The notes under the pieces are model-generated. The model was not told where the DNA came from. It searched no databases and saw only the letters and a list, made by a program, of their open reading frames with translations. A DNA stretch of 64,000 bases from Diaminobutyricimonas sp. LJ205 (lineage in GTDB: Bacteria; Actinomycetota; Actinomycetes; Actinomycetales; Microbacteriaceae), in assembly GCF_009755725.1 (NCBI RefSeq), contig NZ_CP046619.1:2914001-2978000 (forward strand), in the 5' to 3' direction. Made by a program: the position numbers and the translations under genes. Position 1 is the first letter of the stretch, and the number at the start of each line of letters is the position of its first letter. Shown here one piece after another: positions 1 through 64,000 of this stretch.

Positions 1-84
1 CGCCAGCCCAGCATCGAGGAACCAACCACCGACGGTCCCGATCACGGCAAGCAGAATCAGCGGGCCGGCGGTCGACGGTCTCAC
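1..84 (-). CDS. DUF3180-like membrane protein, N-terminal fragment
   Basis: Only the first 28 codons lie in the window; the gene continues past the left edge. The GTG start overlaps the TGA stop of folK (GTGA), which is why this start is chosen. The visible residues begin MRPSTAGPLILLAVIG and form a first hydrophobic segment ending near VGGWFLDAG. A small DUF3180 membrane protein directly after folK is common in actinobacteria, and the visible motif fits that family. Its function is unknown. The family call rests on a short stretch plus gene position. Confidence 0.6.
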   Translation of the reverse strand, partial: MRPSTAGPLILLAVIGTVGGWFLDAGLA

Positions 85-557
85 AGGTGTCCTCGCAACT
101 TGGCGAGGACGAACTCCACCCGGCCGCGACCCGAAAGCTCGGCATCCTTGTCGACCTCGAGCCACGGGGCGAGCACGAACTCGCGCTCGTGCGCGTGCGG
201 ATGCGGCAGCACCAGGCGCGGAGTGTTGCGGCGCTGGCCACCGAAGTCGACGATGTCGAGGTCGAGGGTGCGGTCCCCCCAGCGTTCCGTGCGCACACGA
301 CCATGATGGTCCTCAATCGCGTTCAGGGCGTCGAGGAGCACGTCCGCGTCGAGGTCCGTGTCGATCAGGATGACACCGTTCAGATACGCCGGCCTGCTCT
401 CATCGACCCCGTCCGGGGTGACCGCAGGAGTTTCGATGAAGGAGGAGACCGCGACCAGGTGCACATCGTCGAGCTCGGCGATCTCGCGAACGGCGTGGGT
501 GACGGTGGCCTTACGGTCGCCGAGGTTCGCGCCGACGGCGATGACGGCGCGGGTCAC
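81..557 (-). CDS. folK: 2-amino-4-hydroxy-6-hydroxymethyldihydropteridine pyrophosphokinase
   Basis: FolK transfers pyrophosphate from ATP to hydroxymethyldihydropterin in cytosolic folate synthesis. The 158-residue length is normal for HPPK. The HPPK signature RWGDRTLDLDIVDFG lies at about residues 92-106, followed by LPHPHAHEREFVLAPW, and the N-terminus carries AVGANLGDR. The ATG overlaps the folB stop by four bases (ATGA), so it is translationally coupled to the folP-folB genes upstream. It is the fifth gene of the ftsH-folE-folP-folB-folK run. The identification is secure. Confidence 0.96.
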   Translation of the reverse strand: MTRAVIAVGANLGDRKATVTHAVREIAELDDVHLVAVSSFIETPAVTPDGVDESRPAYLNGVILIDTDLDADVLLDALNAIEDHHGRVRTERWGDRTLDLDIVDFGGQRRNTPRLVLPHPHAHEREFVLAPWLEVDKDAELSGRGRVEFVLAKLRGHL

Positions 558-919
558 GACCGACTCCGGGAGATGGTCACGGCGACGTCGGTGAACGGCA
601 CGGTGAGCGGTGCCTGCGGCTTGTGCACGGTGACGGTGGTGGACTGCACGGCCGGATGGGCGAGCACCACCTCGGCGATCCGCTCGGCGAGGGCTTCGAT
701 CAGGTCGACCGGGTCGCGTTCGGCGGCGGCCACCACCTGCTCGGCAAGCTCGCCATAGTTCACGGTGCGCGCCAGGTCGTCGCTGGCCGCTGCGGTGCGC
801 AGATCGAGTTCCGCGGTGACATCGATCACGAAGTCCTGGCCGTCGCGGCGTTCGAAGTCGTACACGCCGTGGTGGCCTCGCGCGACGAGGCCGGTGAGGG
901 TGATCGAGTCGAGGCTCAC
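554..919 (-). CDS. folB: dihydroneopterin aldolase
   Basis: FolB cleaves 7,8-dihydroneopterin to the hydroxymethyl pterin used by FolK. The protein is 121 residues, with the family motif GLVARGHHGVYDFERRDGQ near the N-terminus, VNYGELAEQV in the middle and LIEALAERIAEVVL in the second half. I use the GTG at 919 because it overlaps the folP stop as GTGA, giving the usual short N-terminus (MSLDSITLTG). An upstream ATG at 940 in the same frame would add seven residues and overlap folP by 25 bases, which is less likely. Confidence 0.94.
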   Translation of the reverse strand: MSLDSITLTGLVARGHHGVYDFERRDGQDFVIDVTAELDLRTAAASDDLARTVNYGELAEQVVAAAERDPVDLIEALAERIAEVVLAHPAVQSTTVTVHKPQAPLTVPFTDVAVTISRSRS

Positions 920-1776
920 CGTCGGCGCCCCGCGGTCCACGCCGACGCGACCTCGAGGGCCTTGCGCGTGGATTCGACGTTGTGCACGCGCACGCCCCAG
1001 GCTCCGGCCTCGGCCGACAGCGCCGAGATGATCGCCGTCGCGTTGTCCTTGTCGCCGCCGAGGTCTCCGAGGAAGCGCTTGCGGCTTGCGCCGATCAGGA
1101 TCGGATGGCCGAGCGCGGCGAGTTCGTCGTAGCGGGCGAGCAGCTGCCAGTTGTGCTCGGCCTTCTTCGAGAAGCCGAGTCCCGGATCGATGATCACCCG
1201 GGCGGGATCAATGCCCCAGACGATCATCTCGGCCAGGCGCTGTTGCAGCTCGTTCTTCACATCGGTGACGACATCGCCGTACACGGCGAGCTTGTCGAGC
1301 GCGCTGGAGTCCTTCTCGCCGAGCAGGCCCCGCCAGTGCATGGCGATGTACGTGGCCTCGTTCCCCGCCATCACCCGGTACATGTCGGGGTCGGCGAGAC
1401 CACCGGAGACGTCGTTGATGAACTCGGCACCGGCCGCGACGGTCTGCTTCGCGGTTTCGGAGTTCATGGTGTCGACGCTGACCCGGATGCCCTTCTCGGC
1501 CAACGCGGTGACCACAGGCAGCACGCGCGCGAGCTCGTCAACCACGCTGACGCGGGGCGCACCGGGCCTGGTCGATTCGCCGCCGACGTCGATGATGTCG
1601 GCGCCCTGCTCGGTGAGCTCGAGGGCGTGCGCAATGGCGGCATCCGCGTCAAGGAATTCGCCGCCGTCGCTGAAGGAGTTCGGTGTGACGTTCACAATCC
1701 CCATGATCAGGGTGCGCTGGCTTGCCGCGGAGCGGCGCGCGCGCCGGCGACGCACGGTTTTCCGCTCAGCCGTCAT
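916..1776 (-). CDS. folP: dihydropteroate synthase
   Basis: FolP condenses the pterin pyrophosphate with p-aminobenzoate; it is the sulfonamide target. Visible motifs of the TIM-barrel fold are MGIVNVTPNSFSDGG, VGGESTRPG, INDVSGG, DPGLGFSK and the substrate-binding GASRKRF. At 286 residues it has normal length. The N-terminal 20 residues (KTVRRRRARR) are very basic and may not be conserved, so the true start could be slightly downstream. The start overlaps the folE 3' end by 11 bases, consistent with one operon. Confidence 0.95.
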   Translation of the reverse strand: MTAERKTVRRRRARRSAASQRTLIMGIVNVTPNSFSDGGEFLDADAAIAHALELTEQGADIIDVGGESTRPGAPRVSVVDELARVLPVVTALAEKGIRVSVDTMNSETAKQTVAAGAEFINDVSGGLADPDMYRVMAGNEATYIAMHWRGLLGEKDSSALDKLAVYGDVVTDVKNELQQRLAEMIVWGIDPARVIIDPGLGFSKKAEHNWQLLARYDELAALGHPILIGASRKRFLGDLGGDKDNATAIISALSAEAGAWGVRVHNVESTRKALEVASAWTAGRRR

Positions 1777-2353
1777 CCCGGCCTCCGATCAGGGCCACCA
1801 CCTCGGCGCGGGAGACCGGGTCGGTGAGCACCCCGCGGCTGGCCATGGTCAACGTCGTGCTCTGGCTTTGCCGGGTGCCGCGCGCGGTGACGCAGCTGTG
1901 TCGTGCGTCGAGCACCACCAGCACCCCGCGGGGGGCCAGTCCTTGATCGAGCGCGTCGGCGATCTGCTCGGTCAGGCGTTCCTGCAGCTGCGGGCGGGAG
2001 CTGAGCGTTTCGACCACCCGCGGCAGCTTCCCGAGGCCGACTACGCGGTCCCCGGGCAGGTACGCGATGTGGGCGACGCCGATGAACGGCAGCAGGTGGT
2101 GTTCGCACATCGATCGGAACTCGATGTCGCGCAACAGCACGAGCTCGCCGGTTTCGTCGCCGACGCCCACCGTGTCGGTGAGGTGCTGCTGCGGGTCGGC
2201 GGACACTCCGGCGAAGAAGTCGGCGTAGGCCTCGGCGATCCGTTGCGGCGTCTGGGTGAGGCCCTCGCGGTGCGGGTCTTCACCGATCGCCAGCAACAGT
2301 TCGGTGACCGCCGCTTCGATCCGGCCGGTGTCGATCGATGTGGACGTGGGCAC
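1766..2353 (-). CDS. folE: GTP cyclohydrolase I
   Basis: FolE converts GTP to dihydroneopterin triphosphate, the first step of folate synthesis. The zinc-binding motifs are present: MCEHHLLPF (Cys and His ligands) and DARHSCVTARG. TPQRIAEAYADFF and GLGKLPRVVE are also typical. I chose the GTG at 2353, seven bases after the ftsH stop, which gives 195 residues and starts MPTSTSIDTGRIEAAV. The frame stays open upstream to 2434 but that part overlaps ftsH and reads as arginine-rich nonsense, so it is rejected. Confidence 0.95.
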   Translation of the reverse strand: MPTSTSIDTGRIEAAVTELLLAIGEDPHREGLTQTPQRIAEAYADFFAGVSADPQQHLTDTVGVGDETGELVLLRDIEFRSMCEHHLLPFIGVAHIAYLPGDRVVGLGKLPRVVETLSSRPQLQERLTEQIADALDQGLAPRGVLVVLDARHSCVTARGTRQSQSTTLTMASRGVLTDPVSRAEVVALIGGRDDG

Positions 2354-2360
2354 GGCGCGC

Positions 2361-4364
2361 CTACGCCGTGGCGATGCCGGGCGACTTGCGCGGCCGGGGA
2401 GTGCGCTTCGGCTTGCTCGGCTCGGAGTCCACACCGCCGTCGACGGCCTCCGGGTCGATCGGGGTCTTCGCCGCGATCGTGATCGGGGGCACGTCAGACA
2501 CCGGGCGCTTGTCGCTGGACAGCCACTGCGGGCGCTCCGGGAGCTTCCTCACGTCGGCGAAGATCTCTTCCAGCTGCAGGTGGTCGAGCGTCTCCTTCTC
2601 CATCAGCTCGGTCGCGAGGCGGTCGAGGATGTCGCGGTTGTCGTTGATGACCTGCCACGCCTCGTCATGCGCCTGGTCGATGAGCACGCGCATCTCGGCG
2701 TCGACCGTCTCGGCGATGGTCTCCGAATAGTCACGCGGCTGCTGCATGTCGCGGCCGAGGAACGGCTCGCCGGCACCGTGGCCGAGCTTGATCGAGCCGA
2801 CCTTGGCGCTCATGCCGTACTCGGTGACCATCCGACGCGCGATCGACGTGGCCTTCTCGATGTCGTTCGAGGCGCCGGTGGTGGGGTCGTGGAAGACGAT
2901 CTCCTCGGCGACCCGGCCGCCCATCGCGTAGGCGAGCTGGTCGAGCAGCTCGTTGCGGGTGACCGAGTACTTGTCCTCGATCGGGAGCACCATGGTGTAG
3001 CCGAGGGCACGGCCGCGGGGCAGGATCGTGATCTTGGTGACCGGGTCGGTGTGCCGCATCGCCGCCGCAGCGAGGGCGTGGCCACCCTCGTGGTAGGCGG
3101 TGATGAGCTTCTCTTTGTCGTTCATCACCCGGGTGCGGCGCTGCGGGCCGGCCATCACGCGGTCGACGGCCTCGTCGAGGGCCCGGTTGTCGATGAGCTG
3201 CGCGTTGCTGCGGGCGGTGAGCAGCGCGGCCTCGTTCAGCACGTTGGCCAGGTCAGCGCCGGTGAAGCCGGGGGTCTTGCGGGCGAGCACGGCCAGGTCG
3301 ACGTCGTCGGCCATCGGCTTGCCCTTGGCGTGCACGTCGAGGATCTGCTCGCGGCCCTTGAGGTCCGGGGCATCCACCGCGATCTGCCGGTCGAAGCGGC
3401 CGGGACGCAGGAGCGCCGGGTCCAGCACGTCTGGCCGGTTGGTCGCGGCGATCAGGATGACGTTGGTCTTGACGTCGAAGCCGTCCATCTCAACCAGCAG
3501 CTGGTTGAGGGTCTGCTCGCGCTCGTCGTTGCCGCCGCCGATGCCGGCGCCGCGGTGGCGGCCGACGGCGTCGATCTCGTCGACGAAGATGATCGCGGGC
3601 GCGTTCTCCTTGGCCTGGGTGAACAGGTCACGTACGCGGCTGGCACCGACACCGACGAACATCTCGACGAAGTCCGAACCTGAGATCGAGTAGAACGGCA
3701 CGCCCGCCTCACCGGCGACCGCGCGAGCGAGCAGGGTCTTACCGGTGCCGGGAGGGCCGTAGAGCAGCACACCCTTGGGGATGCGCGCGCCGACGGCCTG
3801 GAACTTCGCGGGTTCCTTGAGGAACTCCTTGATTTCGTTCAGCTCTTCGATGGCCTCGTCGGAGCCCGCGACATCCGCGAAGGTGACCTTCGGGCTCTCC
3901 TTCGAGACGAGCTTCGCGCGGGACTTGCCGAACTGCATGACCTTGTTGCCGCCGCCCTGCATCGAGGACAGCAGGAACCAGAAGATCGCGCCGATGATGA
4001 TGAAGGGGAGCAGGATGCCGAGCAGGCTGAGCACCCAGTTGGTCTGCGGGACTTCGTCATCGAAGTCTGCTCCGGCCGCGGAGTTGACCGCGTCGATGAC
4101 CTCATCGCCGCGCGGGGCGACGTAGTAGAACTGCACCTGCGTGCCGTTGTCACCGTCGGCCTTGCTGAGGGTCAGGTCGACTCGCTGCTCGCCGTCGACG
4201 ATGACTGCTTTGTCCACGGTGCTGCCGTCGAGCAGCTCCAGACCTTGCTGCGTAGTGATCTCGCGGAATCCCGAACCACCGATGAGGCTGAAGCCGATCC
4301 ACACGGCAATCGCCCCGACCAGCACGTAAAGCAGGGGCCCGCGGAAAATACGCTTAAAGTCCAT
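2361..4364 (-). CDS. ftsH: ATP-dependent zinc metalloprotease FtsH
   Basis: FtsH is a membrane-anchored AAA+ protease that degrades misfolded and regulatory proteins. The 667-residue protein has two N-terminal membrane helices (about 10-28 and 110-132), Walker A GPPGTGKT at 203-210, Walker B IIFVDEID near 258-265, the second region of homology [20 protein letters not shown], and the zinc site HEGGH at 425-429. The C-terminus is rich in Pro, Lys and Arg. It heads the folate operon, an arrangement widely conserved in actinobacteria. All catalytic motifs are intact. Confidence 0.98.
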
Positions 4365-4494
4365 GATCCTGCAAGGTTACAGCCCGGGCGCTGGACGGGC
4401 TCTGGATGTTCGCCGTGAGGGGAACGGCGCATTCCGGTGACCCCGGAGCGCCGCGAGCGAAGCGAGTGACGTGTCTCGAAATCCCCGGCGGAGC
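4365..4494. other. hpt-ftsH intergenic region
   Basis: This 130-base gap contains no plausible gene on either strand. It presumably holds the ftsH promoter on the minus strand, since ftsH is read away from it. I could not pick out a convincing -35/-10 pair or a terminator for hpt. Confidence 0.4.
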
Positions 4495-5046
4495 CTACGA
4501 GTACACGTGCGGGGAGAGCACTCCGACGCCGCGCAGGTTGCGGTAGCGCTCGGCGTAATCCAGCCCGTAGCCGACGACGAACTCGTTCGGGATCTCGAAG
4601 CCCACGTACTTCACATCGACCTCGACTTTCGCGGCATCCGGCTTGCGCAGCAATGCGCAGATCTCGACCGAGTTCGCGCCGCGGCTTTCGAGGTTGGCGC
4701 GCAGCCAGGACAGGGTCAGACCAGAGTCGATGATGTCCTCGACGATTAGCACGTCGCGTCCGGTGAGGTCGGAGTCGAGGTCCTTCAGGATGCGCACCAC
4801 ACCGCTCGACTGCGTGCCGGCGCCGTATGAGGACACTGCCATCCAGTCCATGTCGATGTGCAGCTTCAATTCGCGGGCCAGATCCGCCATCACCATCACC
4901 GCGCCCTTCAGCACGCCGACCAGCAGCGGGCGCGTGTCCGCGTAATCCACCTCGATCTGCCGGCTGAGCTCGGCGATCTTGTCGTTGATCTGCTGCTCGG
5001 TGACGAGCACCTTGGTCAAGTCGGCCGAAACGTCGGTGAGTTCCAT
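4495..5046 (-). CDS. hpt: hypoxanthine phosphoribosyltransferase
   Basis: Hpt salvages hypoxanthine and guanine to IMP and GMP using PRPP. The 183-residue protein carries the PRPP-binding loop [13 protein letters not shown] at about 99-111, the [11 protein letters not shown] segment near 46-56, and the C-terminal [14 protein letters not shown] typical of the family. It follows tilS by 20 bases on the same strand. The tilS-hpt-ftsH order is conserved across many Gram-positive bacteria, which supports the call. Confidence 0.96.
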
Positions 5047-5066
5047 GGGTCCTATTCCGCGAGGTC

Positions 5067-6245
5067 TTATCCGGTTGCGCGCGCTGCCGTGAAGACGATC
5101 AGTCCGTCCGCACGTTCCACTCTAATGCCGGGCAGATCAAGGGGTCCCTGCCCGTGCCAGTCGGTGACCAGGCGCGCGACTTCGAGGGTGTGTGCCCGGC
5201 TGAGAGACAGGTGGAACTCGCTCTGCACGGCCAACCTGATCAGCCGATGCCGGAGCGCAGGCGGGTTCGCGGCGAGCGCGCCGACCGGTAGGGAGATGCC
5301 GGCTTCGGCAACCTCGGCGAGTTCCTCGGCAACCTCTTCGGCGAAGTGGTCGAGCGCCGCGGCATCCTCGCGCAGCTGCTCGGCGGTGCGGACGAGCGCC
5401 TCGGCGATGCCTGGGCCGAGCTCGTCCTCGAGCAGCGGCAGCACCCGCTCGCGCACCCGCACCCGCGTGTACGCGTGCTCGGAGTTGTGCGGGTCGGTCC
5501 AGTAGTCCAGCCCGGAGTCATCGCAGAACTGCGCGGTCGTCACCCGGCGGATCCCGAGCAGCGGCCGCAGGAAGAGCAGTTCACGTTCCCCTGCGCCGGG
5601 TGCGCGGGACGTCGTGTTCACCAGACCGTCGGGCAGCTCGATGCGCCAGTCGTTCGCGGATGCCGCCGGGACCGGCACCGCGAGCGATGCCGCCATGCCC
5701 TGCAGGCTGGTCGCACCACTGCCCCGCGCAAGTCCAAGCAGCACGGTTTCTGCCTGGTCGTCGAGCGTGTGGCCGAGCAGGACCGCGGTCGCCCCGTGCT
5801 GAACAGCGGCAACGGTCAGCTCGTCGTACCTCGCGGTGCGGGCGGCGGCCTCGGGCCCGCCCTCGCGGCCCACCATTACTCGGCTGATCTGCACCGGGTC
5901 GAGCCCGAGCTGGGTGGCCTGGCGGGCGGCGCGGGCAGCGACATCCGCGGACCCTTCCTGCAGCCCATGGTCGACGATCACCGCCCCCGCCCTGAACCCC
6001 GCGCGCGGCGCCTCGAAGGCGGTCGCCGCCGCGAGGGCGAGCGAGTCGGCCCCACCGCTCAGTGCGACGAGCACGAGTGGCAGACCCGACGCTTCTCCGC
6101 GTGAGAATGCTGGTCGCCCGCCGCCCGGACTAGCGTTTTCGGCTAACTCAGAAGAGAGGGTGGCTCGGACGGCACGGCGCACGTCGGCGATGGCGGGGGT
6201 CAGCCGGGGGCGGCGGGGCCCGGACTCAGGCGGCGCAGAGTGCAT
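5067..6245 (-). CDS. tilS: tRNA(Ile)-lysidine synthase
   Basis: TilS modifies the wobble cytidine of the AUA-reading tRNA-Ile to lysidine, so it is normally essential. The PP-loop ATPase motif [11 protein letters not shown] is at about residues 61-71, followed by VIVDHGLQ, a [19 protein letters not shown] segment and LRPLLGIRR. The protein is 392 residues, and its first 50 residues are poorly conserved, so the exact start is uncertain. It is divergent from ppa with only 46 bases between them, and precedes hpt in the same operon. Confidence 0.94.
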
Positions 6246-6248
6246 CCG

Positions 6249-6258
6249 ATAACGTTAT
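6249..6258. promoter_or_regulatory. palindrome in the tilS/ppa divergent promoter region
   Basis: ATAACGTTAT is a perfect 10-base palindrome four bases upstream of the tilS start and 33 upstream of the ppa start. It sits in an AT-rich patch within a 46-base divergent spacer, so it may form part of a promoter or operator serving both genes. The ppa ribosome-binding site GAGGAG follows at 6278-6283. Its role is inferred from position only. Confidence 0.3.
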
Positions 6259-6291
6259 TGCAGCTATCACCAGACTTGAGGAGTACGCCCT

Positions 6292-6783
6292 ATGGCCGCT
6301 TACGACGCCGTCATCGAAATCCCCCGCGGGAGCCGCAACAAGTACGAAGTCGACCACGAGACCGGCCGTGTCTACCTCGACCGGGTGCTCTACACGACCT
6401 TCGTCTACCCCACTGACTACGGCTATTTCGAGAACACTCTCGGCCTCGACGGCGACCCGGTGGACGTGCTCGTGCTCACCTCGTACCCGCTGTTCCCGGG
6501 CGTCGGCGTGAAGGCGCGACCGGTCGGTGTGTTCAACATGACCGACGACGGCGGTTCCGACGCGAAGGTCATCGCGGTTCCCGCTGGCGACCCGCGCTGG
6601 GATTACATCCAGGATGTCGCGGACATTCCTGAGTACACCCGCAAGGAGATCGAGCACTTCTTCGAGCACTACAAGGACCTCGAGCCCGGCAAGTGGGTCA
6701 AGACCGAGGGCTGGGGTGACGCGGCCGAGGCCGACCAGATCGTGCGCGACGGCATTGAGAAGCTCAAGGCGGAAGGGCACTAG
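6292..6783 (+). CDS. ppa: inorganic pyrophosphatase (family I)
   Basis: This enzyme hydrolyses pyrophosphate released by biosynthetic reactions. The 163-residue length fits family I. The signature [11 protein letters not shown], with its metal-binding aspartates, lies at about residues 64-74, preceded by the substrate-binding [13 protein letters not shown] and [14 protein letters not shown] segments. The start is fixed by a good GAGGAG eight bases upstream. It is transcribed alone on the plus strand and is closed by a strong hairpin just after the stop codon. Confidence 0.97.
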
Positions 6784-6803
6784 TCCTTCGGCTTGCCGCT
6801 AGC

Positions 6804-6849
6804 GAAACGGCCCCGCGCTCCCGAAATCTTGGGAGCGCGGGGCCGTTTC
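6804..6849 (+). terminator. perfect 19-bp hairpin after ppa
   Basis: The left arm 6804-6822 and right arm 6831-6849 are exact reverse complements over 19 bases, around an eight-base loop. The arm core is GGCCCCGCGCTCCC. It lies 20 bases after the ppa stop. The plus-strand side lacks a long T-tract, as is common in actinobacteria. It is symmetrical, so it could also stop transcription from the NlpC-type gene on the other strand. Confidence 0.85.
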
Positions 6850-6924
6850 TGTAGCGCCAAGCGCTGGGAGCAACCGGTTCGGCCGGCGGGGTCGTGCCGC
6901 TGAACCAGCGGGCAGGCCGCTGGC

Positions 6925-8271
6925 TCAGCCGGTCGGGCGGCCGACGTAGGGCTTGAGTTCTCCGTAGCGGACGTTGGCGATGCGCACCGGGACTCCGCGG
7001 CGCGGAGCCTCGATCATCTGCCCGCCGCCGATGTACATGGTCACGTGGTAGAAACCCTGGCTGCCCGAGTAGAAGAGCAGGTCACCGGGCTGCATCTGGT
7101 TGTACGGCACGAGCAGTCCGCGCGCGGCCATGGTGTTGTACTGGCTGCTGACCAAGTGCGCGCCGATATGGATGCCAGCTGCCGCGTAGGCCGCCTTGGT
7201 GAGGCCGGAGCAGTCCCAGACATCCGGACCGGCGCCGCCCAGTTGGTACATCTTGCCGAGTTGCGCCTTGGCGAACGCGATCGCGGTCTGCACTGCGCCC
7301 TGGTTCGGCTGCGGAACCGGGTTCGGCGCAGGTGTCGGCGCGGGAGCCGGTGCCGGAGCCGGCGCTGGATTGGAGGGTGCCGGGTTCGACGGGGCCGGGT
7401 CGGCCGGGTCGGTCGGAGTCGGCGCAGGTGCTGGCGCTGGGGCAGGAGCCGGCTCGGGCGCAGGGGCGGGGGCCGGCTGTTGCAGCACCGGCGGCACGGG
7501 CGGCGGAGATCCGGCGGCCTGCCGGCGTTCCCATTCCAGCCCTTCGTAGTACTCGCGCTCGGTTGCGGCGCTCGTTCCCCGCAGCGCGGCCAGTTGCGCG
7601 AACAACTCGTCGCGCACGGTGCCGTGCGTGGCGACGTTCGCGACCGAGGTATCGGCGCTCGCCTGCGCCTCGGCGAACACCTGCTCGGCCGAGGCGGCGA
7701 TCTCGTCACGCTCGGTCTGTGCCGCTTCCGCCTGTTCGGCGAGGGAATCCGCGAGGTGACGGTCGGCGATCGCGGAATCGTACAGCGACGCCGACTGCCG
7801 GGTGAGCTTCGAGGCGGTGCCAAGACTGCGCAGCAGGTCGTTGCCAGCGCCGCCAGTCACCAGTGCGAGGGTGACGTCGCCGCCGCCGGTGCGGGCCATG
7901 CTTGCCACCAGAGCGCCGACCTGACGGGCGGATGCCGCAGCCTGCGCGGCTGCGGTCTCGGCGGCTTTCTGCAGGCGTTCTGCCTTGGCGGTGGCCTCGT
8001 CGAGGGCGATTCGTGCGGCGTTGTACTCTTCACCGTGCACCAGCGCGGCCTTGCCGAGCTCGGCGGACTCGTCGCTGAGGGTGGCGAGCAGCGCTTCAAT
8101 TTCGGCGACCTTGGCCTGAGCTGTGGCTTCGCTCGAGCGTGCTGCTTCCACTTCTTCCCAGGTCGGGAAGTCCGGAGCTGCGTAGGCAGCACCACTCGTG
8201 CCGACGGTGACCCCGAGGGTACCGGCGAGCAGGAGGGCTAGTGAGCCTGAGGTGCGGCGAGGGCGGGGCAT
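6925..8271 (-). CDS. secreted NlpC/P60 peptidoglycan endopeptidase with coiled-coil domain
   Basis: This 448-residue protein is predicted to cut peptide stems in peptidoglycan outside the membrane. Residues 1-32 form a signal peptide (MPRPRR, hydrophobic core, cleavage near AYA-AP). Residues about 35-240 are Ala/Glu-rich coiled coil, opening with FPTWEEVEAAR. A long Pro-Ala linker at about 260-325 leads to the catalytic domain, with the nucleophile in DCSGL and the histidine in HVTMYIG. It lies just downstream of a paralogue with an M23 domain. Organisation resembles the RipA/RipC hydrolases of actinobacteria. Confidence 0.92.
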   Translation of the reverse strand: MPRPRRTSGSLALLLAGTLGVTVGTSGAAYAAPDFPTWEEVEAARSSEATAQAKVAEIEALLATLSDESAELGKAALVHGEEYNAARIALDEATAKAERLQKAAETAAAQAAASARQVGALVASMARTGGGDVTLALVTGGAGNDLLRSLGTASKLTRQSASLYDSAIADRHLADSLAEQAEAAQTERDEIAASAEQVFAEAQASADTSVANVATHGTVRDELFAQLAALRGTSAATEREYYEGLEWERRQAAGSPPPVPPVLQQPAPAPAPEPAPAPAPAPAPTPTDPADPAPSNPAPSNPAPAPAPAPAPTPAPNPVPQPNQGAVQTAIAFAKAQLGKMYQLGGAGPDVWDCSGLTKAAYAAAGIHIGAHLVSSQYNTMAARGLLVPYNQMQPGDLLFYSGSQGFYHVTMYIGGGQMIEAPRRGVPVRIANVRYGELKPYVGRPTG

Positions 8272-8299
8272 CCGAAACCCTTACCTGCCCGCTGAAGTG

Positions 8300-9574
8300 T
8301 CAGCCAACGGGGACCCCCTTGGCCCGCACGAAGTCAAGCGGGTCGATCGGCACATTGTTGCGGCGAATCTCGAAGTGCAGGTGGTTGCCGGTGGACGGGC
8401 CGGTGCTGCCCATCAGGCCAACGAGCTGGCCGGCGCCCACGTGCTGCCCGTGCGAGACCCGCAGGCCGCCGTTCAGGATGTGCGCGTAGATGCTCGACAT
8501 GCCGTTGCCGTGGTCGATCTTGACGTAGTTGCCGAAGCCACTGCTGTAGCCCGAGTAGATCACTCGGCCGGCGGACGTGGCGTAGATCGGGGTGCCGCCG
8601 CCGTTCGAGACATCCTGGCCGTTGTGCATGCGCATGTAGTTGTAAATCGGATGCAGCCGCATGCCGTAGCCACTGCGAAGGGTCCCGGCGGCGGGCCAGG
8701 CCCAGCCGTTCACTACCTGACCGGAGGCGACGCTGCCGCCGCCGCTGTGCGAAGTGCCCCCAGCTGCCGCAGCAGCCGCAGCAGCCGCAGCAGCCGCAGC
8801 TGCACGCCGCTGCCGTTCCTGCTCTTCACGAACGCGCACGCCCTCGGCGAACCCGGCCTCAGTCACTTCCTCAGTCGCCTCAAGTGCCCGACGCTGCTCC
8901 TCGAGGACGATCCGATGCTCTTCCTGCTCGGCGAGCGCGGCTTGGGCGGCGTCGTAGGCGACCTGCGCGGCCGCCATTGCCTCCTCGGCCTCGACCCGCA
9001 GACGCTCGCGCTCCTCGGCGGCGACGTCAGCTTGATCGGTGAGCGCCTGGGCGGAGTTCATATCCTGCAGAGCCTTGGAGTAGAGGCCCTCGGACTGCTC
9101 GGTCAGCTTGCTGGCGTAACCAAGTTTCGACAGCAGGGTGTCGGCCTCGCCGGCGTTGACGAAGAGATTCGCGCTGAGATCGCTGCCTCCTTGGCGAGCG
9201 AGTTGGGCGACCATCTGGCCGGCTTGCAGCCGGGACTCTTCGGCAACGGTGTGCGCGGCATCCGCCTGGGACTGCAGGCTCTCGGCCTTCTGCGCAGCCT
9301 CAACGAAGGCGGCGTCGGCTGCTTCGAAGACGTCCGCCGCCGCCCGGGCTTCGGCTTCCTTGGTCTCGACGTTGACCTGCAGCTGCACCAGCAGGTCGTC
9401 GATGCGCTTGATCTCGGCTTGCTTGGCTGCGGTGTTCGCGCGCGCCTTTTTGACGTCATCCCACGTCGGGTAGTTCAGCGCATAGGCGGCAGGCGCAGGG
9501 GCGCCGAGCGTGATGGTGCCGGTCGTGGCGATGCCAACGGCGATCGCCAATGCGATCATTCGGCTCCGGCGCAC
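8300..9574 (-). CDS. secreted M23-family peptidoglycan endopeptidase with coiled-coil domain
   Basis: The protein has a signal peptide (MRRSRMIALAIAV, ending near AYALN), then a coiled-coil region opening with NYPTWDDVKKARA, a poly-alanine stretch, and a C-terminal M23 domain with HNGQD, IYAHI and HLHFEI supplying metal ligands. I use the GTG at 9574 because the AT-rich repeats at 9636-9673 look like promoter DNA; an in-frame ATG at 9685 would read through them, while an ATG at 9559 would lack a basic n-region. The N-terminal half is paralogous to the NlpC/P60 protein 28 bases downstream. Confidence 0.9.
   Translation of the reverse strand: MRRSRMIALAIAVGIATTGTITLGAPAPAAYALNYPTWDDVKKARANTAAKQAEIKRIDDLLVQLQVNVETKEAEARAAADVFEAADAAFVEAAQKAESLQSQADAAHTVAEESRLQAGQMVAQLARQGGSDLSANLFVNAGEADTLLSKLGYASKLTEQSEGLYSKALQDMNSAQALTDQADVAAEERERLRVEAEEAMAAAQVAYDAAQAALAEQEEHRIVLEEQRRALEATEEVTEAGFAEGVRVREEQERQRRAAAAAAAAAAAAAAGGTSHSGGGSVASGQVVNGWAWPAAGTLRSGYGMRLHPIYNYMRMHNGQDVSNGGGTPIYATSAGRVIYSGYSSGFGNYVKIDHGNGMSSIYAHILNGGLRVSHGQHVGAGQLVGLMGSTGPSTGNHLHFEIRRNNVPIDPLDFVRAKGVPVG
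8766..8801. repeat. tandem 9-base repeat encoding poly-alanine
   Basis: Almost four copies of GCCGCAGCA run head to tail, the last ending in T. On the minus strand they encode the run of 14 alanines that links the coiled coil to the M23 domain. Such a repeat can change copy number by slippage without a frameshift, because the unit is a multiple of three. Confidence 0.85.
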
Positions 9575-9635
9575 ACGTCGAGATGACGCCCGCTCCCCCC
9601 AGCTGGTGTCCGTCGTGCGCAATCGGTCCCCTTTT

Positions 9636-9673
9636 ATAACGCCAGTCACATCCGTAACGCCGTTAACAGTAAC
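9636..9673 (-). promoter_or_regulatory. GTAAC-type repeat cluster upstream of the M23 gene
   Basis: Reading the plus strand, ATAAC (9636), GTCAC (9645), GTAAC (9654) and GTAAC (9669) occur in the same orientation, with start-to-start spacings of 9, 9 and 15. On the minus strand the proximal copy overlaps a TTATAA that could be a -10 element. In actinobacteria the response regulator MtrA binds direct GTAAC-like repeats near cell-wall hydrolase genes, so an MtrA site is a reasonable inference. It is not proven by the sequence. Confidence 0.4.
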
Positions 9674-9784
9674 AACGTTCGGCAAAGTTTCAACAACTAC
9701 TTGAACCTAACCACGGAGAACGGTTTTAGGCCGCTCATTTCGGGGGCGTTTTGGGGGCGCGGCGTGGGTTCGGATCGCTCGGTT

Positions 9785-9812
9785 TTGCATTTCCCGAGCG
9801 TCCACGTATGCT
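9785..9812 (+). promoter_or_regulatory. putative promoter of the tRNA cluster
   Basis: TTGCAT (9785-9790) and TATGCT (9807-9812) are spaced by 16 bases and resemble a sigma-70-type -35/-10 pair. A transcript would start near 9819, about 30 bases before tRNA-Glu. No other good pair is visible in the 150 bases upstream of the tRNA genes. Confidence 0.5.
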
Positions 9813-9848
9813 TGTCCCTCGGTAAAGCTATGAGGTTCTGAACCGCAT

Positions 9849-9924
9849 GGCCCCATCGTTTAGTGGCCTAGGACACCGCCCTTTCACGGCGGCAGCACGG
9901 GTTCGAATCCCGTTGGGGTCACCA
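9849..9924 (+). tRNA. tRNA-Glu (TTC)
   Basis: The sequence folds as a 76-base cloverleaf with acceptor arms GGCCCCA/TGGGGTC (one G-U pair). The anticodon loop CTTTCAC between CCGCC and GGCGG gives anticodon TTC. The T-loop is TTCGAAT, and the CCA tail is encoded. Confidence 0.97.
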
Positions 9925-9943
9925 AACCAGAATTAAATAGCAA

Positions 9944-10017
9944 GGCCCTGTAGCGCAGTTGGTTAGCGTGCCGCCCTGTCACGGCGGAGGTCGCGGGTTC
10001 AAGTCCCGTCAGGGTCG
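9944..10017 (+). tRNA. tRNA-Asp (GTC)
   Basis: Acceptor arms GGCCCTG/CAGGGTC, anticodon loop CTGTCAC closed by CCGCC/GGCGG (anticodon GTC), T-loop TTCAAGT and discriminator G all fit tRNA-Asp. CCA is not encoded, unlike in both flanking tRNA genes. It follows tRNA-Glu by 19 bases. Confidence 0.97.
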
Positions 10018-10027
10018 CTCAGGCGAC

Positions 10028-10047
10028 GAGCCCCTCTCGAGGGGCTC
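10028..10047 (+). terminator. hairpin between tRNA-Asp and tRNA-Phe
   Basis: GAGCCCCT and AGGGGCTC form an eight-base stem around CTCG, followed by TTCTCCT. This probably processes or terminates the Glu-Asp transcript. The short T-rich tail makes it a moderate terminator. Confidence 0.7.
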
Positions 10048-10075
10048 TTCTCCTAATAGGGGGCAGAGTCCCTCT

Positions 10076-10151
10076 GGCTCTGTAGCTCAGTTGGTAGAGC
10101 GTTCGACTGAAAATCGAAAGGTCACCGGATCGATGCCGGTCGGAGCCACCA
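10076..10151 (+). tRNA. tRNA-Phe (GAA)
   Basis: A complete 76-base cloverleaf: acceptor arms GGCTCTG/CGGAGCC, D-arm GCTC/GAGC, anticodon stem TTCGA/TCGAA with loop CTGAAAA (anticodon GAA), T-stem ACCGG/CCGGT and encoded CCA. The T-loop reads ATCGATG, so position 54 is A instead of the usual T. All stems are intact, so it looks functional. Confidence 0.96.
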
Positions 10152-10154
10152 ATG

Positions 10155-10181
10155 AAACCCCCGAGAAATCGGGGGTTTTTT
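10155..10181 (+). terminator. rho-independent terminator after tRNA-Phe
   Basis: AAACCCCCGA and TCGGGGGTTT form a perfect ten-base stem with a GAAA tetraloop, followed by more T. It lies four bases after the tRNA and just before the stop codon of the convergent M20 peptidase gene. Confidence 0.92.
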
Positions 10182-10186
10182 GCGAT

Positions 10187-11359
10187 TCAGGATGCTGCGA
10201 ATCGCAAGACCGCCTCGACGACGGCGACCGGGAATGCGCGCAGTTGATTCAGATCAACCCACTCGTCGATCGCGTGCAGTCCCCCACCTGCTGGCCCGCA
10301 GACGACGGTCGGGACGCCGGCCTCATCCCACAGCGCCGCCTCCATCCAGTACGGAAACCCTCGTCGCCTGGGTTTCGATGCGCCGGCGTCGACGAGTGAT
10401 TCGGCGAGGTGGACGCTCAACTCCTGTGCCGCACCGTCGGTCGCCAATTGCCACGCCGACCGTCGGATGAGCGACCGAGCCGATGCACTCATCCCGGCCG
10501 GTAGCTCGAGCGAGGCGAGGATCGCGTTCACCTCCTCGTACCCGGCATCTGCCGACTCGGAGGGCAGCGTGCGCCGTTCGACCAGGATTTCGGCCGACGC
10601 CGCGATGGTGAACGGCGCAGACCCGGCGCGGACCACGGTCGCCATCAGCGAGCCGCGATCGAGTTGCGGGTCCGGGGTGATCCGCTGAAGTTCGCGGTCA
10701 CGCTCGGCGATGGCCGACAGCGTGTGCGCTACGACCGGGATGACGTCGAGTCCCTCATGCGGCTGAGAGGAATGCGATGCACGGCCCGTCAACTCGACCC
10801 GGACAACCTCGTAGCCCCGGTGAGCTTCCGCAATGTCGAGCCAGGTGGGCTCAGCGATGAGGCACACGTCGGGACGGCCTGCGATCCGCTCGAGCTCCGC
10901 GAGAACGGCCGTCGCTCCGATGCTTGCATCCTCCTCGTCAGATACGAGCGCGACGATCTGCCGGCCTGGTGCGTCCAACGCGGCGAGCTCCTCGGCAGCG
11001 ACAACCAGGCCGGCGACCCCGCCCTTCATGTCGCTGGCGCCGCGACCGTACAGCCGGTCGCCGTCGACCCGCGGGACGAACGGCTCAGCCATCCCGTCGA
11101 CGGGAACCGTGTCCAGGTGACCGTTCAGCACCACGGACCGTCCGGGCCGTGAGCCGTCACGAATCGCCACCACGTTCGGGCGACGGGGATCGGATGAGGG
11201 GATGCGCTGCACGGCGAACCCGGCCATGGCGAGCCGGCCAGCTACGACGTCGGCGATCCGTTCCTCACCGGGGGCTCCAGGCGCCAGGCTCGGGCTGACT
11301 GAGTCGATGGCGATGAGCTCCGACGTCAGTTCGACGGCGCGATCCCCGAGGTCATTCAT
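10187..11359 (-). CDS. M20-family metallopeptidase (ArgE/DapE/CPG2 type)
   Basis: A cytosolic zinc amidohydrolase removing acyl or peptide groups; the substrate cannot be read from sequence. Metal and catalytic motifs are present: NGHLDTV, GRGASDMKGG, VSDEED, EPT and the C-terminal GGGLHAIDEWV. A dimerisation segment lies in the middle (GRASHSSQPHEGLD). I start at the ATG at 11359 (MNDLGDRAVELTSELIAIDS), giving 390 residues. The frame is open upstream to 11473, but those 38 residues have no family-like features. It may be an acetylornithine deacetylase or succinyl-diaminopimelate desuccinylase. Confidence 0.88.
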   Translation of the reverse strand: MNDLGDRAVELTSELIAIDSVSPSLAPGAPGEERIADVVAGRLAMAGFAVQRIPSSDPRRPNVVAIRDGSRPGRSVVLNGHLDTVPVDGMAEPFVPRVDGDRLYGRGASDMKGGVAGLVVAAEELAALDAPGRQIVALVSDEEDASIGATAVLAELERIAGRPDVCLIAEPTWLDIAEAHRGYEVVRVELTGRASHSSQPHEGLDVIPVVAHTLSAIAERDRELQRITPDPQLDRGSLMATVVRAGSAPFTIAASAEILVERRTLPSESADAGYEEVNAILASLELPAGMSASARSLIRRSAWQLATDGAAQELSVHLAESLVDAGASKPRRRGFPYWMEAALWDEAGVPTVVCGPAGGGLHAIDEWVDLNQLRAFPVAVVEAVLRFAAS

Positions 11360-11509
11360 TGACACAGGGGCTAACGTACCGAGCCCGGCGCCCTGTCCTG
11401 CGCACGACCCGCGCCGCGGCACGCGACTTATCGTCCGCTGGTGATCGCCTGCCGGATGCGAGACGGTTTCCATGTTTGTTCAGGTCATTCGCGGAAGTAG
11501 CCTGCGAGC
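11360..11509. other. divergent intergenic region
   Basis: This 150-base spacer lies between the M20 peptidase and the divergent WS/DGAT gene. The M20 frame remains open across most of it, without conserved features. It must contain promoters in both directions; I could not identify a reliable -35/-10 pair. Confidence 0.35.
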
Positions 11510-12790
11510 ATGCGCACGGCGAAGCCGCGGATCGCAGCAGTCGACCAGGCGAATCTGGTGCTCGACCACACGGGCCAGGTGAATGTGTTCCTCGTGGCCG
11601 GTCTGCTCGCGAACGAGGGGTTCGTCGGCGCGGACGGCGCCGTGGACATGGCACGTCTTCGCACAGCGGTCGGCGAGCGGATCGCGTCACGCCCCCAGCT
11701 GAGCAAGCTGTCGGTGGTAGTCGGGCGCGGGCACCATTGGGCAGAGGCGACGCCCGATCTTCGGCACCACATTCGCATTACGGAGGCGGTCGATGGCGTC
11801 GAGGGACTCGAGCGCCTCTGCGGGGAGTTGATGAGCGCACCGCTGCCACGGGATCGACCGATGTGGGAACTTCTACTCGTGCCCGGCACAGGTGTCGGTC
11901 GAATCGCGGTGGTGCTGCGCATCCATCACGCGATCGCCGACGGGATGGCGGCCGTCGCGATCGTGCGACAGCTGTTCGAATCAGAGGCGGAAAGCCGGAT
12001 GCCAGCGCCCGAGCCGGTCGTCACTGAACTCCCACGGCCGCAGCAACCCACCACTCACCGGAACCTGCGGCGCACCCTCGGCAAGTTTGCCTTCGGGTTG
12101 TCGCGCATGCGGATGACCCTCAGCGGCCGGGAGGTCGCAGAGACCGTGTTGCTCGGTGAGCGCAGCCCGCGCCGAGGAGTTGCGTTCCTGACCGCTGACC
12201 TCGCCGCGCTCGAGACGAGGGCACGATCGCTCGGTGCCACCGTGAATGACGCTCTCCTTGCTGCTGTCGCGGCCGGTTACCGAGCGGCGCTGCCCGCCGC
12301 CCACGAGGAGCTCCCGGCCTGGTTGCCCGTCTCGGTTCCGGTGGCACTGCAGCGGCACGGGACATCCGGAAACCAGGTGGGCGTCATGCTTGTGCCGCTG
12401 CCGCTGGGCGAACCTCAGCCAGACGAGCGCCTCCGGTTGATCGCCAAGCAGACTCAGGCGGAGAAGGTTCGCGCACGGGAGCAGGGCACGCTCGAATTCA
12501 TGCGCGGCCCGCTCGGCGCGCGCATCATGGACCGGGTCGCACACCGGCAACACCTCGTCGCCGGCTTCGTCACCAACGTTCCAGGGCCGGGCGAAACCCT
12601 CCGCCTCGCGGGAGCACGAATCGTCGCAATCTGGCCGGTGGCCGTGCTCGCTGCCAACGTTCGGCTCGGGGTGGCAGCTGTCTCCTACTCCGGTCGGTTG
12701 TATCTCGGCATCCACTTCGACGCCGCGAACGTGCCCGGCGCGGAGTTCACGCAGGCCGTGACCGACGAGCTCAGGCGCCTCGGCGCGTGA
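11510..12790 (+). CDS. wax ester synthase / diacylglycerol acyltransferase (WS/DGAT) family protein
   Basis: WS/DGAT enzymes move acyl groups from acyl-CoA to diacylglycerol or alcohols at the inner membrane face. The active-site motif IHHAIADG is at residues 138-145 of 426, and PLPRDRPMWELLLV upstream of it is also diagnostic. The second domain has the NDALLAAVAAGYR motif and FVTNVPGPG. The length is slightly below the usual 450-470. It stands alone between a divergent peptidase and a convergent two-component operon, so its substrate is unknown. The family is sure; triacylglycerol synthesis is an inference. Confidence 0.9.
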   Translation: MRTAKPRIAAVDQANLVLDHTGQVNVFLVAGLLANEGFVGADGAVDMARLRTAVGERIASRPQLSKLSVVVGRGHHWAEATPDLRHHIRITEAVDGVEGLERLCGELMSAPLPRDRPMWELLLVPGTGVGRIAVVLRIHHAIADGMAAVAIVRQLFESEAESRMPAPEPVVTELPRPQQPTTHRNLRRTLGKFAFGLSRMRMTLSGREVAETVLLGERSPRRGVAFLTADLAALETRARSLGATVNDALLAAVAAGYRAALPAAHEELPAWLPVSVPVALQRHGTSGNQVGVMLVPLPLGEPQPDERLRLIAKQTQAEKVRAREQGTLEFMRGPLGARIMDRVAHRQHLVAGFVTNVPGPGETLRLAGARIVAIWPVAVLAANVRLGVAAVSYSGRLYLGIHFDAANVPGAEFTQAVTDELRRLGA

Positions 12791-12808
12791 CGGTGGCTTA
12801 GCGCCGGC

Positions 12809-13450
12809 TCATTGCCCCATGCCCGCGTCGCGAGCCCGAGCGACCGCTTCGGCCCGTCCCGCCACGTGCAGCTTGGCGAAGACGTTCGACACGTGGTTGC
12901 GAACGGTCTTGTCGCTGACGAACAGTCTCCTGGCCACTTCGGCGTTGGTGAGTCCGCGGGCGACCAGGTCGAGCACCTCCCGCTCTCGCTCGGTCAGCTC
13001 GGGAAACGGCGCCGATTCGATCGATCGCCCGGTCGAGAAGTAGGCGAGCACCCGCCCGGCGATCGCGGACGAGAACGCCACCTCGCCATGCGCCGCGGCG
13101 GTGATCGCCCGCCCGATCTCTGCACGATCGGCACCCTTGAGCAGGTAACCGCGCGCGCCAGCCCGCATCGCCGAGAAGACCGACTCGTCTCCCTCGAGCA
13201 TGGTGACCACCAGAACCGCAATCCCCGGGTCGGCTGCGACGATCTGCCGGGTCGCGTCGGCGCCGCCGAGCGTCGGCATGTTCAGGTCCATCAGCACGAC
13301 GTCTGGCCGGAATTCAAGCGCCGCCGCAACCGCCTCAGCACCATCAGCGGCCTGGGCGACCACCTCGGTACCCGGCATCGCGTCCACCGCAGCAGCGAGT
13401 CCTTCGCGGTAGAGCGGGTGGTCATCCGCGATCAGCACCCGCACGCTCAT
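12809..13450 (-). CDS. NarL/LuxR-family response regulator
   Basis: The 213-residue protein is a transcription factor controlled by phosphorylation. The receiver domain (about 1-120) has the acidic pocket ADDHP, phospho-acceptor Asp55 in LMDLNMP, and conserved Lys105 in YLLKGAD. The C-terminal LuxR helix-turn-helix (about 150-210) contains LTEREREVLDLVARGLTNAEVA and VSDKTVRNHVSNV. Its ATG overlaps the stop of the histidine kinase gene by four bases, so the two are a co-translated pair. A likely target is the membrane protein gene divergent from the kinase. Confidence 0.95.
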   Translation of the reverse strand: MSVRVLIADDHPLYREGLAAAVDAMPGTEVVAQAADGAEAVAAALEFRPDVVLMDLNMPTLGGADATRQIVAADPGIAVLVVTMLEGDESVFSAMRAGARGYLLKGADRAEIGRAITAAAHGEVAFSSAIAGRVLAYFSTGRSIESAPFPELTEREREVLDLVARGLTNAEVARRLFVSDKTVRNHVSNVFAKLHVAGRAEAVARARDAGMGQ

Positions 13451-15486
13451 GTCGCCGTCACCCCCACCCGGTCGATGTCGACAGCCGGGACGTCGGGCTC
13501 AGAGGTGATCGGGATGCGTGCCCGCACGCTCGTCCCGATGGCCTGCGACGACACCGTCAACTCCCCACCGAGTTCCTCGGCCCGCTCCCGCATCGAGCGG
13601 AGACCGATTCCGGGCACGTGATCGTCGGGCAACCCGACGCCGTCATCCGTCACACTGACGCTCAGAGTCTGCTCGTCCACCGTCAGATCCACCTGGATTA
13701 TCGACGCTCGCGCGTGACGAACCGCGTTCGTGACCGCCTCGGCGGTGATGCGGTAGACCGCCACCTCAACCGCAGCCGAAAGCTCGGGAAGCTCAGGGAT
13801 GCGCGCCTGCACCGGGGTACCGGAGGTCGACATCCTGACGGCGAGTTCACGCAACGACACCGTCAAGCCGAAATCGTCAAGGGTCGGCGGGCGAAGCTCG
13901 TGCACCAGCGCCCGGACATCCGCGACCGCGGAATTCAGCCTCGGCACCAGCTTCCCCAGCATCTGCGCCGCGGCCTGAGGCTGATCCGCAGCCAGGTCGC
14001 GGGCGAGTTCGGCCTGGAGGGCGAGTGCGGCGAGCGCCGGGCCGATGTCGTCGTGCAGGTCGCGGCGCAGTCGCCGCCGCTCTTCCTCCCTGGCGACAAC
14101 CACCGACTCTCGGGCGCGGTGGGCATCGTGGGCAAGCAACACCGTGTGCGCGGCAACCGCCGCCTGCGCTGCCAGCCGTGAGAGCACCACGAGGTCCGAC
14201 TCGCTCAGGCCGCCGCGGCGCGACACCGAGAGCTCGCCCGTTGAGTACCCGGCGTGGCTCAGCTGCACGGTCGTGGCGCTGCCGGCGTCCAATCTGCCGA
14301 AGGAGGCACTTGTTCCATCCACCAGCACCAGCCGGGCGCCATCGAGGTGAAGCGAGCGAGTGACCTGCTCGACCACGGCCGGCAGCACTCGTGCAGAGAT
14401 TTCGCCTGGATCGGATGCCGCGGCCAGCCGGTCGCCCAGCCGTGCCAGCGCGATATGCGGCTCATCGGCCTCGCCATGCACGATGAGGTTCACCCTGCGT
14501 TGAAGCCGAGCGTGCAGCGGCAGAACACCGAGCGCTGCTAGCGCGGTGGCGATGACGGGGACACCGGTCCAATCTCCCAGTGCGGAGCCGAGCAGCCACA
14601 CTGCTCCCAGATAGATCCCGATCACCGCAACGGAGAGCACGACGTAGACGATCGACCTCGAGATCACGACGTCGATCTCCCAGAGGCCGTGCCGAAGCAC
14701 CGCGACGGCGATGCTCAGCGGAACCGGCAGCATTGCGAGCGCCACGACGACTTCTCCCAGGGGCATCGGGAGCACCTGCGCGATCGCGGCAAGGCCCACC
14801 GTTGACGCGACGCCAAGCACCACCCACTTGAGCTGCTGCCGCTCCACGCCGCTGGACCGGCGCCAACGCCCAGCAAGCGACAGTGCCGCCACCACTGTCG
14901 CCACGATGAGCACCGCCACCGTCACCGCGATCACCACAGGCTCAGCGGCGACGGATAGCCCGAAGGGATTCCGCGCATCGAGGTGAGGGTGCGGGTAGTC
15001 CTGCCGGTCGTAGGGTGTCGTCGCCCACAGAGCCGAGACGAGGACGACAGCCACGATGGACAGCCACAGTGCCGGCATCCGCAGCGGGGCGATCGCGCGC
15101 GGCAACAGGTGCGGCAGCACGGTCAGGATCACCGCGTACGCCGGCGCCCAGAGCCAGGACCCGACCCACAACGCGGCGGCGGCCGGCGGGCCTTCGCCAA
15201 GCCACGCCGCTTCCCGGGCAAGGAGCGCGATGCCGCCGGTCAGGCCGATGAACGCCGCAGCATGCCGGATCCAGGCCGCCTTGCTGTGGCGCAGCAGGAT
15301 CGCCACCGCGCCATACGCCACCGCGATCGATAGCCCCATGAGCCAGAAGGACGGGCTCTGGGCTCGCCCAGCCGCGTCATTCACGGCATGCAGCATGGCA
15401 CCGCCGAGGGCAGCGAGGATCGCAACCGCGCCAGCCACTGCCGCTCCCATAAGCCTGATTATTCCGCGAGAAGGGCTCAGGGTCAC
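13447..15486 (-). CDS. membrane sensor histidine kinase (HisKA_3 type)
   Basis: A 679-residue sensor kinase partner of the response regulator. Residues about 1-330 contain ten or so hydrophobic segments (a multi-pass sensor), followed by a GAF-like region (about 345-450). The HisKA_3 dimerisation motif RRLRRDLHDDIGPALAAL places the phospho-acceptor at His478, and the ATP-binding part has ITAEAVTNAVRHARA and DDGVGLPDDHVPGIGLRSMRERAEELGG. The start is a GTG; an ATG 36 bases downstream would remove the first 12 residues. The signal sensed is unknown. Confidence 0.93.
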   Translation of the reverse strand: MTLSPSRGIIRLMGAAVAGAVAILAALGGAMLHAVNDAAGRAQSPSFWLMGLSIAVAYGAVAILLRHSKAAWIRHAAAFIGLTGGIALLAREAAWLGEGPPAAAALWVGSWLWAPAYAVILTVLPHLLPRAIAPLRMPALWLSIVAVVLVSALWATTPYDRQDYPHPHLDARNPFGLSVAAEPVVIAVTVAVLIVATVVAALSLAGRWRRSSGVERQQLKWVVLGVASTVGLAAIAQVLPMPLGEVVVALAMLPVPLSIAVAVLRHGLWEIDVVISRSIVYVVLSVAVIGIYLGAVWLLGSALGDWTGVPVIATALAALGVLPLHARLQRRVNLIVHGEADEPHIALARLGDRLAAASDPGEISARVLPAVVEQVTRSLHLDGARLVLVDGTSASFGRLDAGSATTVQLSHAGYSTGELSVSRRGGLSESDLVVLSRLAAQAAVAAHTVLLAHDAHRARESVVVAREEERRRLRRDLHDDIGPALAALALQAELARDLAADQPQAAAQMLGKLVPRLNSAVADVRALVHELRPPTLDDFGLTVSLRELAVRMSTSGTPVQARIPELPELSAAVEVAVYRITAEAVTNAVRHARASIIQVDLTVDEQTLSVSVTDDGVGLPDDHVPGIGLRSMRERAEELGGELTVSSQAIGTSVRARIPITSEPDVPAVDIDRVGVTAT

Positions 15487-15502
15487 GGGACAGGAAGTCC
15501 CG
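15486..15502. promoter_or_regulatory. inverted repeat at the histidine kinase start
   Basis: CGGGAC and GTCCCG form a perfect six-base inverted repeat around AGGAA. It begins at the first base of the kinase GTG and lies in the 76-base spacer shared with the divergent membrane protein gene. Response regulators with LuxR-type domains bind such dyads, so autoregulation and control of the divergent gene are plausible. Inference from position and symmetry only. Confidence 0.35.
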
Positions 15503-15562
15503 AGTCAAATCAGGACCAGAACCCCTGCCCCGTGGGACCGCGCCCGCGGCACCGTTGGGGCC

Positions 15563-15997
15563 ATGAACACACAGAACATCACCTCAGATTCCCGATCCGT
15601 CGAAACCCGTCCGGCCACGACTCGCCTGCCCGCCACTGTGATCGTGGCAGCGGTGCTGACCGTCCTCGTTGCTGCGGTGGGCACCTACGGCGCCGTGTAC
15701 TTCTCCGGGTTGGACGGCTATGACCCGATCGACGCCACCTTCATCTCCGTCTACGGCTATTTCTCGGTCGTGGGCGCCGGGGCTGCGATCGCCCAAGTGC
15801 GGGGCAGCAGGATCGGCCGCGCCGGGGTCATCATGTGGGCCATCTGGATGCTCGTCTTCACGATGGTCAAGATCGTCACCATCCTCGAGACCGAAGCCAT
15901 CCCGTTCGGCGTCGTCGCACTCGTTGTGCTCGCCCTCACGCTCGCCTCGCCTACCCGACGCTTCATCGACGCTCACAACACGCCGGCACGCCACTGA
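15563..15997 (+). CDS. small four-helix membrane protein
   Basis: This 144-residue protein is not recognised. It has an N-terminal cytosolic tail with Arg and Thr, then four hydrophobic segments at about 24-46, 60-79, 87-109 and 115-131, and ends in a polar tail (RRFIDAHNTPARH). The ATG follows a short GGGG-containing stretch. It is divergent from the two-component genes, with a common 76-base spacer containing an inverted repeat, so it is a good candidate target or accessory of that system. No catalytic motif is visible. Confidence 0.75.
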   Translation: MNTQNITSDSRSVETRPATTRLPATVIVAAVLTVLVAAVGTYGAVYFSGLDGYDPIDATFISVYGYFSVVGAGAAIAQVRGSRIGRAGVIMWAIWMLVFTMVKIVTILETEAIPFGVVALVVLALTLASPTRRFIDAHNTPARH

Positions 15998-16219
15998 CCG
16001 CCCGTCCGTTGGGCGAGCGTGTCGCTTGGCGCTAGCGTTTCGGCTCCACGCCAGCGGAATTCTGCGCGCTGAAGGCCGAAACACTGGCGGCAGTGGATGC
16101 GACACGTTCGACCAGCGGATGGTCCGCTCAATGCATTCACCCGGAAACGGGCGTTCAATGGGCGCAGTTTCGTGAGGACCGCCGGAGCCTGACGCCGGAA
16201 CGGAGGGCGGTGACATCCG
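15998..16219. other. intergenic region upstream of the ZIP-like gene
   Basis: This 222-base stretch has no convincing coding sequence. GTTTCGGC at about 16037 and GCCGAAAC at about 16075 are reverse complements 30 bases apart, which could form a large hairpin; it has no T-tract. The end of the region should hold the promoter of the downstream gene. Confidence 0.35.
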
Positions 16220-16951
16220 ATGGGTGCAGCATTCCTCTGGGGCGCCATCGCCGCGTCGTCGCTGATCATCGGCGCACTGCTCGCGTTGTGGGTGAATCTG
16301 TCCTATCGCCTGATCGGGCTGATCATGGCGTTCGGTTCCGGCGCACTGATCAGCGCCGTCGCCTTCGACCTGGTCGAGGATGCCACCGAGCTGGCGACGG
16401 GGTTCGGCTGGGCCGCCGTCGGACTGTTTGCGGGCTGCTTCGTGTTCTTCGGCGGCGACTGGCTGATCGATCGGCTCGGCGGCGGCGACCGCAAGAACAA
16501 GACCGGCCTGCAGTCGACGGGGTCCCCGCTGGCGATCGTGCTGGGCACCGTGCTCGACGGTATTCCCGAGTCCGCCGTGATCGGCCTGACGATCTTCCAG
16601 GGCGGCGAGGTGGGCTTCGCCTATCTGGCCGCGGTCTTCCTCTCCAACCTGCCGGAATCGATCTCGTCGACGACGGGTCTGGTGGCGGGCGGCTGGAAAC
16701 GCGGGCACGTGCTCTGGATGTGGGTGGGAATCGCCGCCGTGTCGGCGCTGTCCTCGCTGGGCGGCTTCGTGCTGTTTCAGGATGCCCCGCCAGACACCAT
16801 CGCGTTCGTGCTGGCATTCGCGGCCGGGGCCATTCTCACCATGCTTGCCGACACGATGATGCCCGAGGCGTTCGAACACGGCGGGAAGCTTGTCGGCGTT
16901 GTCGCCACCGTCGGGTTCGCCGTGGCTTACGGACTGCACATCATCGCCTGA
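16220..16951 (+). CDS. ZIP-family metal-transporter-like membrane protein
   Basis: The 243-residue protein has about eight hydrophobic segments and the general ZIP layout: a cytosolic loop with GGGDRKNKTG after the third helix, then GTVLDGIPESAVIGLT and FLSNLPESISSTTGL in the two metal-site helices, and a final MMPEAFEHGG. Canonical ZIPs carry HNxPEG-type motifs there; here the histidines are replaced by Asp and Ser while Pro-Glu is kept. It may transport a different metal, or have lost classical ZIP function. The fold call is better supported than the substrate. Confidence 0.72.
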   Translation: MGAAFLWGAIAASSLIIGALLALWVNLSYRLIGLIMAFGSGALISAVAFDLVEDATELATGFGWAAVGLFAGCFVFFGGDWLIDRLGGGDRKNKTGLQSTGSPLAIVLGTVLDGIPESAVIGLTIFQGGEVGFAYLAAVFLSNLPESISSTTGLVAGGWKRGHVLWMWVGIAAVSALSSLGGFVLFQDAPPDTIAFVLAFAAGAILTMLADTMMPEAFEHGGKLVGVVATVGFAVAYGLHIIA

Positions 16952-17007
16952 CAATCGCGACGACTTTGGCTCTAGCGGGTTCTGCCCCCGCGCCCTACTC
17001 TTTCTCC

Positions 17008-17655
17008 ATGACAGGGAACCCGAACCTGATCAGCTCCTCCGTCGCCGCCACTGCCGATGTCGCTGCCAGCGCCGATATCGCCGCCACCGCCGATGTGGAT
17101 GACCGAGCCATCATCGGCGACAAGGTCAAGATCTGGCACCTCGCCCAAGTACGCGAGCACGCCCGCGTCGGCCCCGGCTGCACGCTGGGCCGAGGCGCCT
17201 ACGTGGGACCCGGTGTCGTGCTCGGCACCAACTGCAAGGTGCAGAACTACGCACTCGTCTACGAACCTGCGGTCCTCGAGGACGGTGTCTTCATCGGCCC
17301 GGCCGTCGTCTTCACCAACGACGTCTACCCGCGAGCGGTCAACGTGGACGGTTCGCTGAAGAGTGCGGATGACTGGACCCCCGTCGGCGTAACCGTGAGG
17401 ACCGGGGCATCCATCGGCGCCCGCGCCGTCTGCATCGCACCGGTCACCATCGGCGAATGGGCCCTCGTCGCCGCTGGCTCGGTGGTCACCCGCGATGTGC
17501 CCGCGTTCGCGATCGTCGCGGGCGTGCCCGCACGCCGGGTGGGCTGGGTCGGGCGGGCGGGCGTTGCGCTCGTGCCGCAGCCGGATGCCACGTACCGCTG
17601 CCCGAAAACCGACGAACTCTATCGGGAAGACGACGGCGTCCTGGCGCTGGTGTGA
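17008..17655 (+). CDS. WbpD-like hexapeptide-repeat N-acetyltransferase
   Basis: The 215-residue protein is a left-handed beta-helix acyltransferase resembling WbpD, which acetylates UDP-GlcNAc(3NH2)A. Family features are IIGDKVKIWHLAQV, CKVQNYALVYE, LEDGVFIGPAVVFTNDVYPR, TIGEWALVAAGSVVTRDVPAFAIVAGVPARRVGW and the C-terminal CPKTDELYR. ATG 17008 starts just before a run of Ala-rich hexad repeats. It begins an operon with three further genes that do not look sugar-related. The WbpB-like and WbpE-like partners lie more than 20 kb downstream on the other strand. Confidence 0.82.
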   Translation: MTGNPNLISSSVAATADVAASADIAATADVDDRAIIGDKVKIWHLAQVREHARVGPGCTLGRGAYVGPGVVLGTNCKVQNYALVYEPAVLEDGVFIGPAVVFTNDVYPRAVNVDGSLKSADDWTPVGVTVRTGASIGARAVCIAPVTIGEWALVAAGSVVTRDVPAFAIVAGVPARRVGWVGRAGVALVPQPDATYRCPKTDELYREDDGVLALV

Positions 17656-17657
17656 TC

Positions 17658-18275
17658 ATGACCAGACGACGCCTCCTCTTCACCATCCTCGGAGTGCTCG
17701 CGGCGGCAGCGCTGATCACGGTCGTGCTGGTCAACCTGGGTGGCGCACCGGCCGCCACCCCGGCCACCCAGGCAACGCCGAGCCCGACGCCGACCGCGGG
17801 CCCGGGCCGCGAAGCGCGCAGCGACCCGCCCGGCGACACGGAGACCAAAGCCGATACCGACGGCAAGATTCCCGGCGAGACGACGCTCCCACGACCGCCA
17901 GCCGACGATCGCCCGCCGCTCGTGCAGCAACCGCTGCCGCCATCGGGCAGCGCACAGGGCGAACTGGTGGCGGGCTTCCCGTCCGACCTGCTGCCGATCG
18001 CGACCGAGGATGCCGTGGCCCGCAGCTCGGTGACCACCGAGGGTAACCACATGCAGGCGGGGGTCGAAGCCAGCTCACCGCGCTCCGCGACCGAGGTGAT
18101 CGCCTACTATCAGGCCACCTACGCCACCCTTGGTCTTGCAGCCCGCGAGATCGAAGCCGTCAGCGGATCCACCGCTTACGCCTTCGCCCGGGGCGACAAC
18201 ACCATCACGCTGACCGTTGTTCCCGCCACCTCGGGCAGCACCTTCACCCTGTTCGGCGCGTTCCGGGCCGGGTGA
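17658..18275 (+). CDS. membrane-anchored protein of unknown function
   Basis: I do not recognise this 205-residue protein. It has a basic N-terminus (MTRRR), one membrane helix at about 6-26, a low-complexity Thr/Pro/Ala linker to about residue 95, and a small soluble domain with ATEVIAYYQATYATLGL, followed by beta-strand-like sequence to the end. The topology suggests an extracytoplasmic C-terminal domain. The ATG is two bases after the acetyltransferase stop, and the next gene starts three bases after this one ends, so it is inside a tight operon. Confidence 0.7.
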   Translation: MTRRRLLFTILGVLAAAALITVVLVNLGGAPAATPATQATPSPTPTAGPGREARSDPPGDTETKADTDGKIPGETTLPRPPADDRPPLVQQPLPPSGSAQGELVAGFPSDLLPIATEDAVARSSVTTEGNHMQAGVEASSPRSATEVIAYYQATYATLGLAAREIEAVSGSTAYAFARGDNTITLTVVPATSGSTFTLFGAFRAG

Positions 18276-18278
18276 CCC

Positions 18279-19529
18279 GTGTACATTTCGCTGCGCAACT
18301 CCCCCGAGAATGCGACCACGCCCCGGGCCAGCACCACCGCCCGAGTGTCCTCCGTCGTCATCACGCTCGGGATCGTGAGCATGCTGACCGACATCTCGTC
18401 GGAGTCGGTCTCCGCGATCCTGCCGCTGTACGTCACCGGCGTGCTCGGCCTGACGACGATCGCCTATGGCTTCCTTGATGGCCTCTACCAGGGGGTCAGC
18501 GCGCTCGTGCGAATCGCTGCGGGCTGGGCTTCCGACACCGGCGGACATCCGAAATGGGTGGCCATGCTCGGTTACGGTCTCTCCGCCATCGCGCGCGTCG
18601 GCTTTCTGTTCGCCTCCGGGTTCGGCGCGCTGACCGCCGTGATCACCGCCGACCGGATCGGCAAAGGCATCCGCACCGCCCCGCGAGACGCCATGATCAG
18701 CGAGGCCTCTGAGCGGCAGAATCTCGGCCGCTCGTTCGGCGTGCACCGCATGCTCGACACCGTCGGCGCAGCGATCGGCCCGCTGCTGGCCTTCGTCATC
18801 CTGCTGGTGATCCCGGGCGGCTACAGCACGGTCTTCGTGGTCTCGCTGGCGTTCGCCGTGCTCGGTGTGGCCGTTCTGGGGCTGATGGTGCCCGGCCGAG
18901 CCCGATCCAGGCCGGCAGCCACCGACCGCCGCCCCCGCTTCCGTTGGAGCCAGCTGCGCGATCCCCGGCTGCGTCGACTGCTGGTGGCCGCCGGGCTGTT
19001 CGGCCTGCTGGCCATCGGTGACGGGTTCATCTACCTGCTGCTCGCGAGCCGTGGAGCGTTCGCCGCCGAGTGGTTCCCGCTGTTCTACGTCGGCACGAAC
19101 GTCGCCTTCCTGGCCCTCGCGATTCCGTTCGGGCGTCTGGCCGACCGCCTCGGCCGCGCTCGCATCTTCGTCGTCGGCCAGCTGCTGCTGCTGGCCGCGT
19201 ACGTGGCCGCCGCCGTCCCGGTCAGCGGCCCGGTGATCGCGATCACCTGCCTGCTGCTGCTCGGTGGCTTCTACGCGGCCACCGACGGCATCCTCGCCGC
19301 CCTGGCCGCAGAGTTCACGCCGCCGGAGGCCGTGGCCACCGGCATCGCAGCCGCCCAGACCGTGGTCGCGGTGGCCCGCCTGATCGCTGCGACCGGCTTC
19401 GGTGTGCTCTGGTACGCGTTCGGCCGGGAACCCGCCGTGATCGTCGCATCGCTCGCCCTCGCCCTGGTCATTCCGGTCGGCGCCGCCCTGCTGCTGCGCG
19501 GCAGCCGTACCGCGCCGGAGGCACCATGA
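18279..19529 (+). CDS. MFS transporter
   Basis: A 416-residue protein with about 12 hydrophobic segments. MFS family features are the N-terminal MLTDISSESVSAILPLY, the loop DRIGKGIRTAPRDAMI and FGRLADRLGRARIF between helices 8 and 9. It starts with GTG; a downstream ATG within the first helix is less likely. The substrate is unknown. Its position between two anchored proteins with extracytoplasmic domains suggests they act together, but the sequence alone does not show on what. Confidence 0.88.
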   Translation: MYISLRNSPENATTPRASTTARVSSVVITLGIVSMLTDISSESVSAILPLYVTGVLGLTTIAYGFLDGLYQGVSALVRIAAGWASDTGGHPKWVAMLGYGLSAIARVGFLFASGFGALTAVITADRIGKGIRTAPRDAMISEASERQNLGRSFGVHRMLDTVGAAIGPLLAFVILLVIPGGYSTVFVVSLAFAVLGVAVLGLMVPGRARSRPAATDRRPRFRWSQLRDPRLRRLLVAAGLFGLLAIGDGFIYLLLASRGAFAAEWFPLFYVGTNVAFLALAIPFGRLADRLGRARIFVVGQLLLLAAYVAAAVPVSGPVIAITCLLLLGGFYAATDGILAALAAEFTPPEAVATGIAAAQTVVAVARLIAATGFGVLWYAFGREPAVIVASLALALVIPVGAALLLRGSRTAPEAP

Positions 19530-20530
19530 ACCCCCGGCGTCGTATTGCCCTGCTCGCCGCGATCGCCGCGGTCGTCCTGGTCGGCGCGACGCTGTACGGC
19601 GTTCTCCAGTGGCAGCGGATGCAGCAGCCACCGTCCGTCGCCAGCACGGTGGCTGTCGCCACCGGCCCGGAGCTCGAGGGCGCCCGCATCGTCTTTCGCA
19701 ACACCGCGAGCGGTGAGGGCTACGGGCACGTCGCCGCGGTGCCGCTGAACAATCCGGGCGCACCCCGCTCGGTCGGCGACATGGTCTGCGACCGCGTGGA
19801 TGCGACATCCGCTGCCACAATCTGCCTGCGCACCAAGCGCGGCATCGTCACCACGTTCGAAGCCGAGCTCTACACCGACCAGGCACTGGCCCGCAGTTGG
19901 CCCCTCGCCGGAATCCCCAGCCGCACCCGCCTCTCGTCGGATGGTGAACTGGTTGCCACCACGTCGTTCGTGACCGGGCATTCCTACGCGGCGGTGGGCT
20001 TCTCGACGGAGACGGTGGTGACGGATGCCTCGGGCGCAAGCCATGGCAACCTCGAAGAGTTCACGCTCAGCGTCGACGGCGCCCCGCTGTTCGCGATCGA
20101 CCGGAACCTGTGGGGCGTGACCTTCGCCGACGACGGGAACACCTTCTACGCGACGGCCGCCTCGGGTGGACGCACCTGGCTGGTCGAGGGTGACCTCGAG
20201 CGCCGCACGCTGACCGCGGTCAGAGAGGGCGCGGAATGCCCGTCCCTGTCCCCGGACGGCACCCGTGTCGCCTACAAGAAGAACGTCGGAACCGGCTCGG
20301 AAGCGCGCTGGAGCATTGCCGTCTATGACTTCGCCACCGGCGAGGAGACGCTGCTGCCGGTGGAGACCGTCGACGATCAGGTCGAGTGGCTCGATGACGA
20401 CACCCTGCTCTTCGGCCTCGCCCGCGCCGACACCCCGGGGGACAGCGACATCTGGGCGGTGACCGCGGATGGCGGAAGCGAACCCCGGCTGTTGATCGAA
20501 CACGCCTGGTCACCGGCGGTGATCCCATGA
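19526..20530 (+). CDS. membrane-anchored beta-propeller (TolB-like) protein
   Basis: The 334-residue protein has one N-terminal helix (RRRIALLAAIAAVVLVGATLYGV) then a secreted domain made of repeated beta-rich units. Units such as CPSLSPDGTRVAYKKN, VEWLDDDTLLFGLAR and SDIWAVTADGG are typical of TolB/WD40-like propellers. The ATG overlaps the MFS stop (ATGA), so it is translationally coupled to the transporter. Such proteins usually bind proteins or sugars; no enzymatic residues are seen. It ends the operon that starts at 17008. Confidence 0.75.
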   Translation: MNPRRRIALLAAIAAVVLVGATLYGVLQWQRMQQPPSVASTVAVATGPELEGARIVFRNTASGEGYGHVAAVPLNNPGAPRSVGDMVCDRVDATSAATICLRTKRGIVTTFEAELYTDQALARSWPLAGIPSRTRLSSDGELVATTSFVTGHSYAAVGFSTETVVTDASGASHGNLEEFTLSVDGAPLFAIDRNLWGVTFADDGNTFYATAASGGRTWLVEGDLERRTLTAVREGAECPSLSPDGTRVAYKKNVGTGSEARWSIAVYDFATGEETLLPVETVDDQVEWLDDDTLLFGLARADTPGDSDIWAVTADGGSEPRLLIEHAWSPAVIP

Positions 20531-20693
20531 ACCCGTGGCACCCGTTCGGGGGTGATGCGCCGAAGAGTTGACGCGATACTCTCCTACCGAACACACATGA
20601 GGGGCTCGAGCCGTCGACGGCGCCAAGCGTCAGCTCGCGACCTGGGCTCTCCAGGGATGACTCCCTACCCGACCCCATACCTGTAGACCCGAA
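20531..20693. other. intergenic region before the polysaccharide genes
   Basis: This 163-base gap carries no gene. TTGACG followed by GATACT eight bases later are isolated promoter-like hexamers, but the spacing does not allow a normal pair between them. It is the last gap before the polysaccharide genes, so a promoter for them is expected here. Confidence 0.35.
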
Positions 20694-21836
20694 ATGCAGG
20701 CCATGTCCAGTGATTCCGTTCGCCTACCCGACCCCAAAACTCACCGCGCCTCAGCCCGTGCCAAGGCCCTGATCCCGCTCGCGGTGCGCGGGCTCGCCGC
20801 CTCCTACGTGCCCGACACCGCCGAGTTCGTGCAGACCATGCGGTTGCACCGAACCGACGGCAGCCTGCGCCAGGAAGGCAGAAGCCTCCGGTATGCGGCG
20901 ATCGCCGCTCTCGGACTCGCCCGCGCCGGGCGCGCCGCCAGCGATGACGTCCTGCGCGGCCCCACCCTCGAAGAGTTCACCCGCACGGTGGCCAGGCGTG
21001 CCCTCGATCATCCCGACCCCGGAGCGGTCGCGCTCGCTGCCTGGGCGGTCGCCGAGGTGCTCGAGGATCCCCACACTCCTCTGCTTGACCGGCTGCTCGC
21101 CATCCTCACCAGCGAGCATCCACTCGCGACCGTCGACACCGCGTGGATGCTGACCGCCGCGGTCGCCGCCGGCCGCGACGACCTCTCCGTGGTGGCGCGC
21201 GCCCGGCTGCTCGATGCCCAGGGCACCGACGGCATCTTCCCGCACGCGATCCCGGCACGCTCACTCGGCCGATGGCGAAGCCATGTCGGCAGCTTCGCCG
21301 ATCAGGTGTACCCGATCCAGGCCCTGGCCCGCTTCGCGGGCAGGAACGCGGATGCCGCCGCCCTCGCCGCGGCGAACCGCACGGCTGCCCGTCTCTGCGA
21401 CCTGCAGGGCTCCGCCGGGCAGTGGTGGTGGCACTACGACGCCCGCGACGGATCGGTGGTCGAGGGCTACCCGGTGTACAGCGTGCACCAGCACGGGATG
21501 GCACCGATGGTGCTGGCCGATCTCGCGACCGCCGGCGGCGACGACCACAGTGACTCCGTCGACCTGGGCGTGGACTGGCTCGCCGCCAGGCCCGAGAGCA
21601 CCCGGTCGCTGGTGTCGCAGAAGCACTCGATGATCTGGCGCAAGATCGGGCGTCGCGAACCGGCGAAGTTCGTGCGCAAGGCCTCGGCGGTGACCACGTC
21701 GCTGCGCGCCGGCTTCCACCTTCCCGCGCTCGACACGCTCTTCGCGCCCGGACCAGTCGACCACGAATGCCGCCCTTACGAACTGGCGTGGCTTCTCTAT
21801 GCATGGGCGGCGCCCGCCGCCAAGGAGTCGAAATGA
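20694..21836 (+). CDS. alpha-helical protein of unknown function, possible alpha/alpha toroid
   Basis: This 380-residue protein has no signal peptide. It contains repeated helical units with LAAWAVAEVL, LTAAVAAG and AALAAANRTAARL, and a striking aromatic/acidic segment QWWWHYDARDGSVVEGYPVYSVHQHGMAPM around residues 242-271. That pattern resembles alpha/alpha-toroid glycan-active or terpene-cyclase folds, but I cannot assign an activity. Its stop overlaps the ATG of the WecG-like gene (ATGA), so it is coupled to ManNAcA glycan synthesis. An ATG three codons in (20703) is an equally possible start. Confidence 0.7.
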   Translation: MQAMSSDSVRLPDPKTHRASARAKALIPLAVRGLAASYVPDTAEFVQTMRLHRTDGSLRQEGRSLRYAAIAALGLARAGRAASDDVLRGPTLEEFTRTVARRALDHPDPGAVALAAWAVAEVLEDPHTPLLDRLLAILTSEHPLATVDTAWMLTAAVAAGRDDLSVVARARLLDAQGTDGIFPHAIPARSLGRWRSHVGSFADQVYPIQALARFAGRNADAAALAAANRTAARLCDLQGSAGQWWWHYDARDGSVVEGYPVYSVHQHGMAPMVLADLATAGGDDHSDSVDLGVDWLAARPESTRSLVSQKHSMIWRKIGRREPAKFVRKASAVTTSLRAGFHLPALDTLFAPGPVDHECRPYELAWLLYAWAAPAAKESK

Positions 21837-22645
21837 CTGAGGCAATGTTCCACCTGGGCACCCGGCAGCCGTTGTTCGGGTTGCGGGTCAACGCGCTCAC
21901 CATGGAGCAGGTGCTCCAGGAGGCCGCGCTCCACGCCGCCGACCGATCCCGTTTCCTGATCGGTGTGGTCAACGCGGCGAAGATCGTGAAACTGCGCAAG
22001 GATCCGCTGCTGCGCGACTCCCTGCTGGTGCCGGATGTGCTGCTCGCCGACGGGCAGTCGGTCGTCTGGGCCAGTCGACTGCTGGGACACCCGCTTCCCG
22101 AACGGGTCGCCGGAATCGACCTCTTCGAACGCCTGCTGGCACTTGCCGACGAGGATCATCGCTCGGTCTACTTCCTCGGCGCGAAGCACGAGGTGCTCGA
22201 GGCGATGGTCGAGCGGGTGCAGGCCCGCTACCCGGGGCTCGTGGTCGCCGGATATCGCGACGGCTACTTCGCCGTCGACGACTCAGCCGAAGTCGCGACC
22301 GAGATCGCCGCGACCGGCGCCGACATGTTGTTTCTCGGCATCACCTCGCCGAAGAAGGAGATCTTCCTCGCCCGCCACGGCGACCATCTGGGCGTCCCGA
22401 TCCTGCACGGGGTCGGCGGGTCCTTCGACATCCTCGCCGGCGTCACCAAACGTGCCCCCGAGCGCTGGCAACGCCTCGGCCTCGAGTGGGCCTACCGCTT
22501 GCTGCAGGAACCGCGCCGCCTGTTCGCCCGGTATGCCTCCACGAATTCGGTGTTCATCGCGTTGACCATTCGCGAGCGCTTCCGCCCCACCCGCACCTAC
22601 GAGCTCTCCGCGCCGCCCGGCGCGCCGACCGACAGAAAGAGCTGA
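21833..22645 (+). CDS. WecG/TagA/CpsF-family glycosyltransferase
   Basis: Members of this family (GT26) transfer N-acetylmannosamine or ManNAcA to a lipid-linked GlcNAc on the cytosolic face of the membrane. The 270-residue protein has the family motifs VVNAAKIVKLRKD, DVLLADGQSVVWASRLLG, ERVAGIDLFERLL, VYFLGAKHEV, DMLFLGITSPKKEIF and LEWAYRLLQEPRRLFARY. It is directly followed by UDP-ManNAcA dehydrogenase and UDP-GlcNAc epimerase genes, which makes UDP-ManNAcA the likely donor (WecG-like) rather than UDP-ManNAc (TagA-like). That distinction is an inference. Confidence 0.92.
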   Translation: MTEAMFHLGTRQPLFGLRVNALTMEQVLQEAALHAADRSRFLIGVVNAAKIVKLRKDPLLRDSLLVPDVLLADGQSVVWASRLLGHPLPERVAGIDLFERLLALADEDHRSVYFLGAKHEVLEAMVERVQARYPGLVVAGYRDGYFAVDDSAEVATEIAATGADMLFLGITSPKKEIFLARHGDHLGVPILHGVGGSFDILAGVTKRAPERWQRLGLEWAYRLLQEPRRLFARYASTNSVFIALTIRERFRPTRTYELSAPPGAPTDRKS

Positions 22646-22650
22646 CACCC

Positions 22651-23907
22651 ATGGATGAAGTGTTCACCGGTCGCGTCGCGATCCTCGGGCTGGGCTACAT
22701 CGGCCTGCCCACCGCGGTCGCGCTAGCCACCCGTGGGATCGAAGTTGTCGGCGTCGACATCAATGAGAAGACCGTGAAAGCGGTCTCCGAAGGAATCGTC
22801 CCGTTCGTCGAACCCGATCTCGCCATTGGCGTGAGCGGCGCGGTCGGCGTCGGCCGGCTCACCGCGACGACCACCGTGCCGGAGGCGGATGCGTTCATCA
22901 TCGCCGTGCCGACGCCGTTCCTGGACGACAAGACCGCCGACCTGTCGGCGATCCAGGCGGCCGCGACGCAACTGGCGCCGCGCCTGCAACCGGGCAATCT
23001 GGTGGTGCTCGAGTCGACCTCACCGCCGGGCACCACGGAGCAGGTCAGCCGCTGGATCGGGGAGTTGCGGCCCGACCTGCACATGCCGCACAACACCGAA
23101 GGCATGCCGGACATCTGCGTCGCGCACTGCCCCGAGCGGGTGCTTCCCGGCAAGATCATGATCGAGATCGTCACCAACGACCGGGTCATCGGCGGGGTCA
23201 CCCAGCGCTGCGCCGCGAAGGCGGCGAGCCTGTACCGGGTGTTCACGCAGGGCGCGATCCTGACCACCGATGCGGCGAGCGCCGAGATGGCGAAGCTGGT
23301 GGAGAACGCCTACCGCGACGTGAACATCGCCTTCGCGAATGAGCTCTCCCTGATCAGCGACCGGCTGAAGCTCGACGTGTGGGAGATCATCCGACTGGCG
23401 AACCGCCACCCGCGGGTGAACATCCTCTCCCCGGGTCCTGGCGTCGGCGGGCACTGCATCGCCGTCGACCCGTGGTTCATCGTCGGGGCTGCCCCGGATC
23501 TCGCCAAACTCGTCCGCGTCGCGCGTGAGGTGAACGACTCGAAACCGCACCACGTCGCCCGGCAGGTACTCGAGCGCGCATCCCGGTTCCGGGAACCCAC
23601 CATCGCGTGCCTCGGCCTCACCTTCAAGGCCAACGTCGACGACATGCGCGAAAGCCCCGCAGTGGACGTGGTCCGGGCCTTGGCCGACGCGGCACCGGAT
23701 GTCGACATCCGCGTCGTGGAACCGTTCAGCCAGACCCTGCCACCGTCCCTGGAGGGACTCGCCCACGTGCGCATGCAAGCCACCGGGGACGCGATCGATG
23801 AGGCCGACATCGTCCTGCTGCTGGTCGACCACGACCAGTTCAAGACCATCCCCCGCTCGCGCCTCGAAGGGCGGGTGGTATTCGACACCCGCGGCGCCTG
23901 GCGCTGA
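22651..23907 (+). CDS. wecC: UDP-N-acetyl-D-mannosamine dehydrogenase (WecC-like)
   Basis: The enzyme oxidises UDP-ManNAc to UDP-ManNAcA with two NAD+. The 418-residue protein has the Rossmann motif ILGLGYIGLP at about 10-19, the nucleotide-sugar dehydrogenase centre AHCPERVLPG, KLVENAYRDVNIAFANELS, and the catalytic Cys269 in GVGGHCIAVDPW; GLTFKANVDDMRESPA marks the C-terminal domain. The segment RHPRVNILSPGPGVGGHCIAVDPWF is near-identical in form to WecC, favouring ManNAc over GlcNAc substrate. The sugar specificity should be tested biochemically, as WbpA homologues share the fold. Confidence 0.9.
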   Translation: MDEVFTGRVAILGLGYIGLPTAVALATRGIEVVGVDINEKTVKAVSEGIVPFVEPDLAIGVSGAVGVGRLTATTTVPEADAFIIAVPTPFLDDKTADLSAIQAAATQLAPRLQPGNLVVLESTSPPGTTEQVSRWIGELRPDLHMPHNTEGMPDICVAHCPERVLPGKIMIEIVTNDRVIGGVTQRCAAKAASLYRVFTQGAILTTDAASAEMAKLVENAYRDVNIAFANELSLISDRLKLDVWEIIRLANRHPRVNILSPGPGVGGHCIAVDPWFIVGAAPDLAKLVRVAREVNDSKPHHVARQVLERASRFREPTIACLGLTFKANVDDMRESPAVDVVRALADAAPDVDIRVVEPFSQTLPPSLEGLAHVRMQATGDAIDEADIVLLLVDHDQFKTIPRSRLEGRVVFDTRGAWR

Positions 23908-23919
23908 GCCGAGGATGTC

Positions 23920-25062
23920 ATGCACAAGGTTCTGGTGGTCTACGGCACCCGCCCGGAGGCGATCAAACTTGCGCCGGTGATCCACGCGCTCGCGGCATCC
24001 GCTCACCTGACCCCGGTCGTCGCGGTCACCGGCCAGCACCGGTCGATGCTCGACCAGGTGAACTCGCTGTTCAGGATCGAACCCCAGTACGACCTCGACC
24101 TGATCCGCGACCGGCCGAATCTCGCCGGGATCACGTCGGGCGCGCTGACCGGGCTCGAACCGATCCTGGAGCGCGAGCATCCCGACCTCGTGATCGTGCA
24201 GGGCGACACCACGACCGTTTTCGCGGCAGCGCTGGCGGCGTTCTATGCGCAGATCCCGGTCGCTCACGTTGAGGCGGGGCTTCGCACCGGCAAGCGCTAC
24301 GACCCATATCCCGAAGAGATCAACCGGCACCTGACGACGTCGCTGGCGAGCCTGCACTTCGCGCCGACACCGACGTCGCGCGCCAACCTGCTGGCCGAGA
24401 ACGTCTCCGACGAGGACATCTACGTGACCGGCAACACGGTGATCGACGCGCTGCTGGATGTCGCCGCCCGGCGACTGCCCATCAGCGACGTCGCCCTGAC
24501 CCGCCTCGCCGATGCCAACCGGGTCATCTCGGTCACCAGTCACCGCCGCGAGAACTGGGGCGAACCGATGATGCGCACCGGGCGGGCGATCTCCCGGCTG
24601 GCCAGGCGGTACCCGGACACCCTCGTCGTGCTGCCGGCCCACCTCAACCCGATCGTGCGGGAGTCGCTGCTCCCGCCGCTGGAGGGGCTCGCCAACGTGC
24701 TGGTGACGGAACCGCTCGGCTACGTCGACATGGTGAACACCCTGGCGGCGTCGCACATCGTGGTCACCGACAGCGGCGGCATCCAGGAGGAGGCGCCCAG
24801 CCTCGGCAAACCTGTGCTGGTGCTGCGCGAGACCACCGAGCGGCCGGAAGCCGTCACCGCGGGAACTGTGCGATTAATAGGTACTGACGAGGACCGCATC
24901 GTCGACGAGGTCACCCGCCTGATGAGCGACCCCGCCGCGCACCTCGCGATGGCGCGCGCGGTGAACCCCTACGGAGACGGGCGGGCATCGGCTCGGATCG
25001 TCGCCGCGATCGAGCATTTCTTCAGGGAGGGACCGCGACCAGAACCGTTCATCGCAGTGTGA
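23920..25062 (+). CDS. wecB: UDP-N-acetylglucosamine 2-epimerase (non-hydrolysing)
   Basis: The enzyme interconverts UDP-GlcNAc and UDP-ManNAc, supplying the dehydrogenase 12 bases upstream. The 380-residue protein has the full WecB pattern: VYGTRPEAIKLAPVIH, VVAVTGQHRSMLDQV, VIVQGDTTTVFAAALAAF, HVEAGLRTG, TSHRRENWG, HIVVTDSGGIQEEAPSLGKPVLVLRETTERPEAV and NPYGDGRAS. Together with the WecC and WecG homologues it forms a complete make-and-transfer set for ManNAcA. Confidence 0.95.
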   Translation: MHKVLVVYGTRPEAIKLAPVIHALAASAHLTPVVAVTGQHRSMLDQVNSLFRIEPQYDLDLIRDRPNLAGITSGALTGLEPILEREHPDLVIVQGDTTTVFAAALAAFYAQIPVAHVEAGLRTGKRYDPYPEEINRHLTTSLASLHFAPTPTSRANLLAENVSDEDIYVTGNTVIDALLDVAARRLPISDVALTRLADANRVISVTSHRRENWGEPMMRTGRAISRLARRYPDTLVVLPAHLNPIVRESLLPPLEGLANVLVTEPLGYVDMVNTLAASHIVVTDSGGIQEEAPSLGKPVLVLRETTERPEAVTAGTVRLIGTDEDRIVDEVTRLMSDPAAHLAMARAVNPYGDGRASARIVAAIEHFFREGPRPEPFIAV

Positions 25063-25193
25063 GACACAACACCGATGTGTAATAGTGGAGATGCTTCACC
25101 GTGGCCCCCATTGTGGGGACGGCACTGAGGCCGCAACAGAATATCTCCCACGCATATCCCCGGTTCTCCCAACACATTGGAGTACCCGCGAGC

Positions 25194-26738
25194 ATGGATC
25201 GACACGTCCCTTCGCAGGAAGATCCGAAGCCTACGATCAGAAAGGCGCCGAGGTGGTTCGCCTTCGTCGGTGTGGCAGGCATGGTGATCGTGGGCTCCGG
25301 CGCGCTCCCTGCGGACCCGAGCGTGACAGGTTTGACCGCCACCGCGACGATCTGGAGCGACGCGACGCCAGGTGAGGCAACCGTCGACGGCGATGGCGAG
25401 AGTGTCGAACTCGGGCTGAGATTCACTCCCACCGTGGCGGGCGAGATCCGCGGCATCCGGTTCTGGAAGACCGCCGAGAACACCGGCACCCACGTCGGTA
25501 GTCTCTGGAGCTCGACCGGGAAGCGACTGGCGTCGGCGAAGTTCACCAAGGAATCGAAGAGCGGATGGCAGACCGTCACCTTCGCGAAGCCGGTCGATGT
25601 CGCCGCCGATAAGACGTACGTCGCGTCATATCTGGCTCCGAAGGGAGGCTACGCGTCGACCGTCGACTACGACAGCCGAGCAGCCTCCACCGACCTGATC
25701 ACGCTGCCGAGTCGCGCAGGCGTGTACTCGTATGGCACGGAGCGTTCCTTCCCCTCTGAGACTTGGGAGTCGAGCGTGTACTGGGTGGACGTGCTGTTCG
25801 CCCCTCAGAACGCGCCGAGCGAGCGGACGCCCGCCACCACCGAGCCGGAGCAGGACGATCCGGCGCCAGCCGATCCGGCGCCGAGCACTCCGACCACCGC
25901 GCCCGCGCCCAGCGGTCCCAGCGCGGGCACCACCTCCTCCGCATTCGCGAACGCGTCGAACACCGGACCGCAGGCGGCCGGCTTCGCACCGACCGTGCCG
26001 TACACCGGCCCGATGACGATCACGCAGCCGGGCACCGTGGTGCAGAACCAGATCATCCCCGCCGGGTTGCGGGTGGAAGCTGACAACGTCACCATCCAGG
26101 GCAACCTCATCGTCGGGGCAACGGATGTCACTTGGGACGACCCTGCCCTGTATGTCGAAGGCTCCAACGCGAAGGTGCTCGACAACGAGATCCGCGGTGA
26201 GTCGGCAACGGACTGGCGCAAGACTCCCGTGAATGGCGTGAAGCTGTACGGGGATGACGTTCAGTTCGAGCGCAACAACGTGCATCAGATCGCAGGGGAC
26301 GGCATCACGCTCGATGCGGCGAATGCCCGCGTGATCGGGAACTGGGTGCATGACTTCGTCGTGCGGACCGACGGGGCACATTACGACGGACTGCACTACC
26401 CCATCGACTCGATCTCATCTCCCGGGCTGATCAAGGACAACACTGTAGAGCTCTGGATCATGAATGCGGGATCCAGTGGCATGACAGCATCCCTCGCATT
26501 CCCCGATCACGCACCGAAGTTGGTTGTCGAGCACAACCTCATCGCCGGAGGCGGCTACGGCATCATGGGAGGCAGCGACGGAATCACGTTCAAGGACAAT
26601 GTGTTCTGGACGAAGTTCTCGCCCAATGTGGGCGAGTACGGCCCGGTGGCGCATGTTGGCAAGTACGGCACCATCACGTGGACCGGGAACCGGTACACCG
26701 ACGACGGAGTGACAACGCGCGGCATTGTCCGCTACTGA
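25194..26738 (+). CDS. secreted DUF4082 / right-handed beta-helix protein
   Basis: The 514-residue protein has a basic N-terminus (TIRKAPRWF) and hydrophobic segment at about 18-38, a DUF4082 domain at about 52-203 (VELGLRFTP, NTGTHVGSLWSSTG, GWQTVTF, YVASYLAP), a Pro/Thr-rich linker at about 204-255, and a C-terminal parallel beta-helix at about 265-514 with NVTIQGNLIVG, VLDNEIRG and LIKDNTVELW turns. Beta-helices often bind or cut polysaccharides. The DUF4082 module is closely similar to repeats in the giant protein at 43646. I start at ATG 25194; the frame stays open back to 25101. Confidence 0.85.
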   Translation: MDRHVPSQEDPKPTIRKAPRWFAFVGVAGMVIVGSGALPADPSVTGLTATATIWSDATPGEATVDGDGESVELGLRFTPTVAGEIRGIRFWKTAENTGTHVGSLWSSTGKRLASAKFTKESKSGWQTVTFAKPVDVAADKTYVASYLAPKGGYASTVDYDSRAASTDLITLPSRAGVYSYGTERSFPSETWESSVYWVDVLFAPQNAPSERTPATTEPEQDDPAPADPAPSTPTTAPAPSGPSAGTTSSAFANASNTGPQAAGFAPTVPYTGPMTITQPGTVVQNQIIPAGLRVEADNVTIQGNLIVGATDVTWDDPALYVEGSNAKVLDNEIRGESATDWRKTPVNGVKLYGDDVQFERNNVHQIAGDGITLDAANARVIGNWVHDFVVRTDGAHYDGLHYPIDSISSPGLIKDNTVELWIMNAGSSGMTASLAFPDHAPKLVVEHNLIAGGGYGIMGGSDGITFKDNVFWTKFSPNVGEYGPVAHVGKYGTITWTGNRYTDDGVTTRGIVRY

Positions 26739-26802
26739 GGTCAGCTACTGAGGCGATCGGTCCTGTCCTGATCGCGACCAACGGCACCTGGACCCCTCGA
26801 CA
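26739..26802. repeat. tandem duplication and weak hairpin after the beta-helix gene
   Basis: GCTACTGAGG (26731-26740) recurs at 26744-26753 with a 13-base period, so the stop codon region is duplicated. Just after it, GCGATC (26753-26758) and GATCGC (26770-26775) can pair as a six-base stem with an 11-base loop, a weak terminator candidate for the plus-strand gene. There is no T-tract. Confidence 0.4.
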
Positions 26803-26816
26803 ATCGCGATCGCGAT
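26803..26816. promoter_or_regulatory. 14-base perfect palindrome upstream of the GNAT gene
   Basis: ATCGCGATCGCGAT is perfectly self-complementary and ends 17 bases before the GTG of the next gene. It lies where a promoter or operator would be expected. No binding protein can be named from the sequence. Confidence 0.3.
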
Positions 26817-26832
26817 CAGTCACAATGCAACA

Positions 26833-28041
26833 GTGACCCCCGAGCCCGATCGGATCCAGGTAACCTCGAGCACCGTCTCGGGCCCCGTCGTGTCGGTCGC
26901 CAGGACGACCGACGAGGTCGAGGCGCTCCGACCGCTGTGGAGTTCACTCCCCGTCTCAAACCTCGACGCGGACATCGACTATTTCCTCACCGTGGTCGAG
27001 AAGCATCCGTCGGTGATCAGCCCGTACGTCCTGTCGGTCACACCAGCCGGACGCGAGCCCATGCTCGTGGTCGCCCGTCTCGAGAAGCACGAGTTCCCGG
27101 TGACTGCCGGATACCGCACGCTTCTACGGCTTCGGCTGCGGACACTCGTCGTGTCGTTCGACGGAATCGTCGGGGCGACCACGCCGGAGGATGTCGCCAC
27201 CTGCATAGGCGCTGTCCACCAGGCGCTTCGCCGGCGTGACGCCGATGCCGTCGCGTTTCAGAAGCTCGAGCAGGACGGGGCACTCCACGAGCAGGTGCTC
27301 GCCAGCAGCACCAAGATCACCCGGGTGCGTGGGCTCGACTCCGTGACCCGGTGGGTGGCGGATGTGCCGGACTCCATGGAGGCGTTCCTCGCCCGGCGGT
27401 CAACATCGTCGCGACAGCGCATTCGCACAGACAACCGCAAGCTGCTGAAGAAGTATGGCGAGGTGCGAGTCGAACGGCTGCACACCGGTGACCTCGAGTT
27501 CATGCTGGATGAGCTGGAGAAAGTGTCGAGCAAGGCGTACCAGCGCGCGCTCGGTGTGGGCGGCACGAACACCGCTCTCGGCCGAGCCCTGATCTCCACC
27601 TGTTTCGAGCATCGCTGGCTCCGGGCCTGGATGCTCTACCTCGACAATGAGCCGGTCGCGTTCTGGCTGGGTAGCCTGCACGACGGGGTCTTCTCGATCG
27701 ACTCCCCGGCGTTCGATCCCGCGTACACCAAAGACAGCGTTGGCATGTATGCGATGTACGCCATGGTCGAGGACCTGTGCGCCGACCCTTCGGTTCGCGT
27801 GCTCGACTTCGGTCACGGCGACGCGGAGTACAAGCGTCGCTGGTCGAACCGCACAAGCGTCCTGCGCGACGAGACGGTTGTCGCCTCCAGGCCGCTGCCC
27901 GTGCTCACCGCAATCGTGCTGAGCGCGCTGTACTCGGCCCGTGGGATCGCGTATCGCGCCGCCCGCGACACGTCGTTCGGCCGGGGCCTGCGACGAGCGT
28001 GGCGGTCGAAACTAACCGCCAAGAACTCGACCGCGAGCTGA
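26833..28041 (+). CDS. GNAT-family N-acetyltransferase (CelD/BcsL-like)
   Basis: This 402-residue protein resembles acetyltransf_6/BioF2-like two-lobe GNATs often found in exopolysaccharide clusters. Supporting features are the central RSTSSRQRIRTDNRKLLKKYG, WMLYLDNEPVAFWLGSLHDGVFSIDSPAFD, GMYAMYAMVEDLC and the terminal DFGHGDAEYKRRWSNR. These may add acyl groups to polymer precursors or transfer amino acids; the acceptor is not known. The start is GTG 26833. It is followed two bases later by a glycosyltransferase gene, so both are probably co-transcribed. Confidence 0.82.
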   Translation: MTPEPDRIQVTSSTVSGPVVSVARTTDEVEALRPLWSSLPVSNLDADIDYFLTVVEKHPSVISPYVLSVTPAGREPMLVVARLEKHEFPVTAGYRTLLRLRLRTLVVSFDGIVGATTPEDVATCIGAVHQALRRRDADAVAFQKLEQDGALHEQVLASSTKITRVRGLDSVTRWVADVPDSMEAFLARRSTSSRQRIRTDNRKLLKKYGEVRVERLHTGDLEFMLDELEKVSSKAYQRALGVGGTNTALGRALISTCFEHRWLRAWMLYLDNEPVAFWLGSLHDGVFSIDSPAFDPAYTKDSVGMYAMYAMVEDLCADPSVRVLDFGHGDAEYKRRWSNRTSVLRDETVVASRPLPVLTAIVLSALYSARGIAYRAARDTSFGRGLRRAWRSKLTAKNSTAS

Positions 28042-28043
28042 CG

Positions 28044-29144
28044 ATGACGGCCGCGCTTCCCCGGGTGAACATCCTGTTCCGCTCTGAGACCGATGTTGAT
28101 GCCTGGCGCACGGCGCACGCCAGACGGGAACGGCCGGATGCCACTCCCTATGGCCTGCACCGGATTGGCGAGCACGGCTTCGACGTGTCCTGGGAATCGG
28201 CAGCCCCTGCGTCGAGACTGCAGAAGCTCAGCCTGCTCGCACCAATGCGGCCCACCAGTGCCAGCTCGACCAACGGTGCCGGCGCCGGGCTCGCGGTGAC
28301 GTGGGATGAGCACACCGCCATGCGTATGCAGGTGGCCAAGAGGGGCGGGCTCCAGGCGACCGGGGTGATTTGGGCAACGGACACTCTGTCAGCTGCGCGC
28401 CTGCGGGCTTCTATCGAGCTGGCCGTCCTGCGCCGGGTTCTGCGCCGGATGACCATGCTGTGGTGTCTGAGCCGGGCGCAGCTTGACCCGTTATCCAGGT
28501 GGCTCGGTCCGGGCCACCCGCCGATCGAGTTCATCCGGTTCGGGATCGACGAGGACTTCTTCCGGCCAGCCGCGAAGCCAGGACAACGCACGATTCTGAG
28601 CCTCGGCAACGACCAGGACCGCGACCCGCGCTGTTTGCTCGATGCATTCTCGATTGTCCGCGAACGCCTGGGTGATGTCGAACTGCGACTGCAGACGAAA
28701 GAGGATCTGCCGCTGCCTGAGGGCGCGACGCGTCTGCCGCACCTGCCGCACGCTGCCCTCACCGCCGAGTACGCGCGAGCACATGTCGTCACGGTCGCCA
28801 CCAAGCCGAACCTGCACGTCTCTGGCATGACGACCGTGCTGGAGGCGATGGCGTCTGCTCGCCCGGTCGTGCTGAGCGATACGCCAGGCGCGTCGGACTA
28901 CGTGGCCGATGATCGCTGGGGTTACCGGGCGGTGCCGAGCGACCCGCAGAGCCTTGCGCAGGCGATGATCCGGGCACTCGACGCCGACACCGGCGCGCGT
29001 CTCGGCGCGGCGGGGAGGCAGGCCGTCGAGGAACGGTTCACCTCGCGGCACATGGTGGCAGCGCTGTCCGTCGCACTGCACAAAGCGGCAGCCCTGGCGG
29101 CGTCAGGTTCCCGGTTGCGCCGCGACGCCACGCCGGCCGAGTAG
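28044..29144 (+). CDS. GT4-family glycosyltransferase
   Basis: The 366-residue protein is a GT-B glycosyltransferase. The C-terminal donor site has the typical GMTTVLEAMASARPVVLSDTPGASDYV (EX7E type); the linker segment FGIDEDFFRPAAKPG and NDQDRDPRCLLDAF are also characteristic. The N-terminal half is divergent. The ATG lies two bases after the GNAT stop. Its last 42 bases overlap the 3' end of the convergent GT2 gene on the other strand. The transferred sugar is unknown. Confidence 0.85.
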   Translation: MTAALPRVNILFRSETDVDAWRTAHARRERPDATPYGLHRIGEHGFDVSWESAAPASRLQKLSLLAPMRPTSASSTNGAGAGLAVTWDEHTAMRMQVAKRGGLQATGVIWATDTLSAARLRASIELAVLRRVLRRMTMLWCLSRAQLDPLSRWLGPGHPPIEFIRFGIDEDFFRPAAKPGQRTILSLGNDQDRDPRCLLDAFSIVRERLGDVELRLQTKEDLPLPEGATRLPHLPHAALTAEYARAHVVTVATKPNLHVSGMTTVLEAMASARPVVLSDTPGASDYVADDRWGYRAVPSDPQSLAQAMIRALDADTGARLGAAGRQAVEERFTSRHMVAALSVALHKAAALAASGSRLRRDATPAE

Positions 29145-30011
29145 CCCCAGCAGCGCTGCACGGTGCACCGGGTGCGCCGAACGAATCAGTTCAGCGACCA
29201 GCGCACCGAAACGGAACGCCGCCGTGCTAATCGGCCCGTGCCTCTTGCGGAACAGCCGCACGCGATTGACCGCGAGGAGCGCATACAACGAGGGTGATTG
29301 GTGCGAGTCCCCCTCGAAGTGCACCGCGAGGGCATCCGGCGTGTACCGCACCGAGAAACCGGCGTCTCGCGCGCGAAGCGCGAAATCCGTTTCTTCCGAA
29401 TAGAGGAAGAAGGACTCATCCCAGGCTCCGACAGCGCGTGAGCACTCGCGCGAGATGAGCATTGCCGCGCCCGTCGCCCAGTCCGTGGAACAAGGGGAGC
29501 GATACATCCACTCACGGCATTCCATCTCGCCGAGCAGGGCAACCCGACCGGCGCGGGTGCCTCCGAGCAAAGCCTCACCCCAGGCGCGGAGGACCGACGG
29601 GTCTCTGCGCATTGACCAGCGCAGCACGCCGGACTCGTCGGTCAGCCGGGGTACGACAATGCCTGCACCGGACGCACGCTGCTCGTCCACGAGTGCCTGA
29701 ATCGCGGCGGGATCGAGTCGAAGATCCGGATTGACCAGCAGGTAGTAGTCGGCATCTGGGACCGCTGCGACGCCACGATTCGCGCCCGCCGCGTACCCGG
29801 CGTTGCGTCCGGTGGGGATCACGCGAGCTTCCGGCAAAACCTGAGCAGCAACCGCGGCGGTGTCATCGGAAGAGTCGTTATCGACCACCACCACGACAAT
29901 CTCGCCCTCGAAGTGCGAGTCTCGGACAGACCGGAGCAGCCCCGGAAGGACGGCGGCGCTGTTCCACGTGACCGCGACCACCGCGACCTTTATGGTTCGT
30001 CCCGTCGTCAT
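29103..30011 (-). CDS. GT2-family glycosyltransferase (rhamnosyltransferase-like)
   Basis: The 302-residue protein has a GT-A fold: VAVVAVTWNSAAVLPGLL at the start, VVVVDNDSSDDT, the metal-binding NPDLRLDP (a DxD-like site), and SEETDFALRARDAGF near the C-terminal part, a pattern seen in rhamnosyltransferases and other polymer-elongating GT2 enzymes. It is transcribed against its neighbours on both sides. Its 3' end overlaps the convergent GT4 gene by 42 bases. The substrate is unknown. Confidence 0.87.
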   Translation of the reverse strand: MTTGRTIKVAVVAVTWNSAAVLPGLLRSVRDSHFEGEIVVVVVDNDSSDDTAAVAAQVLPEARVIPTGRNAGYAAGANRGVAAVPDADYYLLVNPDLRLDPAAIQALVDEQRASGAGIVVPRLTDESGVLRWSMRRDPSVLRAWGEALLGGTRAGRVALLGEMECREWMYRSPCSTDWATGAAMLISRECSRAVGAWDESFFLYSEETDFALRARDAGFSVRYTPDALAVHFEGDSHQSPSLYALLAVNRVRLFRKRHGPISTAAFRFGALVAELIRSAHPVHRAALLGLLGRRGVAAQPGT

Positions 30012-30111
30012 CGCCCGCCCCGGTCTCGTCGGTCGGAATCGCGCGACCGGACTGGTCGCCGTTGGGGTTGAATCTCTAGCCTGAGCAGGAGCATACCGAT
30101 AGGCTCACGCC

Positions 30112-30957
30112 ATGTCACAGGGTGGGCTGTCGGCGACGATCGTCATTCCCGCGCACAATGAGGAAGCCGGGCTCAGGCGCCTGCTCCCCGCCCTTCTGCG
30201 CGATTCAGCACCCGGCGAACTGCGCGTGATCGTTGTGTGCAACGGATGCTCGGACGACAGCGCCGCCGAGGCGAGGCGCCACGGGCCGGACGTGGAGGTG
30301 ACCGAACTCCCGGAACCCTCAAAGGCACAAGCTCTGAAGGTAGGCGGAAGTCTCGTCACCGACTTCCCAGTGGCATTCATCGACGCTGACGTCGAACTTG
30401 ACACCACCTCGGTGCGTCGCCTCGTTGCGGCTCTGCGCGATCCGGGCACGCACGCAGTGGCCCCTGCCCGTCGGCTTGCCCGCGCCGGCGTGTCCAGGCG
30501 CGCACGGTGGTACTACGACGTCTGGGAAGAACTGCCGGCCGTACGCTCCGGGCTTTTCGGTCGAGGTGTCATCGCCCTATCCGATGAGGGCTACAACCGG
30601 GTCGTGCGCCTGCCGCACTACCTGTCGGACGACCTGGCGTTCAGCGAGGCATTCGACGTGAGTGAACGCGCAATCGTGCAGGACGCGGTAGTCACGGTTT
30701 GGCCAGCACGCACCTGGCAGGCGTTGAAGCAGCGTCGCATCCGAGTCGTGCGCGGAACGGCAGAAATGCGGGACGCCGGCGCGCTGAGTGAGTCAGCGAC
30801 CACTCACCCCAGTGACCTGCTTCGCCTGATGCTCCGCGATGTCCGATTGGTACCGAAGATGCCATTCTTTCTGGCGATGACGATCGCCGCACGCCGCAAG
30901 GCGCGAGGCGGCGGGGTCACCGAGTGGAATCGGGACGAGTCGAGCCGCGTGCTGTGA
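30112..30957 (+). CDS. GT2-family glycosyltransferase
   Basis: The 281-residue protein starts with the GT2 signature SATIVIPAHNEEAGLRRLL, followed by VIVVCNGCSDDSAAEARR, and a DAD metal-binding motif in VAFIDADVELD near residue 88. RGVIALSDEGYNRV and LSDDLAFSEAFD are typical acceptor-domain features. It is a probable cytosolic transferase in polymer synthesis. TTGAAT (30068) and GCATAC (30091), spaced by 17, could be its promoter. Its last 41 bases overlap the convergent Wzz-like gene. Confidence 0.86.
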   Translation: MSQGGLSATIVIPAHNEEAGLRRLLPALLRDSAPGELRVIVVCNGCSDDSAAEARRHGPDVEVTELPEPSKAQALKVGGSLVTDFPVAFIDADVELDTTSVRRLVAALRDPGTHAVAPARRLARAGVSRRARWYYDVWEELPAVRSGLFGRGVIALSDEGYNRVVRLPHYLSDDLAFSEAFDVSERAIVQDAVVTVWPARTWQALKQRRIRVVRGTAEMRDAGALSESATTHPSDLLRLMLRDVRLVPKMPFFLAMTIAARRKARGGGVTEWNRDESSRVL

Positions 30958-31600
30958 GGTCTGATTTCGGATCAGCGGACCGACCACGTCGACCTGGCAT
31001 GCCGAGCGCCAGGAACGTGACGAGCCCTCCTGCTGCCAGCGTTCCCGCGAGGGCCCGCACTCTACTGCCGCCGTACTCCATGACCTGCGGTTCGCTTGGG
31101 CTCAGTTGAAGGCGAACGCGGGAGTGGGCCGGCACATCGAGCCGAGCCTGCATCTCGGTCAGTTCGCCCTTGATCCTGGTGACGGCGCCGGCGATCTCCC
31201 GTTCGACGGCTTCCCCCGTTGCTCCGACTGCCTGGACATCGAGCGCGGGGGTGTCGAACGCGTACGCCCATTGGCCGCCGATGTTCGGTTGGCGGATGGC
31301 GTGCCCGTCACGCTCTCCCTCACCCACCATGGTGACACCCTGAGAAACCGATCGCGCGTCGCTACTGCCGCCCTCCAATGCACGACCGACCGCGCCGGCG
31401 AGTTCGACGAGCGACTGGGATGTGCGCGCGTAAGGGTTCGGTGAGATGTCTGCCGGGGGAAGGAAAACAACCCGGACCTCGGCAAAGTAAACCGGGCGGG
31501 CGTCAAGGACCCAAACGGCGGCTCCAGCCGTGAGCAACAACCCGGCGAGCAGAATCGGCCAGCGGCGCAGGGCCCGTGCCAGCACATCCCAGAAAGTCAT
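30917..31600 (-). CDS. chain-length-determinant (Wzz-like) membrane protein
   Basis: The 227-residue protein has a short cytosolic start (MTFWDVLARALRRW), a membrane helix at about 15-33, a periplasm-facing loop with ARPVYFAEVRVVFLPP and TEMQARLDV, and a second helix near 186-203, then an Arg/Lys-rich tail. This layout is that of polysaccharide co-polymerases that set chain length. No tyrosine kinase domain is attached. It is divergent from a second protein of the same type (31693), with a 92-base spacer. Convergent overlap with the GT2 gene is 41 bases. Confidence 0.75.
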   Translation of the reverse strand: MTFWDVLARALRRWPILLAGLLLTAGAAVWVLDARPVYFAEVRVVFLPPADISPNPYARTSQSLVELAGAVGRALEGGSSDARSVSQGVTMVGEGERDGHAIRQPNIGGQWAYAFDTPALDVQAVGATGEAVEREIAGAVTRIKGELTEMQARLDVPAHSRVRLQLSPSEPQVMEYGGSRVRALAGTLAAGGLVTFLALGMPGRRGRSADPKSDLTARGSTRPDSTR

Positions 31601-31647
31601 TGCTGACCAGCTTTCCTGCAGCCCTGTCCATCAGGCGACCGTTTCCC

Positions 31648-31653
31648 TATACT
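31648..31653 (+). promoter_or_regulatory. -10 element upstream of the second Wzz-like gene
   Basis: TATACT closely matches the sigma-70 -10 consensus. With a 17-base spacer the -35 would be TGTCCA (31625-31630), a poor match. Transcription would begin near 31660 and a GGGAG ribosome-binding site precedes the GTG at 31693 by eight bases. Confidence 0.5.
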
Positions 31654-31692
31654 CGACCCTACTTCCCTAGTACCCGACGATGGGAGTGTCCC

Positions 31693-32409
31693 GTGAAGCT
31701 TGCCGACATCCTCCGCGCTGCCGGACGCCGATGGTATGTGCTCGTCGCAGGTTTCCTCGCCACCGCCGGACTCGCTTACGGCATCCTGCAGATCGTTCCG
31801 ATCACCTACGACCTTCGCGCATCCTTCCTTTTGATTCCGCCGCCGCTCAGCACGGAGGAGCGCGACGCGAACCCGTTCCTGCACCTCGGCGGGTTGGATA
31901 TCGTGGCCGGCGTCCTCGCGAAGGCCCTCAATGACGAGTCCACGGTGGAGGAGGTCATTCCCAAGGGCGACACCACGGAGTACACCGTGCAGGCCGACGG
32001 CAGCGTACCGGGTTCAGTTCTGGAGATTGTCACCGTCTCCGAAGAACCGGACGTGGCGCTCAGTGTCACAAGAGATGTGCTCGCTCGGGCAGAAGTGCGC
32101 TTGGCGGAACTCCAGGACGCGGTCGATGCGCACCCACGCGCCGAGATCGGCATGATGGTCATCACCGACAACACGAAGGCGACGCCGGACCCGTCTGGCC
32201 TCGTTCGCGCGCTCATTGCTGCGATTGGGGCCGGCCTCGCCATCACTTTCCTCCTTGCCGTCTCTGTCGACGCCCTCGTCCTTCGCCGTCGGGATCGCCG
32301 CAGCCAGCGGAGCGTCGGACACGCGGATGCCGTTCGGCGGCAGCCTTCACGGGCGATCCCCGGAACAGTGGCGCCCCAGGCAACCGCAGTGGGACACGAC
32401 GCGAGATGA
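31693..32409 (+). CDS. second chain-length-determinant-like membrane protein
   Basis: The 238-residue protein mirrors the preceding one: MKLADILRAAGRRWYVLVAGFLATAGLAYG gives a cytosolic start and a first helix (about 13-33), TYDLRASFLLIPPPLS follows as in Wzz proteins, and a second helix lies near 177-195 (AAIGAGLAITFLLAVSVDALVL). It also lacks a kinase domain and ends in a basic, low-complexity tail. The GTG start is favoured by the GGGAG upstream. Its stop overlaps the next ATG by four bases, coupling it to the polymerase/ligase. Confidence 0.75.
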   Translation: MKLADILRAAGRRWYVLVAGFLATAGLAYGILQIVPITYDLRASFLLIPPPLSTEERDANPFLHLGGLDIVAGVLAKALNDESTVEEVIPKGDTTEYTVQADGSVPGSVLEIVTVSEEPDVALSVTRDVLARAEVRLAELQDAVDAHPRAEIGMMVITDNTKATPDPSGLVRALIAAIGAGLAITFLLAVSVDALVLRRRDRRSQRSVGHADAVRRQPSRAIPGTVAPQATAVGHDAR

Positions 32410-33815
32410 AGCGGATGTCGCGGCCGGGAATGCCGGATACTGCGCGCCTGTGGCCCCTTTCGGGCGTGCTGCGACCGGAGCCGCGACGCGCGCATCTCGC
32501 CGCTACCGGCCTCACCCCGCGAGGAGTCGACGCCCTGTGGTTGGTCAGTGCGTACGTGATCGCGCTCCTGGCGATTCCGGCGAACCTTACGGTCCCCCCT
32601 CTCGGGTCTGTCGGCACGCCTGCGGTCATTATTGGGCTGGGTGCGCTGATGTGGTGGATCAGCGCGCAGATGAACAAGAGCCGCGCCACCCTGTCGCCGT
32701 CCCAGCCGGTACGGCGGTCCATGATCTGGTTCACGGTGGCCGTCCTCATCAGCTACGTCGCTGCTACCACGCGGCCCATCGAAGCGGTTGAGTTGTCCGG
32801 TTCCGACCGAGGGTTGCTGCTGATCGCGTCGTGCCTGGGCATAGTGCTGCTCGCTTCGGATGGGCTTCGCAGCGTGTCAGAGATCGAGCAGAGCCTGCGG
32901 GTCCTGGTCGCTCTGGGCGGCCTCGTCGCAGTACTCGGCGTCACCCAGTTCGTCACCGGTCAGCCGATCATCGATGGGATCCAGATTCCCGGGTTGAGTC
33001 CGAACAACGCGATCCAGAACATCACCGACCGGGACGGGTTTGTTCGTGCGGCGGGCACATCGACGCATCCCATCGAATTCGGGGTCGCCCTGTCCATGAT
33101 CCTGCCGTTGGCGCTGCACCTTGCCTTCGCCGACCCGACGAGAAACCGTCTTGCCCGCTGGTTCCCGATTGCCGCCATTGCCATTGCAGTGCCGATTACG
33201 ATCTCACGCTCTGCCCTGGTCGGCGTTGTCGTCGGCCTGGTCATGATCTTGCCCTCGTGGCCGCGCCACCGTCGGCACATGGGCTATCTTGCGATCGGAG
33301 TGCTGGCGGTTGGCATCTACCTCACGATCCCGGGCATGCTCGGAACTCTCACGAAGATGTTCACGGGCATCGGGGAGGACGGAAGCGCCGCCTCCCGGGT
33401 CGACAGTTATGCGCTGGCGTTCGACTTCATCGCCCGGTCACCGATTATCGGACGTGGACTGTCCACGTTCTTGCCGCAGTACCGAATTCTGGACAACCAG
33501 TACCTCGGGTTGCTGATCGAAGTGGGCATCGTCGGCACGGTGGCCCTCCTGGCGGTGTTCTTCGTGGCAATCCGGACCGCGCTGATCACGCGTCGCCGCA
33601 GCGCTGATGAACGAACCAGAAGCCTGGCACTCGCCCTCGCGGCCTCGGTGGCCGCCGGAGCGTGCAGTTTCGCGACATTCGATGCGTTCGGGTTCCCGCA
33701 GGTGTCCTGCGTCGTGTTCCTCTGTATCGGGATGATCGGTGCCTTGTCGAACCTCATGGGGCGTGAAATCTTGAGCAGCGGCCTGCCAACTCCAACCACC
33801 GTGAGGACGCGATGA
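32406..33815 (+). CDS. O-antigen ligase / Wzy-like polymerase
   Basis: The 469-residue protein has about 11-12 hydrophobic segments. In the long loop before the last helices it has the O-antigen ligase pattern GIGEDGSAASRVDSYALAFDFIARSPIIGRGLSTFLPQ with conserved Arg residues, plus the membrane motif ISRSALVGVVVGLVM. Such proteins polymerise repeat units or ligate a polymer to a carrier. The ATG overlaps the upstream stop (ATGA) and its own stop overlaps the next gene, so all three are in one operon. Polymerase or ligase cannot be decided from sequence. Confidence 0.85.
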   Translation: MKRMSRPGMPDTARLWPLSGVLRPEPRRAHLAATGLTPRGVDALWLVSAYVIALLAIPANLTVPPLGSVGTPAVIIGLGALMWWISAQMNKSRATLSPSQPVRRSMIWFTVAVLISYVAATTRPIEAVELSGSDRGLLLIASCLGIVLLASDGLRSVSEIEQSLRVLVALGGLVAVLGVTQFVTGQPIIDGIQIPGLSPNNAIQNITDRDGFVRAAGTSTHPIEFGVALSMILPLALHLAFADPTRNRLARWFPIAAIAIAVPITISRSALVGVVVGLVMILPSWPRHRRHMGYLAIGVLAVGIYLTIPGMLGTLTKMFTGIGEDGSAASRVDSYALAFDFIARSPIIGRGLSTFLPQYRILDNQYLGLLIEVGIVGTVALLAVFFVAIRTALITRRRSADERTRSLALALAASVAAGACSFATFDAFGFPQVSCVVFLCIGMIGALSNLMGREILSSGLPTPTTVRTR

Positions 33816-34849
33816 GCGCGGTGCCGCCAACGAGGACGCTTGAAGCAATCGCCAGGATGCGTGCCGCCAGAAGACGGGCCCTGCCGCGGCTGAGTGTCGG
33901 GCCGGCCACGGAGGTGACCAGCGTCTATTACCTCTCTCCCCACGGGCGCCAGCCGAGCGGAGGCGTGCGGGTGATCTATCGGCACGTGGATCTGCTCAAT
34001 GAACTCGGCATTCCGGCAGCCGTGCTGCACGAACCGGAGGGCTTCCGTCACACCTGGTTCGCCAACAGCACACCAACGGTGTCGCCTCGCACGATCAACC
34101 TGCGCGAGAACGACATCCTCGTTGTTCCCGAGTACTACGGAGCGGGTCTGCGCGGCCGCCGCCCTGCCGTCCGGACCCTTGTCTTCAATCAGGGCGCGTA
34201 CCACACCTTCGACGAGATCAGCTTGTCTGATTCCGGGCGAGGTGCACCGTACTCCGGGGTTGATCAGTTGATTGGCTTGATCACCGTGTCAGTCGACAGC
34301 GCGGCACTGCTGCGCTACGCCTTCCCTGACCTGCCGGTTCATCGAGCCCGCCCGGTGGTCGATCCGACGATCTTTCACCCACGGACTGGCCCTCGTCGCC
34401 GCGCGCTGGCATATTTCCCGAGCCGACGACCGGCGGAGCGCCACCAGCTGATGCATCTTCTTCGCGCGCGCGGAATTGACTGGGAGTTGGTGCCGATTGC
34501 TGGCAAGGGTGAGGCAGAGGTCGCCGCCCTGCTGCAGCAATGTGCCATTTTCCTGAGCTTCAGCGAAAGGGACGGTTTCGGCCTTCCGCCGGCAGAAGCC
34601 ATGGCGAGCGGGTGCTACGTAGTCGGCTACCCCGGTGGCGGCGGTAAGGAGTTCTTCGACCCGGACTACTGCACGCCGGTAAGTGACCTCCTCCAGTTCG
34701 CGCAGGCCATCGAGGACGCAACCGGGAGAGAGCTGTCAGATCTTGCTGCGGCCGGCGAACGGGCATCCCGTCGAGTGCTCGCCGATTACAGCGTGGATGG
34801 CCTGCGCGAAGATCTGCGCAAGCTCTATGAGCCGCTGTGGCACGGGTAG
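33812..34849 (+). CDS. glycosyltransferase (GT-B fold)
   Basis: The 345-residue protein has the C-terminal donor-binding pattern FLSFSERDGFGLPPAEAMASGCYVVGYPGGGGKEFF (EX7E type, as in GT4) and an N-terminal lobe with SVYYLSPHGRQPSGGVRVIYRHVDLLNELG, typical of a group of actinobacterial polysaccharide GTs. It closes the plus-strand operon 31693-34849 and ends eight bases before the convergent GT2 gene. The sugar transferred is unknown. Confidence 0.83.
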   Translation: MSAVPPTRTLEAIARMRAARRRALPRLSVGPATEVTSVYYLSPHGRQPSGGVRVIYRHVDLLNELGIPAAVLHEPEGFRHTWFANSTPTVSPRTINLRENDILVVPEYYGAGLRGRRPAVRTLVFNQGAYHTFDEISLSDSGRGAPYSGVDQLIGLITVSVDSAALLRYAFPDLPVHRARPVVDPTIFHPRTGPRRRALAYFPSRRPAERHQLMHLLRARGIDWELVPIAGKGEAEVAALLQQCAIFLSFSERDGFGLPPAEAMASGCYVVGYPGGGGKEFFDPDYCTPVSDLLQFAQAIEDATGRELSDLAAAGERASRRVLADYSVDGLREDLRKLYEPLWHG

Positions 34850-34857
34850 GTGCGCGC

Positions 34858-35955
34858 TCAGTACCCGTACCGCCGCCACCGCCGCCAGCGCATCCGGCCC
34901 TCAAGATCGCGTTGAATCGCTCTCGCCCAAGCGGCGGAACTGGGGCGCACGGCGCCGGCGGCCAGGTCTCCTGCCTGCACACCCAGCAGCTTCTGGCAGT
35001 CTCTCCAAAGCGGGGAACGTGTGACATCGGGATCGACGGCGGTGGCGAACGCGATGGCCCTCGGTCCCAGCTGCTCCGACGAATCCGAGCCGGTTCGCAC
35101 GGCGTCGACGACCAAGCCCAGCGCTTCACTTGCCAGGCGCTGTGCGGCGAGCTTTCGCCATGCCTCCGCTTTGGCTGGTTCGACTCGGGTGCGTGTCAGG
35201 AAACTCTCATATGCGAGGCGGCGGTGCTCGAGGTCATCGACCGGAGCGGAGAAGTTGGTTTGCATCATGCTTGCCTGGTGGACCCGACGGTACGCCTGGT
35301 CAGGGCCGTTCACGCGGGCCACATCGGCGATCTCAGCGATGCGCAGCCACATCTCGAGATCGCCAGAGTGGGGTAGCTCTGGTCGGTAGTAACCCGCTTC
35401 GTGATGCACCGACGTCCGCACGACGGCCTCTGGGCTGTAGATGATGCTGAGGCCGCGACGAAGCTGAGCGGTGATCCAGTCGAGACCCTTCCAGATCGAC
35501 CAGTTGCGTAGCCGGGCTTCCCGAATGGTCGGCGCAGTCTCGAACGACTGCGGGTGCCCGTACACGAGCCCTACTTCGCGCCGATGCTCCATGATTGCGG
35601 TCGCCCGCTCGAGCGCTCCGGGAGCCAGCAGGTCGTCGGCAGAGAGCAAGACAACGTAGTCGGAATCAGCCTGTGAGAGGCCCTCGTTGTAGGTGGCGAT
35701 GTGGCCCCTGTTGATGCGGTGCTCGGTCAAGCGCACGTCACGGTAGCGGTCGACGAGGCGCTCGGCGACGCGGACGCTGTCGTCGGTCGACGCATCGTCG
35801 ATGATGTGTACTTCTGCGGTGACACCCGGCTGCTCGACGATGCTGCTGACGCAACTCTCCAGGAAGTGGCCGTAGTTGTAGCAGGGCACGACGACCAGCA
35901 CGTGCGGCCGTCGCCCGGCTGGTAGTCGTCTGGCTGTGCTAAACACCGGGCTCAC
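34858..35955 (-). CDS. GT2-family glycosyltransferase
   Basis: The protein of 365 residues starts at GTG 35955 (MSPVFSTARRLPAGRRPHVLVVVPCYNYG), inside the 3' end of the upstream gene; the frame stays open back to 36093 but the extra residues are not conserved-looking. The GT2 motifs are VVVPCYNYGHFLESCVSSI, EVHIIDDASTDDS and SDYVVLLSADDLLAPGALERA. HSGDLEMWLRIAEIADVARVN marks the acceptor region. The C-terminal 100 residues are arginine-rich and helical. It is the last gene of the large minus-strand polysaccharide operon. Confidence 0.85.
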   Translation of the reverse strand: MSPVFSTARRLPAGRRPHVLVVVPCYNYGHFLESCVSSIVEQPGVTAEVHIIDDASTDDSVRVAERLVDRYRDVRLTEHRINRGHIATYNEGLSQADSDYVVLLSADDLLAPGALERATAIMEHRREVGLVYGHPQSFETAPTIREARLRNWSIWKGLDWITAQLRRGLSIIYSPEAVVRTSVHHEAGYYRPELPHSGDLEMWLRIAEIADVARVNGPDQAYRRVHQASMMQTNFSAPVDDLEHRRLAYESFLTRTRVEPAKAEAWRKLAAQRLASEALGLVVDAVRTGSDSSEQLGPRAIAFATAVDPDVTRSPLWRDCQKLLGVQAGDLAAGAVRPSSAAWARAIQRDLEGRMRWRRWRRYGY

Positions 35956-37108
35956 CAGCCAGATCCCGGTCGGCCCTAACAGCACGATGCATCCCTGGTT
36001 GGCTGGGGAATGCATCGAGGATGCGGGAAGCGACCTGCTGCCAGGTTGCGTCCGCGGCAGCCGTCGAGGCGGCTGATCCCCGACGCGGCCCATCCACCGG
36101 ATCGGTCAGGCGCAACATTGCTGCGGCGATCGCGTTGATGTCACCAGGCGGCACAGTCAGAGCTCCTTCGCCAAGCAACTCGCCCGCGCCTCCTTCGCTC
36201 GTTGCAACCACCGGTAGACCCGCCGATCCAGCCTCCAGGTAGGCGATCGGCGACGGGTCGAACTTGCTCGGCAGCACAAAACAGGTCGAGCTGGCGAAGA
36301 GCTCGTCAAGAAGCTGCTGCGCAGCGAAATCGTCGCGTTTCAGCAGACCATGTGAAACCACGCCTGGCTCGTGGATCGGCGGAATACGACCGACCAAGTG
36401 CAGTGTCGCGGTCGGCTGCCGTTCCCGGACCAGCCGGAACGCTGCGATGACGGCATCCCCGTTCTTCCGCTCCCAATCGATGCCGACGAACAAATAGCGG
36501 GGGCTCGACCAGTCGCGGAGGTTCCCGCCCAGTTGGCTTCGTGAGCGATGTCCCATTCCGACGACTCGGACGGATTCGGCGGGAACTCCGTAGTGCCGGG
36601 AGAACGATGCCGCCGCCCATTGCGTGCTGACGCAGTTCACGTCCGCGGCCCCAGCACTTTGGCGCTCCCAGTGAATCCAGCGCTCGACAAAGCGGCGCTC
36701 GTAGCCGTATTGGCGGAGGTCGGAGTCCGGATGCTCCCACATCTGGGCCAGCGTGGCATCGTCGTACGTGACACAGGGAACGCCCTCCGGGATCACAGCA
36801 GCGAGGTCGTAGAGCTCGGTGCTCATCGCAACTATCCCGTCGAGGGGAAGCGCCCGCTCAATCGTCAGACGGAGCACAATCCCTCGTGCGGCGCGCCGTA
36901 TCGGCAGCCGTTCATTGATCGCCATGTTCCGAGTGCGAATCCTGGCCAGGAGGGCGACCGCATGGTGGAACCCGGGAGGGAGGCCGGCACCGATAGGCAC
37001 GACCTCGACGCCGAGGGCAGCGAATCCGCTTGCCAAACCGGCCGGAGTGCCGGACCATTCGGTCGGCCCGATGGGATCGTCGCTGGGGTAGAGCAGGCCG
37101 ATTCGCAT
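35939..37108 (-). CDS. GT4-family glycosyltransferase
   Basis: The 389-residue protein starts MRIGLLYPSDDPIGPTEWSGTPAGLASGF, a typical GT4 N-terminus, and has the donor-site pattern CFVLPSKFDPSPIAYLEAGSAGLPVVATSEGGAGELL in the C-terminal half. YLFVGIDWERKNGDAVIAAFRLVRE is the usual linker segment. The ATG at 37108 overlaps the flippase stop (TAATG); the long frame upstream of it is not used. Its stop overlaps the next GT2 start. The specific sugar is unknown. Confidence 0.86.
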   Translation of the reverse strand: MRIGLLYPSDDPIGPTEWSGTPAGLASGFAALGVEVVPIGAGLPPGFHHAVALLARIRTRNMAINERLPIRRAARGIVLRLTIERALPLDGIVAMSTELYDLAAVIPEGVPCVTYDDATLAQMWEHPDSDLRQYGYERRFVERWIHWERQSAGAADVNCVSTQWAAASFSRHYGVPAESVRVVGMGHRSRSQLGGNLRDWSSPRYLFVGIDWERKNGDAVIAAFRLVRERQPTATLHLVGRIPPIHEPGVVSHGLLKRDDFAAQQLLDELFASSTCFVLPSKFDPSPIAYLEAGSAGLPVVATSEGGAGELLGEGALTVPPGDINAIAAAMLRLTDPVDGPRRGSAASTAAADATWQQVASRILDAFPSQPGMHRAVRADRDLAGEPGV

Positions 37109-38628
37109 TATTGCCTCCTTCGCCGAAGCGATATCCGGCGCCAGCGCGTGGGCAACTGGCGCAGCAGGATTTTTCGTGTCGCAAACGCGTACGATGCGGC
37201 CCCCACGACAAGGCCGATGATCAGGCGTAACCACTCAGGCTGCACGGTCACTGTGACGGCCCACGCAAGCAGGCCCGCCGCAATTGCTGCCGCGGACGGG
37301 AGCATCAGAGCGCGAAGCATCGCAGTGAGGCGAACTCCTGAAACGTGCCGGAGCACCGTGAGATACACCGGGAGCGTCACCAGGGCGGCGACGATGATGT
37401 GCGCAGCAGCCACCCCTGGCAGGTCCCAGAAGGTGATCCCGATCCACATGACGGGGGCCAGCACGGCAAGCACCGCAAGCTGCACCCCCAACAGCACGCG
37501 CGTTCGGCCGAATGCGATGACAATGTTGGCGTAAAGCAGCCCGAGCACTGAGATACCGCCGTAGCAGGCGAGAACCCGGAGCACTTCGGCGGCTTCGCGC
37601 CACTGATCGCCGTACAGCGTCACAATCAACGGTTCTGCGAATACAAACAGGCAAGCCGCGAGCGGGAACGCTACCCAAGCCACCAGTTGTGTCGCGTTGA
37701 CGATTGCGGCGGGGACGTCGCCATCGTCGCGGCGAACTGCCGAGATGGCCGGCAGCACCAGCCCGTTGAGCATTGCCCCGATGATGGCCGTTGCCCACAT
37801 CGAGACCCCGAAAGCGAGGGTATAGAGCCCGAGGTCTACGACTCCGAGCATGCGACCGATGAATACATAGTCGATGTTGGCCACCAGCTGACTCAGAAGG
37901 TTTGCAGCCGCGAGCGGCAGCCCGAACGCCAAGAGGGGGCCTACGAACCCGCGATCGAATCCGGGCCAGTATCGGGCGGAGGCGGGGATGAGGAGCATGA
38001 TTCCGGCGACCAGATGCCCCACGACGCGTGACCACGCGAAACCCTCGGGCCCCCAGCCCGCCACGCTCAGGCCGATCAGCACAGCACTGCCAACCACGAA
38101 CGACACCGCGGTTGCCCTGAACACGAGGTCCTGTCGGAACTGCCGTTGCAGTAATGCCCCGGGGACGGCAAATGGGCCGATCATCGCCACGCTGATCGCC
38201 AGGATTCGCACGGCATCCGAGGCTGCGGCGGCTCCCAGGGCGGCCGCTATTACGTCGGCGAAGGATGCCATGAGGATGCCGAGCCCCACGCTGGTGGCGA
38301 TTGCGATAGTCGCGACGGTTGGGGCAATCCGGTCTGCGTCGAGATCCGCCCGTGCCACCGCAGAGGCGATGCCCAGTTCGGCGATGCTGACCACGAACGC
38401 GTGCACGGTGACCGCGATGGCGAACAGCCCCACTACCTCAGGAGCGACGAGGCGGGCTACGACCACCATCACCAACACATTGCTGACGCGCATGATCATC
38501 GTTCCGCCAGCCGCCCACAATGCCCCCCTGCGCACATTGGTCGCGAGCGCTGTCCCCGACGATTCCGCCGGCGCGTCAGCAGATGGCAGCCGCGGCAGAC
38601 CAGGGGTGTCGGTTCGGCGAGTGCTCAC
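37108..38628 (-). CDS. Wzx-like polysaccharide flippase
   Basis: The 506-residue protein belongs to the MATE/flippase superfamily that moves lipid-linked repeats across the membrane. It has about 12-14 hydrophobic segments, with characteristic RRGALWAAGGTMIMRVSNVLVMVVVARLVAPEVVGLFAIA at the start and PGALLQRQFRQDLVFRATAVSF. The GTG at 38628 overlaps the upstream aminotransferase stop (GTGA). The frame remains open to 39027, but that part overlaps the aminotransferase gene and is Arg-rich nonsense. It couples sugar-nucleotide synthesis with the last glycosyltransferases. Confidence 0.9.
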   Translation of the reverse strand: MSTRRTDTPGLPRLPSADAPAESSGTALATNVRRGALWAAGGTMIMRVSNVLVMVVVARLVAPEVVGLFAIAVTVHAFVVSIAELGIASAVARADLDADRIAPTVATIAIATSVGLGILMASFADVIAAALGAAAASDAVRILAISVAMIGPFAVPGALLQRQFRQDLVFRATAVSFVVGSAVLIGLSVAGWGPEGFAWSRVVGHLVAGIMLLIPASARYWPGFDRGFVGPLLAFGLPLAAANLLSQLVANIDYVFIGRMLGVVDLGLYTLAFGVSMWATAIIGAMLNGLVLPAISAVRRDDGDVPAAIVNATQLVAWVAFPLAACLFVFAEPLIVTLYGDQWREAAEVLRVLACYGGISVLGLLYANIVIAFGRTRVLLGVQLAVLAVLAPVMWIGITFWDLPGVAAAHIIVAALVTLPVYLTVLRHVSGVRLTAMLRALMLPSAAAIAAGLLAWAVTVTVQPEWLRLIIGLVVGAASYAFATRKILLRQLPTRWRRISLRRRRQ

Positions 38629-39782
38629 CGCAGCATCCGTTCCCTGCTGAGAGCATCGTTCACGCTGGCCAATGCATCGGCGACCCGTTCCTGCTGTGAG
38701 CGTGTGATGTGCGGGAACATCGGCAAGGAGAGGATCTGCTCTGCCGCGGTTTCCGCGATGGGAAACTGGCCGCGGCGATACCCGGCACCCGCATAGGCGC
38801 CGGTCAAGTGCAGAGGCGTCGGGTAGTGGATGGCGGCGCCAATCCCTTGCTCGAGCAGCGCATCGAGCACGCGGTCCCGCGAGGCCGCCAGTATCCGGAT
38901 GACGTAAAGATGCCACACATCGGTGGATCCCGCTCGAGAACGGGGAAGCCGGATGGCCCCGCTCGCCTCGAGCGGTCCCAGCAGCTCGGCGTAGGCAGCC
39001 GCGGCCACACGACGCCGGGCGTTCCACTCCTCGAGCCGCCGGAGCTTCGCCGAGAGCACTACCGCTTGGAGCGCATCCAGCCGAGAGTTCACGCCGATGC
39101 GGTCGTGCACGTACTTGACTGAGCTTCCATGTGCACCGAGAGACCGGACTGCGTGAGCGAGTTCAGCGTCGTTCGTCGTGACGGCGCCGGCGTCGCCGGC
39201 TGCCCCCAGGTTCTTGCCGGGGTAGAAGCTGGTCGCGGCAATTGCGCCCAACGCACCGGTACGTCCTTCCGTGCCTGACGCCCCCTGAGCTTGCGCGTTG
39301 TCTTCGACGATCGGGATCCGCGCACCGACCGTGGTCGCGGTGAGAGAGTCGACCGGCGACACCTGACCGTAAAGATGGACGGGCACGATCGCTTGCGTGC
39401 GGGGCGTGATGGCAGCCTCGACGGCGGGAGGCTGGATGAGCAACTGCTCATCGTCGACGTCGACGAAGATCGGCCGCGCCCCGATGCGGGACACCGCCTC
39501 CGCGGTCGCAACGAAGGTGTTGACCGGCACTATCACCTCACCTCCGGGCATCACTCCGACCGCGCGCATCGCCAGCTCGAGTGCGTCGGTGCCATTCGCC
39601 ACACCGATGCAGTGGCGCACCCCGGTGAAAGCGGCGAACTCGCTCTCGAACTGATCGACTGCCGGTCCGCCGACGAACGCCGCTGTCTCGAACAGCTCCT
39701 CCCAGGCGGGAAGTACCTCTGCGACGACCTCGGCGTTCTGGGCCGCGATATCCAGGAATGGGATGGCTTGCTGCTCGGTCAT
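38625..39782 (-). CDS. DegT/DnrJ/EryC1 aminotransferase (WbpE-like)
   Basis: The 385-residue PLP enzyme aminates a keto-sugar nucleotide. The family pattern is complete: [49 protein letters not shown], the PLP lysine in [35 protein letters not shown] and [15 protein letters not shown]. The whole resembles WbpE, which forms the 3-amino group of UDP-GlcNAc(3NH2)A. The ATG overlaps the stop of the PglD-like gene. WbpB-like and WbpD-like partners are at 42553 and 17008. Confidence 0.87.
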
Positions 39783-40417
39783 ACTCGAACCTCCAACGGC
39801 CGCGCGGGCACGCCGATCCAGGTCTCGCCGGATGGGAGCTCTTTCGTCAGTACGGCACCCATTCCCAGCACGCTTCTCGACCCGACCCGAGTGTTCTCGC
39901 GTACTGCCGCGTTCATGCCGAGATAAGCCGCCTCGCCCACCCAGACGTGTCCGCCCAGGGCCACACCTGCGCAAATGGTGGCGAACCGCTCAACGAGAAC
40001 ATCGTGTGTGAGCGTCGCGTTCGGCATGATCACGACGTGTCGGCCGATGGAGACATTGGACGTCATCACCACGCCGGCCAGCAGGATGCTCCCCGCACCG
40101 ACGACGCAGCTGGGAGGAATCTCAACCCCGGCGGCGACGACGGTCACGTAATCACGTTCGGTGCGACCCTGGTCGGCTAAGCGATGCTCCAGGCCTGCTC
40201 GGACGGTCCCGGCGCCGGCGCACAAGAGCAAGCGGACCCCGGGGAAGCGTTCAGCGTCGGCTACGGTACCAACCACGGTCATACCGTCGATGGTGCGCTC
40301 GAGCTTTTTCGGGTCATCATCGAGAATCCCGATCACCTCATGCTCGCCGGAGCGGCGGATCACCTCGAGCGCCTCTCGTGCCAATCCGCTCGCGGCGACC
40401 AACAGCACGTCAGCCAT
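39779..40417 (-). CDS. PglD-like sugar O/N-acyltransferase
   Basis: The 212-residue protein has the two-part structure of NeuD/PglD enzymes: an N-terminal Rossmann-like lobe ([38 protein letters not shown]) and a C-terminal left-handed beta-helix with [35 protein letters not shown] and [22 protein letters not shown]. It would acetylate an amino sugar nucleotide, probably the product of one of the aminotransferases on either side. I start at ATG 40417 where the overlap with the upstream stop is eight bases; the longer frame to 40462 is less likely. Confidence 0.83.
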
Positions 40418-41567
40418 GACGCACCGCCGTAGAGGAGACGATGGCGTCGACGACGACGGCAAGCTGGCTCTCGTCCAGCTGGTGGTACAGCGGAAGGATC
40501 AGGGTGCGCTCGGTCAGCCATTCGGTGACCGGCAGCGGCACCCGCAGTGACCGGCTGCCCAGGTACGGTGGCTGCCGGTGCGCCGCCATGATGCCGCGCC
40601 TGGCGGAGACGCCCGACTCGGCGAGGTGGATGAGGAGCCCTTCCCTGCCAAGCGGGTACTGGTCATCCAGTTCGATCCACATCGACTGGAAGTTGCCGGT
40701 CCCGTGTGCCGGATCGGCGACCACGCGGATGCCGGGCACGCCCACCAGCGCGCGGGTGTACTCGTCGGCCAGTCGGCGACGAGTGCGCACCAGCTCGGGC
40801 AACTTGCCGAGCTGCACGATGCCGACCGCGGCTTGCAGGTCGGTCATCCGGTAGTTGAAGCCGATTTCGTCGTAGACCTCGGCCGGCGCGACCAACGCGC
40901 TGTGGCGTTCGGCCGCGGACACGCTCATGGCGTGCTCACGCAACCGGCGAGCGCGCTGCGCCCAGTCCGCCCGGCTGGTGGTCAGCATCCCGCCCTCGCC
41001 CGTGGTCAGCAGCTTCCTCGGGTGGAACGACCACGCCGTCAGCTCGGCACCTGCGCCGACCGGGCGGTCGTGATAGCGGGAGCCGGCGCCACAAGCGGCG
41101 TCCTCGATGACGGTGATGCCGAGCGGGTCGCAGAGCGCCCGGATCGGCTCGAGGTCCACCGGCACCCCACCCTGGTCCACCGCAATCACCGCCCGGGTGC
41201 GGTCGGTGATCAACGGCGCCAGGGTCTCGGCGGTGACGTTGCCGGTGACCACATCGACGTCGGCGAAGACGGCGAGCGCGCCGACGTAGCTGGGCGCATT
41301 GGCAGTGGCGATGAAGGAGAACGAGGGAACGATGACCTCATCGCCGGCCCCGATTCCGGCGACCACCAGCGCCAGATGCAGCGCGGTGGTGCAGTTCGAG
41401 GTGGCGACAGCGTGCTCAGCCTGCATGGCTTCGGCGAACAGCTGCTCAAACCGGGCCACCTGCGGGCCCTGGGCCACCCAGCCGCTCTCGATCACCGCGG
41501 TGACGGCGGCGACCTCGTCCGCTCCGAGCCACGGCTTCATCACATTGATGCGATCGGTGCCGGTCAT
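40410..41567 (-). CDS. DegT/DnrJ/EryC1 aminotransferase
   Basis: A second PLP-dependent sugar aminotransferase, 385 residues, distinct from the WbpE-like enzyme two genes downstream. The features are [74 protein letters not shown] and the PLP lysine in [16 protein letters not shown]. This form is seen in PglE/perosamine-synthase-like enzymes that make 4-amino sugars. No 4,6-dehydratase is evident unless the adjacent SDR plays that part. The ATG overlaps the stop of the epimerase gene by four bases. Confidence 0.86.
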
Positions 41568-42556
41568 GATGCGACCGCCCGTCCGGCGGTGATCTCTTCG
41601 CGGAGCGGCTGCCACCATTCGACCAGTTCACGCAGTCCCTGCTCGAGGCCGACCTCGGCCACGAAGCCCAGGTCGCGTTCGGCGGCGGTGACATCCGCGA
41701 GCCGTCGCACGACGGAATTGACGGCACGTTCCGGGCCGTGCTCGACGGCGAGCTCGGAGCCCATCACGCGGAGCAGCGCTTCGGCCAAGCCGAGGAGGCT
41801 GGTTTCGGTGCCGCTGGCGATGTTGTAGACGCCCTCACGCACGTCGCTTTCGGCGGCCAGCAGGTTGGCCCGGGCGATGTCCCGGGTGAAGACGAAGTCC
41901 ATGGTCTGTGCGCCATCACCGAAGATCAGGGGGGCCCGGCCATCCGCGATCCGCTCCATCCACCGCACCAGTACCTCGGTGTACAACCCGTGCACGTCCA
42001 TCCGAGGGCCGTACACGTTGAAGTAGCGCAGCAGCACGTAGTCGATGCCATACATCGCCCGGAAGCTCCTCACCATCCCCTCGTTGAACGACTTCGCGGC
42101 GCCGTAGAAGGTGTCGTTGTTGTGGTGGTGGTGCCGTTCCGAGGTGGGGAATTGTTCGGCCATGCCGTACACCGACGCGCTCGAGGCGGCGATGAGCTTG
42201 CCGACCGAGTGCCGCGCCGCGGCTTCCACGACGTTGAAGGTGCCGTCCACGAGCACCTCGAGGGCGAGTCGCGGGTCTTCGGCACACTGGGTGATCCGGA
42301 TCGCGGCCTGGTGGAAGACGATGTCCTTGCCGCGGACGAGATCGTCGACCAGGTCCTTATCGCGCAGGTCGCCCTGGATGAGGCTTACCCGTCCGCTGGC
42401 GAGGGCCGGTTCGAGATTGCCCAGTCGGCCACGGACGAGGTTGTCGAGCACGTCGACGTGCTGCACCCCGGTATCCAGCAATTGGTCGACGATTGTCGAT
42501 CCGATGGTGCCTGCTCCGCCGGTGACGAGCACGCGGGATCCGGCGAGTGCGGTCAT
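41564..42556 (-). CDS. NAD-dependent epimerase/dehydratase (extended SDR)
   Basis: The 330-residue protein acts on nucleotide sugars. It has the Rossmann motif VLVTGGAGTIGS, the SDR catalytic SSASVYG and YGAAK (Tyr-X3-Lys), and YFNVYGPRMDVHG as in GalE/WbpP-like epimerases. Unusually, a natural run of four histidines (RHHHHNN) precedes the catalytic Tyr segment. It sits between a WbpB-like dehydrogenase and an aminotransferase with four-base overlaps on both sides, so it works in the same sugar pathway. Epimerase is more likely than dehydratase, but not certain. Confidence 0.84.
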   Translation of the reverse strand: MTALAGSRVLVTGGAGTIGSTIVDQLLDTGVQHVDVLDNLVRGRLGNLEPALASGRVSLIQGDLRDKDLVDDLVRGKDIVFHQAAIRITQCAEDPRLALEVLVDGTFNVVEAAARHSVGKLIAASSASVYGMAEQFPTSERHHHHNNDTFYGAAKSFNEGMVRSFRAMYGIDYVLLRYFNVYGPRMDVHGLYTEVLVRWMERIADGRAPLIFGDGAQTMDFVFTRDIARANLLAAESDVREGVYNIASGTETSLLGLAEALLRVMGSELAVEHGPERAVNSVVRRLADVTAAERDLGFVAEVGLEQGLRELVEWWQPLREEITAGRAVAS

Positions 42557-43617
42557 GCGACAACCTCCAGTTCGGGTTCGGTGAGGATCAGCGGGACGGC
42601 GGCTCCGGCCGCGCGGAGGCTGACGGCTGCGGCGTCCAGTACGGAGAGCACCCGCAGACCGGAGCCTCCGTCGGTGAGTGGCGCCCGGCCGTCGCGGATG
42701 GCGCCGGCGAATTCGGCTGCCATCAGCGAGAGTGCCTCCCGTTCCGGCAGGGCGGGTGACCAGGTGTCACCGAGCCGGTAGGACACCGTGGAGGCCTTGC
42801 GTTCGACCGTCGCCGCGGATTGACGCTCGATGTCGACGCCGCGGTCGTAGATGCTGAGCCGCTGCTGCGGATTCAGGTCGTCCCAGACCAGGGTGCGCTT
42901 GGTGCCGCCGATGACCATCTTGCGGATCTTGGTCGGACTCAACCAGTTCACGTGGACGTGGGCGATGGCTCCGTCACCGAACGGGATGGTCAGGTAGCCG
43001 ACGCAGGCCTTGCCTGAGTGCAGCGGGTCGGCGCCCTGCGCGGAGACCGAATGTGGCCGGAGCCCGCCGGGGATGATGAAGTCGAGAATCGACAGGTCGT
43101 GCGGGGCGAGGTCCCAGAACACGTCGACGTCGGGTTGGATGAGGCCCAGGTTGATGCGCACCGAGTCGATGAAGAGGATGTCGCCGAGGACACCCTCTGC
43201 CACCAACTCGCGGATCTTCTGCACGGCAGGCGTGTAGCAGTACGTGTGGTCAGCCATCAGGACGAGCCCCCGCTCGGCTGCCGTCCGCACCATCATGCCG
43301 CCCAGCGCGCGATCATCGGCGAGCGGCTTCTCCACCACCACGTGCTTGCCGGCTTCCAGTGCTGCGGTCACGAGCGCGTGGTGGGTACGTGCGGGCGTCG
43401 CTATTGCAACAGCGTCAATGGCGTCATCCGCCAACGCTTCCTCGATGTCGGTGAGCACCGACGCCCCGCCGACCTGTTCGGCAACGCGCTGGGCGCGGTC
43501 GGCATCCTTGTCGCAGATCGCTGCCAGCGTCCAATCAGGGCTGCTGCGGAAGTTGCGGGCGAGATTCGGACCCCAGTAGCCGGCCCCGATGATCGCAATG
43601 CGAAGAGAGGTTGTCAT
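42553..43617 (-). CDS. Gfo/Idh/MocA oxidoreductase (WbpB/WlbA-like)
   Basis: The 354-residue protein binds NAD at the N-terminus (RIAIIGAGYWGPNLARNF) and has the family VVVEKPLADD motif (Lys of EKP) near residue 95. The central VFWDLAPHDLSILDFI includes the conserved H. This is the pattern of WlbA/WbpB enzymes, which oxidise C3 of UDP-GlcNAc uronic acid. It is the first gene of a seven-gene minus-strand operon. Together with the WbpE-like and WbpD-like genes in the window it fits synthesis of a 3-acetamido uronic acid. Confidence 0.83.
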   Translation of the reverse strand: MTTSLRIAIIGAGYWGPNLARNFRSSPDWTLAAICDKDADRAQRVAEQVGGASVLTDIEEALADDAIDAVAIATPARTHHALVTAALEAGKHVVVEKPLADDRALGGMMVRTAAERGLVLMADHTYCYTPAVQKIRELVAEGVLGDILFIDSVRINLGLIQPDVDVFWDLAPHDLSILDFIIPGGLRPHSVSAQGADPLHSGKACVGYLTIPFGDGAIAHVHVNWLSPTKIRKMVIGGTKRTLVWDDLNPQQRLSIYDRGVDIERQSAATVERKASTVSYRLGDTWSPALPEREALSLMAAEFAGAIRDGRAPLTDGGSGLRVLSVLDAAAVSLRAAGAAVPLILTEPELEVVA

Positions 43618-43645
43618 AGTTTTCCCCCGGAGTGGTTCTCAGGTG

Positions 43646-46600
43646 TCACGGATCGATGGCGAAGAGCACATCAACCCAGAAGTTGTGTGCGGTGAGGTCG
43701 GTTGGGTAGTCGGTGCCATAGACGTACGTTCCGCCGGTGGCTGGTGTGGACAACGGTCCACTGACCCGTGGGTCCTGCAGTCCGTTCAGGTCCACGGCGT
43801 ACCTGCCGGTTGAGCTGTGGACCGTCACGCGGTATTCCCGGCCAACCTCGAGACGGACCGATTCCGGCAGCATCGCGAGCTGCCAGCCACTAGGGCTCTC
43901 ATCGGTGAAGGCCACTTGAGCCACCCGGGTGCCGTCGGTGCTCCACAGAGATCCGGTGTGCACGCCGGTGTTGGCTGCGCCCTTGTAGAAACGGATGCCG
44001 AGGACCTCACCGGCGGCACTGGCCGTAAACCGGGTGCCGAATTGCACGGCTCTGGGGTCGTCCCACGCTGGGTGCTGAGGGATGGCGTCGGTGCCGAACA
44101 ACGAGACGACATCAACGGTGGGCGGAGCAATCGCGGTCGTGAACGACCAGGTGCCGCCGCTCAGAACGGTTTGGCCGACTGTGATCGTTGCCGTGTATCG
44201 GGTGGCCCACGCCAACGGGTCCGTCGGTGTGAATGTCAGCGTGCTGGTCGTCTCATCCCATGTGGTTGCGCCGACAACGGCACCGGCCGACCCGGTCAGG
44301 GTAAAGGTCGGCTGCTCCGAGACGTTGCTGACCTGCGCGCTCACGCTGGTGGTCGGGGCAATATCCGAAGCGCCGTCGGCTGGGCTACCACCGGTCACAA
44401 TCGGCACAGGCGTAGGTTCGGGTTCCGGCTCGGGGTCCGGTGGCGGCGGGGGTGGCACCACGGCGTCCGGCTGGAACAGCACGTCAACGAAGTAGTTGGT
44501 CGCATTCCAGCTCTCGGTCGGGTACCCGCCGGTCCCGTAGAGAAAGCGCCCATTCGCGGCAGTCTCCGCGCTGAGCGGCCCGTTGGTTCTCGCGGTTGAG
44601 AAGTAGTCGGGGGTCGCCGAGTAGGTGCCTTGCGGAGCGTAATAGGAGACGATGTAGCGCTCGCCGGGGGTCAACGCTAGCGGTGTCGCCAGGGCAGCGG
44701 TCTGCCAGCCGGCGTTCGTCTCTCCCGTGAAGGTGACCCGGGCGAGCGGCGATCCCGCGGCGGACCAGATCGTGCCGACATGCGTTCCTCCGTTGCCCAG
44801 CCCCTTGTAGAAGCGGATCGCGGTCACCGTTCCCGGCTGGTTCGTGGTGAAGGCCATGCCGAGTTCGATGGATGACGAGTCCGAAGCCGACGCGAACCGT
44901 GGCAGGGTTCCATCCAGCAACGAGTAGACGCCGGTTGGCAGGGGTGCGGCGACGGTCGTGAAGCTCCAGCCGCCGCCGGTCGGCATGCGGCCATCGATCA
45001 GCACTGTCGCGGTGAAATCGGTCCCGTAAGGAAGTGGTGCCGCCGGGGTGAAGGTCACGGTCCGGGTCGTCGGGTCGTAGCTGCTCGATCCATCGACCGC
45101 TGCAGTGCCGGCCTGCAGCCGAATCGTCGGCTCGGCGGGAGGTTCGGCGCCCAGCGTCGCGCTCACCGCGGTGGTGGGCTGCACCGGCGCTTGACCCGGC
45201 GTGGGACTACTCGCCGTCACCGACGGCAAGGCAGCAGGCGGCACGTAGCTCGTCGAGAACACCACGTCCACGAAGTAGTTGGAAGCATTCCAGGATGCCT
45301 CCGGCATCACTCCGCCGCCGCCATACCGGTACCGGCCGTTGGCGACGGTGTCCGCTGTGAGGGGACCGTTGGTGTGCTGCGTCGTGAAGTATCCGCCGCT
45401 GTAGGAGTAGTAGCCGTTCGGCGCGTGGTAGGAAACGACGTACCTGACTCCGGGATTGAGCATGACCGGCGTCGCGAGTGCCGCGGTCTGCCAACCCTGA
45501 GCGGTCTCACCCGTGAACGTGACTTGAGCCATCCGCTCTCCGGTCGACGACCAGAGCGACCCGACGTGGGTTCCGGTGTTGCCTGGCCCTTTGTAGAAGC
45601 GGATCGCCGTGACCGCTCCTGGCTCGGCCACCGAGAAAGCCGTGCCCAGTTCGACCGGCGCGCTTTCGGGCACTGTCACTGTGGCGGGTAGCTCACCAGC
45701 GAACAGCGAGTAGTCCCCGAGCTGCGGCACGTAATCGGTGGTGAGGAAAGACCATTGTCCGCCGACGATCGTGGCGGCACCGACTTGCACCCGTGCCTGG
45801 TAAACCGTGCCTGGCTCGAGCGGGCTGCCCGGCGCAAAACTGATTGTCTTGGACGTGGCGTCCCAGGTCGCCGTCCCCGAAACCGGACCGTCGGTGTTCG
45901 ACACCGTGATGGTCGGTTCGGCTCCCTGCGGCGCGCCCGAGAGCACCGCGCTGATCTGCGAGGCCAGGGGCACATCGGTGGCGCCCGACACCGGCGTGGT
46001 CGACGTCGTCATGATTGCCGACGGGTCATCAGGGTCGGTGACGAAGATCACATCGACGAAGTAGTTGGTTGTTGAACTCGATGCGGGGAACCCGGTGCCG
46101 TACGTGTAGGCACCACCCGAAGCGGGAACCCTGAGCGGCCCGCTGGTGTAGGGGCTCGCGAAGGCACTCAAGGTTGCCGAGTAGCTGCCGGCGGTGGCCC
46201 GGTAAGACGCGACATAGGTCGACCCGGCTCGAACATCGACGGGCGTACTGAAGTAGACCGTCTGCCAGCCGCTGGTCGTCTCACCGGTGAAGGTCGCTGA
46301 GGCGAGCTGCCGCCCATCGGCTGCCCACAGAGTGCCGACGTGTGTGCCGACATTGCCCGCACTCTTGTAATACTTCAGCCCCATGATCGAACCGCTGGTC
46401 TGCGGGGTGAACTTCACGCCAAGCTCGACCGATGCCCGATCGCCGACCTCGAGGATCCCGGGCACCTCGTTGCCCTGGAACAACGAGCATGGGCAGCTCG
46501 CACTGACGTCGGTGGTCGCCGTGGTGAACGACCAGCCCGCCCCCTCGACGAGCGGCTCTCCTCCAATGCTGGTCGCAGCCAGTTGCACGAAGTAGGTGCT

Positions 46601-49237
46601 TCCCGTGGCCAGCGCGCCGGCCGGCGTGAACGTCACGATTCGCGCATCGGGGTCGTAGCTCGTTGCGCCGCTGACGGCGGAGCCGAGTCCATCTCGCATG
46701 GTCACGGCGACCGAGGACGGGTCAACCTGCGTCGTGAATCGAGCGGTGATGGCCGTCGATGGCACTACTGCGGTCGCGCCGGGGGCGGGCCACTGTTCCA
46801 CGGCGATCAACGGCGTCCGGTCAGAGGTATCGAAGACGACATCCACGAAGTAGTTCGACCCGTCGTACCGATTTGCAGGGAACTGGCCCAGGTTGCCGTA
46901 TACACCGGCTGTCGCGCCTTGATATCCGGGTGCGATGGTGATGGGTGACGATGATCGGGCGGCGTACGGCCAGTAGCGCGGGCTCACGGAATAGTGGCCC
47001 GCGGGTGCGCTGTACGACACGGTGTAGACCTGTCCCGCCAAAACGGGCACCGCTTCGGTGAAGTAGGCGGTCTGCCAGCCGGCTGCCGACTCCGAAGTGA
47101 ACGCGACGGACCCGAGAGCGCTACCCGCGGCGTCCCACAGGGTTCCGACGTGGTTGCCGGTGTTGAGCTCGCTCTTGTAGAAACGCACGCCTGCGACGTA
47201 ACCGTCGGCCTCTGGCGAGAACTGCAGTCCGAGCTCAACTGCGGAGCGATCGCCCGAGTCGACCGTTGCGGGAACTTCCGTTCCGAGCGCGCTCGCCGGA
47301 CCCGTCACCGTAAGGCTCACGCTGGTGGGCGTCGACGGATAGTTGGCACTGTCATCGATCGCGCGCGCCATCAGCGCGGCGGCTCCCAAGCCGGATTGAA
47401 CGTACGTATAGCTCCAGTTCGTCGTGCCCTCGGCCAGCCGCCAGGTCGCACCACCATCGGTGGACACTTCGACGCCCGCCACCCGTCCGCCGGCATCATT
47501 CGCCGTGCCGGTAACGGTGACTTGCGCACCGTTGGCGATCGATGCGCCATTGACGGGTGAAACCACACTTGCCGTCGGCGCGGCACTGTCCGTGCTCGCA
47601 GAAGCCTGGACAAGCCCGGCCATCAGCGTGGCCGGCTGCGCACCCATGTCGGCGAGGACATTGACCTGCGCTTGCTGCATTCGCGGATCCGGGGGTGCGC
47701 CATCGCCATCATGAAAGTCGTCGAGACCCCACGACCACTGCACGCTGGCCGACGAAAAGACAAGGGCCCCGCTGGCAGCCCGATACAGGGTCAGGTTATG
47801 AGTCGTGGACCCCGGCTCCACGGTGTTTCCATAATCCAGCAGGTACTGCGGAGTGGGACCGGTTGTGGTGGACAGGTGGATGAGACCCTGCGGTCGGAAG
47901 CCGTTGTCGATGTCCTCATTGGACTCGTACCCCACCGTGTGGGGAGCCAACTCGGCTGACGTCCCGGCAGCCATCGAGGCCAGGCTGGTGTTTCGCCAGA
48001 GGCGCAGCTTGCCTTCCTGAGCGCTGACGGTGACCGGAAGGTCATCGTGGTTGACCATGTACATCGTGCCGGTGAGGGCATTCTCTGGCGTCCCTGCCCC
48101 CGAACTCTGGGGAGCGAACCGGGGGTCACGCCAGGTTCCCGTCCACTCAGTCGAGGGGTCGATCTTCGAGTTCGACCAGGTCTCTTTGTACGACACAAGC
48201 GTCCGATAGGCCGCGCGATCCGAGGACGCCGCAGGCTCATAACGTGTGCGCCAGTACCCTTCATTGCCTGTCAGGAACTGCAGATTCACGCCCGCGTCCC
48301 GAGCGGCCTCGATGTTCCGTCGCTGTGCACCGGACCAGTACTCGTCGTGACCGACAGACAGGAAGACGTCGTGGTTCAGCAGGTGGCCGCCGAACCGATC
48401 CGTGTCCACCCCACTTGCGTAACTGACGTCATAGCCGTTGCGTTCGAGGAAGCGGACCAGGGCGTACTCGCTGGAGAAATAGAAGTCCCGCTGGGTGTCG
48501 CCATTTCGGGTGGCGAACGGCCGGTTGTAGCTGATCTTGTACGCGCGCCCGTTGGCGGCCCCTTGGTAGAAGTCAGAGCCGCCGTAGCTGTTATAGGCAT
48601 GCCAGGTCGGATCGGATGTCTGGAACAAGATGTCTGAAGTGCTGCTGTCATCGCGAACGATGAAGGTGATGTGGCTCTCGTCACCGTTGTCGGTCCGAAG
48701 CAGATGAGCGATGTAGACGCCGGAGACGGCGTTGCTCGGGACGCTCCACGAGGCAGACACCCCCCAGGTGCCGCAGTCGTAGAGTTCGGTCGCCTGGTCG
48801 CTGATGCATTCCGGTTGCATCTGCGGTAGCGCTGCTGACGGCTCAACCGATGTGATGTAGCGCGCACCCAGGCCCTGATACCAACCGGTGCGGTAGATGT
48901 CGATCGTGTAGTCAGCGGCATCCGTATCGATCTTGAAATCGACGCGACTGCCGATGTTCACGCTGATGTCAGTCGCGAAGCCTTGGATGCTGGGGTCACC
49001 TGCGCCTCGGATATCCCAGATTGCCGGGTCCGTGCCGGGTTGGCTGTTCTCGCAGGAGATCTTGTTTCCGCCCGCCCCGCACGGCTCAGCTGCCGAAGCG
49101 ATCGAAGCGGGGCCAAGCACCGTCAGCGAGGTGAGCACGAGCGCGCTCGTCGCGAGCAGGCTCGCGAAACCGGCAACACGGCGACGCAACGGGGCGTCGC
49201 GCGGGTCCACTGACGCTTCAACCATGTGAGCCTGCAT
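43646..49237 (-). CDS. giant secreted protein: DMFase-like domain, Ig-like domains and five DUF4082 modules
   Basis: About 1,863 residues. A signal peptide (about 14-50, ending SIASAAEPC) is followed by an N,N-dimethylformamidase-beta-like domain (about 60-540: HAYNSYGGSDFY, SVGHDEYWSGAQRRNIEAARDAG, FLTGNEGYWRTRY). Then come an Ig-like domain (about 553-645), and five DUF4082 modules alternating with four Ig/Big_5-like modules to the C-terminus. A Pro/Glu linker lies at about 1593-1610. There is no LPXTG motif or terminal helix, so it is probably released or loosely held. The start ATG is uncertain; one four codons downstream (49225) is possible. Confidence 0.85.
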   Translation of the reverse strand: MQAHMVEASVDPRDAPLRRRVAGFASLLATSALVLTSLTVLGPASIASAAEPCGAGGNKISCENSQPGTDPAIWDIRGAGDPSIQGFATDISVNIGSRVDFKIDTDAADYTIDIYRTGWYQGLGARYITSVEPSAALPQMQPECISDQATELYDCGTWGVSASWSVPSNAVSGVYIAHLLRTDNGDESHITFIVRDDSSTSDILFQTSDPTWHAYNSYGGSDFYQGAANGRAYKISYNRPFATRNGDTQRDFYFSSEYALVRFLERNGYDVSYASGVDTDRFGGHLLNHDVFLSVGHDEYWSGAQRRNIEAARDAGVNLQFLTGNEGYWRTRYEPAASSDRAAYRTLVSYKETWSNSKIDPSTEWTGTWRDPRFAPQSSGAGTPENALTGTMYMVNHDDLPVTVSAQEGKLRLWRNTSLASMAAGTSAELAPHTVGYESNEDIDNGFRPQGLIHLSTTTGPTPQYLLDYGNTVEPGSTTHNLTLYRAASGALVFSSASVQWSWGLDDFHDGDGAPPDPRMQQAQVNVLADMGAQPATLMAGLVQASASTDSAAPTASVVSPVNGASIANGAQVTVTGTANDAGGRVAGVEVSTDGGATWRLAEGTTNWSYTYVQSGLGAAALMARAIDDSANYPSTPTSVSLTVTGPASALGTEVPATVDSGDRSAVELGLQFSPEADGYVAGVRFYKSELNTGNHVGTLWDAAGSALGSVAFTSESAAGWQTAYFTEAVPVLAGQVYTVSYSAPAGHYSVSPRYWPYAARSSSPITIAPGYQGATAGVYGNLGQFPANRYDGSNYFVDVVFDTSDRTPLIAVEQWPAPGATAVVPSTAITARFTTQVDPSSVAVTMRDGLGSAVSGATSYDPDARIVTFTPAGALATGSTYFVQLAATSIGGEPLVEGAGWSFTTATTDVSASCPCSLFQGNEVPGILEVGDRASVELGVKFTPQTSGSIMGLKYYKSAGNVGTHVGTLWAADGRQLASATFTGETTSGWQTVYFSTPVDVRAGSTYVASYRATAGSYSATLSAFASPYTSGPLRVPASGGAYTYGTGFPASSSTTNYFVDVIFVTDPDDPSAIMTTSTTPVSGATDVPLASQISAVLSGAPQGAEPTITVSNTDGPVSGTATWDATSKTISFAPGSPLEPGTVYQARVQVGAATIVGGQWSFLTTDYVPQLGDYSLFAGELPATVTVPESAPVELGTAFSVAEPGAVTAIRFYKGPGNTGTHVGSLWSSTGERMAQVTFTGETAQGWQTAALATPVMLNPGVRYVVSYHAPNGYYSYSGGYFTTQHTNGPLTADTVANGRYRYGGGGVMPEASWNASNYFVDVVFSTSYVPPAALPSVTASSPTPGQAPVQPTTAVSATLGAEPPAEPTIRLQAGTAAVDGSSSYDPTTRTVTFTPAAPLPYGTDFTATVLIDGRMPTGGGWSFTTVAAPLPTGVYSLLDGTLPRFASASDSSSIELGMAFTTNQPGTVTAIRFYKGLGNGGTHVGTIWSAAGSPLARVTFTGETNAGWQTAALATPLALTPGERYIVSYYAPQGTYSATPDYFSTARTNGPLSAETAANGRFLYGTGGYPTESWNATNYFVDVLFQPDAVVPPPPPPDPEPEPEPTPVPIVTGGSPADGASDIAPTTSVSAQVSNVSEQPTFTLTGSAGAVVGATTWDETTSTLTFTPTDPLAWATRYTATITVGQTVLSGGTWSFTTAIAPPTVDVVSLFGTDAIPQHPAWDDPRAVQFGTRFTASAAGEVLGIRFYKGAANTGVHTGSLWSTDGTRVAQVAFTDESPSGWQLAMLPESVRLEVGREYRVTVHSSTGRYAVDLNGLQDPRVSGPLSTPATGGTYVYGTDYPTDLTAHNFWVDVLFAIDP
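43649..47284 (-). repeat. five DUF4082 repeats within the giant gene
   Basis: The modules lie at about 46823-47284, 46034-46486, 45251-45709, 44471-44926 and 43649-44107. Each repeats the same marks: VELG or IELG, F..E..G....RFYK, GTHVGSLW or GTIW, FTGET...GWQTA, a YVVSY element, and NYFVDVVF at the end. The last copy is most divergent (AVQFGTRF, FWVDVLF). Ig-like modules with the pattern P..GA.DV and a closing W.FTT separate them. Confidence 0.88.
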
Positions 49238-49381
49238 TCGGGTTACAGGAACTACGCGGCAAGAAAAGGGGGTGCTACGCGGGGGTAAGCCGCGTCGTGT
49301 CGGCGTCAGGGAACGCCGGTATCGGGTGTGCAAACACTAAGCCAGCGTGTCTGCGAGGGTCAATAGCTGACTTGTGCTAGC
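49238..49381. other. upstream region of the giant gene
   Basis: No gene fits this 144-base stretch. On the minus strand it carries a good promoter (see separate entry) and an untranslated leader of about 90 bases before the start codon. No ribosome-binding site of standard strength is visible ahead of ATG 49237. Confidence 0.5.
49334..49363 (-). promoter_or_regulatory. putative promoter of the giant DUF4082 gene
   Basis: On the minus strand, TTGACC (49358-49363) and TAGTGT (49334-49339) are separated by 18 bases, matching sigma-70-type -35 and -10 elements. Transcription would begin near 49326, about 90 bases before the start codon. This is one of the better promoter matches in the window. 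Confidence 0.6.
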
Positions 49382-49543
49382 TCACCGCAAGCCGCGGTCT
49401 TCGAGCCATTCCTGGTGATCGCGGAGAGCGCGGCGCACCGCCGCTCGCACCACCGTGTAGAAGATCAGCAAGCCGATGGCGCCGCCAACGATCCAGAACA
49501 GGACGGGGACGACGATCGCCATGAGCTCGCCCAGTTGCGCCAT
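49382..49543 (-). CDS. small single-helix membrane protein
   Basis: A 53-residue open frame starting MAQLGELMAI. Residues about 6-32 form one hydrophobic helix (VVPVLFWIVGGAIGLLIFY), followed by a basic amphipathic tail (RAAVRRALRDHQEWLEDRG). Small helix-plus-charged-tail proteins like this are common in Microbacteriaceae-type genomes. It is not recognised by function. The frame has clean codon use and lies directly downstream of the metallopeptidase gene, in the same orientation. Confidence 0.6.
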   Translation of the reverse strand: MAQLGELMAIVVPVLFWIVGGAIGLLIFYTVVRAAVRRALRDHQEWLEDRGLR

Positions 49544-49576
49544 ACCCGAACGTTAGCGGCCCCGGGCAGCGTCGGG

Positions 49577-50443
49577 CTAGAGCTGGTCAGCGGGCGCGGC
49601 GAACGTGTCGCACGCGCCGGTGCCGTTCTCGAAGCCGGCTCTGAACCACTTCTGCCTGCTCTCGCTGGAGCCGTGCGTCCAGGATTCCGGATTCACCTGA
49701 CCCTGCGTCTGCTCCTGGATGCGGTCGTCACCGATGACGGATGCCGCGTCCAGCGCCTGGGCGACCTGGTCCTGGGTGATCGGCTTCAGGAATGGCTGCC
49801 CGGAGGCATCCTCGGTCGTTGAGGCTTCCCCTGCCCAGGCGCCCGCGAAGCAGTCTGCCTGCAGCTCGAGGCGCACCGCGTCGGATGCGGGCCCGGTGTC
49901 ACCGCGCTGGGCCTGGCCCATGATGCCGGTGATGTTCTGGATGTGGTGTCCCCACTCATGCGCGACGACGTACATCTCGGCGAGCGGCCCGCCTTCGGCT
50001 CCGAACCGGTTCTGCAGGTCGTTGTAGAAGGAGAGGTCGATGTACACGGTCTGGTCGGCGGGGCAGTAAAACGGGCCGACCGCGCTGGTGGCATTGCCGC
50101 AGCCCGTCGTCGTTGCTTGGTCGAAGAGCGCGAACGGGGGCTCCGTGTACTCCGCGCCAAGCTCGTTCGCCCAGAAGGCGTCGAGCGAGAGCGCTGCGCC
50201 CTCCATCCGGCACTCAGTCCGCGCGTTCGCGTCAGCCCCGGTGTCGCAGTCCTCGATCGCGGTCCCGGTGGGCTGCCCGCCGGAACCGCCGCCGAGGATG
50301 CCGGTCAGATCCACGCCGAGCAGTTGCGAGAGCAGCACTAGGGCCACCACGCCGATCCCGCCGCCGCCGACCGCCAACCCAGTGTTTCGCCCCCGGTGGC
50401 TGACCCGATTTCCGCCGAGATTCGCGTTGTCATCGAACGTCAT
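49577..50443 (-). CDS. neutral zinc metallopeptidase (YpfJ family)
   Basis: A 288-residue membrane-anchored protein. It has one helix at about 23-43 (GLAVGGGGIGVVALVLLSQLL), and the zinc motif HEWGHHIQNITG at about residues 165-176, with LELQADCFAGAWA supplying the third ligand region. The rest matches the zinc_peptidase family (YIDLSFYNDLQNRFG, MYVVAHEWGHH). It is three bases downstream of the PPOX gene and thus in one operon. The native substrate is unknown. Confidence 0.93.
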   Translation of the reverse strand: MTFDDNANLGGNRVSHRGRNTGLAVGGGGIGVVALVLLSQLLGVDLTGILGGGSGGQPTGTAIEDCDTGADANARTECRMEGAALSLDAFWANELGAEYTEPPFALFDQATTTGCGNATSAVGPFYCPADQTVYIDLSFYNDLQNRFGAEGGPLAEMYVVAHEWGHHIQNITGIMGQAQRGDTGPASDAVRLELQADCFAGAWAGEASTTEDASGQPFLKPITQDQVAQALDAASVIGDDRIQEQTQGQVNPESWTHGSSESRQKWFRAGFENGTGACDTFAAPADQL

Positions 50444-50446
50444 GGG

Positions 50447-51130
50447 TCAGACGGTACTCCCGGCGAGCACCCCTTCCACCTTCGCGGCAGCCTGCCGAAC
50501 TGAGGCAGGCACGGTCACCGTCGCCGGAGTCAGTCCGGAGCTTTCCGGCTCGCCGGCGACCCGCAGGATAGGCAGCACGCCGGCCCAGACAGAGCGGTCT
50601 TCGCCGTCGTCGGCCTCCTCGGATGCGCCCTTCGCCCGCACCTTCATGCTGGCCTCGGTCAACGGGATGCGCAGGACCAGGGTCGCCGCCAGCTCCCGCT
50701 TGGTGATCGGGCGCACCTCCTCGCGGCGGCCGGGCATCAGGTTGTCGACGATCACCTCGAGTGCGGCGCTCTTCTCTGCGTGCTCGAGCTTCTCGGCGCG
50801 GCCGAGTACGACGACACTGCGGTAGTTCATCGAGCTGTCGAAAGTCGACCTGGCAAAGACGAGTCCGTCGAGATGGGTGACGCACACCGCCACCGGACGC
50901 CCGTCGGCGATCTCGCGGAAGATGCCGGAACCGGTGGAGCCGTGGATGAAGAGATCATCGCCCGATCGGCCGTATCCGACCGGCAGCACCACCGGATAGC
51001 CGTCACGGACGACGGCGACGTGGGCGACCAGGCCGGCGTCCAGTGCGGCATAGATCTGCTCCCGGTCGGTCTGCTGGCGTTCGGGGAGGCGGCGGATGCT
51101 GGTGCGGGAAGTGGTCGGGATAGTGCTCAT
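50447..51130 (-). CDS. pyridoxamine 5'-phosphate oxidase family (PPOX/NimA-like) flavoprotein
   Basis: The 227-residue protein has a split-barrel flavin-binding fold: HVAVVRDGYPVVLPVGYGRSGDDLFIHGSTGSG, DGLVFARSTFDSSMNYRSVVVLGRAEKLE and NLMPGRREEVRPITKRELAATLVLRIPL. These belong to the NimA-like group (FMN or F420 reduction) rather than true PdxH. It is divergent from a MocR/PdxR regulator with a 57-base spacer. The PdxR pair hints at a role in B6 metabolism, but the biochemistry is not settled by sequence. Confidence 0.88.
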   Translation of the reverse strand: MSTIPTTSRTSIRRLPERQQTDREQIYAALDAGLVAHVAVVRDGYPVVLPVGYGRSGDDLFIHGSTGSGIFREIADGRPVAVCVTHLDGLVFARSTFDSSMNYRSVVVLGRAEKLEHAEKSAALEVIVDNLMPGRREEVRPITKRELAATLVLRIPLTEASMKVRAKGASEEADDGEDRSVWAGVLPILRVAGEPESSGLTPATVTVPASVRQAAAKVEGVLAGSTV

Positions 51131-51150
51131 CCTCCCAGCGTGCTGATAAG

Positions 51151-51196
51151 ACTGGACTATGACTAGTGCCAGTTCATGCAGCTTTGAATGGTCCAG
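51151..51196. promoter_or_regulatory. MocR operator candidates
   Basis: ACTGG (51151) and CCAGT (51169-51173) form an inverted repeat around 13 bases, and CTGGAC (51152-51157) and GTCCAG (51191-51196) form a second longer-range dyad. They sit in the 57-base spacer between divergent PPOX and MocR genes, and the latter overlaps the first codons of MocR. MocR regulators bind paired half-sites in such places. The assignment is inference. Confidence 0.4.
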
Positions 51197-52594
51197 ATGA
51201 TGCTGGACCTTCCGATCACGCTTGACCGTGCGGGCTCCGAGTCGCTCGTGGCTCAGCTCGCCACCGCCTTGCGAGATGCCGTGCATGCTGGGCTGCTGCG
51301 CTCGGGCGAGCCGGTGCCCTCCAGTCGCGCACTGGCAACCAGTCTCGGATTGTCGCGGGGCACGGTCACCGCCGCGTACGACCAGCTCAGCGGTGAGGGC
51401 TATCTTGAGTCGCGACCCGGCGCGGCCACCCGGGTGCGGACGCTGCCGGCACCCGGCACCATGCCCGCTTCTGCGCCGGTCGCTACGAGGGCGGCGGACG
51501 CCGCACCGGTGATCGACCTCACTCCGGGGCACCCGAGCAGCCGCGGCATCGCCGATCCGGCCTGGCGGGCGGCCTGGCGCGAGGCTGCAGCCGCCGATCC
51601 CGGCTCCTCCGCGCCGCCGGCGGCCGGCGCCGATGAGCTTCGCCGGGCGATCGCCGACCACCTGCGGCGGGCGCGCGGCCTCAGCTGCGATCCGGACGAT
51701 GTCATCGTGACGGCAGGCACCTCCGACGCCCTGCTGCTGATCGGCCTGGCGCTGCGGGGGCGAAGCGGCGAGCCGCTGCTGGCGGTTGAGAACCCTGGAT
51801 ACCGCACCGGCTACCGCGTGCTCGTGGCCACCGGGGCCCGGTTGCTGCCGATCGGTATCACCGCCGATGGTCTCTCGGTGGACGCGTTGGAAGCCGCCGA
51901 TCCTGCTCCCGACGCCGTGCTCGTCACGCCGAGTCATCAGTATCCGTGCGGCGGGCGACTGCCGGTGCAGCAGCGCTTGCAGCTGCTGGCGTGGGCCGAG
52001 GCATCCGGTGCCGTGATCATCGAGGACGATTACGACAGTGAGTTCCGGCATGATTCGCTGCCGCTTCCCGCCCTGGCCTCACTCGACCGTGCGAACAGCG
52101 TGGTGCTGGTCGGCACGCTGTCGAAGGTGCTGAGCCCTGGACTCCGCGTGGGCTATCTGGTTGCTCGCGGCGAGGTGCGAGAGGAGCTGCTGCGGCTGCG
52201 TGAGGTGCTTGGCGGGCCGGTCGCCGGGACGGTGCAATCGATGATGGCGCGCTACCTCGGCTCCGGTGCGCTCGCCCGGCACATCAGTCGGCGGCGACGG
52301 GAGTACGCGCACCGGCGCGCGCTGGTCATCGAGAAACTGGGTGCGCTGCCCGGCATCCGGCTCGGCGCGCTGGATGGCGGTTTGCATGCGGTCGTGCACA
52401 CGCCGGATGCCGCCGCGATCGTGCAGCGCATCACCGAGCGCGGCGTGCTCGTCGCCGAGCTGGCCGACTATGACCTGGATGGGAAGGCGGAGGGTTTCGT
52501 GCTCGGCTACGGCGCAGTGACGGATCTTGAACTGGACCGCGCGCTCGGGGTGATCGAGGCCGAGTTGCTCGAGTCGGAATCGCGCTCTGGCTGA
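51188..52594 (+). CDS. MocR/PdxR-family transcription regulator
   Basis: The 468-residue protein fuses a GntR-type winged helix (about 15-85: ALRDAVHAGLLRSGEPVPSSRALATSLGLSRGTVTAAYDQL) to an aminotransferase-like fold I domain (about 105-465). The PLP-site motifs are present: VTAGTSDALLLIGLAL, ENPGYRTGYRVL, VIIEDDYDSEFRHD and the lysine in GTLSKVLSPGLRVGYL. Such regulators sense PLP and usually control the divergent gene. It probably regulates the PPOX gene next to it. Confidence 0.93.
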   Translation: MVQMMLDLPITLDRAGSESLVAQLATALRDAVHAGLLRSGEPVPSSRALATSLGLSRGTVTAAYDQLSGEGYLESRPGAATRVRTLPAPGTMPASAPVATRAADAAPVIDLTPGHPSSRGIADPAWRAAWREAAAADPGSSAPPAAGADELRRAIADHLRRARGLSCDPDDVIVTAGTSDALLLIGLALRGRSGEPLLAVENPGYRTGYRVLVATGARLLPIGITADGLSVDALEAADPAPDAVLVTPSHQYPCGGRLPVQQRLQLLAWAEASGAVIIEDDYDSEFRHDSLPLPALASLDRANSVVLVGTLSKVLSPGLRVGYLVARGEVREELLRLREVLGGPVAGTVQSMMARYLGSGALARHISRRRREYAHRRALVIEKLGALPGIRLGALDGGLHAVVHTPDAAAIVQRITERGVLVAELADYDLDGKAEGFVLGYGAVTDLELDRALGVIEAELLESESRSG

Positions 52595-52600
52595 TTCCAG

Positions 52601-53377
52601 TCACCGCCGGAAGAACACCTCAACCGGCTCCCCCGCTGCCTCCATCACCGCTTGGGGAAGGACATCCCAATGCTCACCGTCAGAAACCCACGACGGCCGG
52701 GCGACCTGCGAGCGATGGGCATCGAGCGCGTGCAGCTTCGTCGAGACGAAGTCGGCGGCCTCGACCACTACCGCGCGCCGGCCGAGCACAGCTGCCACGG
52801 CATCGACGAGGGATCCCAGTCGATGGCCAGGCTGGAGCGGCCAGGAGCGCCACATCCACACCGGATACTCAAAGAGGGCACACGTCCTGGCTCCGGCCAC
52901 TGCGCGCCGTGCCGCCCGCCCGACCGCCGCGTGGTCGGGATGCGGTTCATCGGCGCACGTGGCGAAGACGTCGTCGGGCTGGAACTCATCAATCAGGTCG
53001 CCGAGGAGTCCAACCAGGCGGTCCTCATGAACCGCGACGGTTCCGTCTTCGATGTCGAGCCATCGCACCGCGCCGGCTTCCAGCCCGAGCCGCTCGGCGG
53101 CGACCCGCATCTCGTCGCGCCGAATCTCAGCGAGCTCGTCCGGGCTCATCGCGGTGCTCCGGTGCGAATGCCGGCCGTCCGTGACGATCACGATCATGAC
53201 GCTCATCCCGGTCGCGCGCCTGCGGAGAATGGTCGCGCCGCAACCGAGCGTTTCATCGTCGGGGTGTGGGGCGATGACCAGCGCCGATCGGCCCGCCGAC
53301 TCAGCGGTGACGTCGCGTGCCCGCCGGATAATGGCGGCACGGGCGAGCCGGCGGATGCGAGCGACGATGGCTGACAC
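52601..53377 (-). CDS. PIG-L family deacetylase
   Basis: The 258-residue protein has the zinc site APHPDDETLGCG at about 36-47 and DEPHPDHAAVGRAARRA further on (second set of ligands). These enzymes remove acetyl groups from GlcNAc-containing molecules such as mycothiol precursors or glycolipids. The N-terminal RIRRLARAAIIRRARD is basic and may be peripheral. It is convergent with the MocR gene, and upstream lies a palindrome. The exact substrate is unknown; it is not a clear MshB. Confidence 0.88.
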   Translation of the reverse strand: MSAIVARIRRLARAAIIRRARDVTAESAGRSALVIAPHPDDETLGCGATILRRRATGMSVMIVIVTDGRHSHRSTAMSPDELAEIRRDEMRVAAERLGLEAGAVRWLDIEDGTVAVHEDRLVGLLGDLIDEFQPDDVFATCADEPHPDHAAVGRAARRAVAGARTCALFEYPVWMWRSWPLQPGHRLGSLVDAVAAVLGRRAVVVEAADFVSTKLHALDAHRSQVARPSWVSDGEHWDVLPQAVMEAAGEPVEVFFRR

Positions 53378-53414
53378 GGGCGCGACCGACCTTCCTCGAA
53401 CCGGGTCGGCGCTG

Positions 53415-53428
53415 CGTCACCGGTGACG
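53415..53428. promoter_or_regulatory. 14-base palindrome upstream of the PIG-L gene
   Basis: CGTCACCGGTGACG is perfectly self-complementary. It sits 38 bases upstream of the deacetylase start and 41 bases after the PlsC gene end, in the only noncoding DNA there. It may be an operator, or a short hairpin terminator for the PlsC transcript. Confidence 0.35.
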
Positions 53429-53468
53429 TGAGCGGAACATGACCAACCTAGATGATTAAGGCATTGCC

Positions 53469-54179
53469 CTAGATAGCGCCCGGGCGACGGAAGACCCTGC
53501 GGACCTTCTCGCCGATGGTGGCCGGTGGTGGCTCGTTGTAGGCGTGCGCCAGTTCCTGCTCGGACATCCGCGCGATCGCCGCCATGATCTCGTCGGTCGC
53601 ATGCCGGCGGGCGCGACCGGACCTCGCCTCGCCGTGCTTGCTGACGTCGATCGGAATGCCGAACTCGACGCTGATGCGATGCAGGCGCACCCGGCGGGAG
53701 CCCACCGGCTGCAACTGCTCGGTTCCGGTCAGCGCCACCGGCACGACCGGTACGCCTGCGGTCAGCGCCAGCCAGGCGACGCCGGTGCGACCGCGGTACA
53801 GCCGGCCATCGAGCGAACGGGTGCCCTCCGGGTAGATGGCGAATGCGTTTCCCTCGTCGAGGATGCCGAGGCCAGCGTCGAGTGACTCCTGGGCGGCGGC
53901 TCCGGCTCCGCGGACGACGGGAACCGCGCCGATGCCGCTGAAGAAGTTCCGTGACAGCCATCCCTTGAAACCGCGACCGGTGAAGTATTCGGCCTTGGCG
54001 AGGAAGGACACCGAGCGCGGGGCGACCAGCGTGATCACGATGCTGTCGATGAAGGACAGGTGGTTGCTCGCGAGGATCACTGCGCCATGCTTCGGCACAT
54101 TCGCCCGGCCGATGATCCGGGGTCGCCAGATCAGGCGGGCGAGTGGGGCGAGCAGCAGGCGCGCGAGGAACTTGAGCAC
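53469..54179 (-). CDS. 1-acyl-sn-glycerol-3-phosphate acyltransferase (PlsC family)
   Basis: The enzyme makes phosphatidic acid by acylating lysophosphatidic acid at the membrane. The catalytic motif NHLSFID and the substrate-binding YPEGTRS are present. VPVALTGTEQL is a further family mark. I use the GTG at 54179 (MLKFLARLLLAPLARLIWRP), giving 236 residues; the frame is open to 54308 but overlaps the GNAT gene. It is downstream of recQ and a GNAT gene, all in one orientation. Confidence 0.88.
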   Translation of the reverse strand: MLKFLARLLLAPLARLIWRPRIIGRANVPKHGAVILASNHLSFIDSIVITLVAPRSVSFLAKAEYFTGRGFKGWLSRNFFSGIGAVPVVRGAGAAAQESLDAGLGILDEGNAFAIYPEGTRSLDGRLYRGRTGVAWLALTAGVPVVPVALTGTEQLQPVGSRRVRLHRISVEFGIPIDVSKHGEARSGRARRHATDEIMAAIARMSEQELAHAYNEPPPATIGEKVRRVFRRPGAI

Positions 54180-54273
54180 GACTCCCGAGTTTATTGAGTC
54201 GTCTATTCCTGGAGCGGCATAGACGCGCTCGCCTCTGGCGATCGACCAGCGGAGGGGCGCGCGGCCGCCGCAG

Positions 54274-54828
54274 TTAGCTGATGGGCTGTCGCATCCGGTA
54301 GAGGACATGACGCTGCAGCGGATGCCCGGGCAGCAACGGGTGGTCGAAGTCGTCGGCTGGATTATGCGTCATTCCGATTCGCCGCATCACCGCCCGCGAG
54401 GGTTCGTTCGTCACGGTCGTGAACGCCACGATCTCGTCGAGCCCGAGTGTCTCGAAGCCGAACGTCAGCGCTGCGCGCGCCGCCTCGGTAGCGAAGCCGT
54501 TGCCCCACGCCGAGCGGGCGAATCGCCAGCCGACTTCGACCACGGGCGTGAAGTGCGCATCGAACTTCGGCCGGCTGAGGCCGGTGAATCCCAGGAACTT
54601 GCCCTCCCGCTCGACCGCCCAGAACCCGAAGCCTTCCGACTCGAAGCGGGCTTCGATCCGTTCCACCATCGCGTCGCTTTCGGAGGCCGTCAACGCCATC
54701 GGAAAGTACCGCATCACTTCCGGATCCGCGTTCAGCGCGGCAAATGGCTCGAGGTCTGACGCTGTCCAGCGTCGAAGAAGGAGTCGCTCCGTCGTGATCA
54801 CGTGAACCACGGTATCGCGGGCGGACAT
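54274..54828 (-). CDS. GNAT-family N-acetyltransferase (RimJ/RimL type)
   Basis: The 184-residue protein has the RimJ-like pattern: TERLLLRRWTASDLEPFAALNADPEVMRYFP at the N-terminus, FWAVEREGKFLGFTGL, the acetyl-CoA loop WRFARSAWGNGFATEAARAAL and SRAVMRRIGMTHNP. These enzymes acetylate protein N-termini or small molecules. ATG 54828 lies 25 bases after the recQ stop; a GTG a few codons in is also possible. The target is unknown. Confidence 0.87.
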   Translation of the reverse strand: MSARDTVVHVITTERLLLRRWTASDLEPFAALNADPEVMRYFPMALTASESDAMVERIEARFESEGFGFWAVEREGKFLGFTGLSRPKFDAHFTPVVEVGWRFARSAWGNGFATEAARAALTFGFETLGLDEIVAFTTVTNEPSRAVMRRIGMTHNPADDFDHPLLPGHPLQRHVLYRMRQPIS

Positions 54829-54853
54829 CGGCACGAGTGACTCGGTCTCGCGA

Positions 54854-56671
54854 TTACGGCACTGCGGCGGCCACGCCCGCGACGATCCCGAGCACCGCGT
54901 CGCCGTAGGTTTCGAGCTTCTTGGCGCCGACTCCGCTGATCGTCCCCAACTCGTCAAGGGAGGTCGGGCGGGTCACAGCGATGCCCCGCAGCGTGGCGTC
55001 ACCGAAGACGACGTAGGCCGGCACGCCCTGTTCCCGGGCGACGCCGGCGCGCCAGGCGCGCAACTGCTCGAACAGGTCGGATGCCGCGGCGGGCAGGTCA
55101 GCCGCGACCGTCCGCTTCTGCGCCCGAGCCGGTCGCGCCACTTCCTTGCGCAGTCGCACTGTGCGAGCGCCGCTCAGCACCGCGCCGCTGGCTTCACTGA
55201 TCACCAGCGTGCCGTAGCCGTCGGCGGAAACCGTGAGCAGCCCTTGCGCGAGCAACTGCCGGACGACACCGCGCCATTCGCTCTCGGGGATGTCTTGCCC
55301 GATGCCGAAGGTGGCGAGGCCGTCGTGCCGCTGCTGGGTGACCCGATCGGTCTGCTTGCCGAGCAGGATGTCGATGATGTGGCCGGCGCCGAACTGCTGG
55401 TTCCGCTCGCGCTTCAGCCGCACCACCGTGGACAGCAGTTTCTGCGCGGCGATCGTGCCGTCCCAGCCCTCGACCGGTTGCAGGCAGGTGTCGCAGTTGC
55501 CGCACGGAGAGGAGTCCTCGCCGAAATAGTTGAGTAGCTGCATCCGGCGGCACTCGATGGTCTCGCACAGTGCGAGCATCGCGTCGAGGTGCCTGCTGAG
55601 CTGCCGCTTGCGGGCGGCGTCTCCTTCGCCATCGGCGATCATCCGCCGCTGCTGCACCACGTCCTGCAGCCCGTAGGCGAGCCACGCCGTCGATGGCAGA
55701 CCATCGCGGCCGGCGCGACCGGTCTCCTGGTAGTAGCCCTCGACGCTCTTGGGCAGGTCCAGGTGCGCGACGAAACGCACGTCAGGCTTGTCGATGCCCA
55801 TCCCGAACGCAATGGTGGCGACCATGACCAGGCCGTCCTCGCGCAGGAACCGGGCCTGGTTCGCCGCCCGCACGTTGGCCGGCAAACCGGCGTGGTACGG
55901 CAACGCCGGGATGCCGTTCTCGACAAGGAACTGGGCGGTCTTCTCGACGGATGCCCGGGACAGGCAGTAGACGATGCCCGCGTCACCGTCGTGCTCGGAG
56001 CGGATCAGGCTGAGCAACTGCTGGTTCGGTTGCTGCTTCGGCACGATCCGGTACTGGATGTTCGGACGGTCGAAGCTCGACACGAAGTGCCGCGCCTCGC
56101 CGAGCTGCAGCCGGGCGGTGATCTCTTTGTGCGTGGTCTCGGTCGCGGTTGCGGTCAGCGCGACCCGCGGCACGGTCGGCCAGCGTTCGTGCAGCATCGA
56201 CAGCGAGAGGTAGTCGGGACGGAAGTCGTGGCCCCACTGGGCGACACAGTGCGCCTCGTCGATCGCGAACAGGGCGACCTTGCCCCGGTCAAGCAGGTTC
56301 ACGGTGGACTCGAGGTTGAGCCGTTCCGGGGCGAGGTAGAGAAAGTCGAGCTCGCCGGCCAGGAACGCCTGCTCGACCGCGCGCCGCTCGTCAAGCCCCT
56401 GGGTTGAGTTCAGGAATGCTGCCCGCGCGCCCACCGCGGCGAGCGCGTCGACCTGGTCCTGCATGAGCGCGATGAGCGGCGAGATGACCACGCCGCAACC
56501 ATCGCGGACGAGCGCCGGGATCTGGTAGCACAGCGACTTGCCCCCGCCGGTGGGCATGAGAACGAGCGCATCGCCGCCGCCGATGACCTGGTCGATGATC
56601 TCGGCCTGCTGCCCGCGGAATGAGCCGTACCCGAACGTCGTCTCGAGTACGGACAGGGCGGTGCGGGTCAT
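54854..56671 (-). CDS. recQ: ATP-dependent DNA helicase RecQ
   Basis: The 605-residue helicase unwinds recombination and replication intermediates. The Walker [16 protein letters not shown] (about 38-52), the DEAH box [18 protein letters not shown], and the helicase C-terminal [13 protein letters not shown] are intact. A zinc-binding [13 protein letters not shown]...CGNCDTC cluster marks the RQC region, and an HRDC-like domain with [28 protein letters not shown] ends the protein. All motifs of a full-length RecQ are present. Confidence 0.96.
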
Positions 56672-56718
56672 GCGATCAAGGCTAGCCGCGACATCCGACC
56701 AGATGCTGCGGGTGTGGA

Positions 56719-58632
56719 TTACGGGCGCCAGAGCTCCAGTTCGGGGGTGCCCGGCGGCTCGAAGCCCATCACCTGGCCGTAGAAGGACAGTTCGGCCTGC
56801 GCTGCGTGGATGATGGTCTCCGCCTTGCGGAAGCCGTGCGACTCCCCCTCGTACCCGACATACGCATGCGGGACGCCACCTGCCACCAGCGCGTTACGCA
56901 ACGTCTCGGACTGCGAGGGCGGCACCACCGGGTCATCGAGGCCCTGCAGCAGCAGCACCGGCGTCGACAACCGGTCCACGTGGCCAAGCGGCGACCGGTC
57001 GCGATACACCTCGGTCGCCTCGGGCAGTGGGCCGACGAGCCCGTCCAGATAGCGGGCTTCGAAGTCGTGCGTGTCGGCGGCCAGCGCCGCGAGGTCGGCG
57101 ACACCGTAATAAGAGGTACCGCAGGCGAAGACATCCGATTCCTCGAGCGCGGCGAGCACCGTCAGCCCACCCGCCGAGCCGCCGCGAATCGCGAGCCGGG
57201 CCGGGTCGGCGATGCCGGCGTCAGCGAGTGCGCGGATGGCCCCCACGGTGTCCGCGACATCGACCACGCCCCACTGCCCCTTGAGCCGGTCGCGCCAGGC
57301 CCGCCCGAAGCCGGTGGAGCCTCCGTAGTTCACTTCGACCACGCCGATTCCCCTGGAGGTGAAGTAGGCGGTGGACAGGCTCAGGCTGGGCGCGACATGC
57401 GCGGTCGGACCGCCGTGCACGAAGGCGACGAACGGGGGCAACTCGCCATCGGGAGCGGTGTACTCGGGGTTTCGCGGCCGGTAGACGACGACGGGCACCC
57501 CGCCGAACTCGGACGGTTCCGCCGTCGGCAGGTAATCGGCATCCGGCAGTTCATCGACCGCCAGCCGGATGTCGCGGACCCCGCCGTCGGTGAGCCACAC
57601 CTCGCGCAGGCCTGCCGCGTGCTCTGGCCCGCCGCACACGGTGAGCAGACGGTTCCCGTTGACCCCGCCGAGGGTGATGCTGGCGAACGGCAGGTCGATA
57701 TCGCGGAACTCGCCCGTCGAGAACTCCAGCACGGCGAGGCGGTCAGTGCCGTGGGTGCGCACGCTCAGCAGGCTGCCGTCATCCAGGATCGAGTACCAGC
57801 GCGCACCGAGCTGCCAGAGCGCACCGCCCATGTCGGCCTCGATCGGGTGCAGTGCGGTGGTGAGCCCGCCCGCGTCGATGCGGTAGAGGTTCCACCAGCC
57901 GGAGCGGTCGCTGATGGCGTACAGCGCGTCGTTGCCGACCCATTCCGGCTGCAGCACCGATTCGGACTTGCCGCCGATCAGCAGCCGCCAGGTCGTGACC
58001 ACACCGTCCTCGAGGTCGCCGACGCGCAGTTCGGTGCCGTCCCATGGCATCTGCGGGTGCTGCCAGGCGATCCAGGCGATGCGGTTGCCGTCGGGGGAGA
58101 TCCGCGGGTAGGCAAGGAAACGCGAGCCGCCGACAATGGAGCGGATGCCGCCGGCCTCCGCCTGCGCGGACCCGTCCAGCGGCACGGCGACAATGTCGCG
58201 GGCGACTCGTTCTTCGCCGTGCGTCTCGCGCACCGCGATCACCTCGGAGCCGCGAATGCTGAGTTCGGCGAACCGCATGCCCTGGTCGGCGGGGGTGAGC
58301 GGCACGGGCTCGGTCGCACCGGGGTCGAGCCGGTACAGCCGCTGGTCGGAGTACTCGGCGAAGACCAGCGTGCCGTCTTCGGTCGTCGTCCATGCGCCGC
58401 CGCCGTACTCGTGCACGCGCGTGCGGGCGTTCCACGGCGCAAGCAGCACGTCCGTCGGTTCGCCGTTCTCCATGCGGCGCACGGCGAGGCGGCCGGCTTC
58501 CTCGGGGCGCGCTTCGAGCCACCAGATGTCGTCGCCCACGAAGCATCCGCCCGACACCGGGTGCCCGCTGGAGACCAGGTCTGCGGCGGAAATCGGTGAG
58601 ACCCAGGATCCGTAGGGGGCGACGATGCTCAT
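56719..58632 (-). CDS. prolyl oligopeptidase family serine peptidase (S9)
   Basis: The 637-residue protein has an N-terminal beta-propeller (about 50-390, with repeated blade strands such as [14 protein letters not shown]) and a C-terminal alpha/beta-hydrolase. The catalytic Ser is about residue 485 in IRGGSAGGL, Asp about 566 in [10 protein letters not shown], and His about 597 in GESHGFRK. There is no clear signal peptide, so it probably acts in the cytosol. It resembles the dipeptidyl/acylaminoacyl peptidase branch. It stands between recQ and the cysE gene, read in the same direction. Confidence 0.9.
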
Positions 58633-58679
58633 GCGATTCAGCCTATGGGGTTCGCCTGTTCCGTTGACCAGCGGAGGGC

Positions 58680-59189
<510 letters not shown>

Positions 59190-59193
59190 TCGG

Positions 59194-60129
59194 TTAGTCC
59201 TGAAGGTTCTCGTACAGCACCGTCGACAGGTACCGCTCTCCGAAGCTCGGGATGATCACCACGATGGTCTTGCCGGCGTTCTCCGGCCGGTTGGCGACCT
59301 GCAGTGCCGCGTGCACGGCGGCTCCGGACGAGATGCCGGCGAGGATGCCTTCCTCGGTGGCGAGTCGACGGGCGGTGCCCACCGAGTCGGCGATGTTCAC
59401 GTCGATGACCTCGTCGTACACGGTCGTGTCGAGCACCTCGGGCACGAAGTTGGCGCCGATGCCCTGGATCTTGTGCGGTCCGGGCTGGCCGCCGTTCAGG
59501 ATCGGGGATTCCTCGGGCTCCACCGCGATCACCTGCACGCCGGGCTTGCGCTCCTTGAGCAGCTGGCCGGCGCCGGTGATGGTTCCGCCGGTGCCGATGC
59601 CGGCGACGAGGATGTCGACCTCGCCATCCGTGTCGGCCCAGATCTCCTCACCCGTGGTCGCCTTGTGAATCGCGGGGTTCGCCTGGTTCGCGAACTGCTT
59701 GGCGAGGATCGCACCCGGCGTCGCCGCGACGATCTCATTCGCCTTCTCGACCGCCCCGCGCATGCCGTCCGGTCCGGGGGTGAGCACGAGTTCGGCGCCG
59801 AAGGCGCGCAGCAGCATCTTGCGCTCGGCGCTCATGGTCTCGGGCATGGTCAGGATGACCCGGTACCCGCGGGCTGCGCCGACCATGGCCAACGCGATGC
59901 CGGTGTTGCCGCTGGTGCCCTCGACGATGGTGCCGCCGGGCTTCAGCTCACCGGACTGCTCGGCGGCGTCGACGATCGCGACACCGATGCGGTCCTTGAC
60001 GCTCGCGGAAGGGTTGTAGAACTCCAGCTTGGCGAGCACGGTCGCGCCGGCCCCCTCGGTGACGCGGTTCAGGCGAACGAGCGGGGTGTTGCCGACGACA
60101 TCAGTGATCGACGAGTAGACGCGAGACAT
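59194..60129 (-). CDS. cysK: cysteine synthase A
   Basis: CysK replaces the acetyl group of O-acetylserine with sulfide in a PLP reaction. The 311-residue protein has PLP lysine in [16 protein letters not shown], the substrate loop [12 protein letters not shown] and the phosphate-binding [26 protein letters not shown] is also conserved. The ribosome-binding site TTGGAG lies just upstream of the ATG. cysE follows directly. All key residues are intact. Confidence 0.97.
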
Positions 60130-60242
60130 TTTTCTCCAAGGTAGGGATCAGAGAGAGCAAACTCCCTCAACCGTAAAGGTATTCCGCGGGTGTTACCGCT
60201 GGGGTGCTGCTGGCGTCTGGGGCGCGAGCTGTGAGCATCGAA

Positions 60243-60272
60243 AAGGGGCGCCCGCGCTAGCGGACGCCCCTT
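60243..60272 (-). terminator. terminator of the nuclease/5'-nucleotidase gene
   Basis: AAGGGGCG (60243-60250) pairs with CGCCCCTT (60265-60272), with an inner CCGC/GCGG stem after one mismatch and a GCTA loop. Reading the minus strand, the hairpin is followed by TTTTCG, so it works best for the gene ending at 60284. It also isolates cysK upstream. Confidence 0.85.
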
Positions 60273-60283
60273 CTCGTGTGTGG

Positions 60284-63200
60284 TTAGCTGAACAGCCAGC
60301 CGAAAATGCCGACCGGTGCGTTCACCTCGACCTTCTTGGTGGTCGCGGTGCCGGGAGCGAAGCCCGAGGCACTAGCGGTGACTTCGACGCTGATCTGGTG
60401 ACCTGCGTCCGCCTGCGTCAGCTTGTAGCTCTCGCCGGTGGCGCCGTCGATCGGCTGACCGTCGCGCAGCCACTGGTAGCCGAACTTCGGCTTCTCGACG
60501 CTCCAGTTGCCCTCGTTGACCTTGAGCGTCTTGCCTACCCGGGCGTCGCCGGTGATCTTCGGCGCCTTGGTGTTGGCGATCTCCTCCAGGTTGGAGACGA
60601 TCTGCAGCGGCACGTCGATCGAGGTTCCGGTCTCGACGACACGGATGGTGAGCACGAGTGTGCCCTCCGCCGCATCCGCCGGGATCGTTACCTGGACCTG
60701 CGCGCGGCCCTGCTCGTCGGTGGTGTCGACGATGGTGCCGTCGATCGTTGCCGAGCCGAGCACCGTGCTGCCCGCGAGCACCTCGACGGTGCCGGTCGTC
60801 GGGCCGCCACGGCTCAGCAGCAGCGAGGACAGGTCGAGGGTGACCTGGTCGCCGGCGCTGTAGCCATCGGCATCCGGCGCCGAGACGTGCACGCCGACGG
60901 CGCGCTGCTCGAACGACGGGGTCGCCACCGGGTTGGCCTTGAAGTAGTCGACCATGCTCTGCAGGTCGATGCGTCCGCTGTCGGCCCGGTTGGTGCCCTC
61001 AGCCAGGGTGAAGAAGTTGTCTCCACCCGCTGCGAGGAACGAGTTCGCCACCACCGTGAAGGTGTCCGCAGCCTCGACCAGTTCGCCGTTCAGGTAGATC
61101 GCGGTGATCCGCGATCCGACTGGCGACGTCGGGTCGTAGGTGTACTCGAGACCCTCAGAAACGGCGAGCTTGAGGAACGGCCGCTGCGCACCGGCAGGCT
61201 GCCACTGCTCTTCGAACACCTGCTTCAGCTGGGCGCCGGTGAGCGTCAGCGTGGTCAGTGTGTTGGCGAACGGCTGAACGTTCGCCGCCTCCGCGTAGGT
61301 GACGTTGCCGTCCGGATCGCTCGGCCCGGAAGAGGCATAGACCAGGTCGGCCCGCAGCCCGCCCGGGTTCATCAGCGCGATCTGTGCACCGAGTTCCTGG
61401 GCAGCCCAGAGCTGGACGTCGGCGACGAAGTTGCCGAGCGTCGACTCTCCACCGCGGTTCTCGGGGAACGGGTTGGTCGCGGTCGGGTTCTGCACCGCGC
61501 GGTAGAAGTTGTCGGTGATCTCACCGACCTTCACCGAACCGAGTTCCTTCGCCACCGCCACTGCATCGGCGACGATGGCCGCCACCTCCGCGTCGGGGGT
61601 GAAACCGGACAGCGGCAGCACCTCGGCGGTGAAGCTCACCAGTTCCTTGGTGATCGGGTCGACCGTCAGGTCCATGTGCCCGTAGAACGAGCCGTACTGA
61701 CCAGCCGAAAGGACCAGACGCGGCCGGTCCATGCCGGGCACGGTCACTTCGTGGTCGTACGCGAGATGCGTGTGACCGGAGACGATCGCCGAGATCTCGG
61801 GGTCGATCCCCATCACGATCTGGCCGAAGGCCGAGTCATCCGTCGAGCTCTCGATCGCCGGAGTGGCCGCGCCCTCGTGCACCAGCAGCACCAGCACGTC
61901 GGCTTCACCATTCGCGGCGTTGCCGTCGCTGAGGTAATCGGCGACCCGGTTGACCTCGTCGATGATCGAGCGCACCTCGAGCGTAGCGATGCCGGCCGGG
62001 CTGACCAGCTCCGGCAGCGCCTCGGTCACGGCGCCGATGAAGCCGACGCTCACGCCCTGGAACTCCTGCAGGAAGTACTCGTCGTAGGCGGGAGCACCGG
62101 TTGCGCGGTCGTACAGGTTCGCCGCAACGTACGGCCAGTCGGCGGCGTCGAGGATGCGGTCATCCACGTCGGCACGGCCCTGGTCGAACTCGTGGTTACC
62201 GAACGACGAGCCGTCGAAGCCCATGGCGTTCAGGGCGTCGATGGTCGGCCGGTCGTTCTGGATGAACGAGGTGAAAGTGGACGCGCCGATCATGTCACCG
62301 GCTCCGACGAACGTCGTGTTCGGGTTCTGGGCTTCCCAGAAGTCGACCATTCCGCCCATCTGGGCGGCGCCGGGAATCGGCGGGTTGCCTGCGACGAACT
62401 CGAGGCGACCGTGGAAGTCGTTCACCGTGAGGATCTCGATCTCCACCGGCGCAACCTCGGCGCTGACGCCGACCTTGATCGGGTCGTGGTCGCTTGACCG
62501 GAACACGGTTCCCGCCTCGGCGGCGTCGAACTCGTAGCCGCGGTCGCCCCACTCGGGGGAGTTGATGTTCCAGACACCGACGCCGGTGACGGATGCCGCC
62601 ACGGACGCACTCGCGAACACGTGGTCAAGCGAGCCCAGCTCGCCGTCGAACGTGTAGGTGTACTGGCCGTCGGTCTTCGCCGGAACCAGGTCGACGTAAC
62701 CGGCCGAGGTGAACACCTGGGCCGGGTCTTCCTCGGCGTAGGCGTTGAAGTCGCCGATCAGGAAGACGTCCTCGCTGCCGCTGGCCGGAATCACCGTGTC
62801 GTTCACGAAGGCCAGCAGGCTGTTCGCCTGCTCGACGCGCTCGGCGTTGAAGAAGCCCTGACCGTCGGCGGGCTCGGCACCGGTGCCGCCACCCTTGGAC
62901 TTGAAGTGGTTGGCGACGACGCTGAACACCTTGCCGCTGCTGTTCGCGGTGAACGCCTGCGCGAGCGGCTCACGGGCGATGTCCCACACGGTCTCGTCGA
63001 CCTGCGTGAGGCTGGCACCGCTGGGGGTGACGGCGGCCGGCTTGAAGATGATCGCGTTCGTGATGAAGTCGGTGATCGCGGCATCCTGCAGCGCAGCCGG
63101 TGTGCGCACGTAATCCCACGTGCCCGCCCCTGCGGCCGCGTTCAGGCCGGCGACCAGGTCGGCGAGGGCCTCGTCGACGGTCTCACCGAGCTTGACCGAG

Positions 63201-64000
63201 TTCTCGATCTCCTGAAGCGCGACAACGTCGGCATCGAGACCGTTGATGGCCGCGATGATCTTCGACTTCTGAATGGCGAAGTCGGCGGCGGTGTCGGCTC
63301 CGCGGGCCTGCGAGTTCTGGCTCGTCAGGGTCGTGAAGTAGTTGAAGACGTTGAAGGCAGCGACGCTGAAGTCTCCGCCGACCTCGGGAGCGGCCTCCGG
63401 ACGCGGGTTCAGCATCTCGAACGTCGGCTTGGCCGACGCGGGGCTGGCGTCATTGATCGGCGTGGTGGGCTGCAGGCGCCACTCGTTGAAGCCCCAGGCG
63501 AGGATGTACCCGGCCTCGGGGAAGTCGACCCGGTCGCCGTTTCGCACCACCGTGTCGGCGGTGAAGTACGGCTGGGTGCCGGGGTGCTGCGCGTTGTCGA
63601 CGCGGATGCTGTAGCCGTCATCGAGCAGGATGCGGCTCGCCCGGTTGGCTGCGGCGATCGCGTTCGCGTCGGGTCCGGCATCCGTGGTCTCGGTGCTCTT
63701 AACCGGCAACTCGCCCGGGTCGAGCCACAGTTCGCCGAAGCTGAACAGGTTGTGGCTGGAGATGACGCGGTAGTCACCGGTCGGGCTGACCAGCATGTTC
63801 TCGTACGGCTCGCGGTCGCTGCCGACAACGCTGTCGGGTAGCGGGGTAGCGGCGGGGACGCCGACGCCCGCGGCCACGAGTTCCACGACGCCGGTCGCGC
63901 CACTCGCGTTGATCTGGGTCTGGTCGAAGTTCTCACCCGCGGTGCCGGTGACGGTCACCTTGTCACCGATGGCGATGCCGGCGGGGTTCTTGCTGCCGAG
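60284..64000 (-). CDS. secreted ExeM/NucH-like nuclease fused to 5'-nucleotidase (UshA-like), 5' end missing
   Basis: The frame is open to the right edge, so the true start and signal peptide lie outside; at least 1,238 codons are seen. In order: an OB-like segment (GDKVTVTGTAGENFDQTQI), an endonuclease/exonuclease/phosphatase domain (about 195-495 from the first in-frame GTG: FSVAAFNVFNYF, DVVALQEIENS, VVANHFKSKGG, SLDHVFAS), a calcineurin-like phosphatase (about 508-760: TVNDFHGRLE, GNHEFDQGR, SGHTHLAYDH), a 5'-nucleotidase C-terminal domain (NPGGLRADL, VQPFANTLTTLTLTGAQLKQVF), and two Ig-like domains. It probably digests external nucleic acid and nucleotides. Confidence 0.92.
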   Translation of the reverse strand, partial: LGSKNPAGIAIGDKVTVTGTAGENFDQTQINASGATGVVELVAAGVGVPAATPLPDSVVGSDREPYENMLVSPTGDYRVISSHNLFSFGELWLDPGELPVKSTETTDAGPDANAIAAANRASRILLDDGYSIRVDNAQHPGTQPYFTADTVVRNGDRVDFPEAGYILAWGFNEWRLQPTTPINDASPASAKPTFEMLNPRPEAAPEVGGDFSVAAFNVFNYFTTLTSQNSQARGADTAADFAIQKSKIIAAINGLDADVVALQEIENSVKLGETVDEALADLVAGLNAAAGAGTWDYVRTPAALQDAAITDFITNAIIFKPAAVTPSGASLTQVDETVWDIAREPLAQAFTANSSGKVFSVVANHFKSKGGGTGAEPADGQGFFNAERVEQANSLLAFVNDTVIPASGSEDVFLIGDFNAYAEEDPAQVFTSAGYVDLVPAKTDGQYTYTFDGELGSLDHVFASASVAASVTGVGVWNINSPEWGDRGYEFDAAEAGTVFRSSDHDPIKVGVSAEVAPVEIEILTVNDFHGRLEFVAGNPPIPGAAQMGGMVDFWEAQNPNTTFVGAGDMIGASTFTSFIQNDRPTIDALNAMGFDGSSFGNHEFDQGRADVDDRILDAADWPYVAANLYDRATGAPAYDEYFLQEFQGVSVGFIGAVTEALPELVSPAGIATLEVRSIIDEVNRVADYLSDGNAANGEADVLVLLVHEGAATPAIESSTDDSAFGQIVMGIDPEISAIVSGHTHLAYDHEVTVPGMDRPRLVLSAGQYGSFYGHMDLTVDPITKELVSFTAEVLPLSGFTPDAEVAAIVADAVAVAKELGSVKVGEITDNFYRAVQNPTATNPFPENRGGESTLGNFVADVQLWAAQELGAQIALMNPGGLRADLVYASSGPSDPDGNVTYAEAANVQPFANTLTTLTLTGAQLKQVFEEQWQPAGAQRPFLKLAVSEGLEYTYDPTSPVGSRITAIYLNGELVEAADTFTVVANSFLAAGGDNFFTLAEGTNRADSGRIDLQSMVDYFKANPVATPSFEQRAVGVHVSAPDADGYSAGDQVTLDLSSLLLSRGGPTTGTVEVLAGSTVLGSATIDGTIVDTTDEQGRAQVQVTIPADAAEGTLVLTIRVVETGTSIDVPLQIVSNLEEIANTKAPKITGDARVGKTLKVNEGNWSVEKPKFGYQWLRDGQPIDGATGESYKLTQADAGHQISVEVTASASGFAPGTATTKKVEVNAPVGIFGWLFS

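Follow-up and report, generated by a model that had tools for sequence, protein, structure and literature searches.

A giant DUF4082 protein with a dimethylformamidase-like head at a bacterial exopolysaccharide locus: a candidate secreted amidase

What might a protein do that joins a dimethylformamidase-like head to five copies of DUF4082, and is its position beside polysaccharide genes a clue to its role? We studied these questions in a window of 64,000 nucleotides (the whole stretch of DNA that was analysed) of Diaminobutyricimonas sp. LJ205. A first-pass annotation of this DNA had placed the gene at 43646-49237. These coordinates are correct, and the strand to be added is minus: the minus-strand open reading frame covers 43646-49333, the ATG at 49237 gives a protein of 1,863 residues, and the plus-strand reading of 43646-49237 was ruled out by its many stops. 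The product is a giant secreted protein with a signal peptide visible by eye. Our Pfam scan recovered the domains that had been described, i.e., a DMFA2_C head (PF20254, dimethylformamidase-like; residues 111-506, 325 bits against a cut-off of 27, and nearly full length with profile positions 1-369 of 374), Ig-like modules, and DUF4082 in five stretches (737 bits). The Ig-like modules are one Big_7 (residues 554-615), which follows the head, and four stretches of Big_5, which separate the DUF4082 copies.

The architecture is widespread, with at least 594 confirmed head relatives, and is common in databases under the name "DUF4082 domain-containing protein". Five copies of DUF4082 are nothing special: relatives have one to five in 78 of 79 loci, and one locus has none according to the HMM made here. 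The earlier statement that no function is known for this architecture agrees with the literature searched, where a table row of a single paper is the only mention of DUF4082. Within the open-access literature searched (subscription papers were mostly outside the search), we found neither the term "dimethylformamidase beta subunit", nor dimethylformamidase and exopolysaccharide together, nor any text tying DUF4082 or the dimethylformamidase-like head to exopolysaccharide, nor a demonstration of amidase activity or glycan binding for such proteins.

A series of sugar genes comes after the giant gene in the same orientation. A Gfo/Idh/MocA oxidoreductase (42553-43617) starts 28 bp after it, and is succeeded by an NAD-dependent NDP-sugar epimerase/dehydratase (41564-42556), a DegT-type aminotransferase (40410-41618), a NeuD/PglD-type sugar acyltransferase (39779-40462; NCBIfam NeuD_NnaD, 166.3 bits, cut-off 160.8), a second DegT-type aminotransferase (38625-39974), a Wzx-type flippase (37108-39027; Polysacc_synt_3) and two glycosyltransferases within 34858-37234 (GT4-like at 35939-37234, GT2-like at 34858-36093). 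The coordinates of the two DegT genes and of the flippase are those of open reading frames, and their true starts may be internal. Because the giant gene is co-directional with the sugar genes and ends 28 bp before them, it seems to open that operon. The first-pass annotation had put it next to the polysaccharide operon; the adjacency stands, with the correction that the giant gene appears to belong to the operon as its first gene and would be transcribed with it. The good promoter of its own that had been attributed to it was not borne out by our scan, which gave no sigma-70-like site upstream of 49237. A strong sigma-70 promoter was likewise rejected, since the two hits in the region are on a par with the shuffle mean of 1.7. 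By eye, one finds a weak TTGACC, 18 nt and TAGTGT at 49363-49334.

A further arm of the locus lies on the plus strand. It encodes an open reading frame with a hexapeptide acyltransferase in its C-terminal part (16093-17655), which we take to be WbpD-like, a WecG/TagA/CpsF glycosyltransferase (21767-22645), a UDP-ManNAc-type dehydrogenase (22486-23907; NCBIfam PRK11064, 562 bits, cut-off 459), a member of the UDP-GlcNAc 2-epimerase family (23920-25062) and a Wzy_C polymerase/ligase-type protein (32406-33815), together with an MFS protein, glycosyltransferases and a protein that shows weak beta-propeller signs. The gene set of the locus presumably leads to N-acylated amino sugars, e.g., diacetamido uronic acids as in the WbpB/WbpE/WbpD pathway. 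The same arm holds a second DUF4082 gene (25101-26738, plus strand), whose product of 545 residues joins one DUF4082 to a right-handed beta-helix; a search by sequence gave no solved relative of the beta-helix part. The genome (one contig, 3.22 Mb) has two DUF4082 genes, both within the window. Single-DUF4082 genes similar to the one at 25101-26738 are found near Wzy or WecG in genomes of the family, and in two of these (G001, G085) beta-helix relatives without DUF4082 stand in its place.

Are DUF4082 proteins more common near polysaccharide loci than elsewhere, as the link proposed in the first-pass annotation demands? We scored six core genes (two DegT types, PglD, Wzx, Wzy and WecG) and called a locus linked when at least two were present. 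This was the case for 46 of 79 related loci, which are the nearest of at least 594 head relatives and come from many groups, versus one of 40 random 20-kb windows, all taken from ten Microbacteriaceae genomes; the sole positive control window, counted as such, overlaps a DUF4082 cluster. The giant protein is thus encoded in a Wzx/Wzy polysaccharide locus with a conserved linkage above chance. The two-gene rule was failed by 33 of the 79 loci, and by 23 of the 64 that span at least 20 kb. Taken singly, Gfo/Idh was found in 40 of the 79 loci, the epimerase in 39 and Wzx in 31. Labels such as GT2a, GT2b and GT2c in our neighbourhood tables are loose, as they denote best phmmer hits to window proteins.

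The family survey gave the same picture. Among 150 genomes, 18 encode DUF4082 and 25 encode WecG (one of these hits, in G012, which lacks DUF4082, is below the family cut-off). WecG occurs in 12 of the 18 genomes with DUF4082 versus 13 of the 132 others (Fisher p 3e-7), and lies at most 25 kb from DUF4082 in eight of the 12 genomes with both, where 0.34 would be expected. Polysaccharide genes stand beside the DUF4082 gene in 15 of the 18 genomes, window included, and in 11 of those 15 Gfo/Idh directly follows the multi-DUF4082 gene on the same strand; G023 and G055 have the locus divided between contigs. Sugar genes are missing from the Rathayibacter-type genomes G046 and G116, the latter of which keeps the MFS and propeller-like genes, and from G049, where the DUF4082 match is partial (32 bits). 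G056 has a second head gene that is alone in its 20 kb.

Outside the family the linkage recurs in part of the loci. The phylum sample contained DUF4082 in 11 of 296 genomes (eight above the cut-off), and among six non-family genomes examined there, two had sugar genes (G234, G394) and four had none (G314, G338, G332, G240). Gfo/Idh is present in six of 14 loci from outside Actinomycetota. On rhizobial plasmids, of which we examined seven records among 102 listed under Rhizobium and others, the same sugar module (acyltransferase, Gfo/Idh, DegT, acyltransferase, epimerase, DegT, translocase) stands beside the giant proteins in four records and is missing beside them in the Bradyrhizobium 195, Sinorhizobium B11 and Pararhizobium records. 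Two Arthrobacter-type plasmids also lack the module, and Arthrobacter loci are among the 33 that failed the two-gene rule. The survey across genomes and rhizobial plasmids therefore supports the proposed link of the giant protein to polysaccharide loci.

What chemistry might the head perform? We used residues 80-510 (431 residues; 47708-49000, minus strand) for the profile, the structural model and the tree. A profile built from 43 heads, taken from the window and from 42 of the 79 loci, hit in the PDB, best of all, an N-acetyl-(R)-beta-phenylalanine acylase (1.5e-13; PDB 8HUY, 8I59, 8I5A), then dimethylformamidase (DMFase, 1.8e-8). DMFase Y399, Y440, H519, E521 and N547 align to Y215, Y224, H297, E299 and N325 of the head, our candidate catalytic residues, and the PDB mutant entries Y440A and E521A mark two of these columns. 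Across 120 aligned rows, which include pieces and cases of the same gene fetched twice, the five positions show zero substitutions, and four or five rows are gapped there. As judged from this alignment, the head appears to possess the residues of a DMFase-like metal site of two tyrosines and one glutamate, plus the catalytic histidine and the asparagine. According to the accessible text of the work on DMFase (PMC7686228), the two tyrosines and the glutamate bind Fe3+, the variants Y440A, E521A and H519A are inactive, the substrates are mainly small formamides, and the large subunit is inactive alone, the small subunit being needed.

The structure prediction that had been suggested for the head gave the dimethylformamidase/acylase fold. 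The AlphaFold2 model (pLDDT 88.3) matches the acylase best (Z 34.9, 2.6 A over 397 residues) and the DMFase large subunit nearly as well (Z 33.5-34.0; for PDB 6LVB, 33.5 and 2.8 A over 400 residues), and the next unrelated chains follow at Z 8.5. The acylase, an N-acetyl hydrolase by its deposited name, differs in having no DUF4082 and a longer chain (about 775 residues versus 431), and shares about 20% identity with the head; the partner of Y224 is not resolved in the alignment. The open-access literature searched yielded no paper on it. DMFase shares both the fold and all five residues, whereas its pentraxin domain II (residues 74-337 in the accessible text) is absent from the head, which at 431 residues is too short for it and aligns to 400 residues of the 762-residue DMFase chain; nor did the Pfam scan show such a domain. 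DMFase also differs, as far as that text goes, in being a small-formamide enzyme that needs a small subunit, whereas the giant protein is secreted and multidomain.

Each of the 11 rhizobial giant genes (L207, L209-L214; seven records) is directly followed by a gene for a CobW-type GTPase, an assignment checked with Pfam in three of the 11. In the accessible part of PMC9164220, GTPases of the CobW family mature Fe-type nitrile hydratase. By analogy, the rhizobial GTPase is perhaps a metal chaperone for the head, which fits a metal-dependent head. We rejected CobW as a general partner, as the other loci searched had none and it was found in the seven rhizobial records only.

The repeats were examined in the same way. 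DUF4082 (PF13313) matches six places in the genome, with 134-182 bits against a cut-off of 28.4. In the giant protein the five copies span about residues 654-798 (46844-47278), 924-1061 (46055-46468), 1183-1323 (45269-45691), 1445-1584 (44486-44905) and 1718-1855 (43673-44086), all on the minus strand. Against the other four, copy 3 shows 39-60% identity, and against the DUF4082 of the second gene in the window 39%. The DNA repeats inside the giant gene are 62-77% alike, and the copies are hence old; a recent tandem expansion was rejected because the copies are only 39-60% identical.

We modelled copy 3 with 8-9 flanking residues from an alignment of 106 sequences, i.e., the six copies of the window and 100 of 348 others; some of the 349 copies counted are the same gene fetched twice. 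The model is a beta-sandwich (pLDDT 97.4), predicted to be PHR/lectin-like over most of DUF4082. It fits best the lectin-like domain of Cwp84 (Z 13.2, 2.7 A, 136 of 159 residues), followed by a mycobacteriophage central fibre (Z 12.7), the PHR domain of BTBD2 (Z 12.1, 136 residues, 2.8 A) and a staphylococcal phage baseplate (Z 11.7). Domains linked to esterases score 8.4-9.4 (polyvinyl-alcohol esterase Z 9.4, carbohydrate esterase PbeAcXE Z 8.8), and CBM chains 5-7. The likeness to Cwp84 and PHR domains is one of fold, the structural identity being only 8-14%. Pfam PHR weakly matches two rhizobial relatives (29.4 and 31.7 bits), and no single stretch passes alone. By sequence, the search for a solved DUF4082 relative turned up short matches to WD40-type chains plus a single weak hit elsewhere, and nothing more. 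The predicted fold suits a polymer-binding module, and fold alone shows no function: in the accessible part of PMC4089489, the Cwp84 lectin-like domain lacks the usual carbohydrate-binding region and its function was unclear to the authors. Tblastn gave no match to DUF4082 in phage records. A predicted viral protein of 830 residues (BFVD A0A7S5QUK7_1) fits the DUF4082 model with a TM of 0.86 and 23% identity.

Taking head, repeats and neighbourhood together, we give about an even chance to the giant protein being a secreted iron amidase that removes N-acyl groups from its cognate exopolysaccharide while anchored by DUF4082. The protein would be made together with a Wzx/Wzy-type exopolysaccharide and then exported; the DUF4082 modules would hold the enzyme on the polymer, with the Ig modules as spacers; and the head, of dimethylformamidase/N-acetyl-beta-phenylalanine acylase fold and probably iron-dependent, would hydrolyse N-acyl (acetyl or formyl) groups of amino sugars. 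Acetyl is a fair guess for the released group, given that the closest relative with a solved structure bears the name of an N-acetyl acylase, whereas DMFase would point to formyl. In the second DUF4082 protein, the same anchor may bring the beta-helix domain, perhaps a lyase or epimerase, to the polymer. The first-pass annotation had imagined a surface-acting amidase or a sugar-binding role on the encoded polymer; a putative amidase with sugar-binding repeats is our preferred reading too, and the catalytic residues and the fold matches speak for it. Several points count against this reading: DMFase, in the accessible text, needs its small subunit and has small formamides as its main substrates, the two-gene rule is failed by 33 of 79 loci, and CobW is absent from the other loci searched. 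Against the anchor, PHR domains need not bind glycans, and Cwp84 is described, in the part accessible, as devoid of the usual sugar site. More tentatively, at somewhat less than even chances, proteins with DMFA2_C and DUF4082 may be widespread unrecognised extracellular carbohydrate amidases, iron-dependent, unrelated to CE4/CE18 and recruited to exopolysaccharide loci in several phyla, with DUF4082 as the module that binds the polymer, also in other enzymes of these loci.

The long Ig/DUF4082 array would also befit a matrix scaffold or adhesin, whose repeats cross-link the polymer or attach cells to it, any enzymatic activity of the head being of secondary importance. The rhizobial relatives contain cadherin-like modules, and the giants in Kim5 and Pararhizobium adjoin type I secretion genes, beside which large adhesins stand. 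We nevertheless hold this role unlikely, for it is the head that is constant and the repeat number that varies, and the catalytic residues go without substitution through the 120 aligned rows. The same chemistry might instead be directed by a secreted amidase at N-acyl amino acids, peptides, or a polymer belonging to a competitor or host. In support, the solved relatives are, by name or assay, enzymes of small amides, and unlinked loci occur, Arthrobacter plasmids included; however, the linkage involves the same sugar-module genes in several phyla, and the window and other family genomes encode a second DUF4082 protein within the locus, which makes such a substrate quite unlikely in our eyes.

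The linkage itself might reflect an inherited neighbourhood only, with a locus shared by descent and a protein unrelated to the polymer. The choice of the 79 loci as nearest relatives would favour this, and so would a quick tree of 95 heads (those spanning at least 380 residues; short-search settings), where 57 are linked and the linked state changes 19 times versus about 30 in shuffles. The linked heads thus cluster, yet a single event does not explain them: at least 12 of the changes are required by starred branches, and the deepest drawn split has linked rows on either side. Moreover, gene order and side vary among loci while the linkage persists, and it recurs in Rhizobium and Acidobacteria. 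Descent alone is therefore a very improbable account of the linkage.

How would an amidase acting on its own exopolysaccharide compare with known systems? N-acyl removal determines how charged and how sticky several biofilm polymers are. PelA, PgaB, IcaB and Agd3 (CE4/CE18) are similar to the proposed role, as they remove N-acyl groups outside the cytoplasm from a polymer encoded or made alongside, whereas their fold and metal site differ from those of the giant protein. The enzymes named for exopolysaccharide N-acyl removal in the accessible part of PMC7229062 are CE4- or CE18-type. A CE4-type deacetylase was rejected here, the Pfam scan showing no polysaccharide deacetylase domain in the whole giant protein. 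The role is hence of a known kind, and it would be new to see it filled by this fold, metal site and anchor. If true, an iron amidase with a different fold and with polymer-binding repeats of its own would add an enzyme class, an overlooked kind of polymer-editing enzyme, and would give DUF4082 a function. It would also suggest a natural setting from which a pollutant-degrading enzyme such as dimethylformamidase could have come. The linkage makes both halves, amidase and anchor, testable on one polymer.

Some other genes accompany these loci. A PIG-L-type de-N-acetylase gene (52601-53377) lies near the locus in the window, outside the conserved neighbourhood as far as examined. The MFS gene and the gene of a membrane-anchored, weakly propeller-like protein (about 19529-20530), which together occupy 18279-20530, are recurrent partners (L036, L037, L041, L045, L046, L094, L208, L215): in Arthrobacter-type loci without sugar genes the propeller-like gene adjoins the giant gene, and in the chromosomal ones so does the MFS gene. 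In three Actinoplanes-type loci the head gene is followed by a second large open reading frame (L076 12294-17414, L079 13001-17443, L083 12750-17144), whose products of 1,465-1,707 residues have two DUF4082 and no match to the head.
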